DNA from: Trissonchulus latispiculum
Lineage: Eukaryota > Nematoda > Enoplea > Enoplida > Ironidae
Assembly (NCBI GenBank): GCA_030248195.1
Contig: JASAND010019833.1
Span: 1 to 64,000 of the forward strand
DNA: 64,000 nt
Reading direction: 5' to 3'
Within the stretch, counting starts at the first letter, position 1; the number at the start of each line of letters is the position of its first letter. Under the pieces are notes generated by a model. The model worked only from the letters and a program-made list of their open reading frames with translations. It made no database searches and was not told the DNA's origin. Positions 1 through 64,000 of the stretch are shown here, in pieces. The translations under genes were made by a program, and so were the position numbers.

Positions 1-546
1 GCAATACAATAAACAGTGAAACTTGGCTGTACTCAAACTTCAAAAAATTAATAAAATATTTTAAAGGCCCTAAATTAAAATTCTGCTTCCACAGAACATC
101 CTTCGAGGTCGCTTTTATGACACAAAAAGGTCGTTGAAGTGCTCTGTTTTGTCATTGGCGAGATGTCTCATTGGCGGCAAAAATTGCTCATTGTCAGATT
201 CTAATTGTCATCGGCGGAAGAAATCATCACTTCATTTTCTTGAGCAGAAGTTATTCTTTAACCATGAAAGATCATACTAAACTTTTATGATCTCGTTAAG
301 ATATATACCATATAGCCTGAAAAATATGGGAATATGAGCAAAATCGGAAATGGTCGAAAAATCGGCCCAAAAAGGAACCCCTTAAAACAATTCTACTACT
401 ATATCCCAATGGATCAAACCAATTTTCTCCTAAGCCTAAACCTAAGTCTGTGCTTTCCTATTAATGCTCAAAGCTTAGCCAATCCGTTGAAACCTTATGT
501 GAATCATGGCTGAATAATTTAACAGACATACGACTTTGGAAATCTT
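1..546. other. Upstream region without a recognised gene
   Basis: AT-rich sequence with no reading frame or repeat that I recognise. It probably contains upstream sequence of the receptor gene that follows, but I see no clear promoter element. Confidence 0.4.
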
Positions 547-548
547 TC

Positions 549-690
549 GGTATTTAGTGGCTCAATCGGTAGAGCGTCGGTCTACTCATCCGAAGGCTGT
601 GGGTTCGATCCCCCCCTCAGGCCCACATTTTTCGGGTCTATGGTGCTATAGTGACAATTCTCTTTCTTTCGTCTCTTATTTTGTGTTGTT
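549..690 (+). repeat. tRNA-derived SINE, copy 1
   Basis: A tRNA-like head with an A-box (TGGCTCAATCGGT), a possible anticodon arm and a B-box (GGTTCGATCCC) is followed by a non-tRNA body. The body (ATTTTTCGGGTCT, then GTGCTATAGTGACAATT) recurs at 4210-4345 and, inverted, at 42181-42300. The 5' acceptor strand does not pair with the 3' strand, so this is not a working tRNA gene. The shared body marks a SINE family. Confidence 0.65.
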
Positions 691-786
691 TAAGTTGCAA
701 AGTACCTAACATAAGGTAGTTATAGGCCCCCTTTCCAACACACTCTACCAAATATAGTCTCCAAATATAAATATTTATTCTGTTGG

Positions 787-798
787 TTCTATTTTCAG
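787..798 (+). promoter_or_regulatory. Possible splice acceptor at the 5' edge of the receptor exon
   Basis: A pyrimidine-rich tract ending in CAG directly precedes the receptor reading frame, which is open from here to the ATG at 840. It may join an upstream untranslated exon or short coding exon. Confidence 0.45.
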
Positions 799-839
799 TT
801 GAAAACAAATCTGCCAATCGAGAGCTTGCGGATGTTGCA

Positions 840-2399
840 ATGTTTCTGGATGACAGCAACTCCAGCTGTGACTTTTCCGGCGAGGAGCTTACGCCGATGT
901 CGTGGTACTTTGAGCTGAGCATTAGCTCATCGCTGTGCTGTCTGCTGATTCTAACGACAGTCGTTGGCAACGTGCTGGTGATCTTGGCGTTCAGCACGGA
1001 CCCGAAGTTGCAAACTCTCACTAATTACTGGATAATAAGTCTATCGCTGACTGACATAATCCTTGCCCTAACCATCATGCCCGTCGCACTGATTAGTCTA
1101 AACGCGGGCCTCTGGCCCTTCGGTACGATCTGGTGCGACGTCTTCATCGCCATGGACGTGCTGTGCTGCACCTGTTCGATCTATCACCTCTGTCTGATCA
1201 GCATCGATCGATACTTCTGCGTTCGATACCCCGTCCAGTACCCCAAGTATCGAACGAAACGAACTACCGTCATTGCCATCTGCGTCGCTTGGCTCTGGTG
1301 TGCGGTCATCAGTACTCCACGCCTGTTCGGTTGGAAGGATTCTTGCACCTCCCCGCTCCAGTGCAAGATGACCAACCCGTCCTACATCATCGCTTCCTCC
1401 TGTATGTCCTTCTATATCCCCCTAATTGTCATCATCTCTATGTACATATCCATCTATAAGATCACCAAGTTTCAGTCGCGCCGCTTCCTGCGGCGCGGTT
1501 GGTGGCGTGGCAATCGCGGTGGCATGCCACCGATTCGTCAGGTCGTTTCGCCCGTTGCCGGCGGGCCTACGGGTACCCTCAGTTCCTCGCCAAACCAGGG
1601 TCAATCGGTGACCGAAGTCACCGATTCCATGGCGACAGGGTTCGCCAACGATGATTCCCCGCCCCAGAGTGGGGTGGGTGGCGCCAAACGGTCTGTGGCG
1701 AACTCTCACAACCGTCTGCCGGTGATTCCCGAATCTGAACCGGCCCCGCCATCCCCGAGACGACTGAGTGCTCGAGAACGGGGCGGCCCGATGACACCGA
1801 CACTGATGCGTGCTCGAAGTCAACGGTTCTCGCTCCGCCGGTCGACTGAGGTCGGTACGGACCTCCAGTCCACCAAACTGATCTCAGCTCGCGGCATGGA
1901 AAATCTGACCGTGATCTCGAAACTGAACGGCGAAGAGTCTGGGATGAAACGACTGGCCGTCCCTACGTCCGGGGACGACTGTCTGTCCCTTCAGGGTCTG
2001 CTCGAACCGGGCGATTCCAGCCACCATTGGAAGTCCAGTCTCAGGTCCAGCTTTCGGTCAACGATGCGCGCCAGCTTCCGTCGAGCACCGCGCACGCCCA
2101 GTCAAAAGCTGCGGCGCAGTCGAGCACGTCAGGAGCAGCGGGCAGCCAAGATAGTCATGATTATCATAGGCACCTTTACCCTGTTTTGGTCCCCGTTTTT
2201 TGTGATAAACGTTGTCCGACCAATCTGTACTGACTGTGCTCTGGACGGTACTCCCTTCACCGCCGTTACCTGGCTCGGTTACGTCAACTCCGCCGTGAAC
2301 CCGTTCATTTATACGTTTTTTAATCGGACGTTTCGAAAGGCGATCCAGGCGTTTTTGACCTGTCAGTGGCGCCACAACGCCGCACTGTTGCGAGCTTAA
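840..2399 (+). CDS. Aminergic G-protein-coupled receptor (dopamine/serotonin/octopamine type)
   Basis: Rhodopsin-class plasma-membrane receptor of 519 residues. It should bind a biogenic amine and couple to a heterotrimeric G protein. Visible marks are the TM1 GN (43-44), TM2 Asp72, the disulfide Cys99 before TM3, the amine-binding Asp106 of TM3, DRY at 123-125, TM5 Ser186/187/190 before Pro194, TM6 WSPFF from Trp450, TM7 WLGY, and NPFIY at 487-491. The three TM5 serines and WLGYVNS suggest a D2-like dopamine or serotonin-type ligand, but I cannot choose. The cytoplasmic loop 3 is very long (about residues 210-430) and rich in Arg, Ser and Pro, as in many invertebrate amine receptors. An N-glycosylation site (NSS) lies at residues 7-9. 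I start at the ATG at 840. The frame stays open upstream to a good splice acceptor (TTCTATTTTCAG, ending 798), so a 5' exon may exist. TM1 to TM7 are all in this one exon and it is intact. Confidence 0.9.
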   Translation: MFLDDSNSSCDFSGEELTPMSWYFELSISSSLCCLLILTTVVGNVLVILAFSTDPKLQTLTNYWIISLSLTDIILALTIMPVALISLNAGLWPFGTIWCDVFIAMDVLCCTCSIYHLCLISIDRYFCVRYPVQYPKYRTKRTTVIAICVAWLWCAVISTPRLFGWKDSCTSPLQCKMTNPSYIIASSCMSFYIPLIVIISMYISIYKITKFQSRRFLRRGWWRGNRGGMPPIRQVVSPVAGGPTGTLSSSPNQGQSVTEVTDSMATGFANDDSPPQSGVGGAKRSVANSHNRLPVIPESEPAPPSPRRLSARERGGPMTPTLMRARSQRFSLRRSTEVGTDLQSTKLISARGMENLTVISKLNGEESGMKRLAVPTSGDDCLSLQGLLEPGDSSHHWKSSLRSSFRSTMRASFRRAPRTPSQKLRRSRARQEQRAAKIVMIIIGTFTLFWSPFFVINVVRPICTDCALDGTPFTAVTWLGYVNSAVNPFIYTFFNRTFRKAIQAFLTCQWRHNAALLRA

Positions 2400-2452
2400 A
2401 CTGCTGAAGCTTTAGGGTAAAATGTTGGCAATATACTGAAAGTAGATGTTTC

Positions 2453-2458
2453 AATAAA
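2453..2458 (+). terminator. Polyadenylation signal of the receptor gene
   Basis: AATAAA, 53 bases after the receptor stop codon, at the usual spacing for a short 3' UTR. Confidence 0.6.
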
Positions 2459-2459
2459 T

Positions 2460-3100
2460 GGATAACTACTGTTTGATCGCAGGGTCACATTGGAAAAAAC
2501 TGATATTTAGGAAAGAGATAAAGTCATGTACCACCGAATGAGACAGTAATCCAAAAGCTAGTTCACGTTTTGGAAAGTTTCTAGTTAGAAGTTATCCACA
2601 TAAAAGAAGTTGATCCCTAAAAGTAGCACGATTTCGCCGCTGAACTGAACTTCGCTTGATGGCTGATTGTGAATCTTGTGACACAATTACATTTCATCCG
2701 GCAGAATTAGCTCACAGGATTAGCTGTGATTAAGCAGGAAATGAGTAGTTGAGCTGACAGGATTACTTTACGTTTAAGATAAAAAATTCAAGAAATTCTT
2801 GTCTTCAGTGCACTCTTCAACAGGCTCCTGTAGAAATTACAGGAATTCTTGTAGTTTTCTATAAAAGTGCTCCTGTGCGGTCAGTGACTAGCGGAGCTTC
2901 CTGTATTTTCCACAAATGTAGCTTTTGTATTTGTTGCTGGCCTCTCGAATGGTGAAATTACAGAAGTTTTCTGTAGAAAATCCTAAATAAACCTGTAGTT
3001 TTGTTCAGCTTTTCGGACAATCCCAAATCAGATGCCAAACCTGTAGCTTGCACAAGACAAAACCTGTAGTCTTCACTGGAACGACCTGTTCATGGAATAA
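2460..3100. repeat. Intergenic region with diffuse CCTGTAG/CTACAGG repeats
   Basis: No gene seen. Short words such as CCTGTAG and ATTACAGG recur in both orientations here and again at 3600-3860. Part of the 3745-3790 sequence (around CATCTACAAA) reappears near 47460-47510. This looks like an old, eroded inverted-repeat element split by the MITE at 3101. Confidence 0.35.
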
Positions 3101-3403
3101 GGGACTGGTTCAAAAATGAAAGCGTATATACGTAATTTTTGATACGCTTTAATTGGAAACGTATATACGCTCTCTGATACGATTTTTTGTCTAAAGTCAT
3201 TCAAGCTCAGAGCTTTGAAGTTCTTTTCCGTGATAAAAACCTGAAATTTTATTGTAAGCGTTCGTGTCGGAACAGCTTACAAAAGACAAGTTTAACACAC
3301 AGCCACAAAGTCTGCAACCAGGAAGATTTGGAAAATACGCTTTTAAGGCGTATAAATGAAACGCATATACGCTTTTATTGAGAAATAATTTTGAACCAGT
3401 CCC
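3101..3403. mobile_element. PIF/Harbinger-like MITE with TAA target duplication
   Basis: A 303-bp element with terminal inverted repeats starting GGGACTGGTTCAAAA and ending TTTTGAACCAGTCCC. TAA lies on both sides (3098-3100 and 3404-3406). The arms contain repeats of GCGTATATACG. The 3-bp TAA duplication and GGG-start termini fit PIF/Harbinger miniature elements. There is no transposase. Confidence 0.7.
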
Positions 3404-4205
3404 TAAAGAGGTCAAGTATGGGGGCGTTATTCCCAAAATATTTTCGACAGGGATCGGCCGTTACGAAAAGTTCGCCCACGGGGTGTTGAAAGACTGAAAG
3501 TTTGAAAACATTCAACAAATTTTTCAGTCTTCAAAAATTATGATCACTGTCGCCCTTATATACTCAGTTTGCGTTATCAGCGTATGGAGTGTATCAGCCT
3601 ATCTTACCTCTAGAGTAAACCTGTAAACCAGTGAAAACTACAGGTTCTGTTTGTATATGTTGAATGCTGGTCGAACTTGTAATAAATTTTAGTAAAGAAT
3701 ATCCGGTAAAAACTACCAACGATGTCCTGTAAAAATTACAAGACTTAACATGTCTTTTCCACGAAAGCTTCTGTATTTATCATCTACAAAAGTGATTAGT
3801 TTCTACTGAAACATTTCTAAGAGCGTGTAGAAATAATTGCCAATAAGATAACCTGCACTCAGCTACAGATTGGTCTTATATTGGATATTGATTGATTGCC
3901 CTATTTATGCTCCAGTAAATGAAGCAAATCATGCTGATAAAGCACTATGACAAAATTTTTCTTGCTACAATGCTGAAACAGCTTCATTGCGAATTGTAAT
4001 TTGCATTTGTAATGTTCAGCCAATCACTTATATGCTAACAACGTTTTGTTGCTAAATTCTTTGTTTTGACCAAGCACTTTCACTTCACACACAGTGAGCT
4101 TGAGAGCACTAGAGTGTACCTCGCCCTGTATCATGTGTTTGTCCGCGTTTTAAAACGCATTATTAAGTCATAATTGTTTCTTCAGTTAGGATGCGAACTC
4201 CTTCT
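3404..4205. other. Intergenic, no gene seen
   Basis: Contains more CCTGTAA/TTACAGG words related to those at 2820-3000. Nothing else recognised. Confidence 0.35.
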
Positions 4206-4209
4206 ACCT

Positions 4210-4345
4210 TGATGCGACGGTTGCTCAGCTAGCAGAGCGTCGGAGCGTTAATTCAGAAGTCGTGGGTTCAATCCTGCCCGAGGCTTGAATTTTTCGTGTC
4301 TCAGGTGCTGAAGTGACAATTTCATTTCTTACATTATCGTGAAAT
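4210..4345 (+). repeat. tRNA-derived SINE, copy 2
   Basis: Second copy of the family at 549-690. The head keeps an A-box-like TTGCTCAGCTAGC and a B-box GGTTCAATCC. The body matches copy 1 through GAATTTTTCG, GTGCTGAAGTGACAATTTC and TTTCTTAC. Confidence 0.65.
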
Positions 4346-4350
4346 GTTTG

Positions 4351-5390
4351 TGATTTAAGCCTGGTTCCCAAACGGTCAGTTGGGATATCATGCAAATGCA
4401 CGAGACCCAAATGTCCTTTTTAACCCAATACTTTGAATATTATTGAATCTGAAATTGAATATTATTATTATTGAATACAAAAAGGCTTGTCAGTATCGTG
4501 TCTTTCAATGTTTTATTTAACATATATATTAATTAATAATTCCAAGGCAGCGGTAACTTATATGTTCTGCTTTCAGTTGTCACTCTGTCTGTTTTTTTGT
4601 TAAGTTCCACACAGCAATTTCTACACGGATTGTATGTGGAAAATCTTACAAATTGACAAAATTATGATCATTGGTAAATGTCTTGGAGGTGTGCAGAATT
4701 TTTAGCTAGTTTATTGGTACCGATTAGTTAACTTTTAAGAGTGTCATGTTTTTAAATTAGTCCCAAATTTTCACTCCTTTGAACCAGCTGTAATAGCTCC
4801 AATTGGCCAATTTATGTTTCCCATGCAGAACGTTAAATTTCAACTCAAATACTAGTCGTATGAAAACATGAGCCCTGATTTGTAGTTTACATGCCATTGC
4901 AGCTTTTCGTTGGCTGGAACTAGCTTCCCCTTGGGCTAGTTAGAATGCTGGAGATGGCTGTTTTGGCCATTAGCAAGACGAGATGTTGAAACATTTAAGT
5001 CTAATCTGGAATTCCGATGCGTTCAGTAGCGAAAATCGTGGAAAGCGACAAATCGGATGCGGACATTAACTAATATTTGAAGGAAGACAGTTGACACGAA
5101 ACACCTGTTTTATTCAATGGCAATGAACAAAAAATGGCATATGAAGAAAGCTCCTGTTAAAACCATAAGTATCCCAACTGCCCTTCTAACTAACGGTAGC
5201 CAATGTAAATAGAACTGAACCAGTAACAAACAACCAGATTCTGATTCTGATTCTTGAAAACACCAGCCAGCAGAAAATCGCAAAACTAAACATACAGTTT
5301 TTGTTGGCTTTATAAAAATAACCTGTTTCAACAACAAAGCGAATGTGAAAACTACAAACCATAAAAAGTTTAGAAGCAAAGCTACACCAA
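4351..5390. other. Intergenic, no gene seen
   Basis: AT-rich sequence without convincing coding potential. Confidence 0.35.
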
Positions 5391-5398
5391 GTTGGACC

Positions 5399-6313
5399 GG
5401 CGTACATACACAGCTTCTACAATACACAGCTCCTACACACTTTTGTTGTAGGAGCTGTGTATGAAATTAAAGGGTAAACTGGAGGTCAAACATAAGTAAG
5501 ATTACGGTAGTTTACTTATGCAATTTCTTTTTCAAATCAAAGAAAATACTGGTTTTAATTTATTGTTTCAGTTAACTTTCTTGGTTACTGAAACAAAAAT
5601 TAAACTAAATGCTTCTAAACAACAAAATGTTGTCCTTGTAACATTAAAGTAACCAACTGCAGTGATTGTAATTGCAATAAAAGCTTTAATTTGTTCGTAA
5701 ACACAAAATTGTTCAGTGTTTTTAAAATGAGTCAAAATAAAACTATAGTAATAAAGTAACCTGTCTATCCATTATCGTATGCTAAGAATGTAATTTTGAA
5801 GAAATTGATAGACATTACGAAAACATTAGAAATTGAAAATTAGACATTAGACATTAATAATATTTGACTTGTTGAAATATTAGTAATGAGATAAAATAAA
5901 AAATAAAATTCAACTTTTTTGAAATTTTTTGAAAATTTAAAGTTTTCTTACATACACATTGATTAGAAGCATCTGTTGTCAGTTTCATTTTGTGTATATT
6001 ACATTTGCGGTTACTAAACTACGAGTTTATGTCAGTTTCCAATTTGGGGGGAAATAGTTAAATTGGGTCTTTGGGAGGATAGTTAAAGAGAACCAATCAA
6101 ATAATGCAAGGTAAGCTGTTTACCTTATGAAGAGTATTTGTACAATACGTAACTTGTTTACCATTCGAATAGCAACAGTGTAAGTAATTACTCAATTTCC
6201 AAAATACTTCTCTCTGACATTTAACTATCGTAATCGATTTGTAGGAGCTGTGTATTAGATGCACAGAGGTCATTTGTAGGAGCTGTGTATTGTAGCAGCT
6301 GTGTATGCTCACC
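5399..6313. mobile_element. Non-autonomous DNA transposon with perfect 8-bp TSD
   Basis: A 915-bp element bounded by inverted repeats (left GGCGTACATACACAGC, right end GCTGTGTATGCTCACC) and flanked by a perfect 8-bp duplication GTTGGACC at 5391-5398 and 6314-6321. Subrepeats of the type CTCCTACA/TGTAGGAGCTGTGTAT lie near both ends. The interior is AT-rich with no transposase. The 8-bp duplication fits the hAT superfamily, although the terminal bases are not the usual CAG/TAG. Confidence 0.7.
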
Positions 6314-6321
6314 GTTGGACC

Positions 6322-7192
6322 AAAACTTTCTTCACAATAACTCGCTCGCGCCTCGTTATAGTTATGTGCTTTCTAATGTTTCTTAATGTTAAGTGCACTA
6401 TTAACTTCCTTTCGCTTTATCGAAGTTTATGATGGCTTTAATTAAAAGAACAGTTGGGATAATTATTATAAGGAGAAATCCCATGGTGCCAATGTTTATT
6501 CTCTTAGATGCAATGAACTGAATCAAAGGACTTTGTTTAATCCATTTTATGCATTCAATTTTTATATACCGTGTAATTTGTTTCAATTTCTCAAAGTACT
6601 ATTCAATAGTACATCATTGTTAGCAATAGCAGGGGGAAACGTTTATCTTGCTAAATTGCCCTTAAATGAATAGAGCAGATTTCAGTTTAATGATTGGTGT
6701 TCGCAGAATGACAATTGCGATAGGTTGTTTCTTCCTATTTCGTCATTAATTTATTCACTTCTTTTACTTTCACTGGTTGACCTCTGACAATTGAACCGGG
6801 CAATGTTAATTTTGCACTTCTCAACTGATCCAACTCATTTTAATAAGGCTTGTCTGGTGGCATTAACAATAAAATTTTACGGCGGAGTGTTTTAACAATT
6901 TAACAATTTAATTTAATTTAACATTAACAATTTCGGAGTGTTTTTTCAGTATTAACACATTTCTTCATCAAATCACCTGAACGTCAAAAATTGTGATTTC
7001 TCGGCATGTTCACTTGAAGCATTCAAAGTTGTCAAACTTCATCTCACTTCACTTCAATTGACAGCGAAATTGAGGATAACATAGCTTCCGATATGAAAGA
7101 GATCCAAAGAAAATCTGATCTAGTTACTGTCTTGATTCTTAAATGTTGATATGTACGGTTTGAAAATAAAGTAAAACAAACAATCTTCTTCT
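6322..7192. other. Intergenic, no gene seen
   Basis: AT-rich. A local repeat of TTTAACAATT near 6890-6930 is the only structure I notice. Confidence 0.3.
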
Positions 7193-7348
7193 TCACTTTC
7201 CTGGAGCAGGATAGAAGCATATACTGAACTTCGGGACACAGATGTAACCAAAAGGTGTCCCAGCACCCGTCTGCACGAATAAAGGCTCATGCCAACTGGT
7301 ATTAGAACTAGTCGCTGGTTCTACAGGTGGCTGCACTTCGTTCGGCAT
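7193..7348 (-). CDS. Possible small exon, function unknown
   Basis: On the minus strand a good-looking splice acceptor (GGATTTTGTTCAG) is followed within two bases by an ATG and a 51-codon open frame. The peptide is Pro-, Cys- and aromatic-rich (PPVEPATSS near the start, GYICVPKF near the end) and stops at TGA (7193-7195). Its composition is less AT-biased than its surroundings. I recognise no family and see no partner exon, so this may be chance. Confidence 0.2.
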   Translation of the reverse strand: MPNEVQPPVEPATSSNTSWHEPLFVQTGAGTPFGYICVPKFSICFYPAPGK

Positions 7349-9100
7349 TACTGAACAAAATCCAAAACAGAATCAGTTAAAGATTTAGCATAGTGAGAAG
7401 CAGTTTAGTTTTGTAATTTTGTCAAACCTGAAGGTTGATATCGTCTGTGTCATGTTTGCGTTGGCGGATGCTCAATACATCAGTGAACAATGTTACAGCG
7501 AAATCTGCTTCCTTAATGTGGCTGTAGCCTTGCAATTTTCGCTGTTTGTATGAGCAACAGAAGATTTGGGACTTCTACCACTACATCAATGAGGGCTATG
7601 TAGATTTGGTAACGCCCCCAATACCCCCTCTACCCACTGTACCTGTTCTCGAACCTTACCGTTGATTTTAACTTTACCGTCTATTTTGATGCTGATGCAG
7701 ACAGCTAATTAAGTGGGGTTTGCGGTCCCTGCCGAAACAGCCACTGCCAGTCCTGTATTGTAAATATGCTTCACGCTGGCATAGAAGTTGTGCGCGGTAT
7801 AAAATTTCTACCATTATATTTTAATGGTGAACAGCATTACGTAAGTTCCTATATTTCATATATCATTGCTTACATTACTTTTTATGACTAACTGCTATTT
7901 TCAAACATCTCCTATAGCGACTTTCCAAATTTCACAGCGAAGACCTAGCCTATAGCCTCCCTTGCAATTGATTTAATACATTCGTATTCGCATTCGCATT
8001 CGTATTCGAGTTCGCTTTTAATATAGATTCCTTTCTCTCACAGCAGTTTATATACCTGCTACTACGTGGAGAAATTTCATTCTACTTACTTACATACATA
8101 CTTTCATTTCATCCCATCAAACAGCAGCTAGCACATACCAGAACCAATCAGTGCGGTGTAGCTCTCAAGACCATAACGTGTACACAAAACAAGTTTTTAC
8201 GTGTTATTTGTGTATAAATTATGAGTATGGTTTTCAAACCTATTTATTTTTCGTGTAAGTAAGTTCTGCCTCTAAGCAAGGAAAAACAATGACTACAGGT
8301 TTAATTGATACTTCTACAAGAAACTCGCATACAAAGGAAAGTTTACTTCGTTATTTCTTGTCTTTCTTTCCTAGTCTTTTTCTATATTTTACAACGTAAA
8401 TATGGTGAAAATTATACATAAGATATTTGTATAAATCAAGTTCACCAAATCCAACAAATCGGTTTGCATGACTTTACAAAAACTGTATTCTCAATAACTC
8501 AGCTTAATATTACAGCACTGTTTAGTTACAGGTTAGTGGCTACAAGCTGAACAGATTGCAATGTGCGCATGCCATTGTGTTTCCAAGACCCGCCTTGCTT
8601 TGTAACTTAAATGAATTAAATTAAATAATTAAATGTGCAAACTGTGGAAACTATGCAATAAAGAGGGTTGTATTGTCAAATAAATTGTCGAAAAGAAGTA
8701 AAGTTTTTAGGAGTAAATGAATGTTTACTTGTTTTTACACGACTTATATTTAAGATATACTTATATTACAGTAATTCATTGCTCATTTAATAAAACCTAA
8801 TTTAAAACACACGATTCATTAATTTTGCAACATTGTTTGTATTCGCAACAATTCTGCTTAATTTTTTCTTTGTCATATATCGTTGCAGAATGTGCAATTA
8901 TTGCCCACAAACGTTTACAAACGACATCAGGAATGATAATATACTTCCTGTAAACTTCCTGTTTCTAGAACTATAAGTAGAAAATTATGCCCAGTGACTA
9001 TGATCATTTTAAAGCTTAATTAAGTACTCTGCATCATTTTAAAGCCTATTAAGTACTCTACAAGTCTGCTTTAGACATAAGCCTCTAAGTCTTATCCTCT
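7349..9100. other. Intergenic, no gene seen
   Basis: Includes a short hexamer run of the type ATTCGC near 7980-8010. No coding region recognised. Confidence 0.35.
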
Positions 9101-9119
9101 TTGAGCAGTGAATTTTTGA

Positions 9120-9368
9120 AGCATTTTCGCTGGAAAATTGGTTGTTTGGATGCGATCTTGCTGAAAACTTTTTTTGTCGAATTGGTACCAGTGTAGACCA
9201 CAAAAATATAGGTAAGTTATGTCAATTAATGTTGTTTGCCATTTTATTAATTTCATTTAATTATGTTATTTTTTGGTTAAAAATTGTTGTTTTTTTATGT
9301 CTTGTTTCAGACCTCTGGAAGCGACAGCGATGATGATGACGCCAAAGCGGCTAAATTTTTTTCCTTCT
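9120..9368 (+). other. Possible pair of splice sites with an acidic C-terminal exon
   Basis: A donor-like site (ATAG|GTAAGT near 9210) and a strong acceptor (GTCTTGTTTCAG near 9310) bracket about 100 bp. After the acceptor, one frame reads a short acidic tail, TSGSDSDDDDAKAAKFFSF, then a stop at about 9366-9368. The other frame stays open to 9551. I cannot assign a family or find the rest of a gene, so this is only a hint. Confidence 0.2.
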
Positions 9369-9944
9369 GAACGACATCAGGAATCCGACAGACTCGAAGG
9401 TGGAGCAGTTTCACCTCTGCCATTAAACAGCCGCACCCTAAATTTTTGGCTCATCCACAGTCCCGAATCAATTTGTCGGACACTTCCTGTTCCCTATCTT
9501 TGGAACATCGCCAGTTTATTTCTGTCACTCTCGGTGATGGAAAACCTCTGAGTTCTGGAGTCTTAAGCAGTTGCTTAATTCTTAAGCTTAATTGCTTACA
9601 TCCGTTTCATTCAGTTGGGCTGTGGGCCCAAGGCGGACTAAGTCTTTGCTTTGCTTGCTTGTTCAACATGAACCAGCTAAGAGCTTGCTTATCCCGTATC
9701 GAGTGTTCTGAATGTTCAGCATGGTGCATGGCTCTCGACGATGTCCTCCTGGTTACTGTGCACCATCTCTATCAAAAGTCTGTCCGTGAACTAGTTAGCA
9801 GCTACGTGTTCCAGAGAACCTGCTGATTGGCATGGAGAGAATCACTATGGATTTATGGTTCGACAGACTCTTCAGCAGATTCATACTGACGACGAAGATT
9901 CATATATATTCCACTATATTTCACCGTGCTCTGGCTCACCTTCA

Positions 9945-10333
9945 CTCGCTAATAATTCGAATTATTCGAAAAATTCGCTAATTATTGGAATAATTCGCTA
10001 ATTATTCTAATATTTCTATTTCAAAATCGGCAATTAATAAGTCTTAATTCACATTATCATGCATCTTTAAGTGCTGAAAGTTTATCAATAAGCTCAAAAA
10101 CCCATCTGGGAGCGTACAGCATCAGCAAACTATTGTCGCAGCTTTTATGTGGTAGCTGAACAGTAGTTAATGAAACACAATTTTACTTGGTGAAAGTGCA
10201 CGTTAAACTGGTTGGAATGGATCAGAACGAATAGCATACAGACGGGTCAAGACGTTGAATGCTCTAATCAGCTGCAGGTGCATGCTCTGCGCGCTATCGG
10301 CTGACCCCCCCCCCAACAACTGTGTATGCTCAC
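9945..10333 (+). repeat. Dispersed repeat, copy A
   Basis: About 390 bp closely matching 19946-20305. It includes AATTCGAATTATTCG words, then the stretch around ATCGGCAATTAATAAGTC and CTCAAAAACCCATCTGG, and ends in TGTGTATGCTCAC. That last word also ends the TSD-bounded element at 5399-6313, so this may be a relative of it. I could not fix its left end. Confidence 0.6.
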
Positions 10334-10626
10334 TTAAATGTGAATGAACACACTTGAATCAGTGCTCATAGGCGGTAGGCGGTTTACACCGCCGCTCTAC
10401 AGAGTTAGAATGAAGGGTGATCCAAGGTGCTCGGCAGCACAAGCATCTCACCCTTCTGGCTGCAAACGAGGTATGGGAATCCCACCACGAACAGAGCACT
10501 TATTCAAGTTTTAACCCACTACTTAAGGTTTTAACCCATTTGATTGCAGGTACTTGATATACCTGCGTCATCTGCCGTTAAGACTAATTCCGAACCCCAT
10601 TTCCGATCCGAGTCTTCTCGGCGCCG

Positions 10627-11412
10627 ATGAGGGGAGGATTGGACACCGGAAATCCGGCTGCGCCTAGTTCTGTGCAACAGGATGTGGACGCTGTCTCATC
10701 CGTGGATCAAACTTCTGAGATGGAAACTTCAACTGAGGGGGATCCTCGAACTTTCGACGAAACTTTGAACGACCAACTCCGAATCGAGAAACTTAATAAA
10801 CTTTTAGTGAAGAAAACTGGTTATGTCCGTTTGGACTCTGAACTTTTTCGACTGAAGGACTACGAGATCGTGCAACTAATTGTCGACGGAAATTCGGCGG
10901 AAGTTAAGCCACAAACTTTGAAACGTATTGGACGAAGTTTAGTTCTGACTTTTCAATCGCATGAAGCTCGTGAATTGGCGGTGAAGGACAAACTCAAAAT
11001 TGGTCAAATTTTGGCGGCGGTGGATCGACCGATGGAGGAGTTAGGAGTTGAGCAACCCAGGAGAGTTCTGCTGAAAATTCGGGGAATTCCAGAAATGGAC
11101 TCGGACGATCACGTTTCGAACTTTTTAAAAGGCCTAGGGTTCCCCCCCTGTTCTGAGTTTCGCTGGGTGGAATATGGACAGACGGGAATACGAGACGGAC
11201 GCCGGTCGGTCTGGGTCGCGGTTCCTAGAGGCAAAAAGGTTCCGGGTTTCGTGCGGTACCAATGCCAGACTGTTAAGCGTAGCCTTAAGATCCATATCTG
11301 GTACAAAGGATCACCGGATTGGTGTAGGAGGTGCCTGGGAGAAGGCCATTGGCACAAGGATTGTCCAGATCAGGGACGACCACCTTTAGGGGAGCCTGGT
11401 AAGTGGAGGTGA
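10627..11412 (+). CDS. Retrotransposon ORF1 protein (RRM-like plus zinc knuckle)
   Basis: 261 residues. The region around residues 140-220, with LLKIRGIPEMDSDDHVSNF and a Trp/Val-rich strand pattern, looks like the RNA-recognition part of Tx1-type ORF1 proteins. Cys233-Cys236-His241-Cys246 forms a CCHC zinc knuckle (CRRCLGEGHWHKDC). Such proteins bind the element's RNA and package it for reverse transcription. The frame ends in TGA (11410-11412) but continues open in the same frame into the NADAR segment. The stop is therefore either one mutation or a read-through point in a longer ORF1-NADAR polyprotein. Confidence 0.8.
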   Translation: MRGGLDTGNPAAPSSVQQDVDAVSSVDQTSEMETSTEGDPRTFDETLNDQLRIEKLNKLLVKKTGYVRLDSELFRLKDYEIVQLIVDGNSAEVKPQTLKRIGRSLVLTFQSHEARELAVKDKLKIGQILAAVDRPMEELGVEQPRRVLLKIRGIPEMDSDDHVSNFLKGLGFPPCSEFRWVEYGQTGIRDGRRSVWVAVPRGKKVPGFVRYQCQTVKRSLKIHIWYKGSPDWCRRCLGEGHWHKDCPDQGRPPLGEPGKWR

Positions 11413-12121
11413 GGAAACAAGGACCCCCCCAGCAAGAGGTTCTCGGTCAAAAGCTGGATTGGATTGGATTCAAAAGAGACGGAGGCGGTCTTGTCGGAGG
11501 GTCCTCCACGGCTGACTAAGGAAGAAGAAAAATGGAAACGGGCCCTGGTGTCCTATGAGGAGAACATTAGAGGGTATGGGTCAAAAATTACCCCTTTTTT
11601 TCGGAAGATCTACGACTTTTCGAATCACGCCCCAATTGGGTTTAAAAGGGATGGCCTGGATTTCCCTACGAATGAACACTATTATTTTTGGCGAAAAGCC
11701 CGGAGTTTTGGAGACGAGCAAGCGGAAATTTCGATTATGGAGTTCCCGGACCCTGTACGGGCGAAACGGATTGATGGTGGCATTACGGGGACCTCCAATT
11801 TAATCAGGAAATGGGAGATGTCTGAAAAGTACGAGGCAATGTGGAGTGGCATAGAATCCAAATTTATTCAGGGGGGCTAGGCTTCGCCTTTTCGAAACCG
11901 ACGAGACCCGCTTAGTGGAATGCAATGGAAATCCAAAGGATGAGTGGGGCTGCGGACTAGCCTTGGACGACCCGAACGTCGCCAAACTTGACTGCTGGAA
12001 ACAGCCTAATGTTCTCGGAGATATGCTTACCCAACTTCGGCGTTTCATGATTCAAGATCCACAGTATAAGGATGAATTTTCTGCTATGAAAAATGGAGCC
12101 AAAACAGTGAAAACTTCTTAA
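11413..12121 (+). pseudogene. NADAR (YbiA/DUF1768) domain, in frame with ORF1, one frameshift
   Basis: Family marks in order: YDFSNHAP (start of the fold), PTNEHYYFWRKA (family pattern PT-x-EHY), AKRID, W and KFIQ near 11830-11870, then LFETDETRLVE, WGCGL, and NVLGDML followed by LRRFM. These follow the order seen in bacterial YbiA. NADAR proteins bind or hydrolyse ADP-ribose derivatives, and some remove ADP-ribose from nucleobases. The domain starts in the ORF1 frame (from about 11555). It shifts frame at a run of six G at about 11871-11876 and ends at TAA 12119-12121. A lysine/glutamate-rich linker (about 11464-11560) joins it to ORF1. Relative to the family, Gln of EHYFQ is Tyr-Phe here. 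I infer it was part of the element and not captured later, because ORF2 follows directly once the TTAA insert is removed. Confidence 0.85.
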
Positions 12122-13129
12122 GGTGCTGGTATCGTTTTGTGCAGTGCTTTTGTGGGTAGTTTTTGAAACGCCCTAACTTTCGCAATTTTGCGAATTGGAA
12201 AGAGCTTTATACATCATTTTAAAGCTTATAATCTGTATATTCTCATGCAAGTACGAAACTAGTAAACATCCGCAAAAATAGCGAAAATTTTCTGACATAC
12301 TGACATCTGACCGACTGAATATTGACCAAAAATTTTTGAACATCGATTTCTCAAAACTGTGCGATCGGTCAAAATTTTTTCTTGCACCGACCTATAAAGG
12401 ACATGTGGGCCGAGGGACATTTTTTGGGATTTGGCTCAGCAGGTCTTAACGGTCAAGAAAATCCATTAAATGTGCGGTGACACAAAATTTCGCAACTTTG
12501 CATTGAGTTTTCTCGCAACTGGAGATGTTTTAGCTCAAACCAAGAAAAATGTCCCTCCGCAATAGTGCGAGTTCTCATTCTGCCAAAAATCACGCGAATC
12601 CATTGGGTAGTTTTTGAGAAATCGATGTTCAAAACAAAATAATCGCAGTTTTGCCAAAATGGTTTTTCGGCCAAATCTCTAGCTTAGAGCAACAAACTCC
12701 GGCTAATAGGTATTGATAAAATGTGCAATGAGACTGTGTATCGATCGAGTATAAATAAACCAAAATTGTCCGTACGATTTGGCAGTAATTTTGAAAAAAA
12801 CTGATTTTCTCGAAAACGGCCATTTTTGGACCCCAAAAATCGTTTTTTGCTTATACTGACTTAACCACTAGAGATAGCTCAAAAGTTGTAAAAGCAAAAA
12901 TGTTCATTTTGGTACCCTCTTTCCAGCCATACCAACCAATCTGGTGTCTTGACTATGTGCTAAGAGAATAATGGCAAAAACCAAAAATTTCTTATCTTTG
13001 CACCTAAAAATGCGGGACTGGTCCCAGAATGTTAAAGAGCACCGAAATAGTATATTTGGAAAGTTTCATCCACTTTCATAAGGAATTAAAGCCTATAGGG
13101 TCAAATTTACACAAAGCGATACCAGCACC
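12122..13129. mobile_element. TTAA-flanked DNA element (piggyBac-like, non-autonomous)
   Basis: A 1008-bp element with inverted ends: left GGTGCTGGTATCGTTTTGTG, right end matching it with one mismatch. It is flanked by TTAA at 12118-12121 and 13130-13133. TTAA duplication is the hallmark of piggyBac. The interior has no transposase. The left TTAA supplies the stop codon of the NADAR frame. Removing the insert leaves about 46 bases between that stop and the ORF2 ATG. Confidence 0.75.
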
Positions 13130-13168
13130 TTAAAGGATGTTTCTGTTTTATTTCTATTTTTCGTCAAA

Positions 13169-16100
13169 ATGCAGGCGCAAAATGCCTTCTCCTTCGCGAC
13201 ACTGAATGTCGCAGTTATAAATTCGATTGAAAAAATCCAACAAATCTACCTGTTTTCGATTTCGTTTCAAATTGTTTTTCTTCAAGAGACAAATCTCAAC
13301 AAGGATAATTGGTTTAAAGAGTTCCACAAAATATTTGAGCATAGTTTCGAAATTCATCACTCTTTTGCAACGAAAAATAAAGGAGAAGGAATTTCTATTT
13401 TGGTTAATAGATATTTTGTTGGCGCTAATTTTGTTGACTTTTATGAATTACCTGGAAGAGCGTTAGGAGTTGAGACAAGAATTGGTGATAAGTTGTTAAA
13501 ATTGATTAATGTATATGCCCCAGCTACTCCAGAGAATCGGCCAAAGTTCTTTCGAACTTTATCTCACAATTTGAGGAATCGATTAGTTTGTGACACAGCA
13601 ATTTTAGCTGGCCATTTCAATTTTGTGGAATCACTTGAATTAGATAGATTCTCTTTTCATAACTAAAGATCAACTCAAAGAGGGAATACTGAATTTCAAA
13701 CTTTAAAAAACTCAGGGAACTTCAAGGATGTTTTCAGGTCTTTTCCCGGGAGGGAGGGATTTCTCGTTCTTCTCCAGTGCCTGGGGTTCAAGAACTCGAA
13801 TTGACAGAATTTACGCTTTTGAAAATTGTGCAAATTCGTGTGTTAAAATTGAACACAAGCCAGTGTCGTTTTCTGATCATAGCTGTGTTTGTGCTCATTT
13901 CGCTTTCGGAATTCTTTACTTAAACAGAGGAAAGTCGTATTGGAAAATGAACACTTCACTCCTTGATAACCAGGCATTGCTAGAGGAGTTAGAAGTTATT
14001 TTGGATTACTATTCTGAAACGTTTCGGCTTTTTCAAAATTCCTCGCAAACTTTAAAAAGGTGGGAAGCTTTAAAGTCGGATGTTCAAGAACTATTCCAAA
14101 GACATGGGAGAATTCCATCTAAAAGGAAGAAATTTCAGCGGTCGATATTAGACAATAACTTGGCGAACGCAATTTTATCCGGAAACAGAGACCGAATTAA
14201 ACTTGCTAAAGCTGAACTTAAGAAATTGGAACTAAAGGAAATTGAGGCAATTTTAAGAAGAGCTCATAGATCTGACGAGCTAGCTGATCGATTCACTCTT
14301 AAGACTGCAAAATTGCTTGAAAAACAATTAGCAGAAAAACGGTTTTTTATTCCATTAGGAAAACTAATGGCGAGATTGAGACTGATTGTGCTGGAATTGT
14401 TGGTGAGATAAAGTCGCAATACGAAAGTTTGTTTAGCAGTAACGGAATTAACCTGCAATTAGCGGCAAATTTTCTCGCTAAAACTAACATTTCTTTGTCG
14501 AATGCTATGGCGAATCAACTTGAACACCCAATTTTGGAGAAGGAAATCGACCTTGCGATCCGCACAATTCAGGACAAGAAAACTCCTGGGAGTGACGGTA
14601 TCCCCATCGAATTTTATAAATTGTCGAAAGAAAAAGTGCCCATTCTAAAAAGCGTTTTCAGAGCCTGTTTTGAGTTAAATCGTGTACCAGGGGAAATGTA
14701 CTATGGTATAATTTCGCAACTCTTAAAGGGAAAGAGGGATAGGAGGGACCGGTCAAATTGGCGTCCCTTGAGTATGCTGAACTTAGACTATAAAATTTTG
14801 GCGAAAATTTTGACAAATCGGTTAAAAAGGTTATGCATGCACTAGTGCATCCTGACCAATCGTGCGGAGTGCAAGGTCGAGATATCAGAGATTCAGTAAT
14901 GAATCTCTATGAGCCTTTCATATCTAGACCACAAAAATCAAAAAGGCGTTTTTGTGTCGGTTGACCAAATGTCTGCTTTCGACAGATCGAACGGGACTTT
15001 TTGCAGATGACTTTGCGTCACTTTGGCTTTGGTGAAAATTTTCGCTAATGGCTTGAAATAATATACAAGCAAGGATTTGTGAAAAGTTCAGTTTTGGTAA
15101 ACGGTTTCATTTCGGAATCTTTCCAGCTGCAAAAAGGGATTAGACAGGGATGCCCTTTATCCAAACTTTTGTACGTTCTGTGTAATGAAATTCTCTTAAA
15201 TCATATTCGAAGTAATCCAGAAATTAGGGGTATTTCAATTGAAAATGAGGAACGCAAGGTCATTGCATACGCCGACGATGCAAACTACTTACCGAAAGAC
15301 TTTTGGTCAGCTGAAAAAGTTGAGGAAACTTATACTCTCTACGAGCAAGCATCTGGTGCAAAACTGAAAGTTGCTAAAACAGTAGTAATTCCGCTTGGCG
15401 TTCACGTACCAGATAAGTGGAAGAGATTCGAAAAAGATAAAGCCAAAGTTTTCGGTGTATTCATCGATCGAAAAGGTCTCAACGAGGAAGAAGCAGAAAA
15501 CAAATGTTTAGAAGTTGCTGAAGGAATTAGATGTTCAAGCCCTCCTTTGAGAACTTCTCATTTTGCTAGAGTTAATGGGCTCATGACCTATTTTCTTTCT
15601 GAAATTTGGTACCTTTCCTGGTTTTTTTGCTTTGAAAGACGATTTGGTAGAAAGAATTTTGAAAACTGTGGTAGGGTAAGTTTGGCATCCCTCAAAAAGG
15701 AACTTAATTGCCAGAAACCGTGCTTTTCTCCCTAAGACGAAGGGTGGGATAGGCTTGCCGGAAATTCAAAGGAGGATTTGGGCTCAAAGGCTAGCTTTTG
15801 CTTGTAAGAGAAGGATCGATGAATCCCGAGTTTGGTTCAAACCTTTTGATTATCTATATTTTGATTATTTTGATTCGGCATTACCACTTCAGTTTACACC
15901 ATTTGGTGTTCTTTTTAATGGCAAAATTGTGGAAAATACAAAAGTTAAGTTGAAACACTTTTATGATGAGCTAGTAACTATGAAGTACTCAGCATTTTTG
16001 TTGCCAGTTCAGCAAAAATGGCAGGAAGAATTTGAATTAGGCGAACTTTGGCCGAGAATCTGGAATAATGTTAAGACTGGTTTTGTATCATACTTAGCTA

Positions 16101-16642
16101 GAGATGTTCATTTGAAATTGATTCACAGATCGCTGTTTACTAATATGAGAATTGTTAGAGTAGATGAAACTGAATCTGAATTTTGTAAGATTTGTATTTT
16201 TATTAATTCTGGTTACTATGACGATACTTACGTGCACTGTTTTGCAGATTGCCATGGATGCCTGGAGAGAAGGGCGACCTGGATCATTGGCGCAATAATT
16301 GCTCAGCTTCCCGCCAATCAAAGGGCCGATGCTCAGCCTGTCTTCGACCTCATTAATCAAACGCAGCCCAAAATTTTTGGCGCAACTTTACCTAATCTGA
16401 AACGGTTGGAAGCGACGTCAAACCTTCTGATCCAGGAAGTCCACGGCGCAATCTAGCGATCGAGGATGAAACTTAACAACCGTCACACCTTCATTGACCC
16501 ATGCGAATACTACTTACGATCACTTTATCGTCTGAGAAGCAATGCGAAGAAAACCCTCGATCCGAAGATTGTGGCCGCCAAACTGAAGGGTGTCCATGGA
16601 CCATTTGATGAAAATTTTAAAATTAACGGAATTGAAGCATAA
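13169..16642 (+). pseudogene. Retrotransposon ORF2: endonuclease and reverse transcriptase, decayed
   Basis: Pieces lie in shifting frames: 13169-13666, 13728-14411, 14429-14845, 15079-15735, 15755-16456 and about 16467-16642. Endonuclease marks are FLQETN, NVYAP, an AGHFN that should be AGDFN (catalytic Asp lost), SRTRIDRIY and SFSDH. Reverse transcriptase marks are KTPGSDGIP, NWRPLSMLNLDYKILAK, a motif-A remnant VDQMSAFDR near 14955, GIRQGCPLS and AYADD near 15270. A C-terminal Cys/His segment (CKIC, then YVHCFADC) follows near 16190-16250. The product would nick target DNA and prime reverse transcription. Stops and frameshifts show that it is inactive. Confidence 0.8.
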
Positions 16643-16746
16643 ATAATGAACTTTAACCTGTATGATTGTATTGAACGTAGTATGCACTCATTTATAGCCG
16701 GTATTAAGTAATTGTATGTATAGATTATAGTAAATATGTAAGAGTC

Positions 16747-17515
16747 CACTACTTATCTTCCTATGGAGTATACAGTACACTGACGGTGGACGTCTGAGTG
16801 GCGAATTCCTAGTTGTCATACATCCTAGTTGTCATACACGCTATGATTGGACATTAAGAAATTAGGTGAGAGTTGAACGCTCCATCCCAATGAGAAAATT
16901 TCTTCCAATTTTTGTATGAGATTAACACTCTGCACTAAGTGCAGGGTTTAAAATTAAAACTTTTAAGGGGAATTGGATTACGCAGTCAATTGTAATTTAT
17001 TTTTTCTAAAATTGAAATGAAAATTATGTAGGTTACAAACTGAAAAACATATACTTAATATCCCTAATATTAAAAAATTCATACCCTATTTTTGAAAAAC
17101 CTTTTCCGAAAAATAAAAGCTATACACATATCTGTATATATTTTAAGTGACAGATTGTCGTTGTCGCTCTACAGATTGTCGTTTCCTCTACCAAGTGTTC
17201 TACCCCCTCATGCAGTTCTGCGAGATAGAATAGGAATGGTACACTAAAAGTTTGACAGATTAAGCTATGTGCTAGGGTGAGAAGTTGTAACGTAAATTTG
17301 ACCAGTAAATGCAGGTCACATTCTGGAGTAGTTTATTGAGAGGATGGCTACGCGTTTTAATCATTAATATAGAACTGTTGACTGACGCTCTGTTCACTAT
17401 GCAGTCTGTCTAGGCGACACACACTACTACATTGCGGACTCATAGACTGTACGCTTTAAAAGACTGTACACCTACCTTCTGTCACACTCTTATATATTAA
17501 GTACTCTTATATATA
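16747..17515 (-). repeat. LTR of a Gypsy-like retroelement, copy 1 (3' side)
   Basis: Shares with 20515-21650 the start CCACTACTTnTCTTCCTATG, a long block from about 17225 (AATGGTACACT) through GCGTTTTAATCATTAATA and GACACACACTACTACA, and the end CTTATATATTAAGTACTCTT. The outer ends are approximate because TG/CA termini are not obvious. A stretch at about 16795-17195 is absent from the other copy. Confidence 0.6.
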
Positions 17516-17594
17516 TATATCTATATATGTATATATATATATATAATCCTGAATAAGCCGCGGCTGTTGTTTCGATAGCTGACCGCAGTTTCTG

Positions 17595-17963
17595 TTACAG
17601 TGGATGCAGATGACACTGAAAATTCGAGCGATAGTCGCAGTCAGGCCTGCACCGTGATCCGAGCAAGCTTGTGATATTGGCATGAACAGTGACTGGAAAG
17701 TATCTGACACTGTCTGGCTCCAGGACCAGTCCTGCGGGTTCTGGCACATTTCCGACACCAGTATGTACAACAGTACCAATGCGTCGGAGTTCGCCAGCAA
17801 GAAAGTTCGGAGCTTTTTTGTCCGCCCCAAGAGCAGTTGGTAGACCGCACAAGCCCAAGAAAAGAAACACCGCGAACGAAAGTAAGCGCCAGTTTGGAGG
17901 ACACCCTTTCCTCGGAGTAGAAGGAGGCACTCCAGACAACTCACGCACTGATTCTTCGGTCAC
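17595..17963 (-). CDS. Signal-peptide ORF of the LTR element (possible envelope remnant)
   Basis: 122 codons. Residues about 25-46 form a hydrophobic signal-like segment ending in PTALG, followed by a short soluble-looking part. It lies downstream of gag, where an envelope gene would sit after pol in an errantivirus-type element, but pol is missing. It ends early, so at best it is the first part of such a gene. The family assignment is inference from position and signal peptide only. Confidence 0.4.
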   Translation of the reverse strand: MTEESVRELSGVPPSTPRKGCPPNWRLLSFAVFLFLGLCGLPTALGADKKAPNFLAGELRRIGTVVHTGVGNVPEPAGLVLEPDSVRYFPVTVHANITSLLGSRCRPDCDYRSNFQCHLHPL

Positions 17964-19390
17964 CGTCTGAATGCCGATGTCGCGATGTTCAGTTTCGCAG
18001 ACTGTTTCTCCGACTGCGTAATGGCAGCAGCGCGAAGGTCATCACGTTCCTGAAGTCTGCGCACCTGCTCGCGGAGTGATTCCAGTTCGTCAGTTGAAGG
18101 CTGAGCGGAGAACAAAGCACCAGGACCTGCATACGCCACAGGTACGTTCGATTGTACCGGCAGGGGCACAAATGTTGATTCGTCTGTTTGTGGATTCGGA
18201 AACCAACCGTCTGCATCAGCTGACTCTGGTACATGTTCGGTGGGAACTGCTGCAGATACCGGGGGCCACATCCTATCGTAGGACTGCGGTCCGTAATACG
18301 CGTGCGCACCACGAGGCAGTTGACGCGCGGTCCCTTGACCTGTCTTCTATTTGTCGCACCAAAGCGTGGCCCACGAGGAGCGTCTGATCCGCGCTGCCTT
18401 CGACGCGGACAGCTGCTGCGGATATGTCCTTGTTGGCCACACTCGTAACAGCGAGGTCCGCTGTCGGATCGTCGTGATGGTGTATGCACCTGTCTGGGTG
18501 CAGACGCACCTCCTTTTATGGGCTGATTCTGACTTCGCAATAACTGCACCAGCCTGGCTTCCAAATTCTGCAAATCTACTTGTGTAACTGAAGTTGGCCC
18601 ACTTTAAGCATACTGCCCATCCGCTGGTTGCGCTACGGCGTGGACGTGGGGTCTTGGCTGATGCTGGCGAGAATCCCAGCGATTATGATGGGAGCCATGT
18701 CTGTTACCGCGATCTCGATGATGCTGGTCGCGGCGCTGAAATTGCCGTATAGTGTGATTGACCTCTGCTGCCGGTGCTTCGATCAAGCCGTGGAGCTGTA
18801 TTATACAAAAAATGGTCCAGGGCTTCTTGAGCCCGTGCTCTGGAAACTACCTCGTCAAAAGTAGGGGGTTCTTGGGGAGAGGTTACAAACTGAAACAAAC
18901 GAGGTAGCAGACCTCGATAAAATGCTTACGTTTTAGAGTATCCTGGCTGTTGGGCCCATTCCCTGGATAGCTTCACCGACTAGCCGCTGTATATCGAAAG
19001 CATAATCACTCTCCGGTTCGCTCTCCCCTTGCCTCCGATTCATGAACAGATCAGCAGCCAAATCGGCTGTAAAACTTGTAGAAAACTGGGCTCTAAGAGC
19101 CTGCAATAACAATGAATAGTCCGCAAGGACATTCTGATTCAAACCGTTATAAACAATTTCCGCAGCATTTTTAGGTAGGAAGGCATTACGTCTGCCTTGC
19201 GAGCTGCAGATGTGATAGCATTTGCAGCGACGTATCGCTCAAACGCCCTCAGCCATTTTTCGAAATTTTCTCCTGGCTTGCCGTAAAATGTACCTGGGGG
19301 CATGCTTATCCCGGTGACTGTGCTGACTATGCCAGCTGCTGGATCCGGGAGAACAGCCGAACTAGAACCGAGCTGCTGAGACTGTGCCAT
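17960..19390 (-). pseudogene. Gag of a Gypsy-like LTR retroelement, frameshifted
   Basis: Read on minus from an ATG at 19390. Pieces at 19390-19139, 19142-18933, 18898-18704, 18573-17989 and 18271-17960 lie in changing frames. Recognisable parts are the capsid-like PGTFYGKPGENFEKWLRAFE, a retrotransposon gag segment with GESEPESDYAFDIQ, and a CCHC zinc knuckle CYECGQQGHIRSSC near 18450. A charged coiled-coil-like tail contains ESLREQVRRLQERDDL. Gag would form the particle and bind element RNA. Several frameshifts show a dead copy, and no protease or polymerase follows. Confidence 0.7.
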
Positions 19391-19945
19391 TCCACTAATT
19401 ATAGAGCAGATCTTAGTTAAACTGGCAGCTAAGTTTTACACTCCCTAAAATTTCAGGTTCTCAATTAACTACACGAACAAGGTCTAGCTAGCCCTTTGTT
19501 TAGTACTAAAGCAACAAATTTGCGAGACTCCAAGTAAGCACTAACTAATATTAATACAACAAGTCAAACATACAACAAAACGCATAACCCTGTAACTACC
19601 GTTCCACGGAATTTGTTGAATCGGTATTAGGCTCAGAAATCGCGGGGAGCTGACCACAACAACACAATCGCAGTTTCAGACGGCTATCGGGAATCGCAAG
19701 ACAAGTCTCAGTCAAAGAGCGTTAGGAGCCTGCTCACAACAAAGTCAGCAAATCAGCAAAGGCACAGTCTGAGGGTGAAGACTATGCGAACCCTACTCGC
19801 AGCGCCACTTTTGTAGTGCTGAAAGCAGGCCACAGGTGGATACTGCGGCTGACAATGGGCACGAACGAATAGTAAAACTGGGAATTTTCGCTATTATTCG
19901 CGGGGTACTATTTGAATAATTCGCGAATTATTCGTAGTATTCGAA

Positions 19946-20305
19946 ATTCGCTAATAATTTGAATTATTCGAACAATTCGCAAATTATTCGAATATTCCAA
20001 TTTCAAAATCGGCAATTAATAAGTCTTAATTTATATTATCATGCATCTTTAAGTGCTGACAGTTTATCAATTAGCTCAAAAACCCATCTGGGAGTGTATA
20101 GCATCAGCAAAATGTTGTCACAGTTTTTATGTGGTACCTGAACAGTAGTGGTATGGTGTTAATGAAACACAATTTTACTTGGTGAAAGTGCACAATAAAC
20201 TGGTTGGAATGGATCAGAACGAATACCATACAGACTGGTCAAGACGTTGAATGCTCTAATCAGGTGCATGCTCTGCTGACCCTCCCCCACAAATGTGTAT
20301 GCTCA
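19946..20305 (+). repeat. Dispersed repeat, copy B
   Basis: Near-match of 9945-10333 in the same orientation, from the AATTCGCTAATAATT words to the terminal TGTGTATGCTCAC. It lies inside the LTR element, upstream of gag. Confidence 0.6.
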
Positions 20306-20514
20306 CTTCAAAGAAACTCGTAAGCACAGACGCACATTGAACCAACTGAGTAGTTGCTTTCGAGCTTCAGTATGCAAGCGTAACGGCCAAATTTGATTGA
20401 AGTGAACATGCAGCGGCCACAGGTGGATACTGCGGTTGACCGAGAATACATGATGATCACTGATTACAGAATGTCCTTTACTCCAATAATAGAGAGCACT
20501 AATTCCAGTTTTAA

Positions 20515-21650
20515 CCCACTACTTGTCTTCCTATGGAGTAAACAGTACACTGAGAGTAAATAGTGGGCGTCTGAGTTCTCGTAAATTGTGGACGTCTGAG
20601 AGTTCTCCACATTTGCGCAACACAACAACTGGGGCATAGCAGTTCTGCAGAGGTGACCATTTCAAAGTTTGCATTGTAGGAATAGTACACTACATGTTTG
20701 ATAGATTAAAATATGTGCTAGGCTGAGAAAGTGTAATGTAAATTTGAACAGTAAAATGCCGGCAACATTCTGGAGTAGTTTATTGCGACGAAGGCAACGC
20801 GTTTTAATCATTAATACAGAACTGTTGACAGAGGCTCTGTTTACTATGCAGACTGTCTAAGCGACACACACTACTACAATGCGGACTCACAGACTGTACG
20901 CTTCAGAAGACTTTACAACTGCCTTCTCTGTCGTCGTATTCTGGGTTGTCCTACATCTGGATTGTCCTACACTTGCTGATAGGCTCTTTGTAAAGGCACG
21001 TGTTAATTGCGCCCGCCTACTAGGTAGTTTTAACGTCCACGTACTCACGCATATAATAGCTGAGTAATTCCTTGAATTTTAGATGTAAATGTATTATACG
21101 TACGGTAAAGAGTATATGCGTAATGACTTTTAAAAACCTTCGTGACATTGCGAAACATTTTAACTTCAAATTTTAGAATCTACTTGAAAATGAGATTTGG
21201 ATAAAATCTCACTTAGGTGCAATCATAAGCAAAGTTATAGCAACTGTTTTCAAAAGTTTTATTAGTGCCAGATCTAGGCCCCAACCCGGAGAGATAGAAA
21301 TTTGGGACTGGCACTACCCCAACAAGCGAAAGCGACTGGAGTGTGGCAATATGCAAAAAAAGTTTGATTAGCACCTAAAAGCTTCTGAAATCAACTTAAT
21401 ACCGGTATTGATTTTGGAATTTGCAGAAACTGAAGAATTTGTTCAAAAGCTTTCTTTGCTTTAGCAATTTCTACAAATCTAAAATCTTGACGAATTTCAA
21501 ATTTAGGTAGCACAACATTTTGTTTAAACCTTTTTATAAAAATGAAAATACCAACAACAAATATTTTTTCTTATTTGCTACTACATCAGCCAATCAAATT
21601 GAGTAGGACAACCCAGAACAAACCCTTCTGTCACACTCTTATATATTATG
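20515..21650 (-). repeat. LTR copy 2 (5' side), split by an insertion
   Basis: Matches 16747-17515 from CCACTACTTG through GACACACACTACTACAATG to about 20940. The match resumes at about 21625 with CTTCTGTCACACTCTTATAT. The intervening 676 bp is a separate inverted-repeat element. Confidence 0.6.
20941..21616. mobile_element. Inverted-repeat element inside the LTR
   Basis: Begins CTGGGTTGTCCTAC and ends GTAGGACAACCCAG, with a subrepeat GGATTGTCCTACAC near the left end. It interrupts an LTR whose other copy lacks it. CCTTCT is present on both sides but not exactly adjacent, so the duplication is unresolved. No transposase. Confidence 0.5.
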
Positions 21651-22921
21651 TACTGTTGTATATATATATATATATACATACATATATATATATGTATATA
21701 TATATATCTAGAATACAAAAACAACGTGCCAGTTAGAGTGCAATAAAGATTTGACAAATTAAACCTGTTGTAGATGAGAAATTTCCATGATGTATGTTTA
21801 ACAATTTTAGGACAGAACGATTAGAGATATTTGCAAGTTTAGTTCACACAATTTAGTTTATTCTTTGTGGATTCAGTCAAAATTTAGTAGAAGCCAGCAA
21901 AAATTAGGGAAATTCGCCTGAATTATTGAATACTTACTTAGAAATGAACAAAGAATTCCAGAATTCGTTCGAATATTCGTTCATTGAACTATTCGTTAAC
22001 TATTTGGGAGTAGTAAACGACTATTCAAATATTAGTGGTATTCTGGAATACCGAATTATTCGATACTCGTGCCCATGCTTACTATCCACTTTCACAAATG
22101 ACAAGTATTTGTCTTTATTGCCATGATGCTTACATTTAAACGAAAGAAAAAGAAAAGACAATTTTTCGAATACTAAATGTAAGAAAAGTTAACTGAAATT
22201 CAATGTTAGCCGTACTTACAGAAGAATATTTAAACGAATAACATCATGTTTCATTTAAGTTTATCTTTTAGATTTAATACTTCTTGTTGAACATAATCAT
22301 TCTACTATTCACAAGAACAGACATATAACATCAAAGGTACAATCTGAAATTTAATAAAGGTTACACATGTAATTTTGGTGACTGATTAAATAATTCCAGT
22401 GCTAGAAACTGAAATTTGTGATCGGAAGGGAATTTTTATTTGCAATGTAATGTAACCAAGGTAACGAATTTCGAAGCATTACCGACTAATTGAGAAAAGA
22501 TTTCCAGAGACTAATTAATGAGTCTAGCATTACTCATTGGCGGTCCAGAATTCTCGGTTGAAAATGGAAACAAAGTAGTATCTCACTTTTTAAGTTTAAG
22601 CAAATTTTATCGAAGTTCCCACTGATTTTGAAACCATACTTGAAATTTAGATACTGTATATTGTATCGATCTGAGAAATAATGCATAATCTAGACAAACT
22701 GTCGTGTTCAGGTTTATAACACCACAATTCCGGTTTTAAACGAACCGGAAAATTAGTTCGGGTCCGGCTGGACCCGGATCGAAATCCGAAATTTTCGACT
22801 GACCAAAAATAGACATCATAAAATATGTATTTCCAAGAACGCAATAGCGAAAGACTATAGTCAAAATGCTAATCTGAGCCTTGAGCACTGAGTCCGCTGG
22901 AATTGAAACAGAGTTTTGCCT
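21651..22921. other. Intergenic: TA microsatellite, ATTCG-rich remnant, no gene
   Basis: A TA-rich microsatellite occupies about 21655-21710. An ATTCG/CGAAT-rich stretch (about 21905-22075) ends in TCGTGCCCA, which mirrors GGGCACGA at about 19857. The remainder is AT-rich and should hold the 3' UTR of DEG/ENaC gene 1, which reads leftward from 22922. Confidence 0.35.
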
Positions 22922-23183
22922 TCATAAAAAGCAATCCTCTGTGGAAGGATCAGGCACTTTTGGCGGGGGCGGTTTTTTTGGCCATCGAAGGCGTCGCTTG
23001 ATGACCCGACAGATTAGGACGATCAATTCCAGCAGACTGATGACAGAGCAGCCCAGCCAGACGCCCATCTGACCGCCAATCAAGGAGACCAGATTGTTAA
23101 TGTTGTTGGTCTGTCGTACGACATCTCGTCGATAGCTGAGACTGTCAAACTGCATCCAGAATATGGTGTACATAATGCCGCCT
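22922..23183 (-). CDS. DEG/ENaC channel gene 1, exon 3 (TM2 and C-tail)
   Basis: The last exon follows an acceptor TATTTTAG and joins exon 2 in phase 2. It encodes the end of the ectodomain (starting GGIMYTIFWMQFDSL), then the hallmark GGQMGVWLG and the pore helix TM2, with GCS as the G-x-S selectivity filter. A basic and proline-rich cytoplasmic tail (KKPPPPKVPDP) follows and ends at TGA 22922-22924. The joined protein from the three exons is about 480 residues, normal for this family of trimeric, voltage-independent sodium channels. Confidence 0.85.
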
Positions 23184-23626
23184 CTAAAATAGAGACAGGC
23201 CAACAGATAATTTGCTGTTGAAAAAATCATTAGAACTTACCACTGGTTAATTTGAACCTTTTAATTGTCAAATGAACGGCAAAAGGTAACCGTCTGTCGG
23301 CCTTAACCTTTCCGTGTGGTCGACTCCTGGGTTTTTTCAATATTGAGAGGGATTGTGTCCTCTGCACGTTATCGGTTGATCTTCCCGCAAATTGTATCCA
23401 TCACAGATTTGCCAGCTATGTGTGTGTTCTAAAGTTCGAAACGGACACAAAATTCACGCATGTAGCGGTTGTGTTTTCAAGCTTTAGAACACAAGCATAG
23501 AGCGAGTGGGAGTACTCCCTGTTTCGATTGGGTACCAATTAGGTCACTGGGAGTCTACACTGTTTGCGGGAAGGTCAGCCGTCAGCTTGCAGAGGATGTA
23601 TCACGATTATAATACATATATACTAG

Positions 23627-24967
23627 GGAGGTGACTAAAACCAGGATCGGGATCAGGATCAGGATCCATTTCAGGATCAGGATCAGGATCGGGTGACTAA
23701 AAACAGGATCCATTTCAGGATCGGCTAAAAACTTCAGGATCGGGTTAGTAGTGGATCCTGATTTCAGGATCGGGTGTCTAAAAACAGGATCCATTTCAGG
23801 ATCGGTTTGTAACTTCAGGATCAGCTTCAGGACCGGCTTAGAAGTTCAGAATTCGCCTTAGTGGCGGATCCTGAGTTCAGGAGCGGGTGTCTAAAAACAG
23901 GATCCATTTCAGCATCGGCTTGTAACTTCAGGATCAGCTTCAGGATCGGCTTATAAGTTCAGGATCGGGTTAGTAGTGGATCCTGAGTTCAGGATCGGGT
24001 GTCTAAAAACAGGATCCATTTCAGGATCGGCTTGTAACTTCAGGATCGGCTTATAAGTTCAGGATTCGGCTTAAGGGCGGATCCTGAGTTCAGGATCGGG
24101 TGTCTAAAAACAGGATCCATTTCAGGATCGGCTTGTAACTTCAGGATCAGCTTCAGGATCGGCTTGTAACTTCAGGATCGGGCTTAGGCAGGAATCTTGA
24201 GTTCAGGATCGGGTGTCTAAAAACAGGATCCATTTCAGGATCGGCTTGTAATTTCAGGATCAGCTTAGATACTTTAGGATCTAGAATCCTGCCTAAGCCC
24301 GATCCTGAAGTTACAAGCCGATCCTGAAGCTGATCCTGAAGTTACAAGCCGATCCTGAAATGGATCCTGTTTTTAGACACCCGATCCTGAACTCAGGATC
24401 CGCCCCTAAGCCGAATCCTGAACTTATAAGCCGATCCTGAAGCTGATCCTGAAGTTACAAGCCGATCCTGAAATGGATCCTGTTTTTAGACACCCGATCC
24501 TGAACTCAAGCTTCCTGCCTAGGCCCGATCCTGAAGTTACAAGCCGATCCTGAAGCTGATCCTGAAGTTATAAGCCGATCCTGAAGCTGATCCTGAAGTT
24601 ACAAGCCGATCCTGAAATGGATCCTGTTTTTAGACACCCGATCCTGAAATCAGGATCCGCCTCTAAGTCGAATCCTGAACTTATATGCCGATCCTGAAGC
24701 TGATCCTGAAGTTACAAGCCGATCCTGAAGCTGATCCTGAAGTATACAAGCCGATCCTGAAATGGATCCTGTTTTTAGACACCCGATCCTGAAATCAGGA
24801 TCCACTACTAACCCGATCCTGAAGTTTTTAGCCGATCCTGAAATGGATCCTGTTTTTAGTCACCCGATCCTGATCCTGAAATGGATCCTGTTTTTAGTCA
24901 CCCGATCCTGATCCTGAAATGGATCCTGATCCTGATCCTGATCCCGATCCTGGTTTTAGTCACCTCC
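23627..24967. mobile_element. Foldback element of AGGATC/GATCCT repeats, 9-bp TSD
   Basis: A 1341-bp nearly perfect inverted repeat. The left arm consists of tandem units built on TCAGGATC, such as GGATCCATTTCAGGATCGG and TAACTTCAGGATCAGC. The right arm is its reverse complement, with a small centre near 24255-24290. The ends read GGAGGTGACTAAAACC and GGTTTTAGTCACCTCC. The flanks ATATACTAG (23618-23626) and ATATGCTAG (24968-24976) match at 8 of 9 bases. Subrepeat arms plus a 9-bp duplication are the features of Drosophila FB-type (MULE-related) foldback elements. It sits inside intron 2 of DEG/ENaC gene 1. Confidence 0.75.
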
Positions 24968-25145
24968 ATATGCTAGAAGAGCCAGTCGGCTGTCATACTC
25001 TTATGTATTATGTAGGTACTCTTGGTCATAGGAATCGTTAAGTTATTCTTACATTGGGACTATAACTGTGATAATTTGCTTAATGCTAAGCAAGTAACAA
25101 ATTGAAATCAAAAATCCGACAGGTCAAAAATTGACTGAAAGTTAC

Positions 25146-25321
25146 CCTCTTTCCGATTCGATATCGAAATAGTTGTTCATAAACTCGGCCCTGATCGGAT
25201 AGTGAGCAGCTTCTATTGTATAGGTCCATTCTTCGCAGAGCGGCATACTGGTACACGTGTCTACACAGTCGCCAAATTCCTTCTGTAACTTATCCAGCAT
25301 TTCACTGTAGCACCAGTAAGC
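25146..25321 (-). CDS. DEG/ENaC channel gene 1, exon 2 (Cys-rich ectodomain)
   Basis: 176 bp, entered in phase 0 after acceptor GATTTTTAG and left in phase 2 at a GG|GTAAC donor. It encodes the membrane-proximal Cys-rich part of the ectodomain (AYWCYSEML near the start; CVDTC and PLCEEWTYTIEAAHYP later), with the spaced cysteines seen in the family before TM2. Exon length and both phases are identical to those in gene 2. Confidence 0.8.
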
Positions 25322-27128
25322 CTAAAAATCAACCAAATCTTTTTAGGCAAACGGTGTGTGTTTTACACGAGTTGGTTAAAATGTAGATTTAATTTAAATT
25401 AAATTTATAGACGTGTGACATCAGGAATTTTAAGCATTACCATTATGAATCTGATTACTGATTTTTATTAAGCGCTAGTTAATTATATAATAAGTATCTA
25501 CTACATATCTATGTCGTATGAAGATTGAAAAACCATGCACTTGCGCAAATGCATGATTATCCCATGCACTTGCGCAAATGCCTGATTATCCCATGCACTT
25601 GCTTAAGTGCATGGGTCGTTTATGCACTTGCGCAAATTCATAAATGTCCCATGCACTTAATCAATTTCATACGACGTTTTATGGATTTTTAGCAAATTCA
25701 TATGCACTTGCTCAAATTCATACGACGTTTTATGAATATGCGCAAATTCATATGCACTTACTAAAATTCATAAAACACCCTATGAAATCACTCAAATTCA
25801 TTGGCACTTATACAGTAAACAGATACCTTTCAGGGTTTTTTGGTCGCCGAACTTTAGGCCAAATGGCCTCAACGACTGATATTTTTTAGGCCATCACCCT
25901 AAAAATTTAGGCCATCCAAATTTTGTTAATTTTTAAGTTGCGCGCTATTGTACGCATTGTTAAAATTACAGTTATCATGTATTCATGCGTTATATATTCA
26001 GAAATCGCTGTTTAACAACAAACATCGTCATCATCACTGTCCACACCAGAAAAACTATACGTTTTTACCTTAAAATGGCAGAAACAGAAACTTGTTAGTG
26101 TCCGTGTACGAAGGGGACATTTGATTTTCAAATGTAGAGATGTTGCAAAAATCAAACAATTATTTTGATTTTTGCATATATTTCCTCCTAAAAACCAAAA
26201 CCAAAGCTGTTGTGAGTTTGATTTTCTGCGCGCATTAGTCGCAAAATGCAAAAATCAAGCTGCATTCTGATTGGCTAGAGCGCGCGTACTCTGATTGGAA
26301 GGTTTGAATCACGTGTCCTACTGTGCAATAAAGAATTTGTGCAGGTGTGAAGCAAGGTTAAAATCTTTCCTTTATGAAAATTTCTAAGAAAGATTGACAA
26401 AATTCAAGGATACGAGGAAAATTTAGATTAATTTTTATTAAATGACATTTCCACTTTCAAATTGAAAATTTTAATTTCAATTTAAATCTATGAAATTTCC
26501 AAAATAAGCTTAAAAATAAAAAATAAATTTTAATTAAATTCATCTATACCTTCGCCCAACCTAAGGATTTGAGCTCGGGCATAAAATCTTTAAAATTTTT
26601 ATCTTTACTTAGAACAAAAAATATTATAAGCGTAAGAAAGATTAGATTTGAATGATTAGATTAGTTATATATCATTTTTTTATAAATTTTTCTTTAGTAA
26701 GGTTTATCAAATGAAAACCAAGCAATTGCATACAATAATTATTAATCCTACAAATTTTCTGATTTTTCAAGAAATTTTAATGATTATATATTTCAATTTA
26801 ATTTTGTATCTCAGTCCAACTATTATAAATCATAAATTATTTTATCGGCTTAGGCTAATCATACACCATCTTTGCTTCGATTATGAGCCAAACTCAACTT
26901 ATAAACTAAACTGCAGTATATAATTCTTGCATTAATGCAAAACTTCCCCCAGAAAATTCACACCGTAGTCATTTTTCCGGGGGAAAATTCACACCGATGT
27001 AGTTTGTCTCGGGGAATTTTGAACTGGGAAAATCACACCGTAACAACAACTGTGCAATATAAATCTAAATACTTGTAAAACACAGTATTGGTCAAAGTAA
27101 ATTAGGTAAGCCTTAACTGGGTCTTTAT

Positions 27129-27683
27129 TAGTGTTGGAGTTTTGGTCGGCCAACGGCCTGCCAACTTGTAAAATTCAAGATAGGGAATTTTTCCTGTAAA
27201 TCCTTGAAGTCTGCTACAATTTTGCTGTTTTTCTTTACTTTATATCAGAGCTGGAGCCAATTGCAGTGCAAAGTTTCGGCCAACAGCCGGCCAAGCAAAA
27301 TGCTCAGTCAATAGTAGTGACAATTTCCTGGCAAAAGACAACGTTAATATTTGATTTGAGTTAAATATACAAATTTCTTTGAAACATTTAGTATTTAGAA
27401 ACGATATTCTACATACCTACTTTTTCTGGTGGAGCTTCTTGCTTTTCAAAATTAAAACAAATTAAAATTAATCAAAATTAAATATCAAAAATTAAAAATG
27501 TTTTGCCGTTCCGTATACAATAGCCTGAAGCTTACCCACTCGTTTGGGTGTATTATATAGAACGATAACATTGGTCGAAACATCCAACAGCCAACAGCCA
27601 ATTGGCCGTTGGCCTGATTAATTATCGACCAACAAACATTGGCTTGGTTGGCCGCTGGCCGCAACGGCTAACGCCCAGCACTA
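27129..27683. mobile_element. hAT-like non-autonomous element, imperfect 8-bp TSD
   Basis: A 555-bp element starting TAGTGTTGGAGTT and ending AACGCCCAGCACTA, i.e. TAGTG-type hAT termini. The flanks GTCTTTAT (27121-27128) and GCCCTTAT (27684-27691) differ by two transitions. Repeats of the GGCCAACGGCC type cluster near the ends. It is nested in the centre of the 4.7-kb inverted-repeat element. Confidence 0.6.
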
Positions 27684-27731
27684 GCCCTTATCTCTTCAGC
27701 ATGAATTGCTAGAGGAACATTAACAAATTGT

Positions 27732-28110
27732 GGGGCCAGTTTCACAAAAAGGTTCTCGAGTTCTCGAGTGTAGTAGCTAAACTACCCTGGAAGTTTTCGA
27801 GATCCGCAAGTCGCATTGAAAGTCACGTTGAAAACGTTCTCGAGTTCTCGAGTCAGGTTCTCTGGTCGATTTCGACCAGAGAAAATTTCGTCAACTTGAA
27901 ACCTACTCGAGAAATTTTTGAAAATCTAAATTTGTAAATTTTTTCTTCCTGCTTAAATAACTTGTATAATTGACTGAATAAGTCACCATAAAATTTTCCG
28001 TAGATACTCTTGTCTTACATATAATTTTTAATTGGGAAGAGGTAGTTGTCACTGAAAACAGACTATTCGAGAACTTGAGAACTCGAGACGGTTTTTATGA
28101 AACTGGCCCC
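27732..28110. mobile_element. MITE with GGGGCCAGTTTCA termini
   Basis: Begins GGGGCCAGTTTCACAAAAA and ends TTTTTATGAAACTGGCCCC. The arms also contain TTCTCGAG/CTCGAGAA words. Length is 379 bp. I could not see a target duplication, so the superfamily is open. Confidence 0.6.
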
Positions 28111-30597
28111 AGGGGTAAAATCTTGTGGATACTGGATGGCATACCGAAAAACTTCTGACCGTGGCAAATCACACGATCAATGACGTCACAATTATTAATG
28201 ATAGAATATTCACTTGTGTCACTTTAAAACACCAGAATCTCATGCTTATACATAATTCTACATTTTTCATTGTTTTCGTCCATCCTTTGCTGGAGTTATT
28301 AATGTGCCATTGAAAAGAATTAAAGAAAAGCTCCTTTTCGTTACAGTCAATTAAAGGAACGTAATTAGATGATCAATTAACGTATTATTAAAAGAGCTAT
28401 TTAGAGTAATGTTTCAAAACTTCAAAAGTCGAAAGAGATTAAAGACCCAGTTAAGGATTAAATTGTCTTGCTTGACTACTACTTTGTATTTTGTTTATTT
28501 AGATTTATGTTGCACATGCATATGTAACTCAGCCTTACAATACAGACTCAGTTTCGTAAACTTTATCAAAAATTAGGGTGCAAAACTTGGATTGGGATTC
28601 GGGATTCTATCTATAATCATAATATCGCCAAGCCAAAAGAAAACAGCTAAGCCATCCTTCCATTATATGTTGCTTTGTTTAGAAGTGTATACAATCATCG
28701 AGTTAATTGCTAGTTTATTATTAGTTTGTAGGTAGATCTGCAAAATAATCTTTTTAAATATTGGATATAAAACTGTTATAAAATTATTCCTGATACAGTT
28801 TCCAAAATGCAACGAAAATTCTTTATTGCACAGCAGGACACGTGATTCAAACCTTCCAATCAGAGTAGGCGCGGCTCTAGCCAATCAGAATGCAGCTTGA
28901 TTTTTGCATTTTGCGACTAATGCGCGCAGAAAATCAAACTCACAACAGCTTTGGTTTTGATTTCTATGAGGAAATAAATGCAAAAATCAAGATAATTGTT
29001 TGATTTTTGCAACATCTCTGCATTTGAAAATCAAATGTCCCCTTCGTACACGGACATGTTAGCATAGAAATAATAGTGCACGACAGTATTAATAATAAAT
29101 TCTTAATGAAAATTAAAACATGTAGGAGCATACGGGTACATAATATAGATAACCAATGAAAGAAAAAATTAAACTAATAGAAATAAAGTTAAACTACTAA
29201 AAAATAGCATTTCTTCTATGAAATCTTCATAACAGCAAATGATATTATAACTTGAATGCGCATTTATAAGTACAAATAGACAATGTATGTAACTAGCTGA
29301 CGGCTGGCGCAGCCCAGAAATACAAGTAAAAATATTCATACATACAATGCCGCAAGCGCGAAAACGTTTTTAGAAAATGACTGTTTTTACTTAAAAATCA
29401 ATAAAATTTAACTGGGTTTTCGTCGAAAAACTTAGGCCAAATGGCCTCAACGGCCAAAATTCTTTAGGCCATCGACTCATAAATTTAGGGCATGGCCTAA
29501 GCTATGGCCTAAAAAAACCTTGATACTTTTGTATATTTGAAAGAACTTTAAGTTACTTTACCATTCTTTAGCTCAGCGCAAACATACATGCATAGTAAGT
29601 TACAACTTTAGCTTTCACAGATATTATCCATATCCAAACATTAATATCCATTCAAAAAATTATAAAAACGTTAGATTTTAAAAATCTTGAATTTTAAAAG
29701 TATTTGTTTGCTTTCATGAATTATTTAAGTTTGCATTAGTTCACATACTAAAATTAAGAATTAGCTTGAGCTAATAAATTATTTTAAAACAAGTATTTTT
29801 AGTTTGAACACAAAGAACTGGAACAATAAATATTAATTTTGTTTTTTGAGAATAGGTCAGAAGAATCCCATCACCTATATTTCAGATAATTTCTATCACC
29901 TTTATTTCAACCTTTAAATACAGCTTAACACGTATAAACCCAATTATAAACTGAACAAATATAGAAAAGTATCCGTTTACTGTATAAGTGCCAATGAATT
30001 TGAGTAATTTGAAAGGGCGTTTTAGGCATCATAGGAAGTGCATATGAATTTGCTTAAATTCATAAAACGTCGTATGAATTTTAGCAAGTGCATATAAATT
30101 TGCTTAAATTCATAAAACGTCGTATGAATTTGACTAAATGCATGGGACATTTATGAATTTGCGCAAGTGCATAAACGACCCATGCACTTAAGCAAGTGCA
30201 TATGATAATCATGCATTTGCGCAAGTGCATGGTTTTTCAATCTTCATACGACATCTACATACTGTTGGTGGTTGATTCGTCACATACAAAAGGTGAAGCT
30301 GTAAAACGTCACGTGCCCCCATTTTGCGTCTGAAAAGTTGCAATTAGGCTGTCGAATTCTTGTCTGAGTTAGCCTAGACTAGTGATCACGGTATTCCAAG
30401 CTGCATGTTTGAAGTGGTGGGTCGAATAGACCAAGTACTTTATCATTTTAGATTCTATTAGAATAGAGCTTAATCAGCTTAATTAGCTTAATTAACTTAA
30501 AGCGAATCCCATTGAATTTTTAAACGAAAACTCAACTCCAACTCGAATCGGAGGTCCAACGGTTTGAAAAACTTCTGTGTATACTCTACATACAAAA

Positions 30598-30670
30598 AGA
30601 AAATGAAGTAAACGCGGGCTGGCAGGCGGATGCCTTAAGGAAACAAGACATTAATCATAAAGAAATAATG
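30598..30670 (-). other. Intron-1 block shared with DEG/ENaC gene 2
   Basis: The words AAAATGAAGTAAACGCG and CATTAATCATAAAG recur in order at 34246-34320. Both copies lie in intron 1 of their genes, 125-390 bases from the exon 1 donor and in the same orientation. Either the duplication carried it along or it is a short mobile repeat. Confidence 0.45.
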
Positions 30671-30794
30671 AAAAACGAGTGCCTTGCAGTCACTCAGGCA
30701 AAGCCTTAGTCCGAAACAGGAGAGAGCCAAGTCCTCACCCTACTGGCTAGTAGGTCAGAAGTTATTTTTATCATTACCTATGTGAAACACTTAC

Positions 30795-31799
30795 ATCAGT
30801 AAGGCTGCAGGTAGGAACGCCTGGAAAGACAACGGCGGAGCACCGACAGACGGCCTGTTCGGCGATGGCGCGACAGTCGATTTCGCAGGTCGTGGATCGC
30901 GGAACGATCTCGCCCGCCTGAGATCGCTTCCGACAGTTCACTCCGCGACCCGGAATTCGGACCGTATGCTTCTTCTGCAGCCGGATTCGACTGGCCTGCT
31001 GCATCGGAAGCATATTGGTCGTCAGATGGAGGCCGGCCGCTTCGCTCGGATCCGTAACGACGAATTCGAACGCAGCGATGATTGCCGGATCCAGATCCAG
31101 CAGACGGTTGAGTTCCCGGGAAATTTCCCGAATTTCCGTGTCGTTGATCTTCAGAATGCCCAGGAATCCGTTTTTGAGCGAACTGGCCTCCTGTGTGCCC
31201 GTATCGGTTATCGTATGACACAAACCGATATCCGTATGGTACACAGGAATGGTCGAATTGGGAGTACAGCACTCTACAGAGCTAATCCCGGCTTGGCCAC
31301 GAAAGCAGGCATACATAAAGTCTTCGCACTTGAGGCCGAAATTTTTGAAAAATTGCTCCGCACCGGATTTCGACAAATCCTCTGCCTCGTACAGGAACGT
31401 ATTTCGGCCCATATTCACGTCGGGTTTCGGCTGTTTCCATTCCGAAATTCCGGAACGGAGAAAGTAGTCATTAAATTTCAGGTACTTTGACCGGTTGGCC
31501 AGGTAAGGTATGAAATTGGCCAGAAATTGCGGGCTGGCCCCGGCCAGTCGCAAGGCTGTAAGGTTCCAAAAGTTGGCCACAGGTGGGCAAATTGTGAGAT
31601 AGGGCAGGGGTATGTTATCACTGCGAATGGTGATAACAGTCGTTGTGGGCGGGGCGTTAATGTAGTCCTGAACGTTCAGAAAACACTGATACAGAATCAT
31701 GGCAGCCGCGCTTAGGATTACAGTAACCCACAGGCAGCGTTCCATGATGTGGGCTCCCTTGTTGGCCACGTAGACTACACCGTGAAATTCTACCACCAT
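30795..31799 (-). CDS. DEG/ENaC channel gene 1, exon 1 (N-term, TM1, ectodomain)
   Basis: 335 codons from an ATG at 31799 to a GAT|GTAAGT donor, phase 0. Residues 6-7 are the His-Gly gating motif. TM1 is about residues 22-40, followed by LPYLTICPPVANFWNL (the post-TM1 TICP motif of the family). Cys-rich parts follow (LKCEDFMYACFRG, SSVECC, TCEIDCRAIAEQAVCRCSA). The protein would be a plasma-membrane sodium channel subunit forming homo- or heterotrimers. The ligand (proton, peptide or mechanical) cannot be told from sequence. It is a tandem paralog of the gene at 33231-35639, with the same motifs and exon boundaries. Intron 1 is 5.5 kb because of an inserted inverted-repeat element. Confidence 0.9.
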
Positions 31800-31959
31800 G
31801 ATGAATTCGAAATTGGAATTTTCGGAATTTCAAGAATTTCCTAGGTAAAATCCATAGTAATCGAAAATTTATTTGCGTGCAACATGGACAATCTGAAAAA
31901 GACAAACTTTCGTAGATTATACATACGAGTACGAGTACAGCATACGACCATTATATTAT

Positions 31960-32250
31960 ACTACATATATTATATTATATTATATTATATTATATTATAT
32001 TATATTATATTATATTATATTATATTATATTATATTATATTATATTATATATTAAATTATATTATAATTATATTATATTATATTATATTATATTATATTA
32101 TATTATATTATATTATATCATACTATATTGTATTATATTATATTGCATTATAGTATTAAATTATATTATATATTATATTATATTATATTATATTGTATTA
32201 TAGTATTAAATTATATTATATATCATTTTATATTATATTATGTATTATAC
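31960..32250. repeat. (TTATA)n microsatellite
   Basis: About 290 bp of pentanucleotide TTATA/TATAT repeats with few interruptions, starting about 160 bases upstream of the gene 1 start codon on the minus strand. It lies where a promoter would be expected. Confidence 0.85.
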
Positions 32251-33230
32251 TATTTCATAATATGATCGTTAACTTAATTCAAAAGTACGTATACACGTAA
32301 GTCTTTCAATGTAGATATAATTGCATCAAAATGTAGCAGTTTGGGAGTAAATAAATAAATGAAAAAATAAAATAAATAAAATAAAAAATAATAAATAATA
32401 TCAATAAAATAAATAAATAAATATTATAATAAGTCTGTGGTAGTAAACAAATAAATTCTTTTCAGTATTTGAACACTGAACAAAATTATCTATAATCCAA
32501 AAATCTCAACAGTCTGCATTCCAATATTTCAAAACTATTTATTTCAGGTCAAAACTTGGAAGACTGGAGTAAGGTAAGCAATCTTTATTTCGTTAAATGT
32601 TTATGGAGTACATAAACAGGTGCAACTGACAGACAAGATCCACTATTTAAACCAACCATAGAAATAAAATAAAATAAATTTTTGCAGGTGTCAAAAATTG
32701 ATTTGACCAGACATTAAAATAATTACGATTGCATCAACTTATTCAGCACCACTATAAAATAACTTGAATTTTAGAATCAAATCTCAACCTTTCCAAATAT
32801 TTTGGCTTCTGTAAATTTTCTAAATTTTTGTTGAGTTTAAGAACTAAAACATAAATTTAAGAACGCAGTAATTTTTGTTGGATTCAATTGCAAAACAATT
32901 AACAGTGACTCTTACAGGTAACAAGTTTTAATCACAGATCAAGCTATAACATCCACATAAAAGAAGAACACAACATTCACTTCCTTCGAACAATATGTTT
33001 GGCAGAAATCTTACCTCGTCAATTAATTAAATTAATGGAGACCAGTACTAATATAAATTTGAATCTAATTTTTAGAAGTTTCCTTTTAGTTTTTTAATCA
33101 AAGCGACGTCATCAAGTGCCTCTTTCCCAATTCCATAATTGCTTCACATTTCCAAATTCGTGTTCCGGTTTTTTCGATCTAACTTTCGGGAAAATTTCCA
33201 CATAGTTCTAATATCTTGGTCCACCCTTTC
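32251..33230. other. Spacer between the two DEG/ENaC genes
   Basis: AT-rich, with AAATAAATAAAA runs near 32350-32430. It should include the 3' UTR of gene 2. No other gene seen. Confidence 0.4.
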
Positions 33231-33624
33231 TTAGCACTGAACAACAACATTATTCAGATTAGGATAATGGTGATTTGCACTAATAATACTATTATTATTA
33301 CTAGCTGCGTTATGAATATTAGTATTATGATTAATATTATTATTATTATTTGTGCTATTATTATTGTTGTTGTTGTTGTTATTCATTTTCTGTTTCAGGG
33401 CAGCCTCAACTTTGCCACACCCAGGATATCGTAACTGACTTCGAATCAGCCCCGCGAAGATCAGGGTCAACTGCAAAAACGTGATCGCCGAACAGCCCAA
33501 CCAGATCCCCATTTGACCCCCAATTGTGGAGATCAGATTATTTAGGACAATGGTTTGCTGGATTGTCTCCAGTTTGTAGCTCAAATCGCCATACTTCATC
33601 ATGAATACGGTCGTATTCTTGGGG
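33231..33624 (-). CDS. DEG/ENaC channel gene 2, exon 3 (TM2 and Asn-rich tail)
   Basis: Follows acceptor ATTTTAG and joins exon 2 in phase 2. It encodes PKNTTVFMMKYGDL, then GGQMGIWLG and TM2 with the GCS selectivity filter. A cytoplasmic tail of about 65 residues is dominated by asparagine from an AAT/AAC microsatellite (33250-33385), with runs of nine and five Asn. Stop TAA at 33231-33233. The joined protein is about 525 residues. The Asn-rich tail is absent from the paralog. Confidence 0.85.
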
Positions 33625-33943
33625 CTAAAATAACAGAAATATAACTGAAATAAGGAGTGCTTTTTTAATTTTTCACTTTTTCTTTCACATTTTTCTTTTT
33701 TTTAAAGGGAGGCAAAAACCTTCAGGCAAACTAATGTGTGACCACATCGTAATCAGCACCAAAAAGATTTAAATCTTAACATGTTCTGCCTCGCCAGTAT
33801 TTGTTAGTTAATTTTGTTAGTTTTTTCATACAATTTGGCAAAATTCGCAAGTTTTTTTCTAAAGTGTTGATGCAATGCTTTGGAAACATTGCAATCTTTA
33901 TTATTATTTACAATTATTTTAAAATGCCATCTGAAAAACTAAC

Positions 33944-34119
33944 TTTATGTCATCCGTGACTTCGAAATAGGCTCGAAGAAATTCGTCTCGCATCGGGTAA
34001 TGGGCGGTTTCAATTTTAAAGGTCCATTCTTCGCAAGGAACGGTTTTGTAACAGTCAGGCAGACATTTATTGTAAATGTCTTCTAGCATTGGTAGCTTTC
34101 TTTCATAGCAATAGAAGGA
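33944..34119 (-). CDS. DEG/ENaC channel gene 2, exon 2 (Cys-rich ectodomain)
   Basis: 176 bp, acceptor TTGTTTTAG, donor GTTAGT, phases 0 and 2, the same as in gene 1. It encodes SFYCYERKLP, CLPDC and PCEEWTFKIETAHYPMRDEF, clearly homologous to exon 2 of gene 1. No stop codon in frame. Confidence 0.8.
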
Positions 34120-34245
34120 CTAAAACAATGAAAAAAGCAATTAGAACAAATAAAAATATAAAAATAAACTAAAATTTAATTACGCCTTCTTGTCGCTCTT
34201 TTCACTTGTGCTGTTTCTTATAGTCATCAAGTATACAGCACATCA

Positions 34246-34320
34246 AGAAAATGAAGTAAACGCGTGCTGCCAAACGCAGACGGATCCACGAAGGATGCAA
34301 GGCATTAATCATAAAGGAAT
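34246..34320 (-). other. Intron-1 block shared with DEG/ENaC gene 1
   Basis: Counterpart of 30598-30670. It shares AAAATGAAGTAAACGCG, GCTG and CATTAATCATAAAG in the same order inside the homologous intron. Confidence 0.45.
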
Positions 34321-34631
34321 GCTTTATTTATGAATAATACATCCGTTTAAAAAACGTTCAGTTTCTACTCTGTCCAAAGCTTTAGTAAATTAAATTTTAA
34401 TTTTAATTTTCTTAAGTTTTATAATCACAAGAACTCTTTCGAGAGCTTTGATATTTTTGATATTTTGACAATTGTAATTTTAAGTTAAATAAATCTTAAA
34501 TCTTTCTGAATTCAATCAATCTTTAATCTAAACAACCATAAATAATCAACCTACTGATCTAATTTTAGGTTAAGTAAATCTTAAGTCTTAAATCTGAATT
34601 CAATCAATCTTTAATCTAATTAATAACCTAC

Positions 34632-35639
34632 TGATCTAAAGCTGCAAGTGGTGAGATTCGGAAAAATTGTGGCCGAGCAGCCGCAAACCGTTACCTCTGC
34701 CACAATTCGACAGTCGATTTCGCAGGTCGTCATTCGCGGTATGATATGCTGCCACTCATGGACCTGTTTACAGTCCACCCCCCGACCAGGGTAGCGAATG
34801 ATATGGGTAGCCTCCAGGCTTATGATTGTGGCATACTGTACGGGCAGGTAAGAAGTGGTCATTTGCGGTCCCGCGTCATAGGTCGGATCCGAAACATAGA
34901 ATTCGAATTTCGAAATCAGGGCCGGAGCACTGCCCACGAACTGATTTAGTTCCGTGGCCGTTTGCATGAAGGCAACTTCATCGAATTGAATCACGCCCAG
35001 AAATCCGCTTTTCACGGAATTTCGTTGCTGCACTCCGGTATCCACGAATTTAAGGCAAAGGTTGGAGAAGGGGCCTTGAATCGGTTTTGCGTTCCCAGCG
35101 CAGCAATCCGTTGATTGTTCGCCCTGTCCGCGAAAACAGGCGTACATAAATTCGCTGCAGGTCAGGGTATAGTCGGTAAAGAGACAATCCGGACAGTCGA
35201 AATTCGGTGCCAACTTTTGGGCCTCCTGAACGAAATCTTCGGCTTTCATCGGAATCGCCAGTGATTTTTTGTCCGTGGCAATCTCCTCATTTCGACTCTT
35301 AAAAAAGTGCAAATGACTCAGATAGACATCTCTGTAGAGCATATACTCAAGAAAAGCGTACAGAAAGTCCACACTAACATTTCTGGCACGCATGGCCGTT
35401 AGGTTCCAATAGCCCGCTACCGGTGGGCATATGGTAAGATGGGGTAACGGTATACTGGGATTTTGAACGGTAGTTGTGGTCGTAGTTGGGGGACTGTTAA
35501 GATAGTCCTTAACATTTAGACTGCACTGATACAGTCCTATTCCTGTAAAAGTGATCAAAAATACGATCCATAGCCCCTGTTCGAATCTGGTGGCATGAAT
35601 GCCCAGAATATTTTCCACGCCGTGTATGTCAACGGTCAT
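34632..35639 (-). CDS. DEG/ENaC channel gene 2, exon 1 (N-term, TM1, ectodomain)
   Basis: 336 codons from ATG 35639 to a TCA|GTAGGT donor in phase 0. Residues 6-7 are His-Gly. TM1 follows (LWIVFLITFTGIGLYQC), then LPHLTICPPVAGYWNL. The ectodomain cysteine pattern matches gene 1 (FMYACFRGQG, TDCC, TCEIDCRIVAEVTVCGCSA). A sodium channel subunit at the plasma membrane. Both paralogs are on the minus strand, gene 2 upstream of gene 1 with a 1.4-kb spacer, so a tandem duplication followed by divergence is likely. Confidence 0.9.
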
Positions 35640-36155
35640 GACATTATGTTAAGCAAGAGATCTGAAATGCAAAAAACCATACTGAAATTGATAAAAATAT
35701 AAAAAATGTGAAGGTCAGATTAGTAGATCAATCCGTTTCAATAGTGGTAAAGATAAAATCAATACTAAGTTAAACTTAAATTAGTTGATTTATGAGGTGT
35801 AATATGTGTAGTTAACGATAAACTGGGACCATAGGATAAAGTAGGGGGACGTAGGATAAAGTACAGTATAATAAAATGGGGGGGGAGGTTGCAGACATCG
35901 ATCGATGGGTCAGACCCCTTTAGCGAAAGGGAAAAAAGGGTAGTCCCTCTAGTGCAGAAGGAAAAAGGTAGACCAAATGTTGCACATGCTTCAACACCTT
36001 TTAGCGATTTTATTCAAAAATTTTTTAAAAATTGCAAAATCTTTATTAATTTTTGATCGTCTTTTGAAATACCCTCGCCAGAGCCGGGTTAGACTCCCAG
36101 AATCTGTCCCCGTGGTAATGTACATATGCTTGAGGCCCATTAGAAAACAGAAGGC
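35640..36155. other. Intergenic upstream of DEG/ENaC gene 2
   Basis: Contains a small repeat of TAGGATAAAGTA (about 35835-35870) and short G runs. No gene seen. Confidence 0.35.
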
Positions 36156-36159
36156 AGTA

Positions 36160-36492
36160 GTACTTAATTTTTTACAGCACCTCACCCCAGTCGGTACTCC
36201 GGTTAGCAGCAGTGCCAGCTTAGAACGTAGGCATTTTTGAAGGAAGAGAGATGCTGACACTGAATAATTACCATAGCAAATAGCCGAGGTGTTCTACAAG
36301 GCTATCAGAACCTCCGTTACATCCACAGTAATGGAGGTTATGTGGTAGCTCCACCTGACGGGCGCCCACCCCTTGACAATCTCGCTAAATTGCCCAGGAG
36401 GAATATGAAATGGGTGCTAGGGCTTATTTTTCAAGTTCTAGGCTTGACATAATCCTCCACTTATAGCGCAGTAAGAAACCACTGCGCTATCC
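36160..36492 (-). repeat. Second SINE family, copy 1
   Basis: About 330 bp that recur on + at 39275-39612. The head, read on minus, is GGATAGCGCAGTGGTTTCTTAC, an A-box-like tRNA start. The body includes ATATTCCTCCTGGGCAATTT, GTCAGGTGGAGC, CCTCCATTACTGTGGA, GTAGAACACCTCGG and AACGTAGG/CCTACGTT words. Non-coding. Confidence 0.65.
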
Positions 36493-36604
36493 AATTTCGT
36501 GTAATTCGTGTAACATAGATAACATTTATTTAATTGGAACTCTGAAAGTGAGTCACACAGTTCTTATCCGTCCTAATTCGTAGGATAATAGAAAAGGTTT
36601 AGCT

Positions 36605-36676
36605 CCGCCGGAAATTGAACCACAGATCTCCCGGACTGCAGTCAATCGTACAACCACTACACCACGGAGCCAGGGC
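36605..36676 (-). repeat. Degenerate tRNA-like sequence
   Basis: On minus it starts GGCTCCGTGGTGTAGTGG, has CTGCA in the anticodon-loop region and a B-box-like GGTTCAATTTC, and its ends could pair (GGCTCCG with CGGAGCT). The anticodon and T stems do not pair well, so this is a pseudo-tRNA or SINE head. Confidence 0.45.
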
Positions 36677-36679
36677 CCT

Positions 36680-36885
36680 GTTTTATAAAAATAGGAGTTA
36701 AGGAATCAAGGAGTCCTAGTTAGGAGGCCTAGGAGCTAGGAGTGATGAATTTTTCCATATTTGAATTTAGGAGCTAGGAGCTCCTAAAATTGAAAACTCC
36801 TAACTTAGGAGTATGCAAACTTTTAGGAGTCCTAGCCATTTTGTCCTATAAAAGACTCCTAGCTCCTAGAAATAGTTTGTTTCAC
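36680..36885. repeat. Inverted AGGAGTCCTAG-rich repeat
   Basis: Repeated AGGAG/CTCCT and CCTAG/CTAGG words in both orientations, after GGGCCCTGTTTTATAAAA at the left. It looks like a MITE with a lost or unrecognised right end. Confidence 0.4.
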
Positions 36886-37337
36886 ACCAGATTTGGGAAA
36901 TCAGAAAATCGCTTCCAACTGAAAACAACCTACAATTCCTGCAAGGATATTTGTTGTGTCTGAATAATTGCAAGGTTTGCGTCAAGTTAGAAAGTATGCT
37001 GAAAATATAACTACTATCCTTATTGGTAGACGACGAATTCGCCATAAAACTTTTACGGACTCTCTGTGACTGCGCCTCTTCTCATAAAACTTGACTCGGG
37101 TGCAATTAGAACTCTCATTAGTTTCAACCGCAGACACAACTCAAGTTGCATCACATCGACTAACTAGACAGCAAAGTTCTGGCGTTTCTGAAAACCGAAG
37201 CCTGAAATTGCACTATGCAAGAAGAGTAAGCACAATACCGAATGTTCTCCCGTTTGGGGGCCGCTCTGTTCGACTATGCGCTAAAGAAAGGTATATAGTC
37301 CCTGCTTGGTGGAAGGGTCGCCAAGGACCCCGTTAAG

Positions 37338-38179
37338 CAGGGATGGAAACTGGGTCATGGGTCATTGGGTCATGGGTCGTTTGGGTCGCCTTTTTTGCTT
37401 GGGTCACTGGGTCTTGGGTCACGAATTTTGTGAACCGGTTGGGTCAGTGTGGGTCTGGGTCAAGCTTCCTGTGGGTTACTTTGGGTCTGGATCAGCAATT
37501 TTTATTGGGTCATTTTGGGTCTGGGTCACAGGGTCTTACCAAATTTTAAATTCGAAGATCTGGCATAGTTTCCATTTCGCGGCTAAAAAGTTTTTCGCGC
37601 CTTCGGCGCGAATTTTAAATTAAATTTAGTATTGTTTCTCTGTAATCAATAGAGTTAGCTGCGACTTGTCCGGCCATTATGTTTGCGTCGGTTCGTGTAA
37701 TAAAAGCCACTACACTACATGTACACTTCCATCGAAAATTTTAAATATTTTGCAATATCAACCAATCAGGTCTTCTAAGTAAAATAACTATTATTGAAAA
37801 ATAATGAAAATGACAAGATTGAGAAGCTCCGAACCTACAACCCTCTTCAGAAGAACTTTTTGTTGGATTATGACTAATTATGTACTGACTGCTATTTACC
37901 AATTGTTTAAAAATTTACATTGTGTTGGCCTGGCCCATACAATGTCTCCCGGTGTCCGTGTCACAGTTTCAAAAACACTTCACAAAAGGATAATGCAAAG
38001 TCAGTTCAGGTCGAGTTATTTTATTGGGTCATTTGGGTCTGGGTCACGATAATTCTTGGGTCATTTGGGTCTGGGTCACGGAATTTTCAAATTTCATGGG
38101 TTGCCTTGGGTCTGGGTCAAATTTGCTTTTGGGTCAAGTGGGTCATGGGTCAGAAATAATGACCCAGTTTCCATCCCTG
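37338..38179. mobile_element. hAT-like element with GGGTCA arrays, perfect 8-bp TSD
   Basis: An 842-bp element with terminal repeats beginning CAGGGATGGAAACTGGGTCA (inverted at the right end) and a perfect duplication CCGTTAAG at 37330-37337 and 38180-38187. Near each end lies an array of GGGTCA/GGGTCTGGGTCA units in the same (direct) orientation on both sides. CAGGG termini and an 8-bp duplication fit hAT. No transposase. Confidence 0.8.
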
Positions 38180-38189
38180 CCGTTAAGTG

Positions 38190-38219
38190 ATATATGTGAT
38201 ATATATATAGGTATATAAG

Positions 38220-38257
<38 letters not shown>

Positions 38258-38262
38258 TAGAA
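38190..38262. repeat. TA microsatellite
   Basis: Alternating TA/GTATA run next to the right end of the hAT-like element. Confidence 0.7.
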
Positions 38263-39270
38263 GTGAAATGCGGACTTCTGCTGAAAGTATATTACAAACT
38301 GCAATTTCAAAGTTTCAAGTAAATCGGTGCTGACCAGACACCATCACACTCTTATATATTATGTACTCTTGCTAATGATGTGATAAGGGGAAATTAAGCA
38401 TACCGCTGAATTGAGTCATAGTGACATGAACAGTTAAGCCTAACACCATCTGCTACAGGTAGAGCCAAACCTCTCTATTGTATCGAATTAAGCCATTGCT
38501 CGAGAATGAAAATCTGAAATCATGTCAGGCATTGAATTTGTATGATTTGTTGACACCATAGGCTATCTTTACACAATTTGCATGATACCTAATTTTTGGA
38601 TGAAACCTGCACAGAAAGGTTTAAGCATAAGCTTTAAGTTTAGTTTAAGCTTAAACTACAACTTTAGTTATGCAGTGTGTACAGTTGAACTCCAACCTAA
38701 ACGTTCTCCAGGTATTAACAGGAGCACAAGACGCACAAACACAACCGGTCCACACGGGAAAGAACATTTAAGCACGAGTACATAAGGTACAGCACAGAGT
38801 TTACAAGACTCACAGCGTCTTGGGGAGTAGCTATTTAAAATTGACTGACTGTGAGAACAATGTTGAAATTCAATTTAAATTTGTTACGCTTATGAGCAGT
38901 GCTTTGACTATGAATTGACACTATGCACTCCTACTATCACAAATGATAAACGACAACAACACAGGAGCGCAGTTAGCCTCATCAGCTGTGCAGAAAAATG
39001 TGTACCTCAAATAGTATGCCAGCTTTAATAGGCATTGATAACTTTTTTGATCTATAAGACGTGAGCAAATATACTCCCAGGAAAAACGGAAAAATGAAAG
39101 CGATATGAAGGCTTTCAAGGGAAAGAGGGGCAATATCTCTTCCGGTGCAGTCAGAAAAAAAGGACTGTGTGTGTGGAGGTTGGACTCATGAGTGCGTTTT
39201 TTTCGACAAAAAAGAAAATGTCAACTTTTGTGGTGGAATTGAAGTGTCATCTTTCCACAGACAAACAGTA
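38263..39270. other. Intergenic, no gene seen
   Basis: Contains one copy of the recurring word CACACTCTTATATATTATG (38344-38362). The rest is unremarkable. Confidence 0.35.
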
Positions 39271-39274
39271 ACTC

Positions 39275-39612
39275 GACCCTCTGATAGCTCAGTGGTTTCT
39301 TACAGTGTTGTAAGTGGAGGATTATGTCAAGTCTGCAGTGTGCAAAAGATAAGCTCTAGTACACATTTCATATTCCTCCTGGGCAATTTACCAAAGGGGT
39401 GGCCGCCAGTCAGGTGGAGCCACCACATACCCCTCCATTACTGTGGACTTAATGGAGGTCCAGATAGCTTTGTAGAACACCTCGGGGAATTGCTACGGCA
39501 ATTATTCAGTGTCAGCATCCCCCTTCCCTCAAACATGCATACGTTCTAAGCTGGCACTACCTCTAACCTGAGCACCAATTGGGGTGAGGTGGCTGTAAAA
39601 ATAGTAACTGGT
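39275..39612 (+). repeat. Second SINE family, copy 2
   Basis: Plus-strand partner of 36160-36492. The head is GATAGCTCAGTGGTTTCTTAC and the body matches in order. An open frame across it is incidental. Confidence 0.65.
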
Positions 39613-39810
39613 ATTGAATCTTTAATTTTGTTCACTTCTTTCCAATGAATAATAAACAAAAAATAAGACATTTAATATACTGTAAATTTTATACTGTTGA
39701 CACGCTCCCCCTACTCGGCGTTGCAGTTCCATGCAATACAACTGAAAATGCTTCAGCTAGAACAGGCCTTGGCTTAAGTATAACTTCACACTTATCTTAT
39801 ATTGTCCCTG

Positions 39811-41560
39811 TCATGGTAAAATAGTGCCCCCCCGAAAAAAGTGTTCCCCGGACACATTTTCCGAGGAAATAGTATCCACTTTTAATGTTCCCCTTCAATC
39901 TTTGTCCGGCGTACACTTTTTCCAAAGAAATAGTGACCTCCGAACCTTTTTCTCTATGAAATTGTGTCTTACTTACTTAGGTGGGATGGTCGCTTTGAGA
40001 AATGTATGGTCACGGATTTTGCTTATTTTCGCACACAATATAGGTACATATGTTCTCAAAAACAAGACAAAGAGTTCGAAATCAAACTGTAACAAAGATA
40101 GTCAGGTTGTGCTTTGAACTTGGAAAACTTGAAGATCTCTGTAATGTGCCGTCAAGGATCATGTGGAAACAGAACGGCATCGAAATTGGGGTCGACTGAT
40201 ATGGTAAATCAATACTGCTTGCTTGGCTAATATTTTTAATGTAGTCGAAAGCAAATTTTCAGCTTGATTGTTGCAGTTTTGCGACTCCCACAGATGGGCA
40301 AAACTGCTATCTAAGACGATCCAAATGACCAAACCTTTTTAACAATTCTTGGAATTAATGTCCTAATGACCGAGGGGGGACCTTATTTCCTAGAAAACAT
40401 TTATTTACTGGGCAAAGCTAAAAATAAAGTTTTTACCCAAAGAGTAGGAATACCAATGGGTACGAATGCAGCACCATACATCGCCAACTTGTTACTCACA
40501 GCGTATGAGTATATCTTTATTAAGGAACAGCTTAGTAAAGGTAATGTAGAAATCTGTAAATGCTTAAGTAAAGTGTACAGGTATATTGATGATATCACGG
40601 TAGTTAATGATAAAGGCTGGTTTGACATATTGTTGAAATTAATTTATCCACTTTGCTTAACATTAAAGAAAGTTAACACGTCTGACAAAGAAGCTGATGT
40701 TTTAGATATTCATATAAAAGTAAACTCAAATAAAACATTTCACTATAAAGTATATGACAAACGTGATGACTTTAACTTTAATGTTATAGCAATGCCGGAC
40801 CTCAGAGGTAACATGAGTAATAGATGTGGATACTTCGTTTTGGAAAACGAGCTAAAACGATACTTGAAGTTAACTACTGAATTTGATGATTTAAAATTCA
40901 GAATTAGAAAACTGGTTAACTGTGTATTAAATAGAGGATACTCTAAGAGAAATATGTTGACTGTGTTAGATAAATTTGGGAATACGGACGACTTTAAATG
41001 TAAATTCAATTTCAGGTGGAAGAACAACATACGCAAAGACATATTCGGATAGGCTATGTATGGAACTCAGTCCGCCGCCGTACCCCTTGCAGTTCCGGAA
41101 CTGTGAGCGGCGGTCGTGGAAAGGGACGCAAGGGGCAGTGGATATGGTTTAACTCCATAATTAACAATATCGTCGAGCACCCTTCTCCCGGACTGAGGGG
41201 CACTCAGTTACATGTACCGTTACAGAATAGTACTTAGTCACCTATGCATTTTAAGATTATCCTTATGCATAAGATGAAGTGCCTCCAGATGTTTATGGTC
41301 GTGGACTTAGATCCACTGATTAATAACGGAATTGTATAATAGAATGCCAAACTTTTTGGGACATGTAAAGTTAACTGTAACTCATTCTCTTATTGCATTG
41401 TTTATGTAAATAAATATGATTTTCCCTGCAAAATGGATTGGCTTATTTGTTTTTCTACTATTCATATTAGTTGGACCTGGTGGTCCTAGTGGAGGTAATT
41501 ACTTGAAAAGCATCCGGGAGAGAACACTTTTCGGAGGGACACTATTTGTACTATGACACC
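39811..41560. mobile_element. Inverted-repeat-bounded element containing an RT fragment
   Basis: The left end TGTCATGGTAAAATAGTG and right end CACTATTTGTACTATGACA are imperfect inverted repeats. They continue inward with GAAAAAAGTGTTC and GAACACTTTTC. Length is about 1.75 kb. The left arm has further ACACTTTT/GTTCCCC subrepeats. No target duplication is clear. Confidence 0.5.
40366..41052 (+). pseudogene. Reverse transcriptase fragment (GIPMG ... YIDD type)
   Basis: The 228-codon open frame carries RT motifs: QRVGIPMGTNAAPYIANLLL (palm motif B region), then YRYIDDI (catalytic motif C) and LDIHIKV. A downstream VYDKRDDFNF block follows, typical of a family of RT proteins common in invertebrates and some fungi and related at a distance to Penelope-like elements. 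The N-terminal fingers and motif A are missing, so it is truncated. No endonuclease (GIY-YIG) domain is visible. The enclosing inverted repeats are unusual for an RT. Confidence 0.65.
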
Positions 41561-41569
41561 CATCTTTGA

Positions 41570-42060
41570 TTCGAATTTTCCGCCAAAGTTATGAACTTTT
41601 GAACCATTAGAAAAATTATATAATGACCTAACTATTCCAAGCCAGCTCCAATAAAAGTGACTATATCCTATTTATATGGGGCGTGATGAACGTTAATTAT
41701 TTCCTTAGAATCCACGGATGATATTTATTGCGTGACTGATAGACGGATAATGACACAAATTTTTTAGTTTTTCCAAAAAATCATTTCATTCCACATAAAA
41801 TTTTAGAGTTGAATGAAAAAACTGAAAATGAAATATAATGTCAAGTATTATATCGACTTTGAGAGCTCCAGTAGCGGCATCATCAGTTCGACAGTTAAGT
41901 GAATAACAGTTTCCACTAATTAGTCTAATTAATTACGTGTTCATTAAACCGTGCAGCTTCTGAGCTGAAATTTGTTCCTCTCATATTCCTGCTATTCCTC
42001 TGTCCAGAAGCTCCTAGTGTGAGTGGAAATGAAATATTTGATACCAACATAATAAGCGCA
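41570..42060. other. Intergenic, no gene seen
   Basis: AT-rich; nothing recognised. Confidence 0.3.
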
Positions 42061-42062
42061 CA

Positions 42063-42300
<238 letters not shown>

Positions 42301-42309
42301 CCAGAACAC

Positions 42310-43109
42310 CACTAGCGTAGCCAGAAAAAAATTTCGGGGGGGGGGCAAGTCAAAATTTTTCAAACTTAACTGTGGCAGTTAAAAACTGAACCGCAAGCAT
42401 TTTATTACGTTAACTTATTTTTCGGGCCTTAAATTAGCAATTTTGAGATGTAGAAAATTCAAAATTCCGCCGTTACATGGTTTGCGCAACTGACACCAGT
42501 TGGGGGGTCTGGGGGGCGAAGCCCCCCAGAAGTTGAAGAATTTTTTAATTTTGCTGCCTGAAATGCATTTTTTGAGCGCATTTTTCCTCCTGTAAGGAAA
42601 GGTAAGATTATAAAAGTAATGTAGCATAATCAAAAGTAAATATATAGTTTAATTTAAATAACAGAAAGCCTATTTGGAAATTTATGTGAAGGGAAGTGAA
42701 TGAATGACAAATGCTAACTTCTACAACGTTATACGGTAGCCAAAAAGTTTTTGCTATTTTCCAGAAAAAGTGTGTACTTATATACGCATTTTTGAGCAAA
42801 ACACGGTAAATAAGTACCATACTTTACTACTACATTACATATACTAACATATTACATTTGCGATTATGTAAATTGAAATGACATTTTAGAATTGGCTACG
42901 AAGAAATATAATAATTCGCGCCGAAGGCGCGAAAAATTTTTGGATTTTAGTTCTAAATTGTTTTAATTTTCATCAATTTCCAGGCTCAACGCAGTCTACA
43001 GCTGCTGTCTGCGTCCTAAATATTGCTTGATGGTAGATATTTCCAGGGGGGCAACCCGATTTCGGGGGGGGCATGCCCCCCTTGCCCCCCCCCCTTGGCT
43101 ACGCGCCTG
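42310..43109. mobile_element. hAT-like element with poly-G subterminal tracts, perfect 8-bp TSD
   Basis: An 800-bp element with ends CACTAGCGTAGCCA and TTGGCTACGCGCCTG, and duplication CAGAACAC at 42302-42309 and 43110-43117. G-rich and C-rich runs lie just inside both ends (about 42337 and 43060-43095). No transposase. Confidence 0.8.
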
Positions 43110-43117
43110 CAGAACAC

Positions 43118-44318
43118 TATTCCCTTTGTTGCTTATACTGGAAAAACTGTCCATGGCAAGAGTGCTACAACGAATTCATAGGCCACTAGAGACTTCTCTG
43201 CAATGTAGACAAGTCGCTAGTGGCTTTACTCTTCAGCCCGGTTCATATATATGAAAGGAAAGGAATATGATTGTGGCTCAACTGGAGTGTCCACACTGGG
43301 CAAATGTTGGCAAATGACTCCAACTGTGGCCACTTCGACCACAGTAGGCAAATGTTGATAGAATGTTCAGGGTGGAGATGCCAACCGGAAATCACATTCC
43401 GTTATTATAACCCAAGTTTCCGTCCCGAACAGTTGGCGACCCTCCCTCCACCAAACGGGGCCATTTTGAGTGACTCCATCAAGGAAAGGAAGGGGGTATG
43501 CCTTATCAAACCGAGCGATCCCCCACCTAACGGGAGAACATTCCTCCTGTTTTGTGATCGGAGTATCGTTACGCAATGCACTGAAGAGGAGCACTCTAGT
43601 GGTTTACTCTTCTTCTAATATGTAGTGCAACTATGCACTCTTGGTGTTTGTAGCTTGATTCGGCCAATGTCTTACCTTCCTGTAATTTGGAACTTTCAGA
43701 AACTTCACCCTTCTAGAATATCATACCACTAAGCTACCAGGGTATTGGTTTTGGTGGGGCAACTCCCCCCAACAGGAGTGTCGCAAAAAAAGAAATAGAG
43801 CAGAGGATTACGGTAGTTTCAACTTAGAGTTCTCCCCCCCCCGATTGGTCCCTATTTGGGGGACGATCTCGTAAAGAGGTCTACGATTGGTAACAAATCA
43901 GATTTCAGAAACCTCCTCCCAGTTTGGTGGGTGAGGTTGTGGGATGTGATTGGCAGTTGGAGTTGGCCATCCCTCCCCAACCGGAGTGGGTTAGTTTTTT
44001 GGACCCCCCCCCCCCCTTCAATTGGGAACATTCGCGTATTGTGGTCGGACCAACTAACAAGGTACACTTTTTTACAATAATACTGTTACGAACTGTTGAT
44101 ACCAGTGTCTAAGCTTTACACCTTTCAAAGCCGCATCTACGATAGCTGAGTGATGAGGATGCTAGACTGTGAATCAGCCATCTCTGGTTCGATTCACATC
44201 CTAGAAATCTTTTTTTTCCGAATTCTGACAGAAATTTCTTCTACAGAAAAACGTTTCCACTGCAGGAAGTTATGAAGAAATTTGTTCAGAAATAAAGGTT
44301 AATAAAAACGCTCACATA
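43118..44318. other. Intergenic with C/G runs; one tRNA-like stretch
   Basis: Several C or G homopolymer runs (43830, 44005). At about 44137-44206 a tRNA-like sequence has GATAGCTGAGTGATGAGG (A-box-like) and GGTTCGATTC (B-box), but the stems pair poorly. No gene seen. Confidence 0.4.
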
Positions 44319-44326
44319 TTTGGAAG

Positions 44327-45428
44327 TAGTGTTTGAGGCCGGCCGCCGGCCGCGATGCAAATCAACAGTCAGAAATTTACGGTGTCCGTTCAAAACGTCT
44401 AAAGTCAAAACGTCTAACGTTCATAACGTCTACCAACGAAACGTCTAACGACGAAATGTCTACTGACAAAACGTCTAATTTTTCCAAAATTGTGTCACAC
44501 GTTCAAAACGTCTAAAACCATTTTTAAAGAAAGCGTGTTATTTTGAAGTAAATATATTTTAAAATCACTTTACATTAAACTCTATTTCTAGTTTATTGTT
44601 TCATTTTAAATTGTGTTTAGTTTTTAAATAGTTCTGAAAAGCCAGGATGTGCAAATGGCTTGAAACATTTATATAATGTACAATTTACAATATACATTAC
44701 ACTTTTCAATTCTAGAAATTTTCGAATTTATGCTTAAAATTAATAAGTAATCAGCAATCAGTGAAATCTGTTGCACCATCTTTACTGATTACAGTCAGTA
44801 ATCAGTATTCAGTAAATAATCAGTGAATAGTCAATGACTAGTCGAATACTGAAGCTAATGCAGAAAATAAGAAGTTTATTTGGGACAATGCCAGAACTTC
44901 AAATTCAAGATTTGAATACTCATACCCAAAGCGGTCTATAGGAAAACTGACCCAGACCCATACAAAATAAGCAAAAAATAACCAAAAGTAGGGAACGTTT
45001 AGACGTTTTGAACGTGTGACACAATTTTAAAAAATTTAGACTTTTTGTCAGTAGACGTTTCGTCGTTAGACGTTTTGTCGGTAGACGTTATGAACGTTAG
45101 ACGTTTTGACGTTAGACGTTTTGATAGGGAACCGAAATTTACAATCTAGAGCAACTAAGCTTAAAATGAACTCCAAATCTGGTTTTTGTCTGGTTTGTGC
45201 AATCAGTGTACACGTACAACTACGTTTTTCTAATATAACACCCAAAAAATTAACATCTTAGCAGTCATAATAGTTGCTCCGCAAACTGCTCCAGGACAGC
45301 CACCGGCCGGCCTACGGGCTCACCGGCTGCCAGCCCGCCGGCCGGCCGGCCGCAGGGTCCGGTCGGGCCGGCCGGCGACGCTACGGCCGGCGGGCGGCCG
45401 GTGAAACCTCGGCCGGCCTCAAACACTA
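44327..45428. mobile_element. hAT-like element with GGCCGGCC-rich ends, perfect 8-bp TSD
   Basis: A 1102-bp element starting TAGTGTTTGAGGCCGGCC and ending GGCCGGCCTCAAACACTA, with duplication TTTGGAAG at 44319-44326 and 45429-45436. The TAGTG terminus and 8-bp duplication indicate hAT. The right side has a long GC-rich block (45300-45415). A separate foldback element (44381-45133) is inserted inside it. Confidence 0.85.
44381..45133. mobile_element. Foldback element of CGTCTAACG repeats, perfect 9-bp TSD
   Basis: A 753-bp element whose arms are tandem AAAACGTCTAACG-type units, inverted on the right. The ends GGTGTCC and GGGAACC are weakly matched before the array. A perfect 9-bp duplication GAAATTTAC lies at 44372-44380 and 45134-45142. 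It is inserted in a hAT-like element, so it is younger than its host. The 9-bp duplication fits MULE/FB-type transposition. Confidence 0.8.
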
Positions 45429-45436
45429 TTTGGAAG

Positions 45437-47540
45437 CTCAAATTTAATGACTACGACAAAAATGACGTAAACACCAGTAGACAACAAAACAATATCTGGT
45501 TCTTTCATAATTTTGGCGTAAGTAAAATATTCCTGTTCCTCAAATTGATGTCGTAAGGAAGAGGTCGTAAATCATTTTTGATGGGAAATTATGCATGAAA
45601 AAACCCAACTTATAAGCATAACGGTTATTTCAGGGAGTAGTATTATTGAGCATTAAAAATGACTTTAAGACTAGGAAAATGCCTGGCATTTTTGGAATTT
45701 TTAAATGATACTTCTGAATAGTGAAATGGGCATTTTCAAAAAAAGCTGCAATAGATCTAAATGACTTCGTTTTAAACTTTATTTTCATTTCAACTGTATT
45801 TCATTCGACTAGAATTCGCTAGAAAATGCCTTTCTGTGAAATTGAACAGTATGTTTGACACGGGATAATTCAGCAACAATTATGCAAATGCAGTCGCAGT
45901 AGATCTGTATGGAATTAACTCAATCCTTTTTGCTCACAGGTTTAGTAAAGTTAAACACTTCATGTTCACTTGATGACCAGTTAAAAATATTTACCTCAAC
46001 TCTTTTAACTCTCTCACACGTTGGGCCCCGAAACCAATGCTCAGAATTGATATTCAGCGGGAGAAAAGTGATCTCTAAAGTCAAACTTCTAGCAGGTGGT
46101 AATTTGCATACGCTTCCGCAAAGGGGGGTTTTGTCTTAAAAGTTTGCTGAGAACTCCTCAATTTGCTGGCCATGATTTACGAGACCGAAAGCTAGGTGTA
46201 ATCTTTCGTTTGCGGAAATTTGTTTTGAAGGGAAAAACGGGTCATTTGTTAAGGAACCATAATGATTTGTCAAAACAAGGTTGTCTGACTACTGGCAATG
46301 AGGTTCATTTGTCAAACAATTAAAAGTGCTGAAAATGTGTTAAAGTTGTGCGAAAGTGCAGAAATTACTCGCCAAGCTTTATGCAGCTATTGCAGGTGTC
46401 CGAATCACCTTTGTAAGCTGGAGTCCCTTCCTTACTACAGGGCTTTTCTCTGACTTAATCTCACCTCTTGATCAAAATGACATTTTTTAAAAAGTCTTAA
46501 AAAAATTTTATAAAATTTATAAAACGTTTACAACAGGTGTCTGAGATTTAGGACAGAAGTTTTCAGGAAGCCTCATAACCTCAAAATGTTTTGGGACAAA
46601 TCCGACCCATTAATTTTAGTTAGAAACCTCGGGAAATACATCCGAAGCCAATGCTTAGCCTGCCAATGGCGTTCTCGAAATTGCTAAGCTTCGCGAAAAT
46701 ATGTACACTATTTCTGGCCAGGACTGTTACGTAAGTAGAATTTTGCGGACATTTTAAGCCAATCAAAAGCTCAAATATTTTGCAGGCCGAAATCCTGAAG
46801 AAGAAACTGAAAAAATAGGAAAATATCAGAAACAACCAGGCAGAGGATTTTCATTAAATCTCTGTTTTTCTGATAATCCAAGAAATCTTAAACCTTAATA
46901 AATTTATGAGGACAGATTTTTCCAATCTGTTCCCCCCCAGAGGCCTCAATAAATATTTGTCATAGGGTCATTAAGAGGGTCCCATAATCCAGGAATAGCC
47001 CAAAACGGTATTATATAACCAGAAAACTTTGACCATACCATAAATGAATTGAGATTCAGTAAATAACAACCGGTCTAACTAAACCTTGAGCCATAATAGA
47101 TAAATTAGGGACCCTTTAATGTGCACCTAATAACTTAAAAAATTAGGAACTGGATATTTAAATGAATGACTTTTTTATTTTTTATTGCCAGAATTTTTTA
47201 GCCTGCTTAATGATTTGCTGGATTGTTAGAAACATGGCTCTTGAAAATATTTTAGAATTGACCTATAAAAGCAAACTGGACATAAGAAAGAGGCAGAAAT
47301 CGCGAAGCTAGTTCTGTGTCTGTAATTCCGGTCAGATAGAAAGTCTATATAGGTAACCCAAAGAACCACAAACAAAAGAAAGATTAATTTGGACAAGTAT
47401 TAATAAGATTAAGCCAGTAAAATTGTATACTACATTATATTGAATGTCCTGTTAGAGCCTGTAATTTCCACAAAAGCTTTAGTATTAATCATCTACAAAT
47501 TTACAAATTTCCATACTGCTACTGTTAGGTACACCGGCAG
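45437..47540. other. Intergenic, no gene seen
   Basis: About 2.1 kb without convincing coding sequence; only short chance frames. Confidence 0.35.
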
Positions 47541-47544
47541 GTTT

Positions 47545-47708
47545 AGATCCAGTGTGGGCTGACCGGCCGGTCGCTGACAGTTTCTGTGGCTTATCACCTT
47601 AAACTTGATAAAATCTGCCTTGAAAAGAGTCAAAAGTCTTATATTTTAACTTGTATTTTGGGTAGCCGGTGACAGGTTGCACCGGCCGGCCCACGAAACA
47701 TCGGGCCG
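47545..47708. repeat. GC-rich hAT-like remnant
   Basis: ACCGGCCGG words near the left and GGGCCGGTGAATAACACTA at the right recall the hAT-like elements at 44327 and 50152. No 8-bp duplication could be found, so the ends are uncertain. Confidence 0.35.
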
Positions 47709-48184
47709 GTGAATAACACTAGTCCCTGTCTACAAGACTGCTGTCCCTGAGAGGGAAATCAGCATCGCTTCAAGCATGAAGTCATAAATTACTCTTATCT
47801 ATTATGTACTCTTGATGCTAGCAATGACCGATCTGTATTCTGGAAACACATAAACTAAAGGTTTCAGCTGGCAGGAAGTTTTTCCGGAATACTGTCAAAA
47901 TGTTTGAACCAAAAATTAGTCAGGATTAACCCTCAGAGCAAAATAAGAGCGGCCCTCCCTCCCATGATCAAAAAAGACTTCATCTTTCAATTTGAGACTA
48001 TCCATTTTGTCAAGTCATTCTCAATTTGTAGCTTTTATCATGTTATCTCAGAAAAACGGAAGTATCTAATATTTGGGATAACATTTGAAAATGACTACAT
48101 CTGGAGAATAAATAAAATGCTCCCAACGCGATTTACACGCCTGTTTACTATTTATTTACCTCTCCCTTCAACTTCAGTTTCTCA

Positions 48185-48423
48185 AGGCCTTTTTCAGAAA
48201 GGGTAGAGTACAGTTAAAATTGCCTGTTTCAACTTGTTTTATCTCCATTGAAGCTTGAGTTTCTCTCGTTTAACTCTATCATGAAAAGGATCGAGTTAAT
48301 TTTAATTCTCCTGTTTTAACTCGTCTTATCTCCATTGAAGCTTGAGTTTCTCTCTTTTAACGCCTTCATGAAACGGATCGAGTTAATTTATGCTCTACTC
48401 TACCCCCTTTCTTCAAAAGGCCT
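48185..48423. mobile_element. MITE with AGGCCTTTTTCAGAAAGGG ends, copy 1
   Basis: A 239-bp element with inverted ends (AAAGGGTAGAGTA on the left, TACTCTACCCCCTTTC on the right). The inside repeats TCTCCATTGAAGCTTGAGTTTCTC twice. A second copy is at 59815-59967 in a cyclin intron. Confidence 0.6.
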
Positions 48424-49352
48424 CCAATGCATCCAAAAACAACAACAATAGGTTTCTGACCTCAGAACAAATTTCGGGAACAGATTTCCCAATAGCCGAT
48501 ACAGAAACCTGAGTCTAAATTGCACATCAGAACGCAACAAATTTGCCCTACTAAGATTTGGGTTAGCTTAAATAGCCAGTGGTCCTTGGAAAGCCGCGAA
48601 GGAAAATAAAGATTGAATGAATCCCCTACAAAACATTTTTAGAGACATTTTTCTTGAGATTCTCAGAGACTTGTGCCAGATGAGTTCAATCGGACTTGCC
48701 AACTAATAATTGAGTTAATGCTAAAACAACTGCGTCCCTTTTTGTAGCATATAACTGGCACACAACGCCAAAAAGAAGGATAACGCCATCATAATAAATC
48801 CTTTAAATATTACAGACCCTAGAGAGAATTTTGAGCTTTCCACAAAACGTTTATCAAAAAATTACATTTTCAAACGTGCCACATAGCTGATGGGAATATA
48901 TATAGTTTTCGGAGATAAAGTTGGCCTGAAACTTTTCCTAACTTCCCCATTCCAAGGGCAAACTTGAGACAATTAAAGTTTTCAGTGAACGGTTTAGAAT
49001 AGTTCAATTTTTGATTCAAAAATTGAAATTTTGAAACCACAAAATGTTGAGAAGTTTGCAGAATTAGAGAACCCTCCACAGCATGAACAATCAAGCCTCT
49101 TGAAATTGTATAAGAACTTGAAATAACTATTGCTTTAAAATTCAACAAGAATTTCACCCAAAGCAGTCATAATTTTGACCTATAAGACCTATAAAACACG
49201 TTTACTAGAAATTCGTTATACAACAATTTGCTCTAGAGCATTTTCATAATTCAGCGTTAGTCAGTAAATAAATAAGTCCACTTCAAATAGCCAACCTGAA
49301 TGCCAACTTCATATTCTTAAAATATATATTCTCTGTAGACGATAACTCAATT
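48424..49352. other. Intergenic, no gene seen
   Basis: Nothing recognised apart from AT-rich sequence. Confidence 0.3.
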
Positions 49353-50151
49353 TACCAAGAGTAAGACACTCAGCTCTTCCTAATAGAATAAGCTTGCAAG
49401 ATGCTCGAAACATTAAGGCCAAAATCTCGGTGGGAGGGCTTCTCAGCGTTAGGAGGGATTGCCTAGGTCCTACCTAAACCGAACTATATAAATTTTTATA
49501 TCGCTAAAAGAGCTCGTTCTACGCAATACAGTGATATAAAAATTATTGCTGTACGATTTTCCTAGCTCAAGTTATAGTATTTAATTTGTCTAAAACGCCC
49601 GTTTTTAAAAAATGTCAGCGTAGTATGCTTACACGCTGAGAAGCCCCCGAGATTTCGCCTAGAGCTGGGGCCGGTTCCACTAGAACCGGTTGGAACCGGA
49701 ATCGGAACCGGAACCGAACCGGAAGGATTTTTAGAACCGGAACCGGAACCGGAACCGGTAGAATTTGGAACCGGCCGGTTCCAGGCTCAAAAAGTGAGTT
49801 TGAACTAAAATTTTTGCCAACTGTAAAATTTGCAAAAGTTGAAATTTGGGCCTGGATCTCATAATTTAGCATCATTTGATTTTGATGTATGATTCCCTCG
49901 TCTCCGCAGCTGAAACTGGAACTGCATTGTCACCAAGAATCATTAGCGAATGATTCGAAATCGGCGATTTCATCATACGAATGTTCGAATAGTTGTTTAC
50001 ATCTCAACATGTAGTCAACGAACAACTCGCTGAACGAATATTCTAAACATTTTTTATTTCCATTTTCCACTAGTTAATTGCTTTAATATTACAGAAGATT
50101 TCTATATTTGTTGCAGGGTTTCGACTCGAGCTAAACTGAATCTGTAATGAC

Positions 50152-51256
50152 TAGTGTTGGAAAATAAGAAAATTTTGCGGGCCGGGCCGGCCCACGGGCC
50201 GATGTGGTCCTACGGGCCGGGCCGCGGGCCGGGCCGGCTCGGCGCGAGCCCGGCCCGCAGCCCGCGGCCCGCCACCGGCCCGCGGGCCGATGGCGGGCCG
50301 GGCCCCGTGGGCCGGCCCGGGGCCGCAAATTTCTACGGGCCGAACGGCCCGACGTCGCAAATACGGCCCGAACTGTTAGGTAATTGATTTCAGCTTGCTT
50401 TACGTCTAATTTCAACTTATTTTACGGCTATTTTTATGTCTTCCATTTTTCACAAACAACAATATGTTACAAGCCGATTCTATTATTTTTCAAAGATGCT
50501 GTCCTACTTTTTTTGAAGCTTTTCACTTCCTCAAACTGCATAAATGTCTCCTGTGTTAAGTTTGTCCACGTGCTTGATTTTGACATAAAGGCCTAATTTA
50601 CATGACTACGTAATAGCAGGGGAAAAACTAAACCAAATTTTGTTTAGTTTGTCTAACAAGGTTTGGGATGTTGGTTATGTTTCTAATTTGCAATTACAAT
50701 AGCAACAAGCGCACTGCGTCTTAAACTGCAAACGATGCCCCCTTACATCAATACCAATACAATACCTAATTATATAAGCGATTGTTTACATTCCAATTGT
50801 TTTGCGACAACTGTTCACATAATAAAAAGCTTCTACACCCTTCTCATGGACGTAACATAAAATGGATTAGGTATATCCAATAAGTAGCCACCATATATAT
50901 ATATAACAACCTTAGACACCCCAGATACAGCTCAATTCTAACTTTCATTATGTGTAATTAATCATCTTAAAACAAAGCCATTGAAAACCCGTAAATGAAA
51001 TTTTGATTGTATACTTGAAATTGCACCGAAATTTATTGAAAAATTGCCATTTACCGTGTAAAAAGACCGGCCCGGCCCGAGCCCGCGGCCCGCCACCGGC
51101 CCGCGGGCCGGTGGCGGGCCGCCTATTTGGAATCTTGCGGGCCGGGCCGCGGGCCGGGCCGTGCCCGAAAAATCCGGGCCGGGCCCGGGCCGGGCCGGCC
51201 CGGCCCGCGGCCCGGCCCGAGCCCGCGGCCCGCCACCGGCCCGCGTCACAACTCTA
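50152..51256. mobile_element. hAT-like element with GGGCCGGGCC arrays, perfect 8-bp TSD
   Basis: A 1105-bp element with ends TAGTGTTGG and a weakly matched CACAACTCTA, and duplication GTAATGAC at 50144-50151 and 51257-51264. GC-rich arrays (about 50175-50370 and 51065-51245) sit in opposite orientation just inside each end, around an AT-rich centre. Long open frames across the arrays are composition artefacts. Confidence 0.8.
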
Positions 51257-51775
51257 GTAATGACCAGAATGTGTTGATGGTAGTAACGTGCAGCAAACAT
51301 TGAAAGGCAGCAAATATATCCAATTTTTGGAGTTCAACGATAATTTTTAAATTATTTTAAAGCTTACCTAAATTTAATAGATTTAAAGCTGCTACAAGTA
51401 TGCAGAGTACGGCCGTCTCAATTCAAATGTTGGACTTGGACATGCGACAAGTTTTGAATATGGATTGATTTCTCGACGTGTGGGAAGCTAAAGAAAAGCT
51501 ATCACAGTTCACGCTACAAAAAGCGCTCCCCGAGGGCATATTTGTTCTGAAATTGCTTAATGAACAAACAAGCTCAATATTTTGAGAAAATGTAAACATT
51601 GTCAAATTTTCACCAACAGCTTCAAGTTTGGAGGCTTATATTTCTCCCTAACAAAATGACAATACAAAACTTAAAAATTTCCCTCAGCAAGCAGTTTTCC
51701 CAAAAATGTGTGCGAAAAGCCGCTTTCTAATTGCTGGAATGAGTTGAGAGGAATCCGTGTTCATAAAAATCTAGC

Positions 51776-53663
51776 CGCTGTCACGGTGCAAATCTTCCCC
51801 CCGTGCAGAACTTCCCCCCGGAAGATTTGCACCGGTGCAATTCTTCCCCCCCCCCGGAAGATTTGCACTGGTGCAATTCTTCCCCCCCCCGGAAGATTTG
51901 CACCGGTGCAATTCTTCCCCCCCCCCCGGAAGTTTTGCACCGGTGCAAATCTTCCCCCGGGGGGAAGATTTGCACCGGCAGAATTTCATAGTTATTAACA
52001 ATAATAACTGCAACCGAGGTCTTAGCTAAGCTCTGGCTTATAGTTTCGAAATTGTAAAATGCAGCTTATATAATCGAAACATAACCTGAAACTGAAACAA
52101 CGCGATGATGCTAGAGGTTCTAACTAATAATTCTAACTTCTAACAAGCAAAAGTTGTATGCAAAATATTTGTTGACAGTTTAGGAGTGTAACCTTTCAGA
52201 AAGGTATTGCCGGTTACGCAGCAAAGCTATTCTTTAAACTTTAGCTTTCACATATGAGGGCAAATGGATTTTTCGACTGATATGGTGTAGCTAAGCTAGC
52301 ACAACAAGAACCGGAATAGCTAATTACAATTCACAGGTTTCGCAAAAAAATAATTGATTAGAATTGACCAGTGCATTGTAGTTTGTTATAACTCCCTGAA
52401 TGAAAGTTTCTTTTTTAGAGTTATTTTTGAATTTACTTTCATTTATCTGTATAAACTGTGAATTTATCAATGCCAATCAAACAATCTTTGAGCTAAAATT
52501 AACATTGAAGTTTTAACTATTTTAACCTGAGTAACTCTTGTAACTCAGAACTAGGATATATCCTCTTTAGCTCTACTTCAAAATCTAGTTGCACTTAACT
52601 CCATAAACTCCTCTATACTCTTTTGAGAAGACCTTTAGAATTTAGATATCCATACTTGAGATCGCCCTCACAAGGAAATATACCAAAAACGAAACCAAGC
52701 AAAGTTTAGATTCCTACATGATAAAATAGCAATAATAATTGGTTAAGAAAGCAAGAAAAATGTTTGGAAGAACTAGGATTAAATTTTATCCACCCAAAGC
52801 CCTAATTCCACTTTATCACCCCCCCCCTTCCCAACTGGAAGTCTAGAAATAAAGGCAAATTCAAGGTTAATTCGAAAATTTTTTAATATTTTAATCAATT
52901 TTAAGTTTTAATCTGTCTAGTATTGATTATCTTAAAATTTGATGAGAATGCGATTGTGCGCACTTTCAATCAATCTTTTAAAACGTTTTAAAATTAAATT
53001 CTTGATTTTCAGGGGCAGACAAACGGGATCCAAAAAGTTTGCTACCATTTTTGCTCAAATGTTGGTTCCAGTGGGTTTCAGAAGCGTTTAACACGAGTCT
53101 GAGATTAATTTTTGTACAGCTTTTCGTTAGCTCAATCTAATAACTTCATCATTGCTAACGAAAAGCCGAATTGAAAAATGAATTTCGATGCATGATAAAC
53201 CAAACACGTCTACGACAAGTGTTCCCAAATGAACTTTACCCCCCCCCCCCCAGGGGTAGACGTAATGTTCAATTGATCCTAGTCAGGTTTCAGTCATTGA
53301 ACGTTATAAAATTCAAATACAAGATACAGGTTATTTCGGTTTGTTGTATTTGTTGAATTTTATTCCTAATTCGACACAATTTTGCCTAAGTTTTATTACA
53401 ATTCAATTTAATTAAGGAAGACTGCCAAAACGACAGGTTTGACGACAACGTTTGAATCATGTGTTGCTAACTTCACGGTTGCTCTGGTAGCTGGTGCAAA
53501 TCTTCCCCGGGGGGAAGTTTTGCACCGGTGCAAAATTTCCGGGGGGAGGATTTGCACCGGTGCAAAATTTCCGGGGGGAAGATTTGCACCGGTGCTAAAC
53601 TTCCGGGGGGGGGGGAGATTTGCACGGGGGAAGATTTGCACCGTGACACCGCCATGCTCAGAG
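51776..53663. mobile_element. Foldback element of GGAAGATTTGCACCGGTGCAA units
   Basis: The left array (51781-51980) repeats CTTCCCCC, then GGAAGATTTGCACCGGTGCAA, about five times. The right array (53490-53655) is its inverted counterpart. The outer ends read GTCACGGTGCAAATC and GATTTGCACCGTGAC. Each unit is itself palindromic around CACCGGTG. Between the arms lie about 1.5 kb of AT-rich DNA without a gene. No clear target duplication. Confidence 0.65.
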
Positions 53664-54166
53664 TTTCGTATCTTTGTTGCTGTGCTTAGGCAGAGATGCC
53701 GCAGAGCAGACAGACCAAATCGGAAACCAAACCAAACCAAAGTCAAACAAGCTTTGAAAAACCAAATTTCTTTATATATTATCTCCTAAACCGCAAAGAA
53801 TCGTTGTTGTAAGTTGTAAGTTTTGGTGAGAGCATTCGAATGACTATAAGTTTGTATATAGTTTATTATTTTCATTAATTTCATCAGCTTTTTGCTTTCG
53901 CTTTTGCTTCCAAAGCGAAGGACGCTTTCAATTATTCTTTGAACTCAAGCTGGAGTCAACGTCAACATTAACTCCTTAGAGCAATTAAATCTTGCAGGCG
54001 CAGAAACATTTGTAAACTGCTATTCCCTATTTTCGTTTTTCAGGAACTTCGGCTTTTGGCACAAAATTCGTAAGAGTGAAGACCGGCCCCAGCTCTAATT
54101 TCGCCGTTAATGTTAAAAGCATCTTCCAAGCTTATTCTATTGGGAAGAGCTGTCTTACTCTTGGTA

Positions 54167-56540
54167 TTATAAACTCTTGATTTTACTGTCTCAACTCAGC
54201 CTTTTAATGGTTGCAGCTGCAGGTATGCGAGATACAAAAAATCCCGGGAGAACTATTTATTGACCCAGAACGCAACTGCCACTATCTTGTGTCCGCTTCA
54301 AACATACATACAAAGTATTCACACCTTTCTACAGCATTTACGAACCTCCTTACCACATACCACTAAAATTTCTCCATTTCGCAGGAAGCCCATATAATAC
54401 TTCAGTTTCTGGAGATGTTTAAAAGCAACTCCCCAACCAAATCCTTAGTAAAATCCTATGAAAACCAAAGCACTACTCCAATCGACCTAACCAACTACAA
54501 AAGCCATAATACTGCCCTAATACGTCAACCACAACTAGCTCTAGCTAATCCTTTATTAAAACCCAGTCACAACATACACACATATAAGACATAATACACA
54601 AGTGCAAAACAAATCGGACATACAAACCAACAAACAACCACAAGAGATGCAAAACCAGACTACAACTCAAATAATACAAACGACAATGTGGAAGATCAAA
54701 AGCAAGAGTACAACCAAGACAACAAGAATATGAAGCTAAAAGAAATACTGCCATTCAGCCAAGAGACTGTAAAATCCTCCGAAAAATAGGGATGTAAAAA
54801 ATCCAAAAATTATAACGAATATGAAGCTAGCCTTAGCAGTTAGCACCATTCAAAAAAGGGCTCGAAAGCTGCTAGCCTTTAATCATTACCTAAGCAAAAA
54901 ACCGTCCAATAAACTAAAGTAAACTAAAGCAGATTTTTCGCAACAGGCAAAAGCAGCTACAGATAGAAACAATACACAAAACTCTGTAGCCTGCCCCAAG
55001 GCCAAATTAGAAACAATCAAACCATTAAAATGTCAATAAAAGTTATTTATTCTCTGTCTCCAGGAAAATTAATTAAATCCATACCACGAAAAGAAATAGA
55101 ACGCTTTAGACCAGACTATAGGTATCACGAAAACGGCATATTCCATTGCATCTGACAGAACAGAAATGGGAAAATACGATAAAACTTACAGGAGAATAAA
55201 AATCAGACACAGGCACACGCATCAAGCAAGAACAGGTAGATCCATGTACAATAAATCTTGTAAGGGTCTAATAATTCTAGTAGGTCTTTTCCATTTCTGG
55301 CCCCCCCAGTGCTAAAATTTTGAAAATTGAACCAATCCAGCTAAAATTTGGTATGGACATATTTCGACCATGCTGAGCTCAAATATTGTAAACCTCATTG
55401 ATTCTTGCAAAATTCAATTTTTTTCGGTTTCGGTTTTTTACGAAAGAGGATTCCAAGGGAAGCCGAAATATTTTTCTCGCCAATTTCGCTGAAAATTGGC
55501 AATGACGGCTTTTAGAGGTCGTAGAACACGAATCTAAAGCCAGTTTTTCCATTCAGATTTTTGCTGCTTGTGGGAGCAATGGGAATTACTGCAAACTATA
55601 CAACCAATCATGTATCATGCACTAGTGCTATAGCAACTAGCAAGTCAGTACAAATTCAGTACTGCATACAAGTAAGTTTTTCGAACAGCAAAATTGCTAC
55701 AAAGCAGCTAACATCAAGTTTCAACTATTGCTAGAACAAACTTATTTACAATCAAACATGGAGTAGAGTAACTTGGGTGGGGTGGAGCAACACCACAAAT
55801 TTTTATAAAACCATGTATATACCCCATGTCCTGTGGCAGGACGGAGATATCTCTTGGGGTAAACCTTTACCTTTACCTTTACCATGTACCGAAACCATAA
55901 ACAAATTTGATTTTTTAAATCTTATGGAATGTCACAAAAGCATGGTATAACATTTCGGAGCAGAAAATAGGAATTAGATTATTGTAGTCAAAACACGTAT
56001 AGTCCATGGAACACATGAACTAAGAACTAAACTACCACAGGTAGTACCATTCAAATAATTTATTGTCTACGAGCCATAAAAAGAAATATTATACGTACAA
56101 TGGCAATAATTACATAAACGTACGTAAGACATAGAATACACAATAAAATGAGCAATACATACGTACATACTTTTAGGGCAATGCTCCGTAAATTTGGACA
56201 GAAAATATCTCAAAGACAAGTAAACAAGCAACAGTCAAACAATCAAGTTCAAGTCAGCTAAAAAGTGTCTTACTGTAGATAGCCAAAGAAATTCATAAGA
56301 TAAATATAAAATTCATGAAAAATCGCGGGGTGGGGTGGGGGGGGGGGTCGGGCAGGCAAACCAAGAGTATTCTAGAAATTGATGCAAATAGTGAGAAGAC
56401 ACAATATTTGGGGAAAACGGGAAACAGGACAAAAGACGGAAATTGTTTCATTTGGACAAAGGTAGTGGAGGAATCTGAGCAACCTTGAAGAAAACCCTAA
56501 AAAAATAAAAAATACAGATATATTTATATTATATATAAAA
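54167..56540. other. Intergenic, no gene seen
   Basis: AT-rich, with a short CCTTTA repeat near 55865-55885. No coding region recognised in about 2.4 kb. Confidence 0.35.
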
Positions 56541-57250
56541 ACAAGAATAAAAATGCTCCGGTGGAGCATGAAAAATGCAATATGGGTGACATTAGGTTGT
56601 AAATGGACAGAGGACTAGGTTTTAAAACGTTAATATGGGAGGGGCAGGTTGTAAATGCCAGGAGGACTAGGTTAAAAGCGCACTAATATGGACCAGCTTC
56701 GCTGAACAACCCATATTCGCGAAAATTGCCCAGTTTCTATCGGCTGCTGCTTGCTGTTGCTATCGGCAGTTCTTCGGAAAATTGTACGATTTGTCAGCAT
56801 GGCCTGCAAGTGTAATGTAGTGGTTCTGCTTATTATACAACTTAATATATAATACACGTACATGATGTCAACTGCTTTTCGCGTCAACTTAATACATACA
56901 AGATTCTGCGCTGACAGTGCAGAAGAAATACCTTGAACACCTTTCTACCAGAACTGCATTGTTTATTTGAAATCAGCTTTAATATTTCAAAATCGTCCCG
57001 CTCGCTTTGAAAGCTGAAGAATGTAGATCTTACTAGTACGCATGTCATGTGGAGTGGAGCATGAGTGACCGCGAATATGGGTTGTTCAGCGAAGCTGGTC
57101 CATATTAGTGCGCTTTTAACCTAGTCCTCCTGGCATTTACAACCTGCCCCTCCCATATTAACGTTTTAAAACCTAGTCCTCTGTCCATTTACAACCTAAT
57201 GTCACCCATATTGCATTTTTCATGCTCCACCGGAGCATTTTTATTCTTGT
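56541..57250. mobile_element. Inverted-repeat element with identical 181-bp arms
   Basis: 56541-56721 and 57070-57250 are exact reverse complements by eye over 181 bases, from ACAAGAATAAAAATGCTCC to the inner CGCG. The 348-bp centre shows no clear gene. No target duplication is visible. Identical arms suggest a recent insertion or gene conversion. Confidence 0.75.
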
Positions 57251-57462
57251 CCTATTTCATTTTTAAGGTTCTCAGTAAAAACCAAAAACCTTAAAGCTGT
57301 GTGAAAGAAACTTTAAAAATTCCGCCAATCATTAATTGTCAACCGAAAGCACAGAACAAAGAAGCTTGAAAAGTTCCAATTTCTTCCCTTTTTTCTTTTG
57401 ACAGAAATCCAACATCCAGTATATACGAATGGCTGCAATAGTTTTAGTTACTGTATATAGCA

Positions 57463-58100
57463 TATAGCACTCTACTGCAGCACAACCAGATCCAAACTTT
57501 ACTGTCTGTGAAGGAAACTCATACAGCACGATTTGCAATGTTCTGCCGCACTTGTGTGCAAAATTTCGGAGGATTGCAACTTATCTGTAACTAGTTCTAG
57601 GCCGTGCTGTACTTCAGCAGCACTCTACTGCAGCGTAACCAGATGCAAGCTTTACTACCAGCGAAGGAAACTCATACGGCACGATTTGGAATGCTCTTCC
57701 GTACTTTTATACAAAATTTCGGACGATTGCAACTTACCTGTAGCGAGTCATAGGCCGTGCTGTACTTCAGCAGCACTGTACTGCAGCGCAACTAGATACA
57801 AACTTTACTGTCGGTGAAGGAAACTCATACGGCACCATTTGCAATACTCTGCCGCACTTGCATGCAAAATTTCGGACGATTGCAACTTACCTGTAGCGAG
57901 TCATAGGCCGTGCTGTACTTCAGCAGCACTGTACTGCAGCGCAACTAGATACAAACTTTACTGTCGGTGAAGGAAACTCATACGGCACCATTTGCAATAC
58001 TCTGCCGCACTTGCATGCAAAATTTTGGACGATTGCAACTTATCTGTAGTTAGTTATAGGCCGTGCTGTACCTCTGCAGCACTGCACTGCAGCGCAACCA
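57463..58100. repeat. Tandem repeat, about 153 bp x 4
   Basis: Four copies starting near 57464, 57618, 57771 and 57923, each with CTGCAGC, CTTTACTG, GAAGGAAACTCATA, GCACTTG, AAAATTT, CGATTGCAACTTA and GGCCGTGCTGTAC. The third and fourth copies are almost identical to each other. Confidence 0.85.
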
Positions 58101-59429
58101 CATAGTAACATCGTAATAAGTATACGAAACGTATCTATAATAGTTTGTCATGTCCTGAACTATATGTATGCCGAATTTCAAATACCAGTGACGAATGAAT
58201 AACTTGCTATCGACTGTGCTGTGTTTGGGGCTGCACATACAGCACGGTGGAAGCTAGAGAGTGCACCAACTAACATAGCTACAGTTCCCCCTTACTCCAG
58301 ACACAATTTTCACGAAGTTTCATATGTTTAGCCGTTTAAAGTAAGTCTACAGACAGCGTGCTATGGTTGCTGCATAAGAGTACAGCACGATAGCAGCACC
58401 GCACAGCGCTGCGCCTATGCTCATCTGTTCAGCGACCCCAATAACCCTTATATGCGTCCCACTAAATGGCTCAAAACAGCAGATTTAGGCCTATTTTTGA
58501 CTATCTTCTGTAGAGTTGGGACTTAGAAATTTTTCGAAAATGGCCGTTTGGACCGACTAACTTTGGACCGGCCGCCAGAACGGTCCAGGACCTAAATCAA
58601 AAATCGGCCAACGTTATGACACGCTACCCATCCCAAAGTTTCTTATGCAGCAAGTCGCGTCTCTCTAACTTGTTCCCTGAGCCCTGTGGCCGTGACACAA
58701 AATTGGCCTTTTTTGACCAAAAACGCCGTTTGGCCACTTTTGGCCGGCCGCACAGGTGGCATGCCGGGCCGGGCAGCGAAAAAATATAGCGCGGGGCACA
58801 TGGGACCATATCGGCATTCAGAAAATATAAACCTTTCCGGCTGAAAACGTCCACATCTTTCAAACACCTCTGCACAAAATTGCATTTTTCCAAGCGTGAC
58901 TTACACAGAAAAAAAAACAAACGGACCTAACTTGTCCGGAAGCGAAAATTTTCAAAGTTGAAGATTTTGGCCAAAACTTTTTTGCAACGTGTTGTACTCG
59001 TCGTGTAGATTCCAACGATACCAAACTTGCCGAGTTTCGTTCAGTATTGAGCTGGCACGGTGCTCGAACGAGTCTCAAAGGGCCGCGCAGCGCCTTTTAC
59101 ACCCATATTATAGGGGGTCGCTCTCGCGCCCCCCTATAATACGCTGAATAAATATTGAAAACACCGGCTGGCACCATCACGTGATAGTGGTAACGGTTTC
59201 TGCACAAATGCACAAAACTGTCAGACGTGCACAAACAAATTCGTGCTACAGCACAAATTTTTTCTGAAATTCTATCACACTATATAGCAAGGCAACCGTG
59301 GGGAAAAATTGAACACAGATTCTGCAAAAATCTCCGCTAACCTCACAAAATATGTGCTAGTATCGATAAAAAACGAGCAAAACTACAAATAGCAAAATCA
59401 TGAAATCAAAATTCTAGATTGAAGGTAGC
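58101..59429. other. Region after the tandem repeat, with a GGGGG/CCCCC hairpin
   Basis: No gene seen. A strong hairpin at 59106-59141 pairs TATTATAGGGGG with its complement around a 12-base loop. The stretch 58560-59100 is more GC-rich than its surroundings and may be a further repeat. The final exon of cyclin B3, if separate, should lie here or further left, but I could not find it. Confidence 0.35.
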
Positions 59430-59433
59430 TTAC

Positions 59434-59564
59434 TCGTGGGAATATTTGGCTTTGACAGTACGAATGTTTTTGGGCAAACTTTTATGCAACATTCCATTAA
59501 GGCGGTCCACAAGCGATTCCAAATCGGACAGTGCGTAGCCAGAATACAGAACATGATTGTTTGT
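59434..59564 (-). CDS. CycB3: Cyclin B3, sixth visible exon (C-terminal cyclin fold)
   Basis: Follows acceptor ATTGTTTAG and joins the previous exon in phase 0 (...EKLW | TNNHVLYSGYALSDL...). It encodes the YSGY-x-LSDL motif and a helix reaching KNIRTVKAKYSH. It either leaves at a GA|GTAAGC donor (59434), as expected because B3 cyclins continue with about 15-20 more residues, or ends in a TAA at 59430-59432. I prefer the donor. Confidence 0.75.
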
Positions 59565-59814
59565 CTAAACAATAAAACATAGTATTAAAATTAACCAAAA
59601 ATAGTATTACAACTAAAACTAAATAAATTTTTGAAAAAAATAAATAATAAATTTGCAAATATATACGTATAGTGCTTTACACACAGTGAGTTGCTAACAA
59701 AACACAACATAATGTACAGTATTTGACTGAAAAAAGAGGAACTAAAATAAAATGGAAACCGGGCAAGTCTAAGCATACACACTCTGCACCCCAACCAGTG
59801 AATGTTTATTCCAA

Positions 59815-59967
59815 GGGCCTTTTCAAGAAAGGGTAGAGTAGAGTCAAAATTAACTCGATCCTTTTCATGAAAGAGTTAAACAAGGGAAACTAAAGCTTGA
59901 GTGAAGTTAAAACTAGTTGAAACAGTTCTAACTCTACATACTCTACCCTTTCCTGAAAAAAAGCCCC
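59815..59967. mobile_element. MITE with GGCCTTTTCAAGAAAGGG ends, copy 2
   Basis: Inverted ends GGGCCTTTTCAAGAAAGGG and CCCTTTCCTGAAAAAAAGCCC. Same family as 48185-48423 but shorter. It lies inside a cyclin B3 intron. Confidence 0.6.
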
Positions 59968-60042
59968 ACAAGTTGCTCCCCCCCCTTCCTAAGCCAAGCC
60001 AAAATTTTCTGATGCAAAATTACTCAAGTTTGTAAGACTGAC

Positions 60043-60207
60043 CCAAAGCTTTTCCGCCGGCTCATCAGGACTCTTCATTCTAAGGGCCAGGAGAAAAACA
60101 GCGGCACCCAAACGACTGTCCCGTTCCGAGACAAAGTCATAGTACATGAGGGACATTTCCAGAATGAATCGAGCCAAAGTCAACAGGTCCATGGGAGCCC
60201 CCGTAGT
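60043..60207 (-). CDS. CycB3: Cyclin B3, fifth visible exon
   Basis: 165 bp, phase 0 at both ends, acceptor CTTTTGTAG and donor TGG|GTCAGT. It encodes MDLLTLARFILEMSLMYYDF followed by RLGAAVFLLALRMK, the start of the second cyclin fold, with the conserved L-x-LARFI-x-E-x-SL pattern. Confidence 0.8.
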
Positions 60208-60847
60208 CTACAAAAGATACATTAAGGTAGCATACAGAAGAAAAAAACAAACCAAAAAAAGAGAATAAAGGGTGTGGCAAAACACCAGAATCAGAATTGA
60301 TTGAAATACCCTTTTGCAGGGAAATTAGAAACTAAATTTTTTGATTCATTAGAGTACAATAATAATACGGCAAGTCAGTATTTTGTACCAGACAAGAACG
60401 CAATGACAAAAGTTTCAATCTACAATTACTGTGAAGCATGGTGGGACCATGGTGCATCCAAAAATCAAAAAAAAATCGAATAAATTGAAACTCTAATTTT
60501 TCCGAGCTATAGGTAATCTAAGGTAGGCGAGACGTAATACAAAATCCTTTCAACAAACGAACGGTGGCCGATTTTGAAGACAAGGAACCCAAACCCCAAA
60601 AAAATCTTGCCGAAAAGAACCAAAATTTTTCCGATTTATCATAACAAAAAGGCTATGCTGTCAAAACAGGAAGGACTGGAAATCGGAAAAAAGCAGCCTG
60701 CAAAATCACTAGCTTTTCCCCAACATTTTTCCCGGTAGGAAAACCGCTACCTATGTGTCAGAACAGCCACATATGGCCAAATTACAGGAAAAGGTATATA
60801 GGTATATATACGTATATACAGGTGTGTATATATATATTATTAATTAC

Positions 60848-61003
60848 TTTGGCATATCGTCTAAGGAATCGATAGGAAAGGGGCAGGCCGATATCGAATC
60901 CCAGCCGAGTCAATATGCTGATCTCCATTTCCAGAAGCTGATCTCGACTGTAGGCATCGTCACAGATGTAGATGAAATCGTCGGCAACAGGAGGCAGACG
61001 CTC
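60848..61003 (-). CDS. CycB3: Cyclin B3, fourth visible exon
   Basis: 156 bp, phase 0 at both ends, acceptor TTTTTCAG and donor AAA|GTAATT. It encodes ERLPPVADDFIYICDDAYSR, then MEISILTRLGFDIGLP and FLRRYAK. This completes the first cyclin fold: the KFD of the previous exon plus ER restores the B-type KF(D/E)E motif. High similarity to B3 cyclins in DDF-x-YICDDAY. Confidence 0.85.
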
Positions 61004-61485
61004 CTGAAAAAGCAAAAAACAATAAAAGACAATCTATATAAGAAGAAAGATTACGGCAGGAGAAAAAGAAATAACAGTAAAAACAAAACACCAATAAACT
61101 GAGGAGGATTTTCTAAGAACGACAAAAAAGTGGTAATGGGGAAGGTTGTAAAGGTAAACAGAAAAACCTAGGCACAAAAACAAGGTTCTTTTAATTGTTA
61201 GACGCTAAATAAGCGAAAAGGCAAAGCACGGAAAATAAATATACTTAACCAAAAAAATTCCGGCAAAAATTTTGAAAATTTTTAAAATATCCCACCCAAA
61301 AGTCCTAGAAATGAAATGTTGCAGAAGATTTAGCGAGACAGGAAAACAAAAAATAACGAAGTGAACGCGAAGCTAAAAATAAGAATATACCCTTACCCAC
61401 CCCAATAAAAACTCAAAGCTAACATTACTCTAAAGTGATACAACACTACAACAAACAGGTTCTTGTTACAAGTTACATTCCGTAC

Positions 61486-61555
61486 GTCAAACTTTGCCGC
61501 AATAAACATGGCCGTTGATCCAACCAACTGAAGCTCATCTTTGGTTACGTTCACT
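61486..61555 (-). CDS. CycB3: Cyclin B3, third visible exon
   Basis: 70 bp, acceptor TTTTTTCCAG, donor GAC|GTACGG. With the two bases CG from the previous exon it reads R-VNVTKDELQLVGSTAMFIAAKFD, a helix of the cyclin box. Too short to stand out as an open frame; found by joining neighbouring exons in phase. Confidence 0.8.
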
Positions 61556-62219
61556 CTGGAAAAAAATGACAAAATTCATTCAGCGAAGGGACAGTAAAAC
61601 ATGGTATTCAAAGGCCAAAGGCGAGCCGCCTATCCAGTAATGTACGACAAAAAATTTTACGACTAACTACATGAGACTCCAACCGCCGATTGCTGACATA
61701 ATTTTCTTGGGAGTGGGGTGGGCTGGGCCCTCCGTGCCCCGACGAAGAGACCTCACCCCCCCCAATTGTATTCTGATCCAAGATAACCCGGAAAATTGCT
61801 AAATTTTTACGATTTTTGCAGTACACTTTCAAAAATTGTTTCAGCGTCGTCGAATTTTTAACGAAATCCTAAGCCTAAAAATCTATAAAATTTGCCACTT
61901 TTAGCCGACACTTTTACACTACACGATAAAATGTAAAAGTTCCAAAATATTTTCAAGAATATTCCCCCCAATTTTAGATGGGCCCCCCTATTCACTTAGG
62001 CATAAAAATAAGCCAGGACGAAGCCAGGACAAATCCTAATTCGAAAAAATCAAAAATATGCCCCCAGCTTATTAGTGAACCCCCCAAAATTTCAGCCTAA
62101 AAATAAGCCGTAAAAAACTAAAAAAGCTGCCCCGAAGTCCTACGCCTTAACCCAGTCAGCTATACACAGCCTACTAGAGAGTACAACTTACGACTTGAGC
62201 ATCGGAAAACCCCCCTTAC

Positions 62220-62398
62220 CGATCCAAGTACATATCCGTCAGTTTGACCGCCAAATAGAGGGTTTCATGGTTCAGCTCGAAATTTTCCTGAACCTCCACC
62301 ATCCAATCGACCAGCACCATTCGCATCCCGATCGTAATCTCGCAGGCAGCAGACGCCGCCGACTTTCGATTCAAGTAGTCGCCAACCGTGAAGTAGAG
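62220..62398 (-). CDS. CycB3: Cyclin B3, second visible exon (cyclin box)
   Basis: 179 bp, acceptor GTGGTTGCAG, donor CG|GTAAGG in phase 2. It encodes LYFTVGDYLNRK, then the cyclin box core MRMVLVDWMVEVQENFELNH followed by ETLYLAVKL. VQENFELNHETLYLAVKL is characteristic of cyclin B3 rather than B1/B2. The protein is a regulatory subunit of a mitotic or meiotic cyclin-dependent kinase, acting in the nucleus. Confidence 0.9.
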
Positions 62399-62740
62399 CT
62401 GCAACCACAAACAAATTGAAAATATGCAAATTAGGTGTCTATACATGAATACACATCTCGTTTTCTCACCCACTATTAGCCTGTGTCTTGTTTTTAGCGC
62501 TTATTTGCTAGCAAAAAATAGCTGTCGTATTAGTAGAAAGTTTTCATGCAAGGAAGAGACTGTTGCTAAAAATGGACAAAATACAGTATATATGTATTGG
62601 TCAATGAAAATGGTCTCTCGTAACATACAGCAGTGATATGACTTCATTGGAACATTGTCATTAGAAATCTGTGTGCTAAATTTGCCCAACCGGGGGGGGC
62701 AATATATTGTATTAAACAAAATACTGTACCATCTAAATGT

Positions 62741-63190
62741 CAGTGAGGCGTCGTATCATTAAGAAGTGCAGAATTCAGACTTCTTAAAGCTGAATACGAC
62801 GTCTTACTACTTCTGAATAAAACTTTTAATCTCGGCCGCTGATTGACGTTAAAAGCAGCAGTTGCCTTCTGCTAGGTCACTTTTTTATGTGGACGAGGGG
62901 TCACTAAGCAAGGACCAACATAACGTGCATATAAACTTACACTAATTTGCGCCATGTTCACCACTGTTTAATCATATGCGTTAGAACACTATACCATTAT
63001 AAGCACGTTATGTTGGTCCTTGCTTAGTGACCCCTCGTCCACATAAAAAAGTGACCTAGCAGAAGACAACTGCTGCTTTTAACGTCAATCAGCGGCCAAG
63101 ATTAAAAGTTTTATTCAGAAGTAATAAGACGTCTTATTCAGCTTTAAGAAGACTGAATTCTGCACTTCTTAATGATGTGATGCCTAACAG
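62741..63190. mobile_element. 450-bp palindromic MITE in a cyclin B3 intron
   Basis: Arms of about 190 bp, about 95 percent identical by eye. The left starts CAGTGAGGCGTCGTATCATT and the right ends AATGATGTGATGCCTAACAG. Inner parts share GTGGACGAGGGGTCACTAAG. The centre is about 62935-63000. No target duplication found. The RNA could form a long hairpin inside the intron. Confidence 0.7.
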
Positions 63191-63844
63191 CCATCAAAAA
63201 TCTGTCAGCAGAAGTAACACGACAATTTTTGGGTCATGCACTGTATACACACATCAAAGTGAAAGTAGTTTCACCAAAAACAAAGTCGGTAAAAGCCGGG
63301 ACAATAAGCACGGGAAACTCTTCCCTTTAATTTGACTAGGGGGGGGCAGGGACGCCGTCCAGCGTCCAAGTCATACGCAACCATAAGGTGTGACCTCCAC
63401 ATATAAAATGTTTACAAAATTTGCACCTGGCTTTTTCCTAGGCCAAAATTTCTGGAGGGGAAAGTCGACGGGGGGGGCTATGAGGGCACTAATTTCTGGG
63501 CGGGGGCTGAAATTGTGCCAAAAGTTGCTTAAAAAGTCGGTAGTTTTTGCTGCGGAGCTGAAAACTGAACAATGTTTAACTTAAATTTAAGCTCAAAATG
63601 GCTAAAAATTGCTGGAAAAGACCTAAAACTCCGACGAAGGCGGAAAAGTTTTCAAAATTTACCCTCAAACCCCTATTTTTCGGTGAGACTAATTTCTGGG
63701 GGACACCACGCCTTGCCCTACCCTCCTGTAGGAAAAAGCCAGTGCCCCATGGGTGGGCACCAATCCACAATCCAAGTCATTTATTCCCCAGCATTATTGA
63801 AAATGTACATAAGAATCGGAAAATTATGAAACTAAAATATATAC
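63191..63844. other. Cyclin B3 intron with G-rich tracts
   Basis: Several G runs (63340, 63470, 63500). Open frames here have no recognisable product. Confidence 0.35.
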
Positions 63845-63940
63845 CTCTCGTCGTCGATAATAATCAAAAATATCCTGGGCATATTCCGCCACCTGGGCCA
63901 CATCATGAAGCATTCCACGGTCATAGTCTGTCAAGAGATC
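63845..63940 (-). CDS. CycB3: Cyclin B3, first exon within the window
   Basis: 96 bp, acceptor TTCTTTTAG, donor GAG|GTATAT, phase 0 at both ends. It encodes LLTDYDRGMLHDVAQVAEYA then QDIFDYYRRRE, the conserved helix before the cyclin box (E-Y-A-x-DIF-x-Y). The N-terminal part with the destruction box lies beyond position 64000, so the gene is incomplete here. The neighbouring introns hold MITEs. Confidence 0.8.
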
Positions 63941-64000
63941 CTAAAAGAATCACAAAGAAAAAACAAACTTAATTACAAAAAATTCACTAATTATATACAT

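What the first reader, a model, noticed from the sequence alone, without database searches (positions are those of the whole stretch)
11413..12121. A NADAR (YbiA-like) domain encoded by a non-LTR retrotransposon
Downstream of ORF1's zinc knuckle, in the same frame, the sequence shows the ordered NADAR marks YDFSN, PTNEHYY, AKR, KFIQ, LVE, WGCGL and NVLGDML. ORF2 follows. Known NADAR proteins handle ADP-ribose adducts, and some remove ADP-ribose from guanine. I infer the element may use it to reverse ADP-ribosylation of its nucleic acids or proteins by host PARP-type defence. I know of no description of a LINE-borne NADAR domain, but I cannot search.
Basis: partly seen in the sequence, partly recalled or inferred. 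Interest (0 to 1): 0.92.

Follow-up and report, generated by a model that had tools for sequence, protein, structure and literature searches.

The report
ADP-ribose enzyme in LINE retrotransposons' ORF1
A family of animal "jumping genes" of the LINE-1 type carries, fused to its RNA-packaging protein, an enzyme domain that in other organisms strips ADP-ribose from guanine, and this domain is kept under strong selection, which suggests that the element needs it to copy itself.

Summary

The host genome (734 Mb, unnamed animal) settles the key question. The family has many copies, some with open ORF1-NADAR and open ORF2. Of 34 scored RT matches in frames of at least 1150 aa, 31 have a NADAR match 2 kb upstream, and the other 3 have NADAR or a remnant there. 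dN/dS of NADAR is 0.064-0.160. The catalytic Glu/Lys/Glu set is kept. So NADAR is a standing, selected part of the element.

LINE-borne NADAR is already in print, in one sentence, for oyster Tx1 LINEs (PMC12477816), so this is a new member of a known kind. More striking, Gypsy-like and Polinton-like stretches of the same genome carry separate NADAR clades. The function, ADP-ribose removal in the retrotransposon RNP, is inferred.

The parts
10516..10525 (+). candidate target-site duplication, left copy (CCACTACTTA)
   Evidence: 10-bp direct repeat with 16746-16755, one of four repeats of 9-11 bp found between the two flanks; picked because the following bases resemble the 5' region of the unit in L062 (by eye)
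10526..10629 (+). 5' part of the LINE before ORF1 (5' limit inferred)
   Evidence: similar to the 5' region of the unit in L062 (blastn, window 10527-11355, 63% identity)
10630..11412 (+). ORF1, N-terminal part with one CCHC zinc knuckle; ends at an in-frame TGA in this copy
   Evidence: zf-CCHC_3 E 0.0085, below cut-off; 52-89% identical to ORF1 of the five other loci that cover most of it or part (L051-L054, L056, L060)
11413..11880 (+). linker and first piece of NADAR, same frame as ORF1
   Evidence: PF08719 7.9e-8
11855..12121 (+). second piece of NADAR, other frame; ends at the ORF1 stop TAA
   Evidence: PF08719 5.8e-6
12118..13133 (.). 1008-bp insertion (12122-13129) flanked by TTAA on both sides with 20-bp terminal inverted repeats; a nested piggyBac-type non-autonomous DNA element by its TTAA (class recalled)
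   Evidence: 19 of 20 TIR bases match; joining the flanks gives 35-nt spacing
13169..16639 (+). ORF2: APE-type endonuclease, reverse transcriptase and C-terminal part, broken into five frame pieces
   Evidence: tblastn with the open ORF2 of L062 covers residues 1-1183 at 47-52% identity; Exo_endo_phos 0.004, RVT_1 2.7e-6, both below cut-off
16746..16755 (+). candidate target-site duplication, right copy

Best explanation
What it is (shown): one decayed copy of a large LINE family of the L1/Tx1 group whose ORF1 protein is [N-terminal region]-[CCHC zinc knuckle]-[linker]-[NADAR]-[basic tail], followed 35 nt later by ORF2 (endonuclease-RT). The NADAR domain is native and under strong purifying selection. 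How it works (inferred): ORF1p coats the element's RNA and so carries a NADAR enzyme into the ribonucleoprotein. There NADAR hydrolyses the N-glycosidic bond of ADP-ribose adducts on guanine bases (LINE RNA, cDNA or target DNA) or close ADP-ribosyl products made by host ADP-ribosyltransferases, keeping the template readable or the RNP free of a host mark. Identity and integration I hold at about 0.97; an active ADP-ribosyl N-glycosidase serving the RNP at about 0.5; specifically countering a host defence at about 0.3.
For: Pfam, PDB and fold matches. Residues at the ADP-ribose in P. nicotianae NADAR (E43, K50, E125, D130, W133; passages of PMC11543638) pair with E88, K95, E169, D176, W178 of the read-through (alignments; chain-to-paper numbering by my hand count). 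In 14 other LINE sequences (13 distinct copies, as L057 and L062 overlap; all picked for open frames), E88, E169 and W178 are kept in 14 of 14, and K95 is K in 11 and R in 3; PMC11543638 says K to R still works in vitro but does not rescue cells. Open ORF1-NADAR plus open ORF2 in two diverged lineages: C1314:36652-37287 with its ORF2 in L062 (frames 567 aa, and 1183 aa from the ATG) and L063/L067 (544 aa and at least 1119 aa; 1196 aa). 34 of 34 scored RT matches with a frame of at least 1150 aa have NADAR or its remnant upstream; 23 of the 34 also have an ORF1-NADAR frame of at least 500 aa. NADAR dN/dS 0.064-0.160 in 9 distinct, partly overlapping pairs; bootstrap upper limits 0.132-0.277 in five pairs. 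A human L1 precedent for contact with an ART: PARP1 is captured with nuclear L1 ORF2p, less so with EN or RT mutants (passages of PMC5821459). All NADAR/YbiA proteins tested in PMC11125620 cleaved guanosine-ADPr (passages).
Against: No activity, substrate or host ADP-ribosyltransferase was tested. The arginine that contacts ADPr in P. nicotianae NADAR (R79) is G, H, A or S in the LINE copies examined, so binding may differ. In L063-L066 the D176 column is a gap in that alignment, although a D stands five residues after the Glu in the printed sequences. L070, a third lineage, lacks the usual D and W there (SPHSQFFG). E. coli YbiA is known for acting on riboflavin intermediates (PMC11543638, PMC9303266, passages), so other N-glycosides are possible. 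The fold shows no function by itself.
Confidence: 0.5

Rival explanations
1. NADAR is a reader, not an eraser: it binds ADP-ribose or PAR without cleaving it and so tethers the RNP to PARP-marked nicks or replication forks, where target-primed reverse transcription happens.
For: PARP1 sits with nuclear human L1 ORF2p (PMC5821459, passages); the R79 equivalent is lost, so chemistry may be altered.
Against: The catalytic Glu pair is kept in 14 of 14 LINE sequences compared and in the read-through; a pure binder would not obviously need both.
Confidence: 0.2
2. Metabolite cleaner: NADAR removes free ADP-ribose derivatives or modified nucleotides (riboflavin-like N-glycosides, cyclic ADPr signals) in the cytoplasm rather than acting on macromolecules.
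For: YbiA acts on riboflavin intermediates, and phage NADARs were proposed to act on small ADPr derivatives (passages of PMC9503650).
Against: The domain is fused to the CCHC-bearing ORF1p, which points to an RNP-bound substrate (inference). RNA-virus NADARs are argued to act mainly on macromolecular adducts (same paper).
Confidence: 0.17
3. Structural part only: the fold serves ORF1p assembly or RNA binding and the enzyme is dead.
For: Another LINE ORF1 enzyme, the ZfL2-1 esterase, was proposed to act through lipid and membrane binding (abstract of PMC3905857), so ORF1 enzyme folds can be put to other use.
Against: Catalytic residues conserved together with very low dN/dS.
Confidence: 0.1
4. 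Passenger or chance capture: a host or viral NADAR sequence that landed in this one copy.
For: The window copy is decayed and was the only one in view at first.
Against: 34 of 34 scored long-ORF2 copies have it or its remnant; the eight LINE NADARs in the tree form one clade 100/100; purifying selection.
Confidence: 0.01

Closest known systems
Tx1 LINEs of Crassostrea gigas with NADAR-like ORF1 (PMC12477816, passages read)
   Same: YbiA-family NADAR in ORF1 of a LINE of the L1/Tx1 group
   Different: Reported as 'divergent hits' in Repbase, without copy counts, selection or active-site analysis in the passages I read; I could not compare sequences (supplements not available). The host here is unnamed and may or may not be a mollusc.
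[quoted passage not shown]
   Same: Retroelement-borne YbiA-family NADAR
   Different: LTR element, other position; here it is ORF1 of a LINE. The Gypsy-like elements of this genome have NADAR at the end of a separate ORF after Pol.
P. nicotianae NADAR 8bau and E. coli YbiA 2b3w
   Different: 24-32% identity; LINE copies lack the R79 equivalent; fused to a LINE ORF1
LINEs with captured enzymes: SGNH esterase in ORF1 of ZfL2-1 (PMC3905857, abstract) and virus-derived SF1 helicase in TRAS ORF2 and Jockey ORF1 (PMC5563155, abstract)
   Same: Extra enzymatic domain fixed in a LINE protein
   Different: Other chemistry; proposed roles are lipid/membrane binding and suppression of RNA silencing
Nematode SNA-3, three NADAR domains in SL1 trans-splicing (PMC9303266, passages)
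   Same: Animal NADAR associated with an RNP; mutation of catalytic-residue homologues inactivates it
   Different: Host protein, not mobile

Membership tests
NADAR superfamily (PF08719) | Profile match above the curated cut-off | tested here: met
   67.4 bits vs 35.1 for the read-through; each piece alone is below the cut-off; four open relatives 83.8-102.2 bits
NADAR superfamily (PF08719) | YbiA/NADAR fold | tested here: met
YbiA subfamily of NADAR | Catalytic Glu in the last strand (Asp in BC4488, His in phage gp30.3; PMC11125620, passages) | tested here: met
   E169, in LVE, aligned with the Glu of LVE in YbiA and of LYE in 8bau
Active NADAR | Hydrolysis of guanine-ADPr | not testable with these tools
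   needs enzyme assay
L1/Tx1 group of LINEs | APE endonuclease plus RT related to L1 ORF2p rather than R2 | tested here: met
   RT piece: L1 ORF2p 1.5e-20 vs R2 1.2e-3; open ORF2 of L062: L1 ORF2p 5.5e-75 over residues 6-874, best R2 1.3e-11. Only LINEs with solved structures were compared, so other APE-type clades were not excluded by this test.
Tx1 clade proper | RT groups with Tx1 rather than L1 in a tree | not testable with these tools
   no Tx1 reference sequences were at hand; the CCHC in ORF1 and the oyster precedent only suggest it
LINE of two-ORF type | ORF1, then ORF2 close behind, many copies, target-site duplication | tested here: met
   35-nt spacing; 150 RT matches scored of 966 first-look candidates; the duplication is a 10-bp candidate only

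The most novel reading that the evidence does not exclude
In this one animal genome at least three unrelated kinds of mobile element (L1/Tx1-type LINEs, Gypsy-like LTR elements and Polinton-like DNA elements) each carry their own amplified, catalytically conserved NADAR lineage, because the host silences mobile nucleic acids by ADP-ribosylating their bases; NADAR is then a shared counter-defence currency, and the elements point to an undescribed nucleic-acid ADP-ribosylation defence in animals.
Probability: 0.2. Interest if true: 0.93.

Novelty: new member of a known kind. Interest (0 to 1): 0.68.

Why it matters
ADP-ribosylation of nucleic acids is well shown in bacteria (DarT) but its role in animals is unclear. 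A retrotransposon family that keeps an ADP-ribose eraser-like domain in its RNA-coat protein under strong selection says that such adducts, or close kin, may matter to retrotransposition in this animal. It offers a direct assay (does the LINE NADAR erase guanine-ADPr, and does the element need it?) and a pointer to a possible host ADP-ribosyltransferase defence against transposons. That three kinds of element in one genome carry separate NADAR clades makes chance capture less likely.

Tried and rejected
Passenger or single-copy artefact: rejected. Programmed readthrough or frameshift inside NADAR: rejected, since open copies read ORF1-NADAR without stop and ORF2 of the window copy is broken too. 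NADAR as a separate ORF: rejected, no ATG before its core. Recent borrowing of the LINE NADAR from the Gypsy-like or Polinton-like NADARs of the same genome: not supported; each set is its own clade. A first tree with the window copy alone put it on a branch of 3.6-4.4 changes per column and was unusable.

Led nowhere: protein searches of the 5.8-billion set with ORF1-NADAR and with NADAR gave nothing at E<=0.001, although NADAR relatives exist, so that tool's word filter probably missed them; the ORF2 piece found 24 RT relatives without informative names. The search for related loci with single proteins found none (RT piece in viral contigs; P0001 in viral and genome contigs). The single-sequence model of ORF1 (mean pLDDT 41) says nothing. 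LTRs were sought by self-comparison in 9 Gypsy-like stretches and not found (they may lie outside the stretches held), so 'Gypsy-like' rests on Pol alone (scanned in L030, L033, L038), and 'Polinton-like' on integrase plus packaging ATPase in L040 (no PolB or capsid looked for). Host identity was not determined. Codon usage of NADAR was only weakly closer to ORF1 than to ORF2.

Selection caveats: 14 sequences were compared; only pairs with NADAR dS below 1.5 were printed (12). L057 is the same copy as one in L062, leaving 9 distinct pairs, which share sequences and are not independent; NADAR dN/dS was lower than ORF1 in 7, equal in 1, higher in 1 (L053/L054, 0.160 vs 0.102). Sequences were picked for open frames, which favours low values.

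Control: 14 of 150 had NADAR at that distance downstream. Among the 31 linked long-ORF2 copies the distance is 1972-2164; in some of them the NADAR match is partial or in a short frame (for example C2163:8250-8474).

Full report
What was claimed.

Frame 11413-11880 and frame 11855-12121 carry the seven marks in order. Each piece matches Pfam NADAR below the curated cut-off (7.9e-8 and 5.8e-6). Read through as one broken protein (P0001) they score 2.3e-18, 67.4 bits against a cut-off of 35.1. E. coli YbiA (2b3w, 1.1e-7) and the ADPr-bound P. nicotianae NADAR (8bau, 7.9e-4) match by sequence. tblastn finds 423 phage records at E<=0.01, best E 4e-16 at 37.7% identity, and 56 plasmid records at E<=0.001.

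The element. ORF1 (from 10630) has a single CCHC knuckle, weak by profile (0.0085, below cut-off). An in-frame TGA (11410-11412) and a frame break within NADAR mark decay. The 1 kb between NADAR and ORF2 is a nested insertion: TTAA on both sides, 20-bp inverted termini with 19 of 20 bases matching, 1008 bp; joining the flanks leaves 35 nt between the ORF1 stop and the ORF2 ATG at 13169. ORF2 spans 13169-16639 in five frame pieces. A 10-bp direct repeat, CCACTACTTA at 10516 and 16746, is a candidate target-site duplication; three other repeats of 9-11 bp were listed in the same scan. The RT piece is nearest human L1 ORF2p among solved structures (1.5e-20; R2 at 1.2e-3). Tx1 or L1 clade could not be decided for want of references.

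Other copies. The window lies in G000, an assembly of 733.8 Mb in 21732 contigs. Neighbouring genes in the window are animal: a rhodopsin-type receptor and three open stretches that match amiloride-sensitive sodium channels; the species was not identified. Searching G000 with P0001 scored 150 of 878 candidates; 64 of these 150 rows have an open frame of 500 aa or more. The nearest copy (C8862:12933, L051) is 82% identical in the search and 85-93% in the pieces compared. Open copies read ORF1-NADAR without a stop: N-terminal part, CRRCxxEGHWHxxC-like knuckle, linker, NADAR, and in most a basic tail. L062 (C1314:28900-37300, minus strand) holds the end of the NADAR frame of one copy (frame of 567 aa, 233 aa of it in L062), its ORF2 of 1183 aa from the ATG with endonuclease (1e-9) and RT (3.1e-30), and then ORF1-NADAR of the next copy (frame of 535 aa). 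This ORF2 matches human L1 ORF2p over residues 6-874 at 5.5e-75. A second lineage has ORF1-NADAR of 544 aa (L063) and then an ORF2 frame of at least 1119 aa in L067 (1196), 39.7% identical to the first.

Is NADAR always there? Searching G000 with the RT piece scored 150 of 966 candidates. 86 of these 150 have a NADAR match 0.8-4 kb upstream on the same strand, with a median distance of 2.0 kb; 14 of 150 have one at that distance downstream. Of the 34 with an open frame of at least 1150 aa, 31 are linked, all at 1972-2164 bases, and in 23 the NADAR sits in a frame of at least 500 aa. I fetched the place where NADAR should lie in the other three: one has an open, divergent NADAR (L070), one a frame-broken NADAR (L069), one the C-terminal end of NADAR without its front part (L068). 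So 34 of 34 have NADAR or its remnant. The 61 shorter RT matches without a linked NADAR were not examined. Because the query came from a NADAR-bearing element, this says nothing on more distant LINEs of the genome.

Selection. NG86 on codon alignments of open copies: NADAR dN/dS 0.064-0.160 in nine distinct pairs with dS 0.085-0.88; ORF1 before NADAR 0.076-0.442. The pairs share sequences. Codon bootstraps for five pairs give upper 95% limits of 0.132-0.277. The domain was lower than the rest of ORF1 in 7 of the 9 pairs, equal in 1 and higher in 1. Between the window element and the L053/L054/L056 type, identity is 47-56% in NADAR, 60-67% in ORF1, 76% in the endonuclease piece, 84% in the linker and 88-89% in the RT piece of the same contigs: either ORF1-NADAR evolves fast or ORF1 and ORF2 have been exchanged between lineages.

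Origin. In a tree of 29 NADARs, the eight LINE NADARs form one clade (100/100), the Gypsy-like ones and L049 another (96/96), the Polinton-like and allied ones a third (97/98), phage and viral-contig ones a fourth (98/98). No eukaryotic host NADAR was at hand, so the donor is unknown.

Other carriers in the genome. The Pfam NADAR model scored 150 of 2478 candidates in G000, all 150 over the cut-off. I fetched 20 of these places. In L030, L033 and L038 the frame before the NADAR frame is a Gypsy-type Pol (RT, RNase H, integrase), and in L030-L039 NADAR ends or lies in a frame of 688-731 aa; a short ORF follows, and a protein kinase in L031 and L033. In L044, similar by its NADAR, the NADAR frame is 212 aa. 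The part before NADAR matches a 3'-5' exonuclease in 1 of 4 scanned at E<0.01, below the cut-off. L040 has a chromodomain integrase, an A32/IVa2-type packaging ATPase, a stand-alone NADAR and a TATA-binding protein; L046 has the ATPase, NADAR and a YqaJ-type exonuclease. These stretches were described and compared only.

How it most likely works. Shown: fold, catalytic residues, fusion to ORF1, constraint. From established knowledge: the NADAR/YbiA proteins tested in PMC11125620 all cleave guanosine-ADPr (passages); ORF1p of LINEs is presumed to package its RNA (abstract of PMC3905857). Inferred: the RNP carries an ADP-ribose eraser that acts on its own RNA, cDNA or target site. Human L1 ORF2p is found with PARP1 in a nuclear complex that is reduced in EN and RT mutants (PMC5821459, passages), and ZAP (PARP13) restricts L1 (PMC4441479, abstract and outline; its zinc fingers are said to suffice by a section title, so this is not evidence for ADP-ribosylation). 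Contact with ADP-ribosyltransferases in this animal is plausible, not shown. Rivals are a reader of ADP-ribose, a metabolite cleaner, and a structural role.

Literature and novelty. Full-text searches for NADAR with retrotransposon, transposable element, Polinton/Maverick or LINE terms, for 'NADAR domain', for DUF1768 with transpos, and for YbiA with retrotransposon gave, judged by titles and listings, one paper on NADAR in transposable elements, PMC12477816 (passages read): NADAR in Ectocarpus Gypsy Pol, and 'divergent hits' in ORF1 of Tx1 LINEs of the Pacific oyster, with role unclear. For some searches only the top 12 of 112 and top 5 of 268 papers were listed, and none of the listed rows held NADAR. 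So a LINE-borne NADAR is known in outline. New here, as far as those searches of an open-licence library go: a genome-wide family with open members, 34 of 34 linkage, measured constraint, an active-site survey with a lost arginine, and three kinds of element with separate NADAR clades in one genome.

Verdict. Real, native, selected; architecture already noted in print once; function inferred. Interest 0.68.

Noticed in passing
L030-L039, L044 (G000 contigs C8717, C4104, C15666, C10583, C16016, C5525, C6995, C4624, C470, C5542, C20750): Gypsy-type Pol (RT-RNase H-integrase; scanned in L030, L033, L038) followed by a 688-731 aa ORF with C-terminal NADAR (212-aa frame in L044; weak 3'-5' exonuclease match before NADAR in L034), then a shorter ORF, and in L031 and L033 a protein-kinase ORF; an unusual gene set for an LTR element. 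LTRs not found in the stretches searched.
   Followed up: partly
L040-L043 (C11883, C803, C7196, C6868): Polinton-like stretches with chromodomain integrase, A32/IVa2-type packaging ATPase, stand-alone NADAR and an overlapping TATA-binding protein gene (domains scanned in L040 only; the others share ORF lengths and order in part). A TBP on such an element is odd.
   Followed up: partly
L046 (C11319:1-9900): A32-type ATPase, stand-alone NADAR and YqaJ/viral alkaline exonuclease side by side.
   Followed up: partly
G000 contig C1314 (58 kb): Seven NADAR LINEs in a row on the minus strand at 6.1-7.7 kb spacing, with ORF2 frames of 764-1187 aa. At the one junction read (L062), the 3' part of one copy runs into a motif (CCATTTGATTCAGG) that the repeats before ORF1 also contain, as if elements insert into each other's 5' ends and build arrays (by eye).
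   Followed up: partly
L062, element strand 5170-6738: Two direct repeats of 793 bp, 97.5% identical, before ORF1: a 5' UTR of tandem monomers, as in mouse L1 (the mouse comparison is recalled).
   Followed up: no
window 10630-16639 against L053/L054/L056: Identity falls from 88-89% in RT to 47-56% in NADAR, which may mean exchange of ORF1 between LINE lineages.
   Followed up: no
window 12118-13133: 1008-bp TTAA-flanked element with 20-bp TIRs nested between ORF1 and ORF2.
   Followed up: yes
window 40315-41052: A reverse transcriptase piece (RVT_1 1.6e-4, below the cut-off) of another element, Penelope-like by eye.
   Followed up: no
window 771-2399; 30774-35648: Rhodopsin-type receptor in one long frame, and three stretches matching amiloride-sensitive channels on the minus strand: the host is an animal.
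   Followed up: partly
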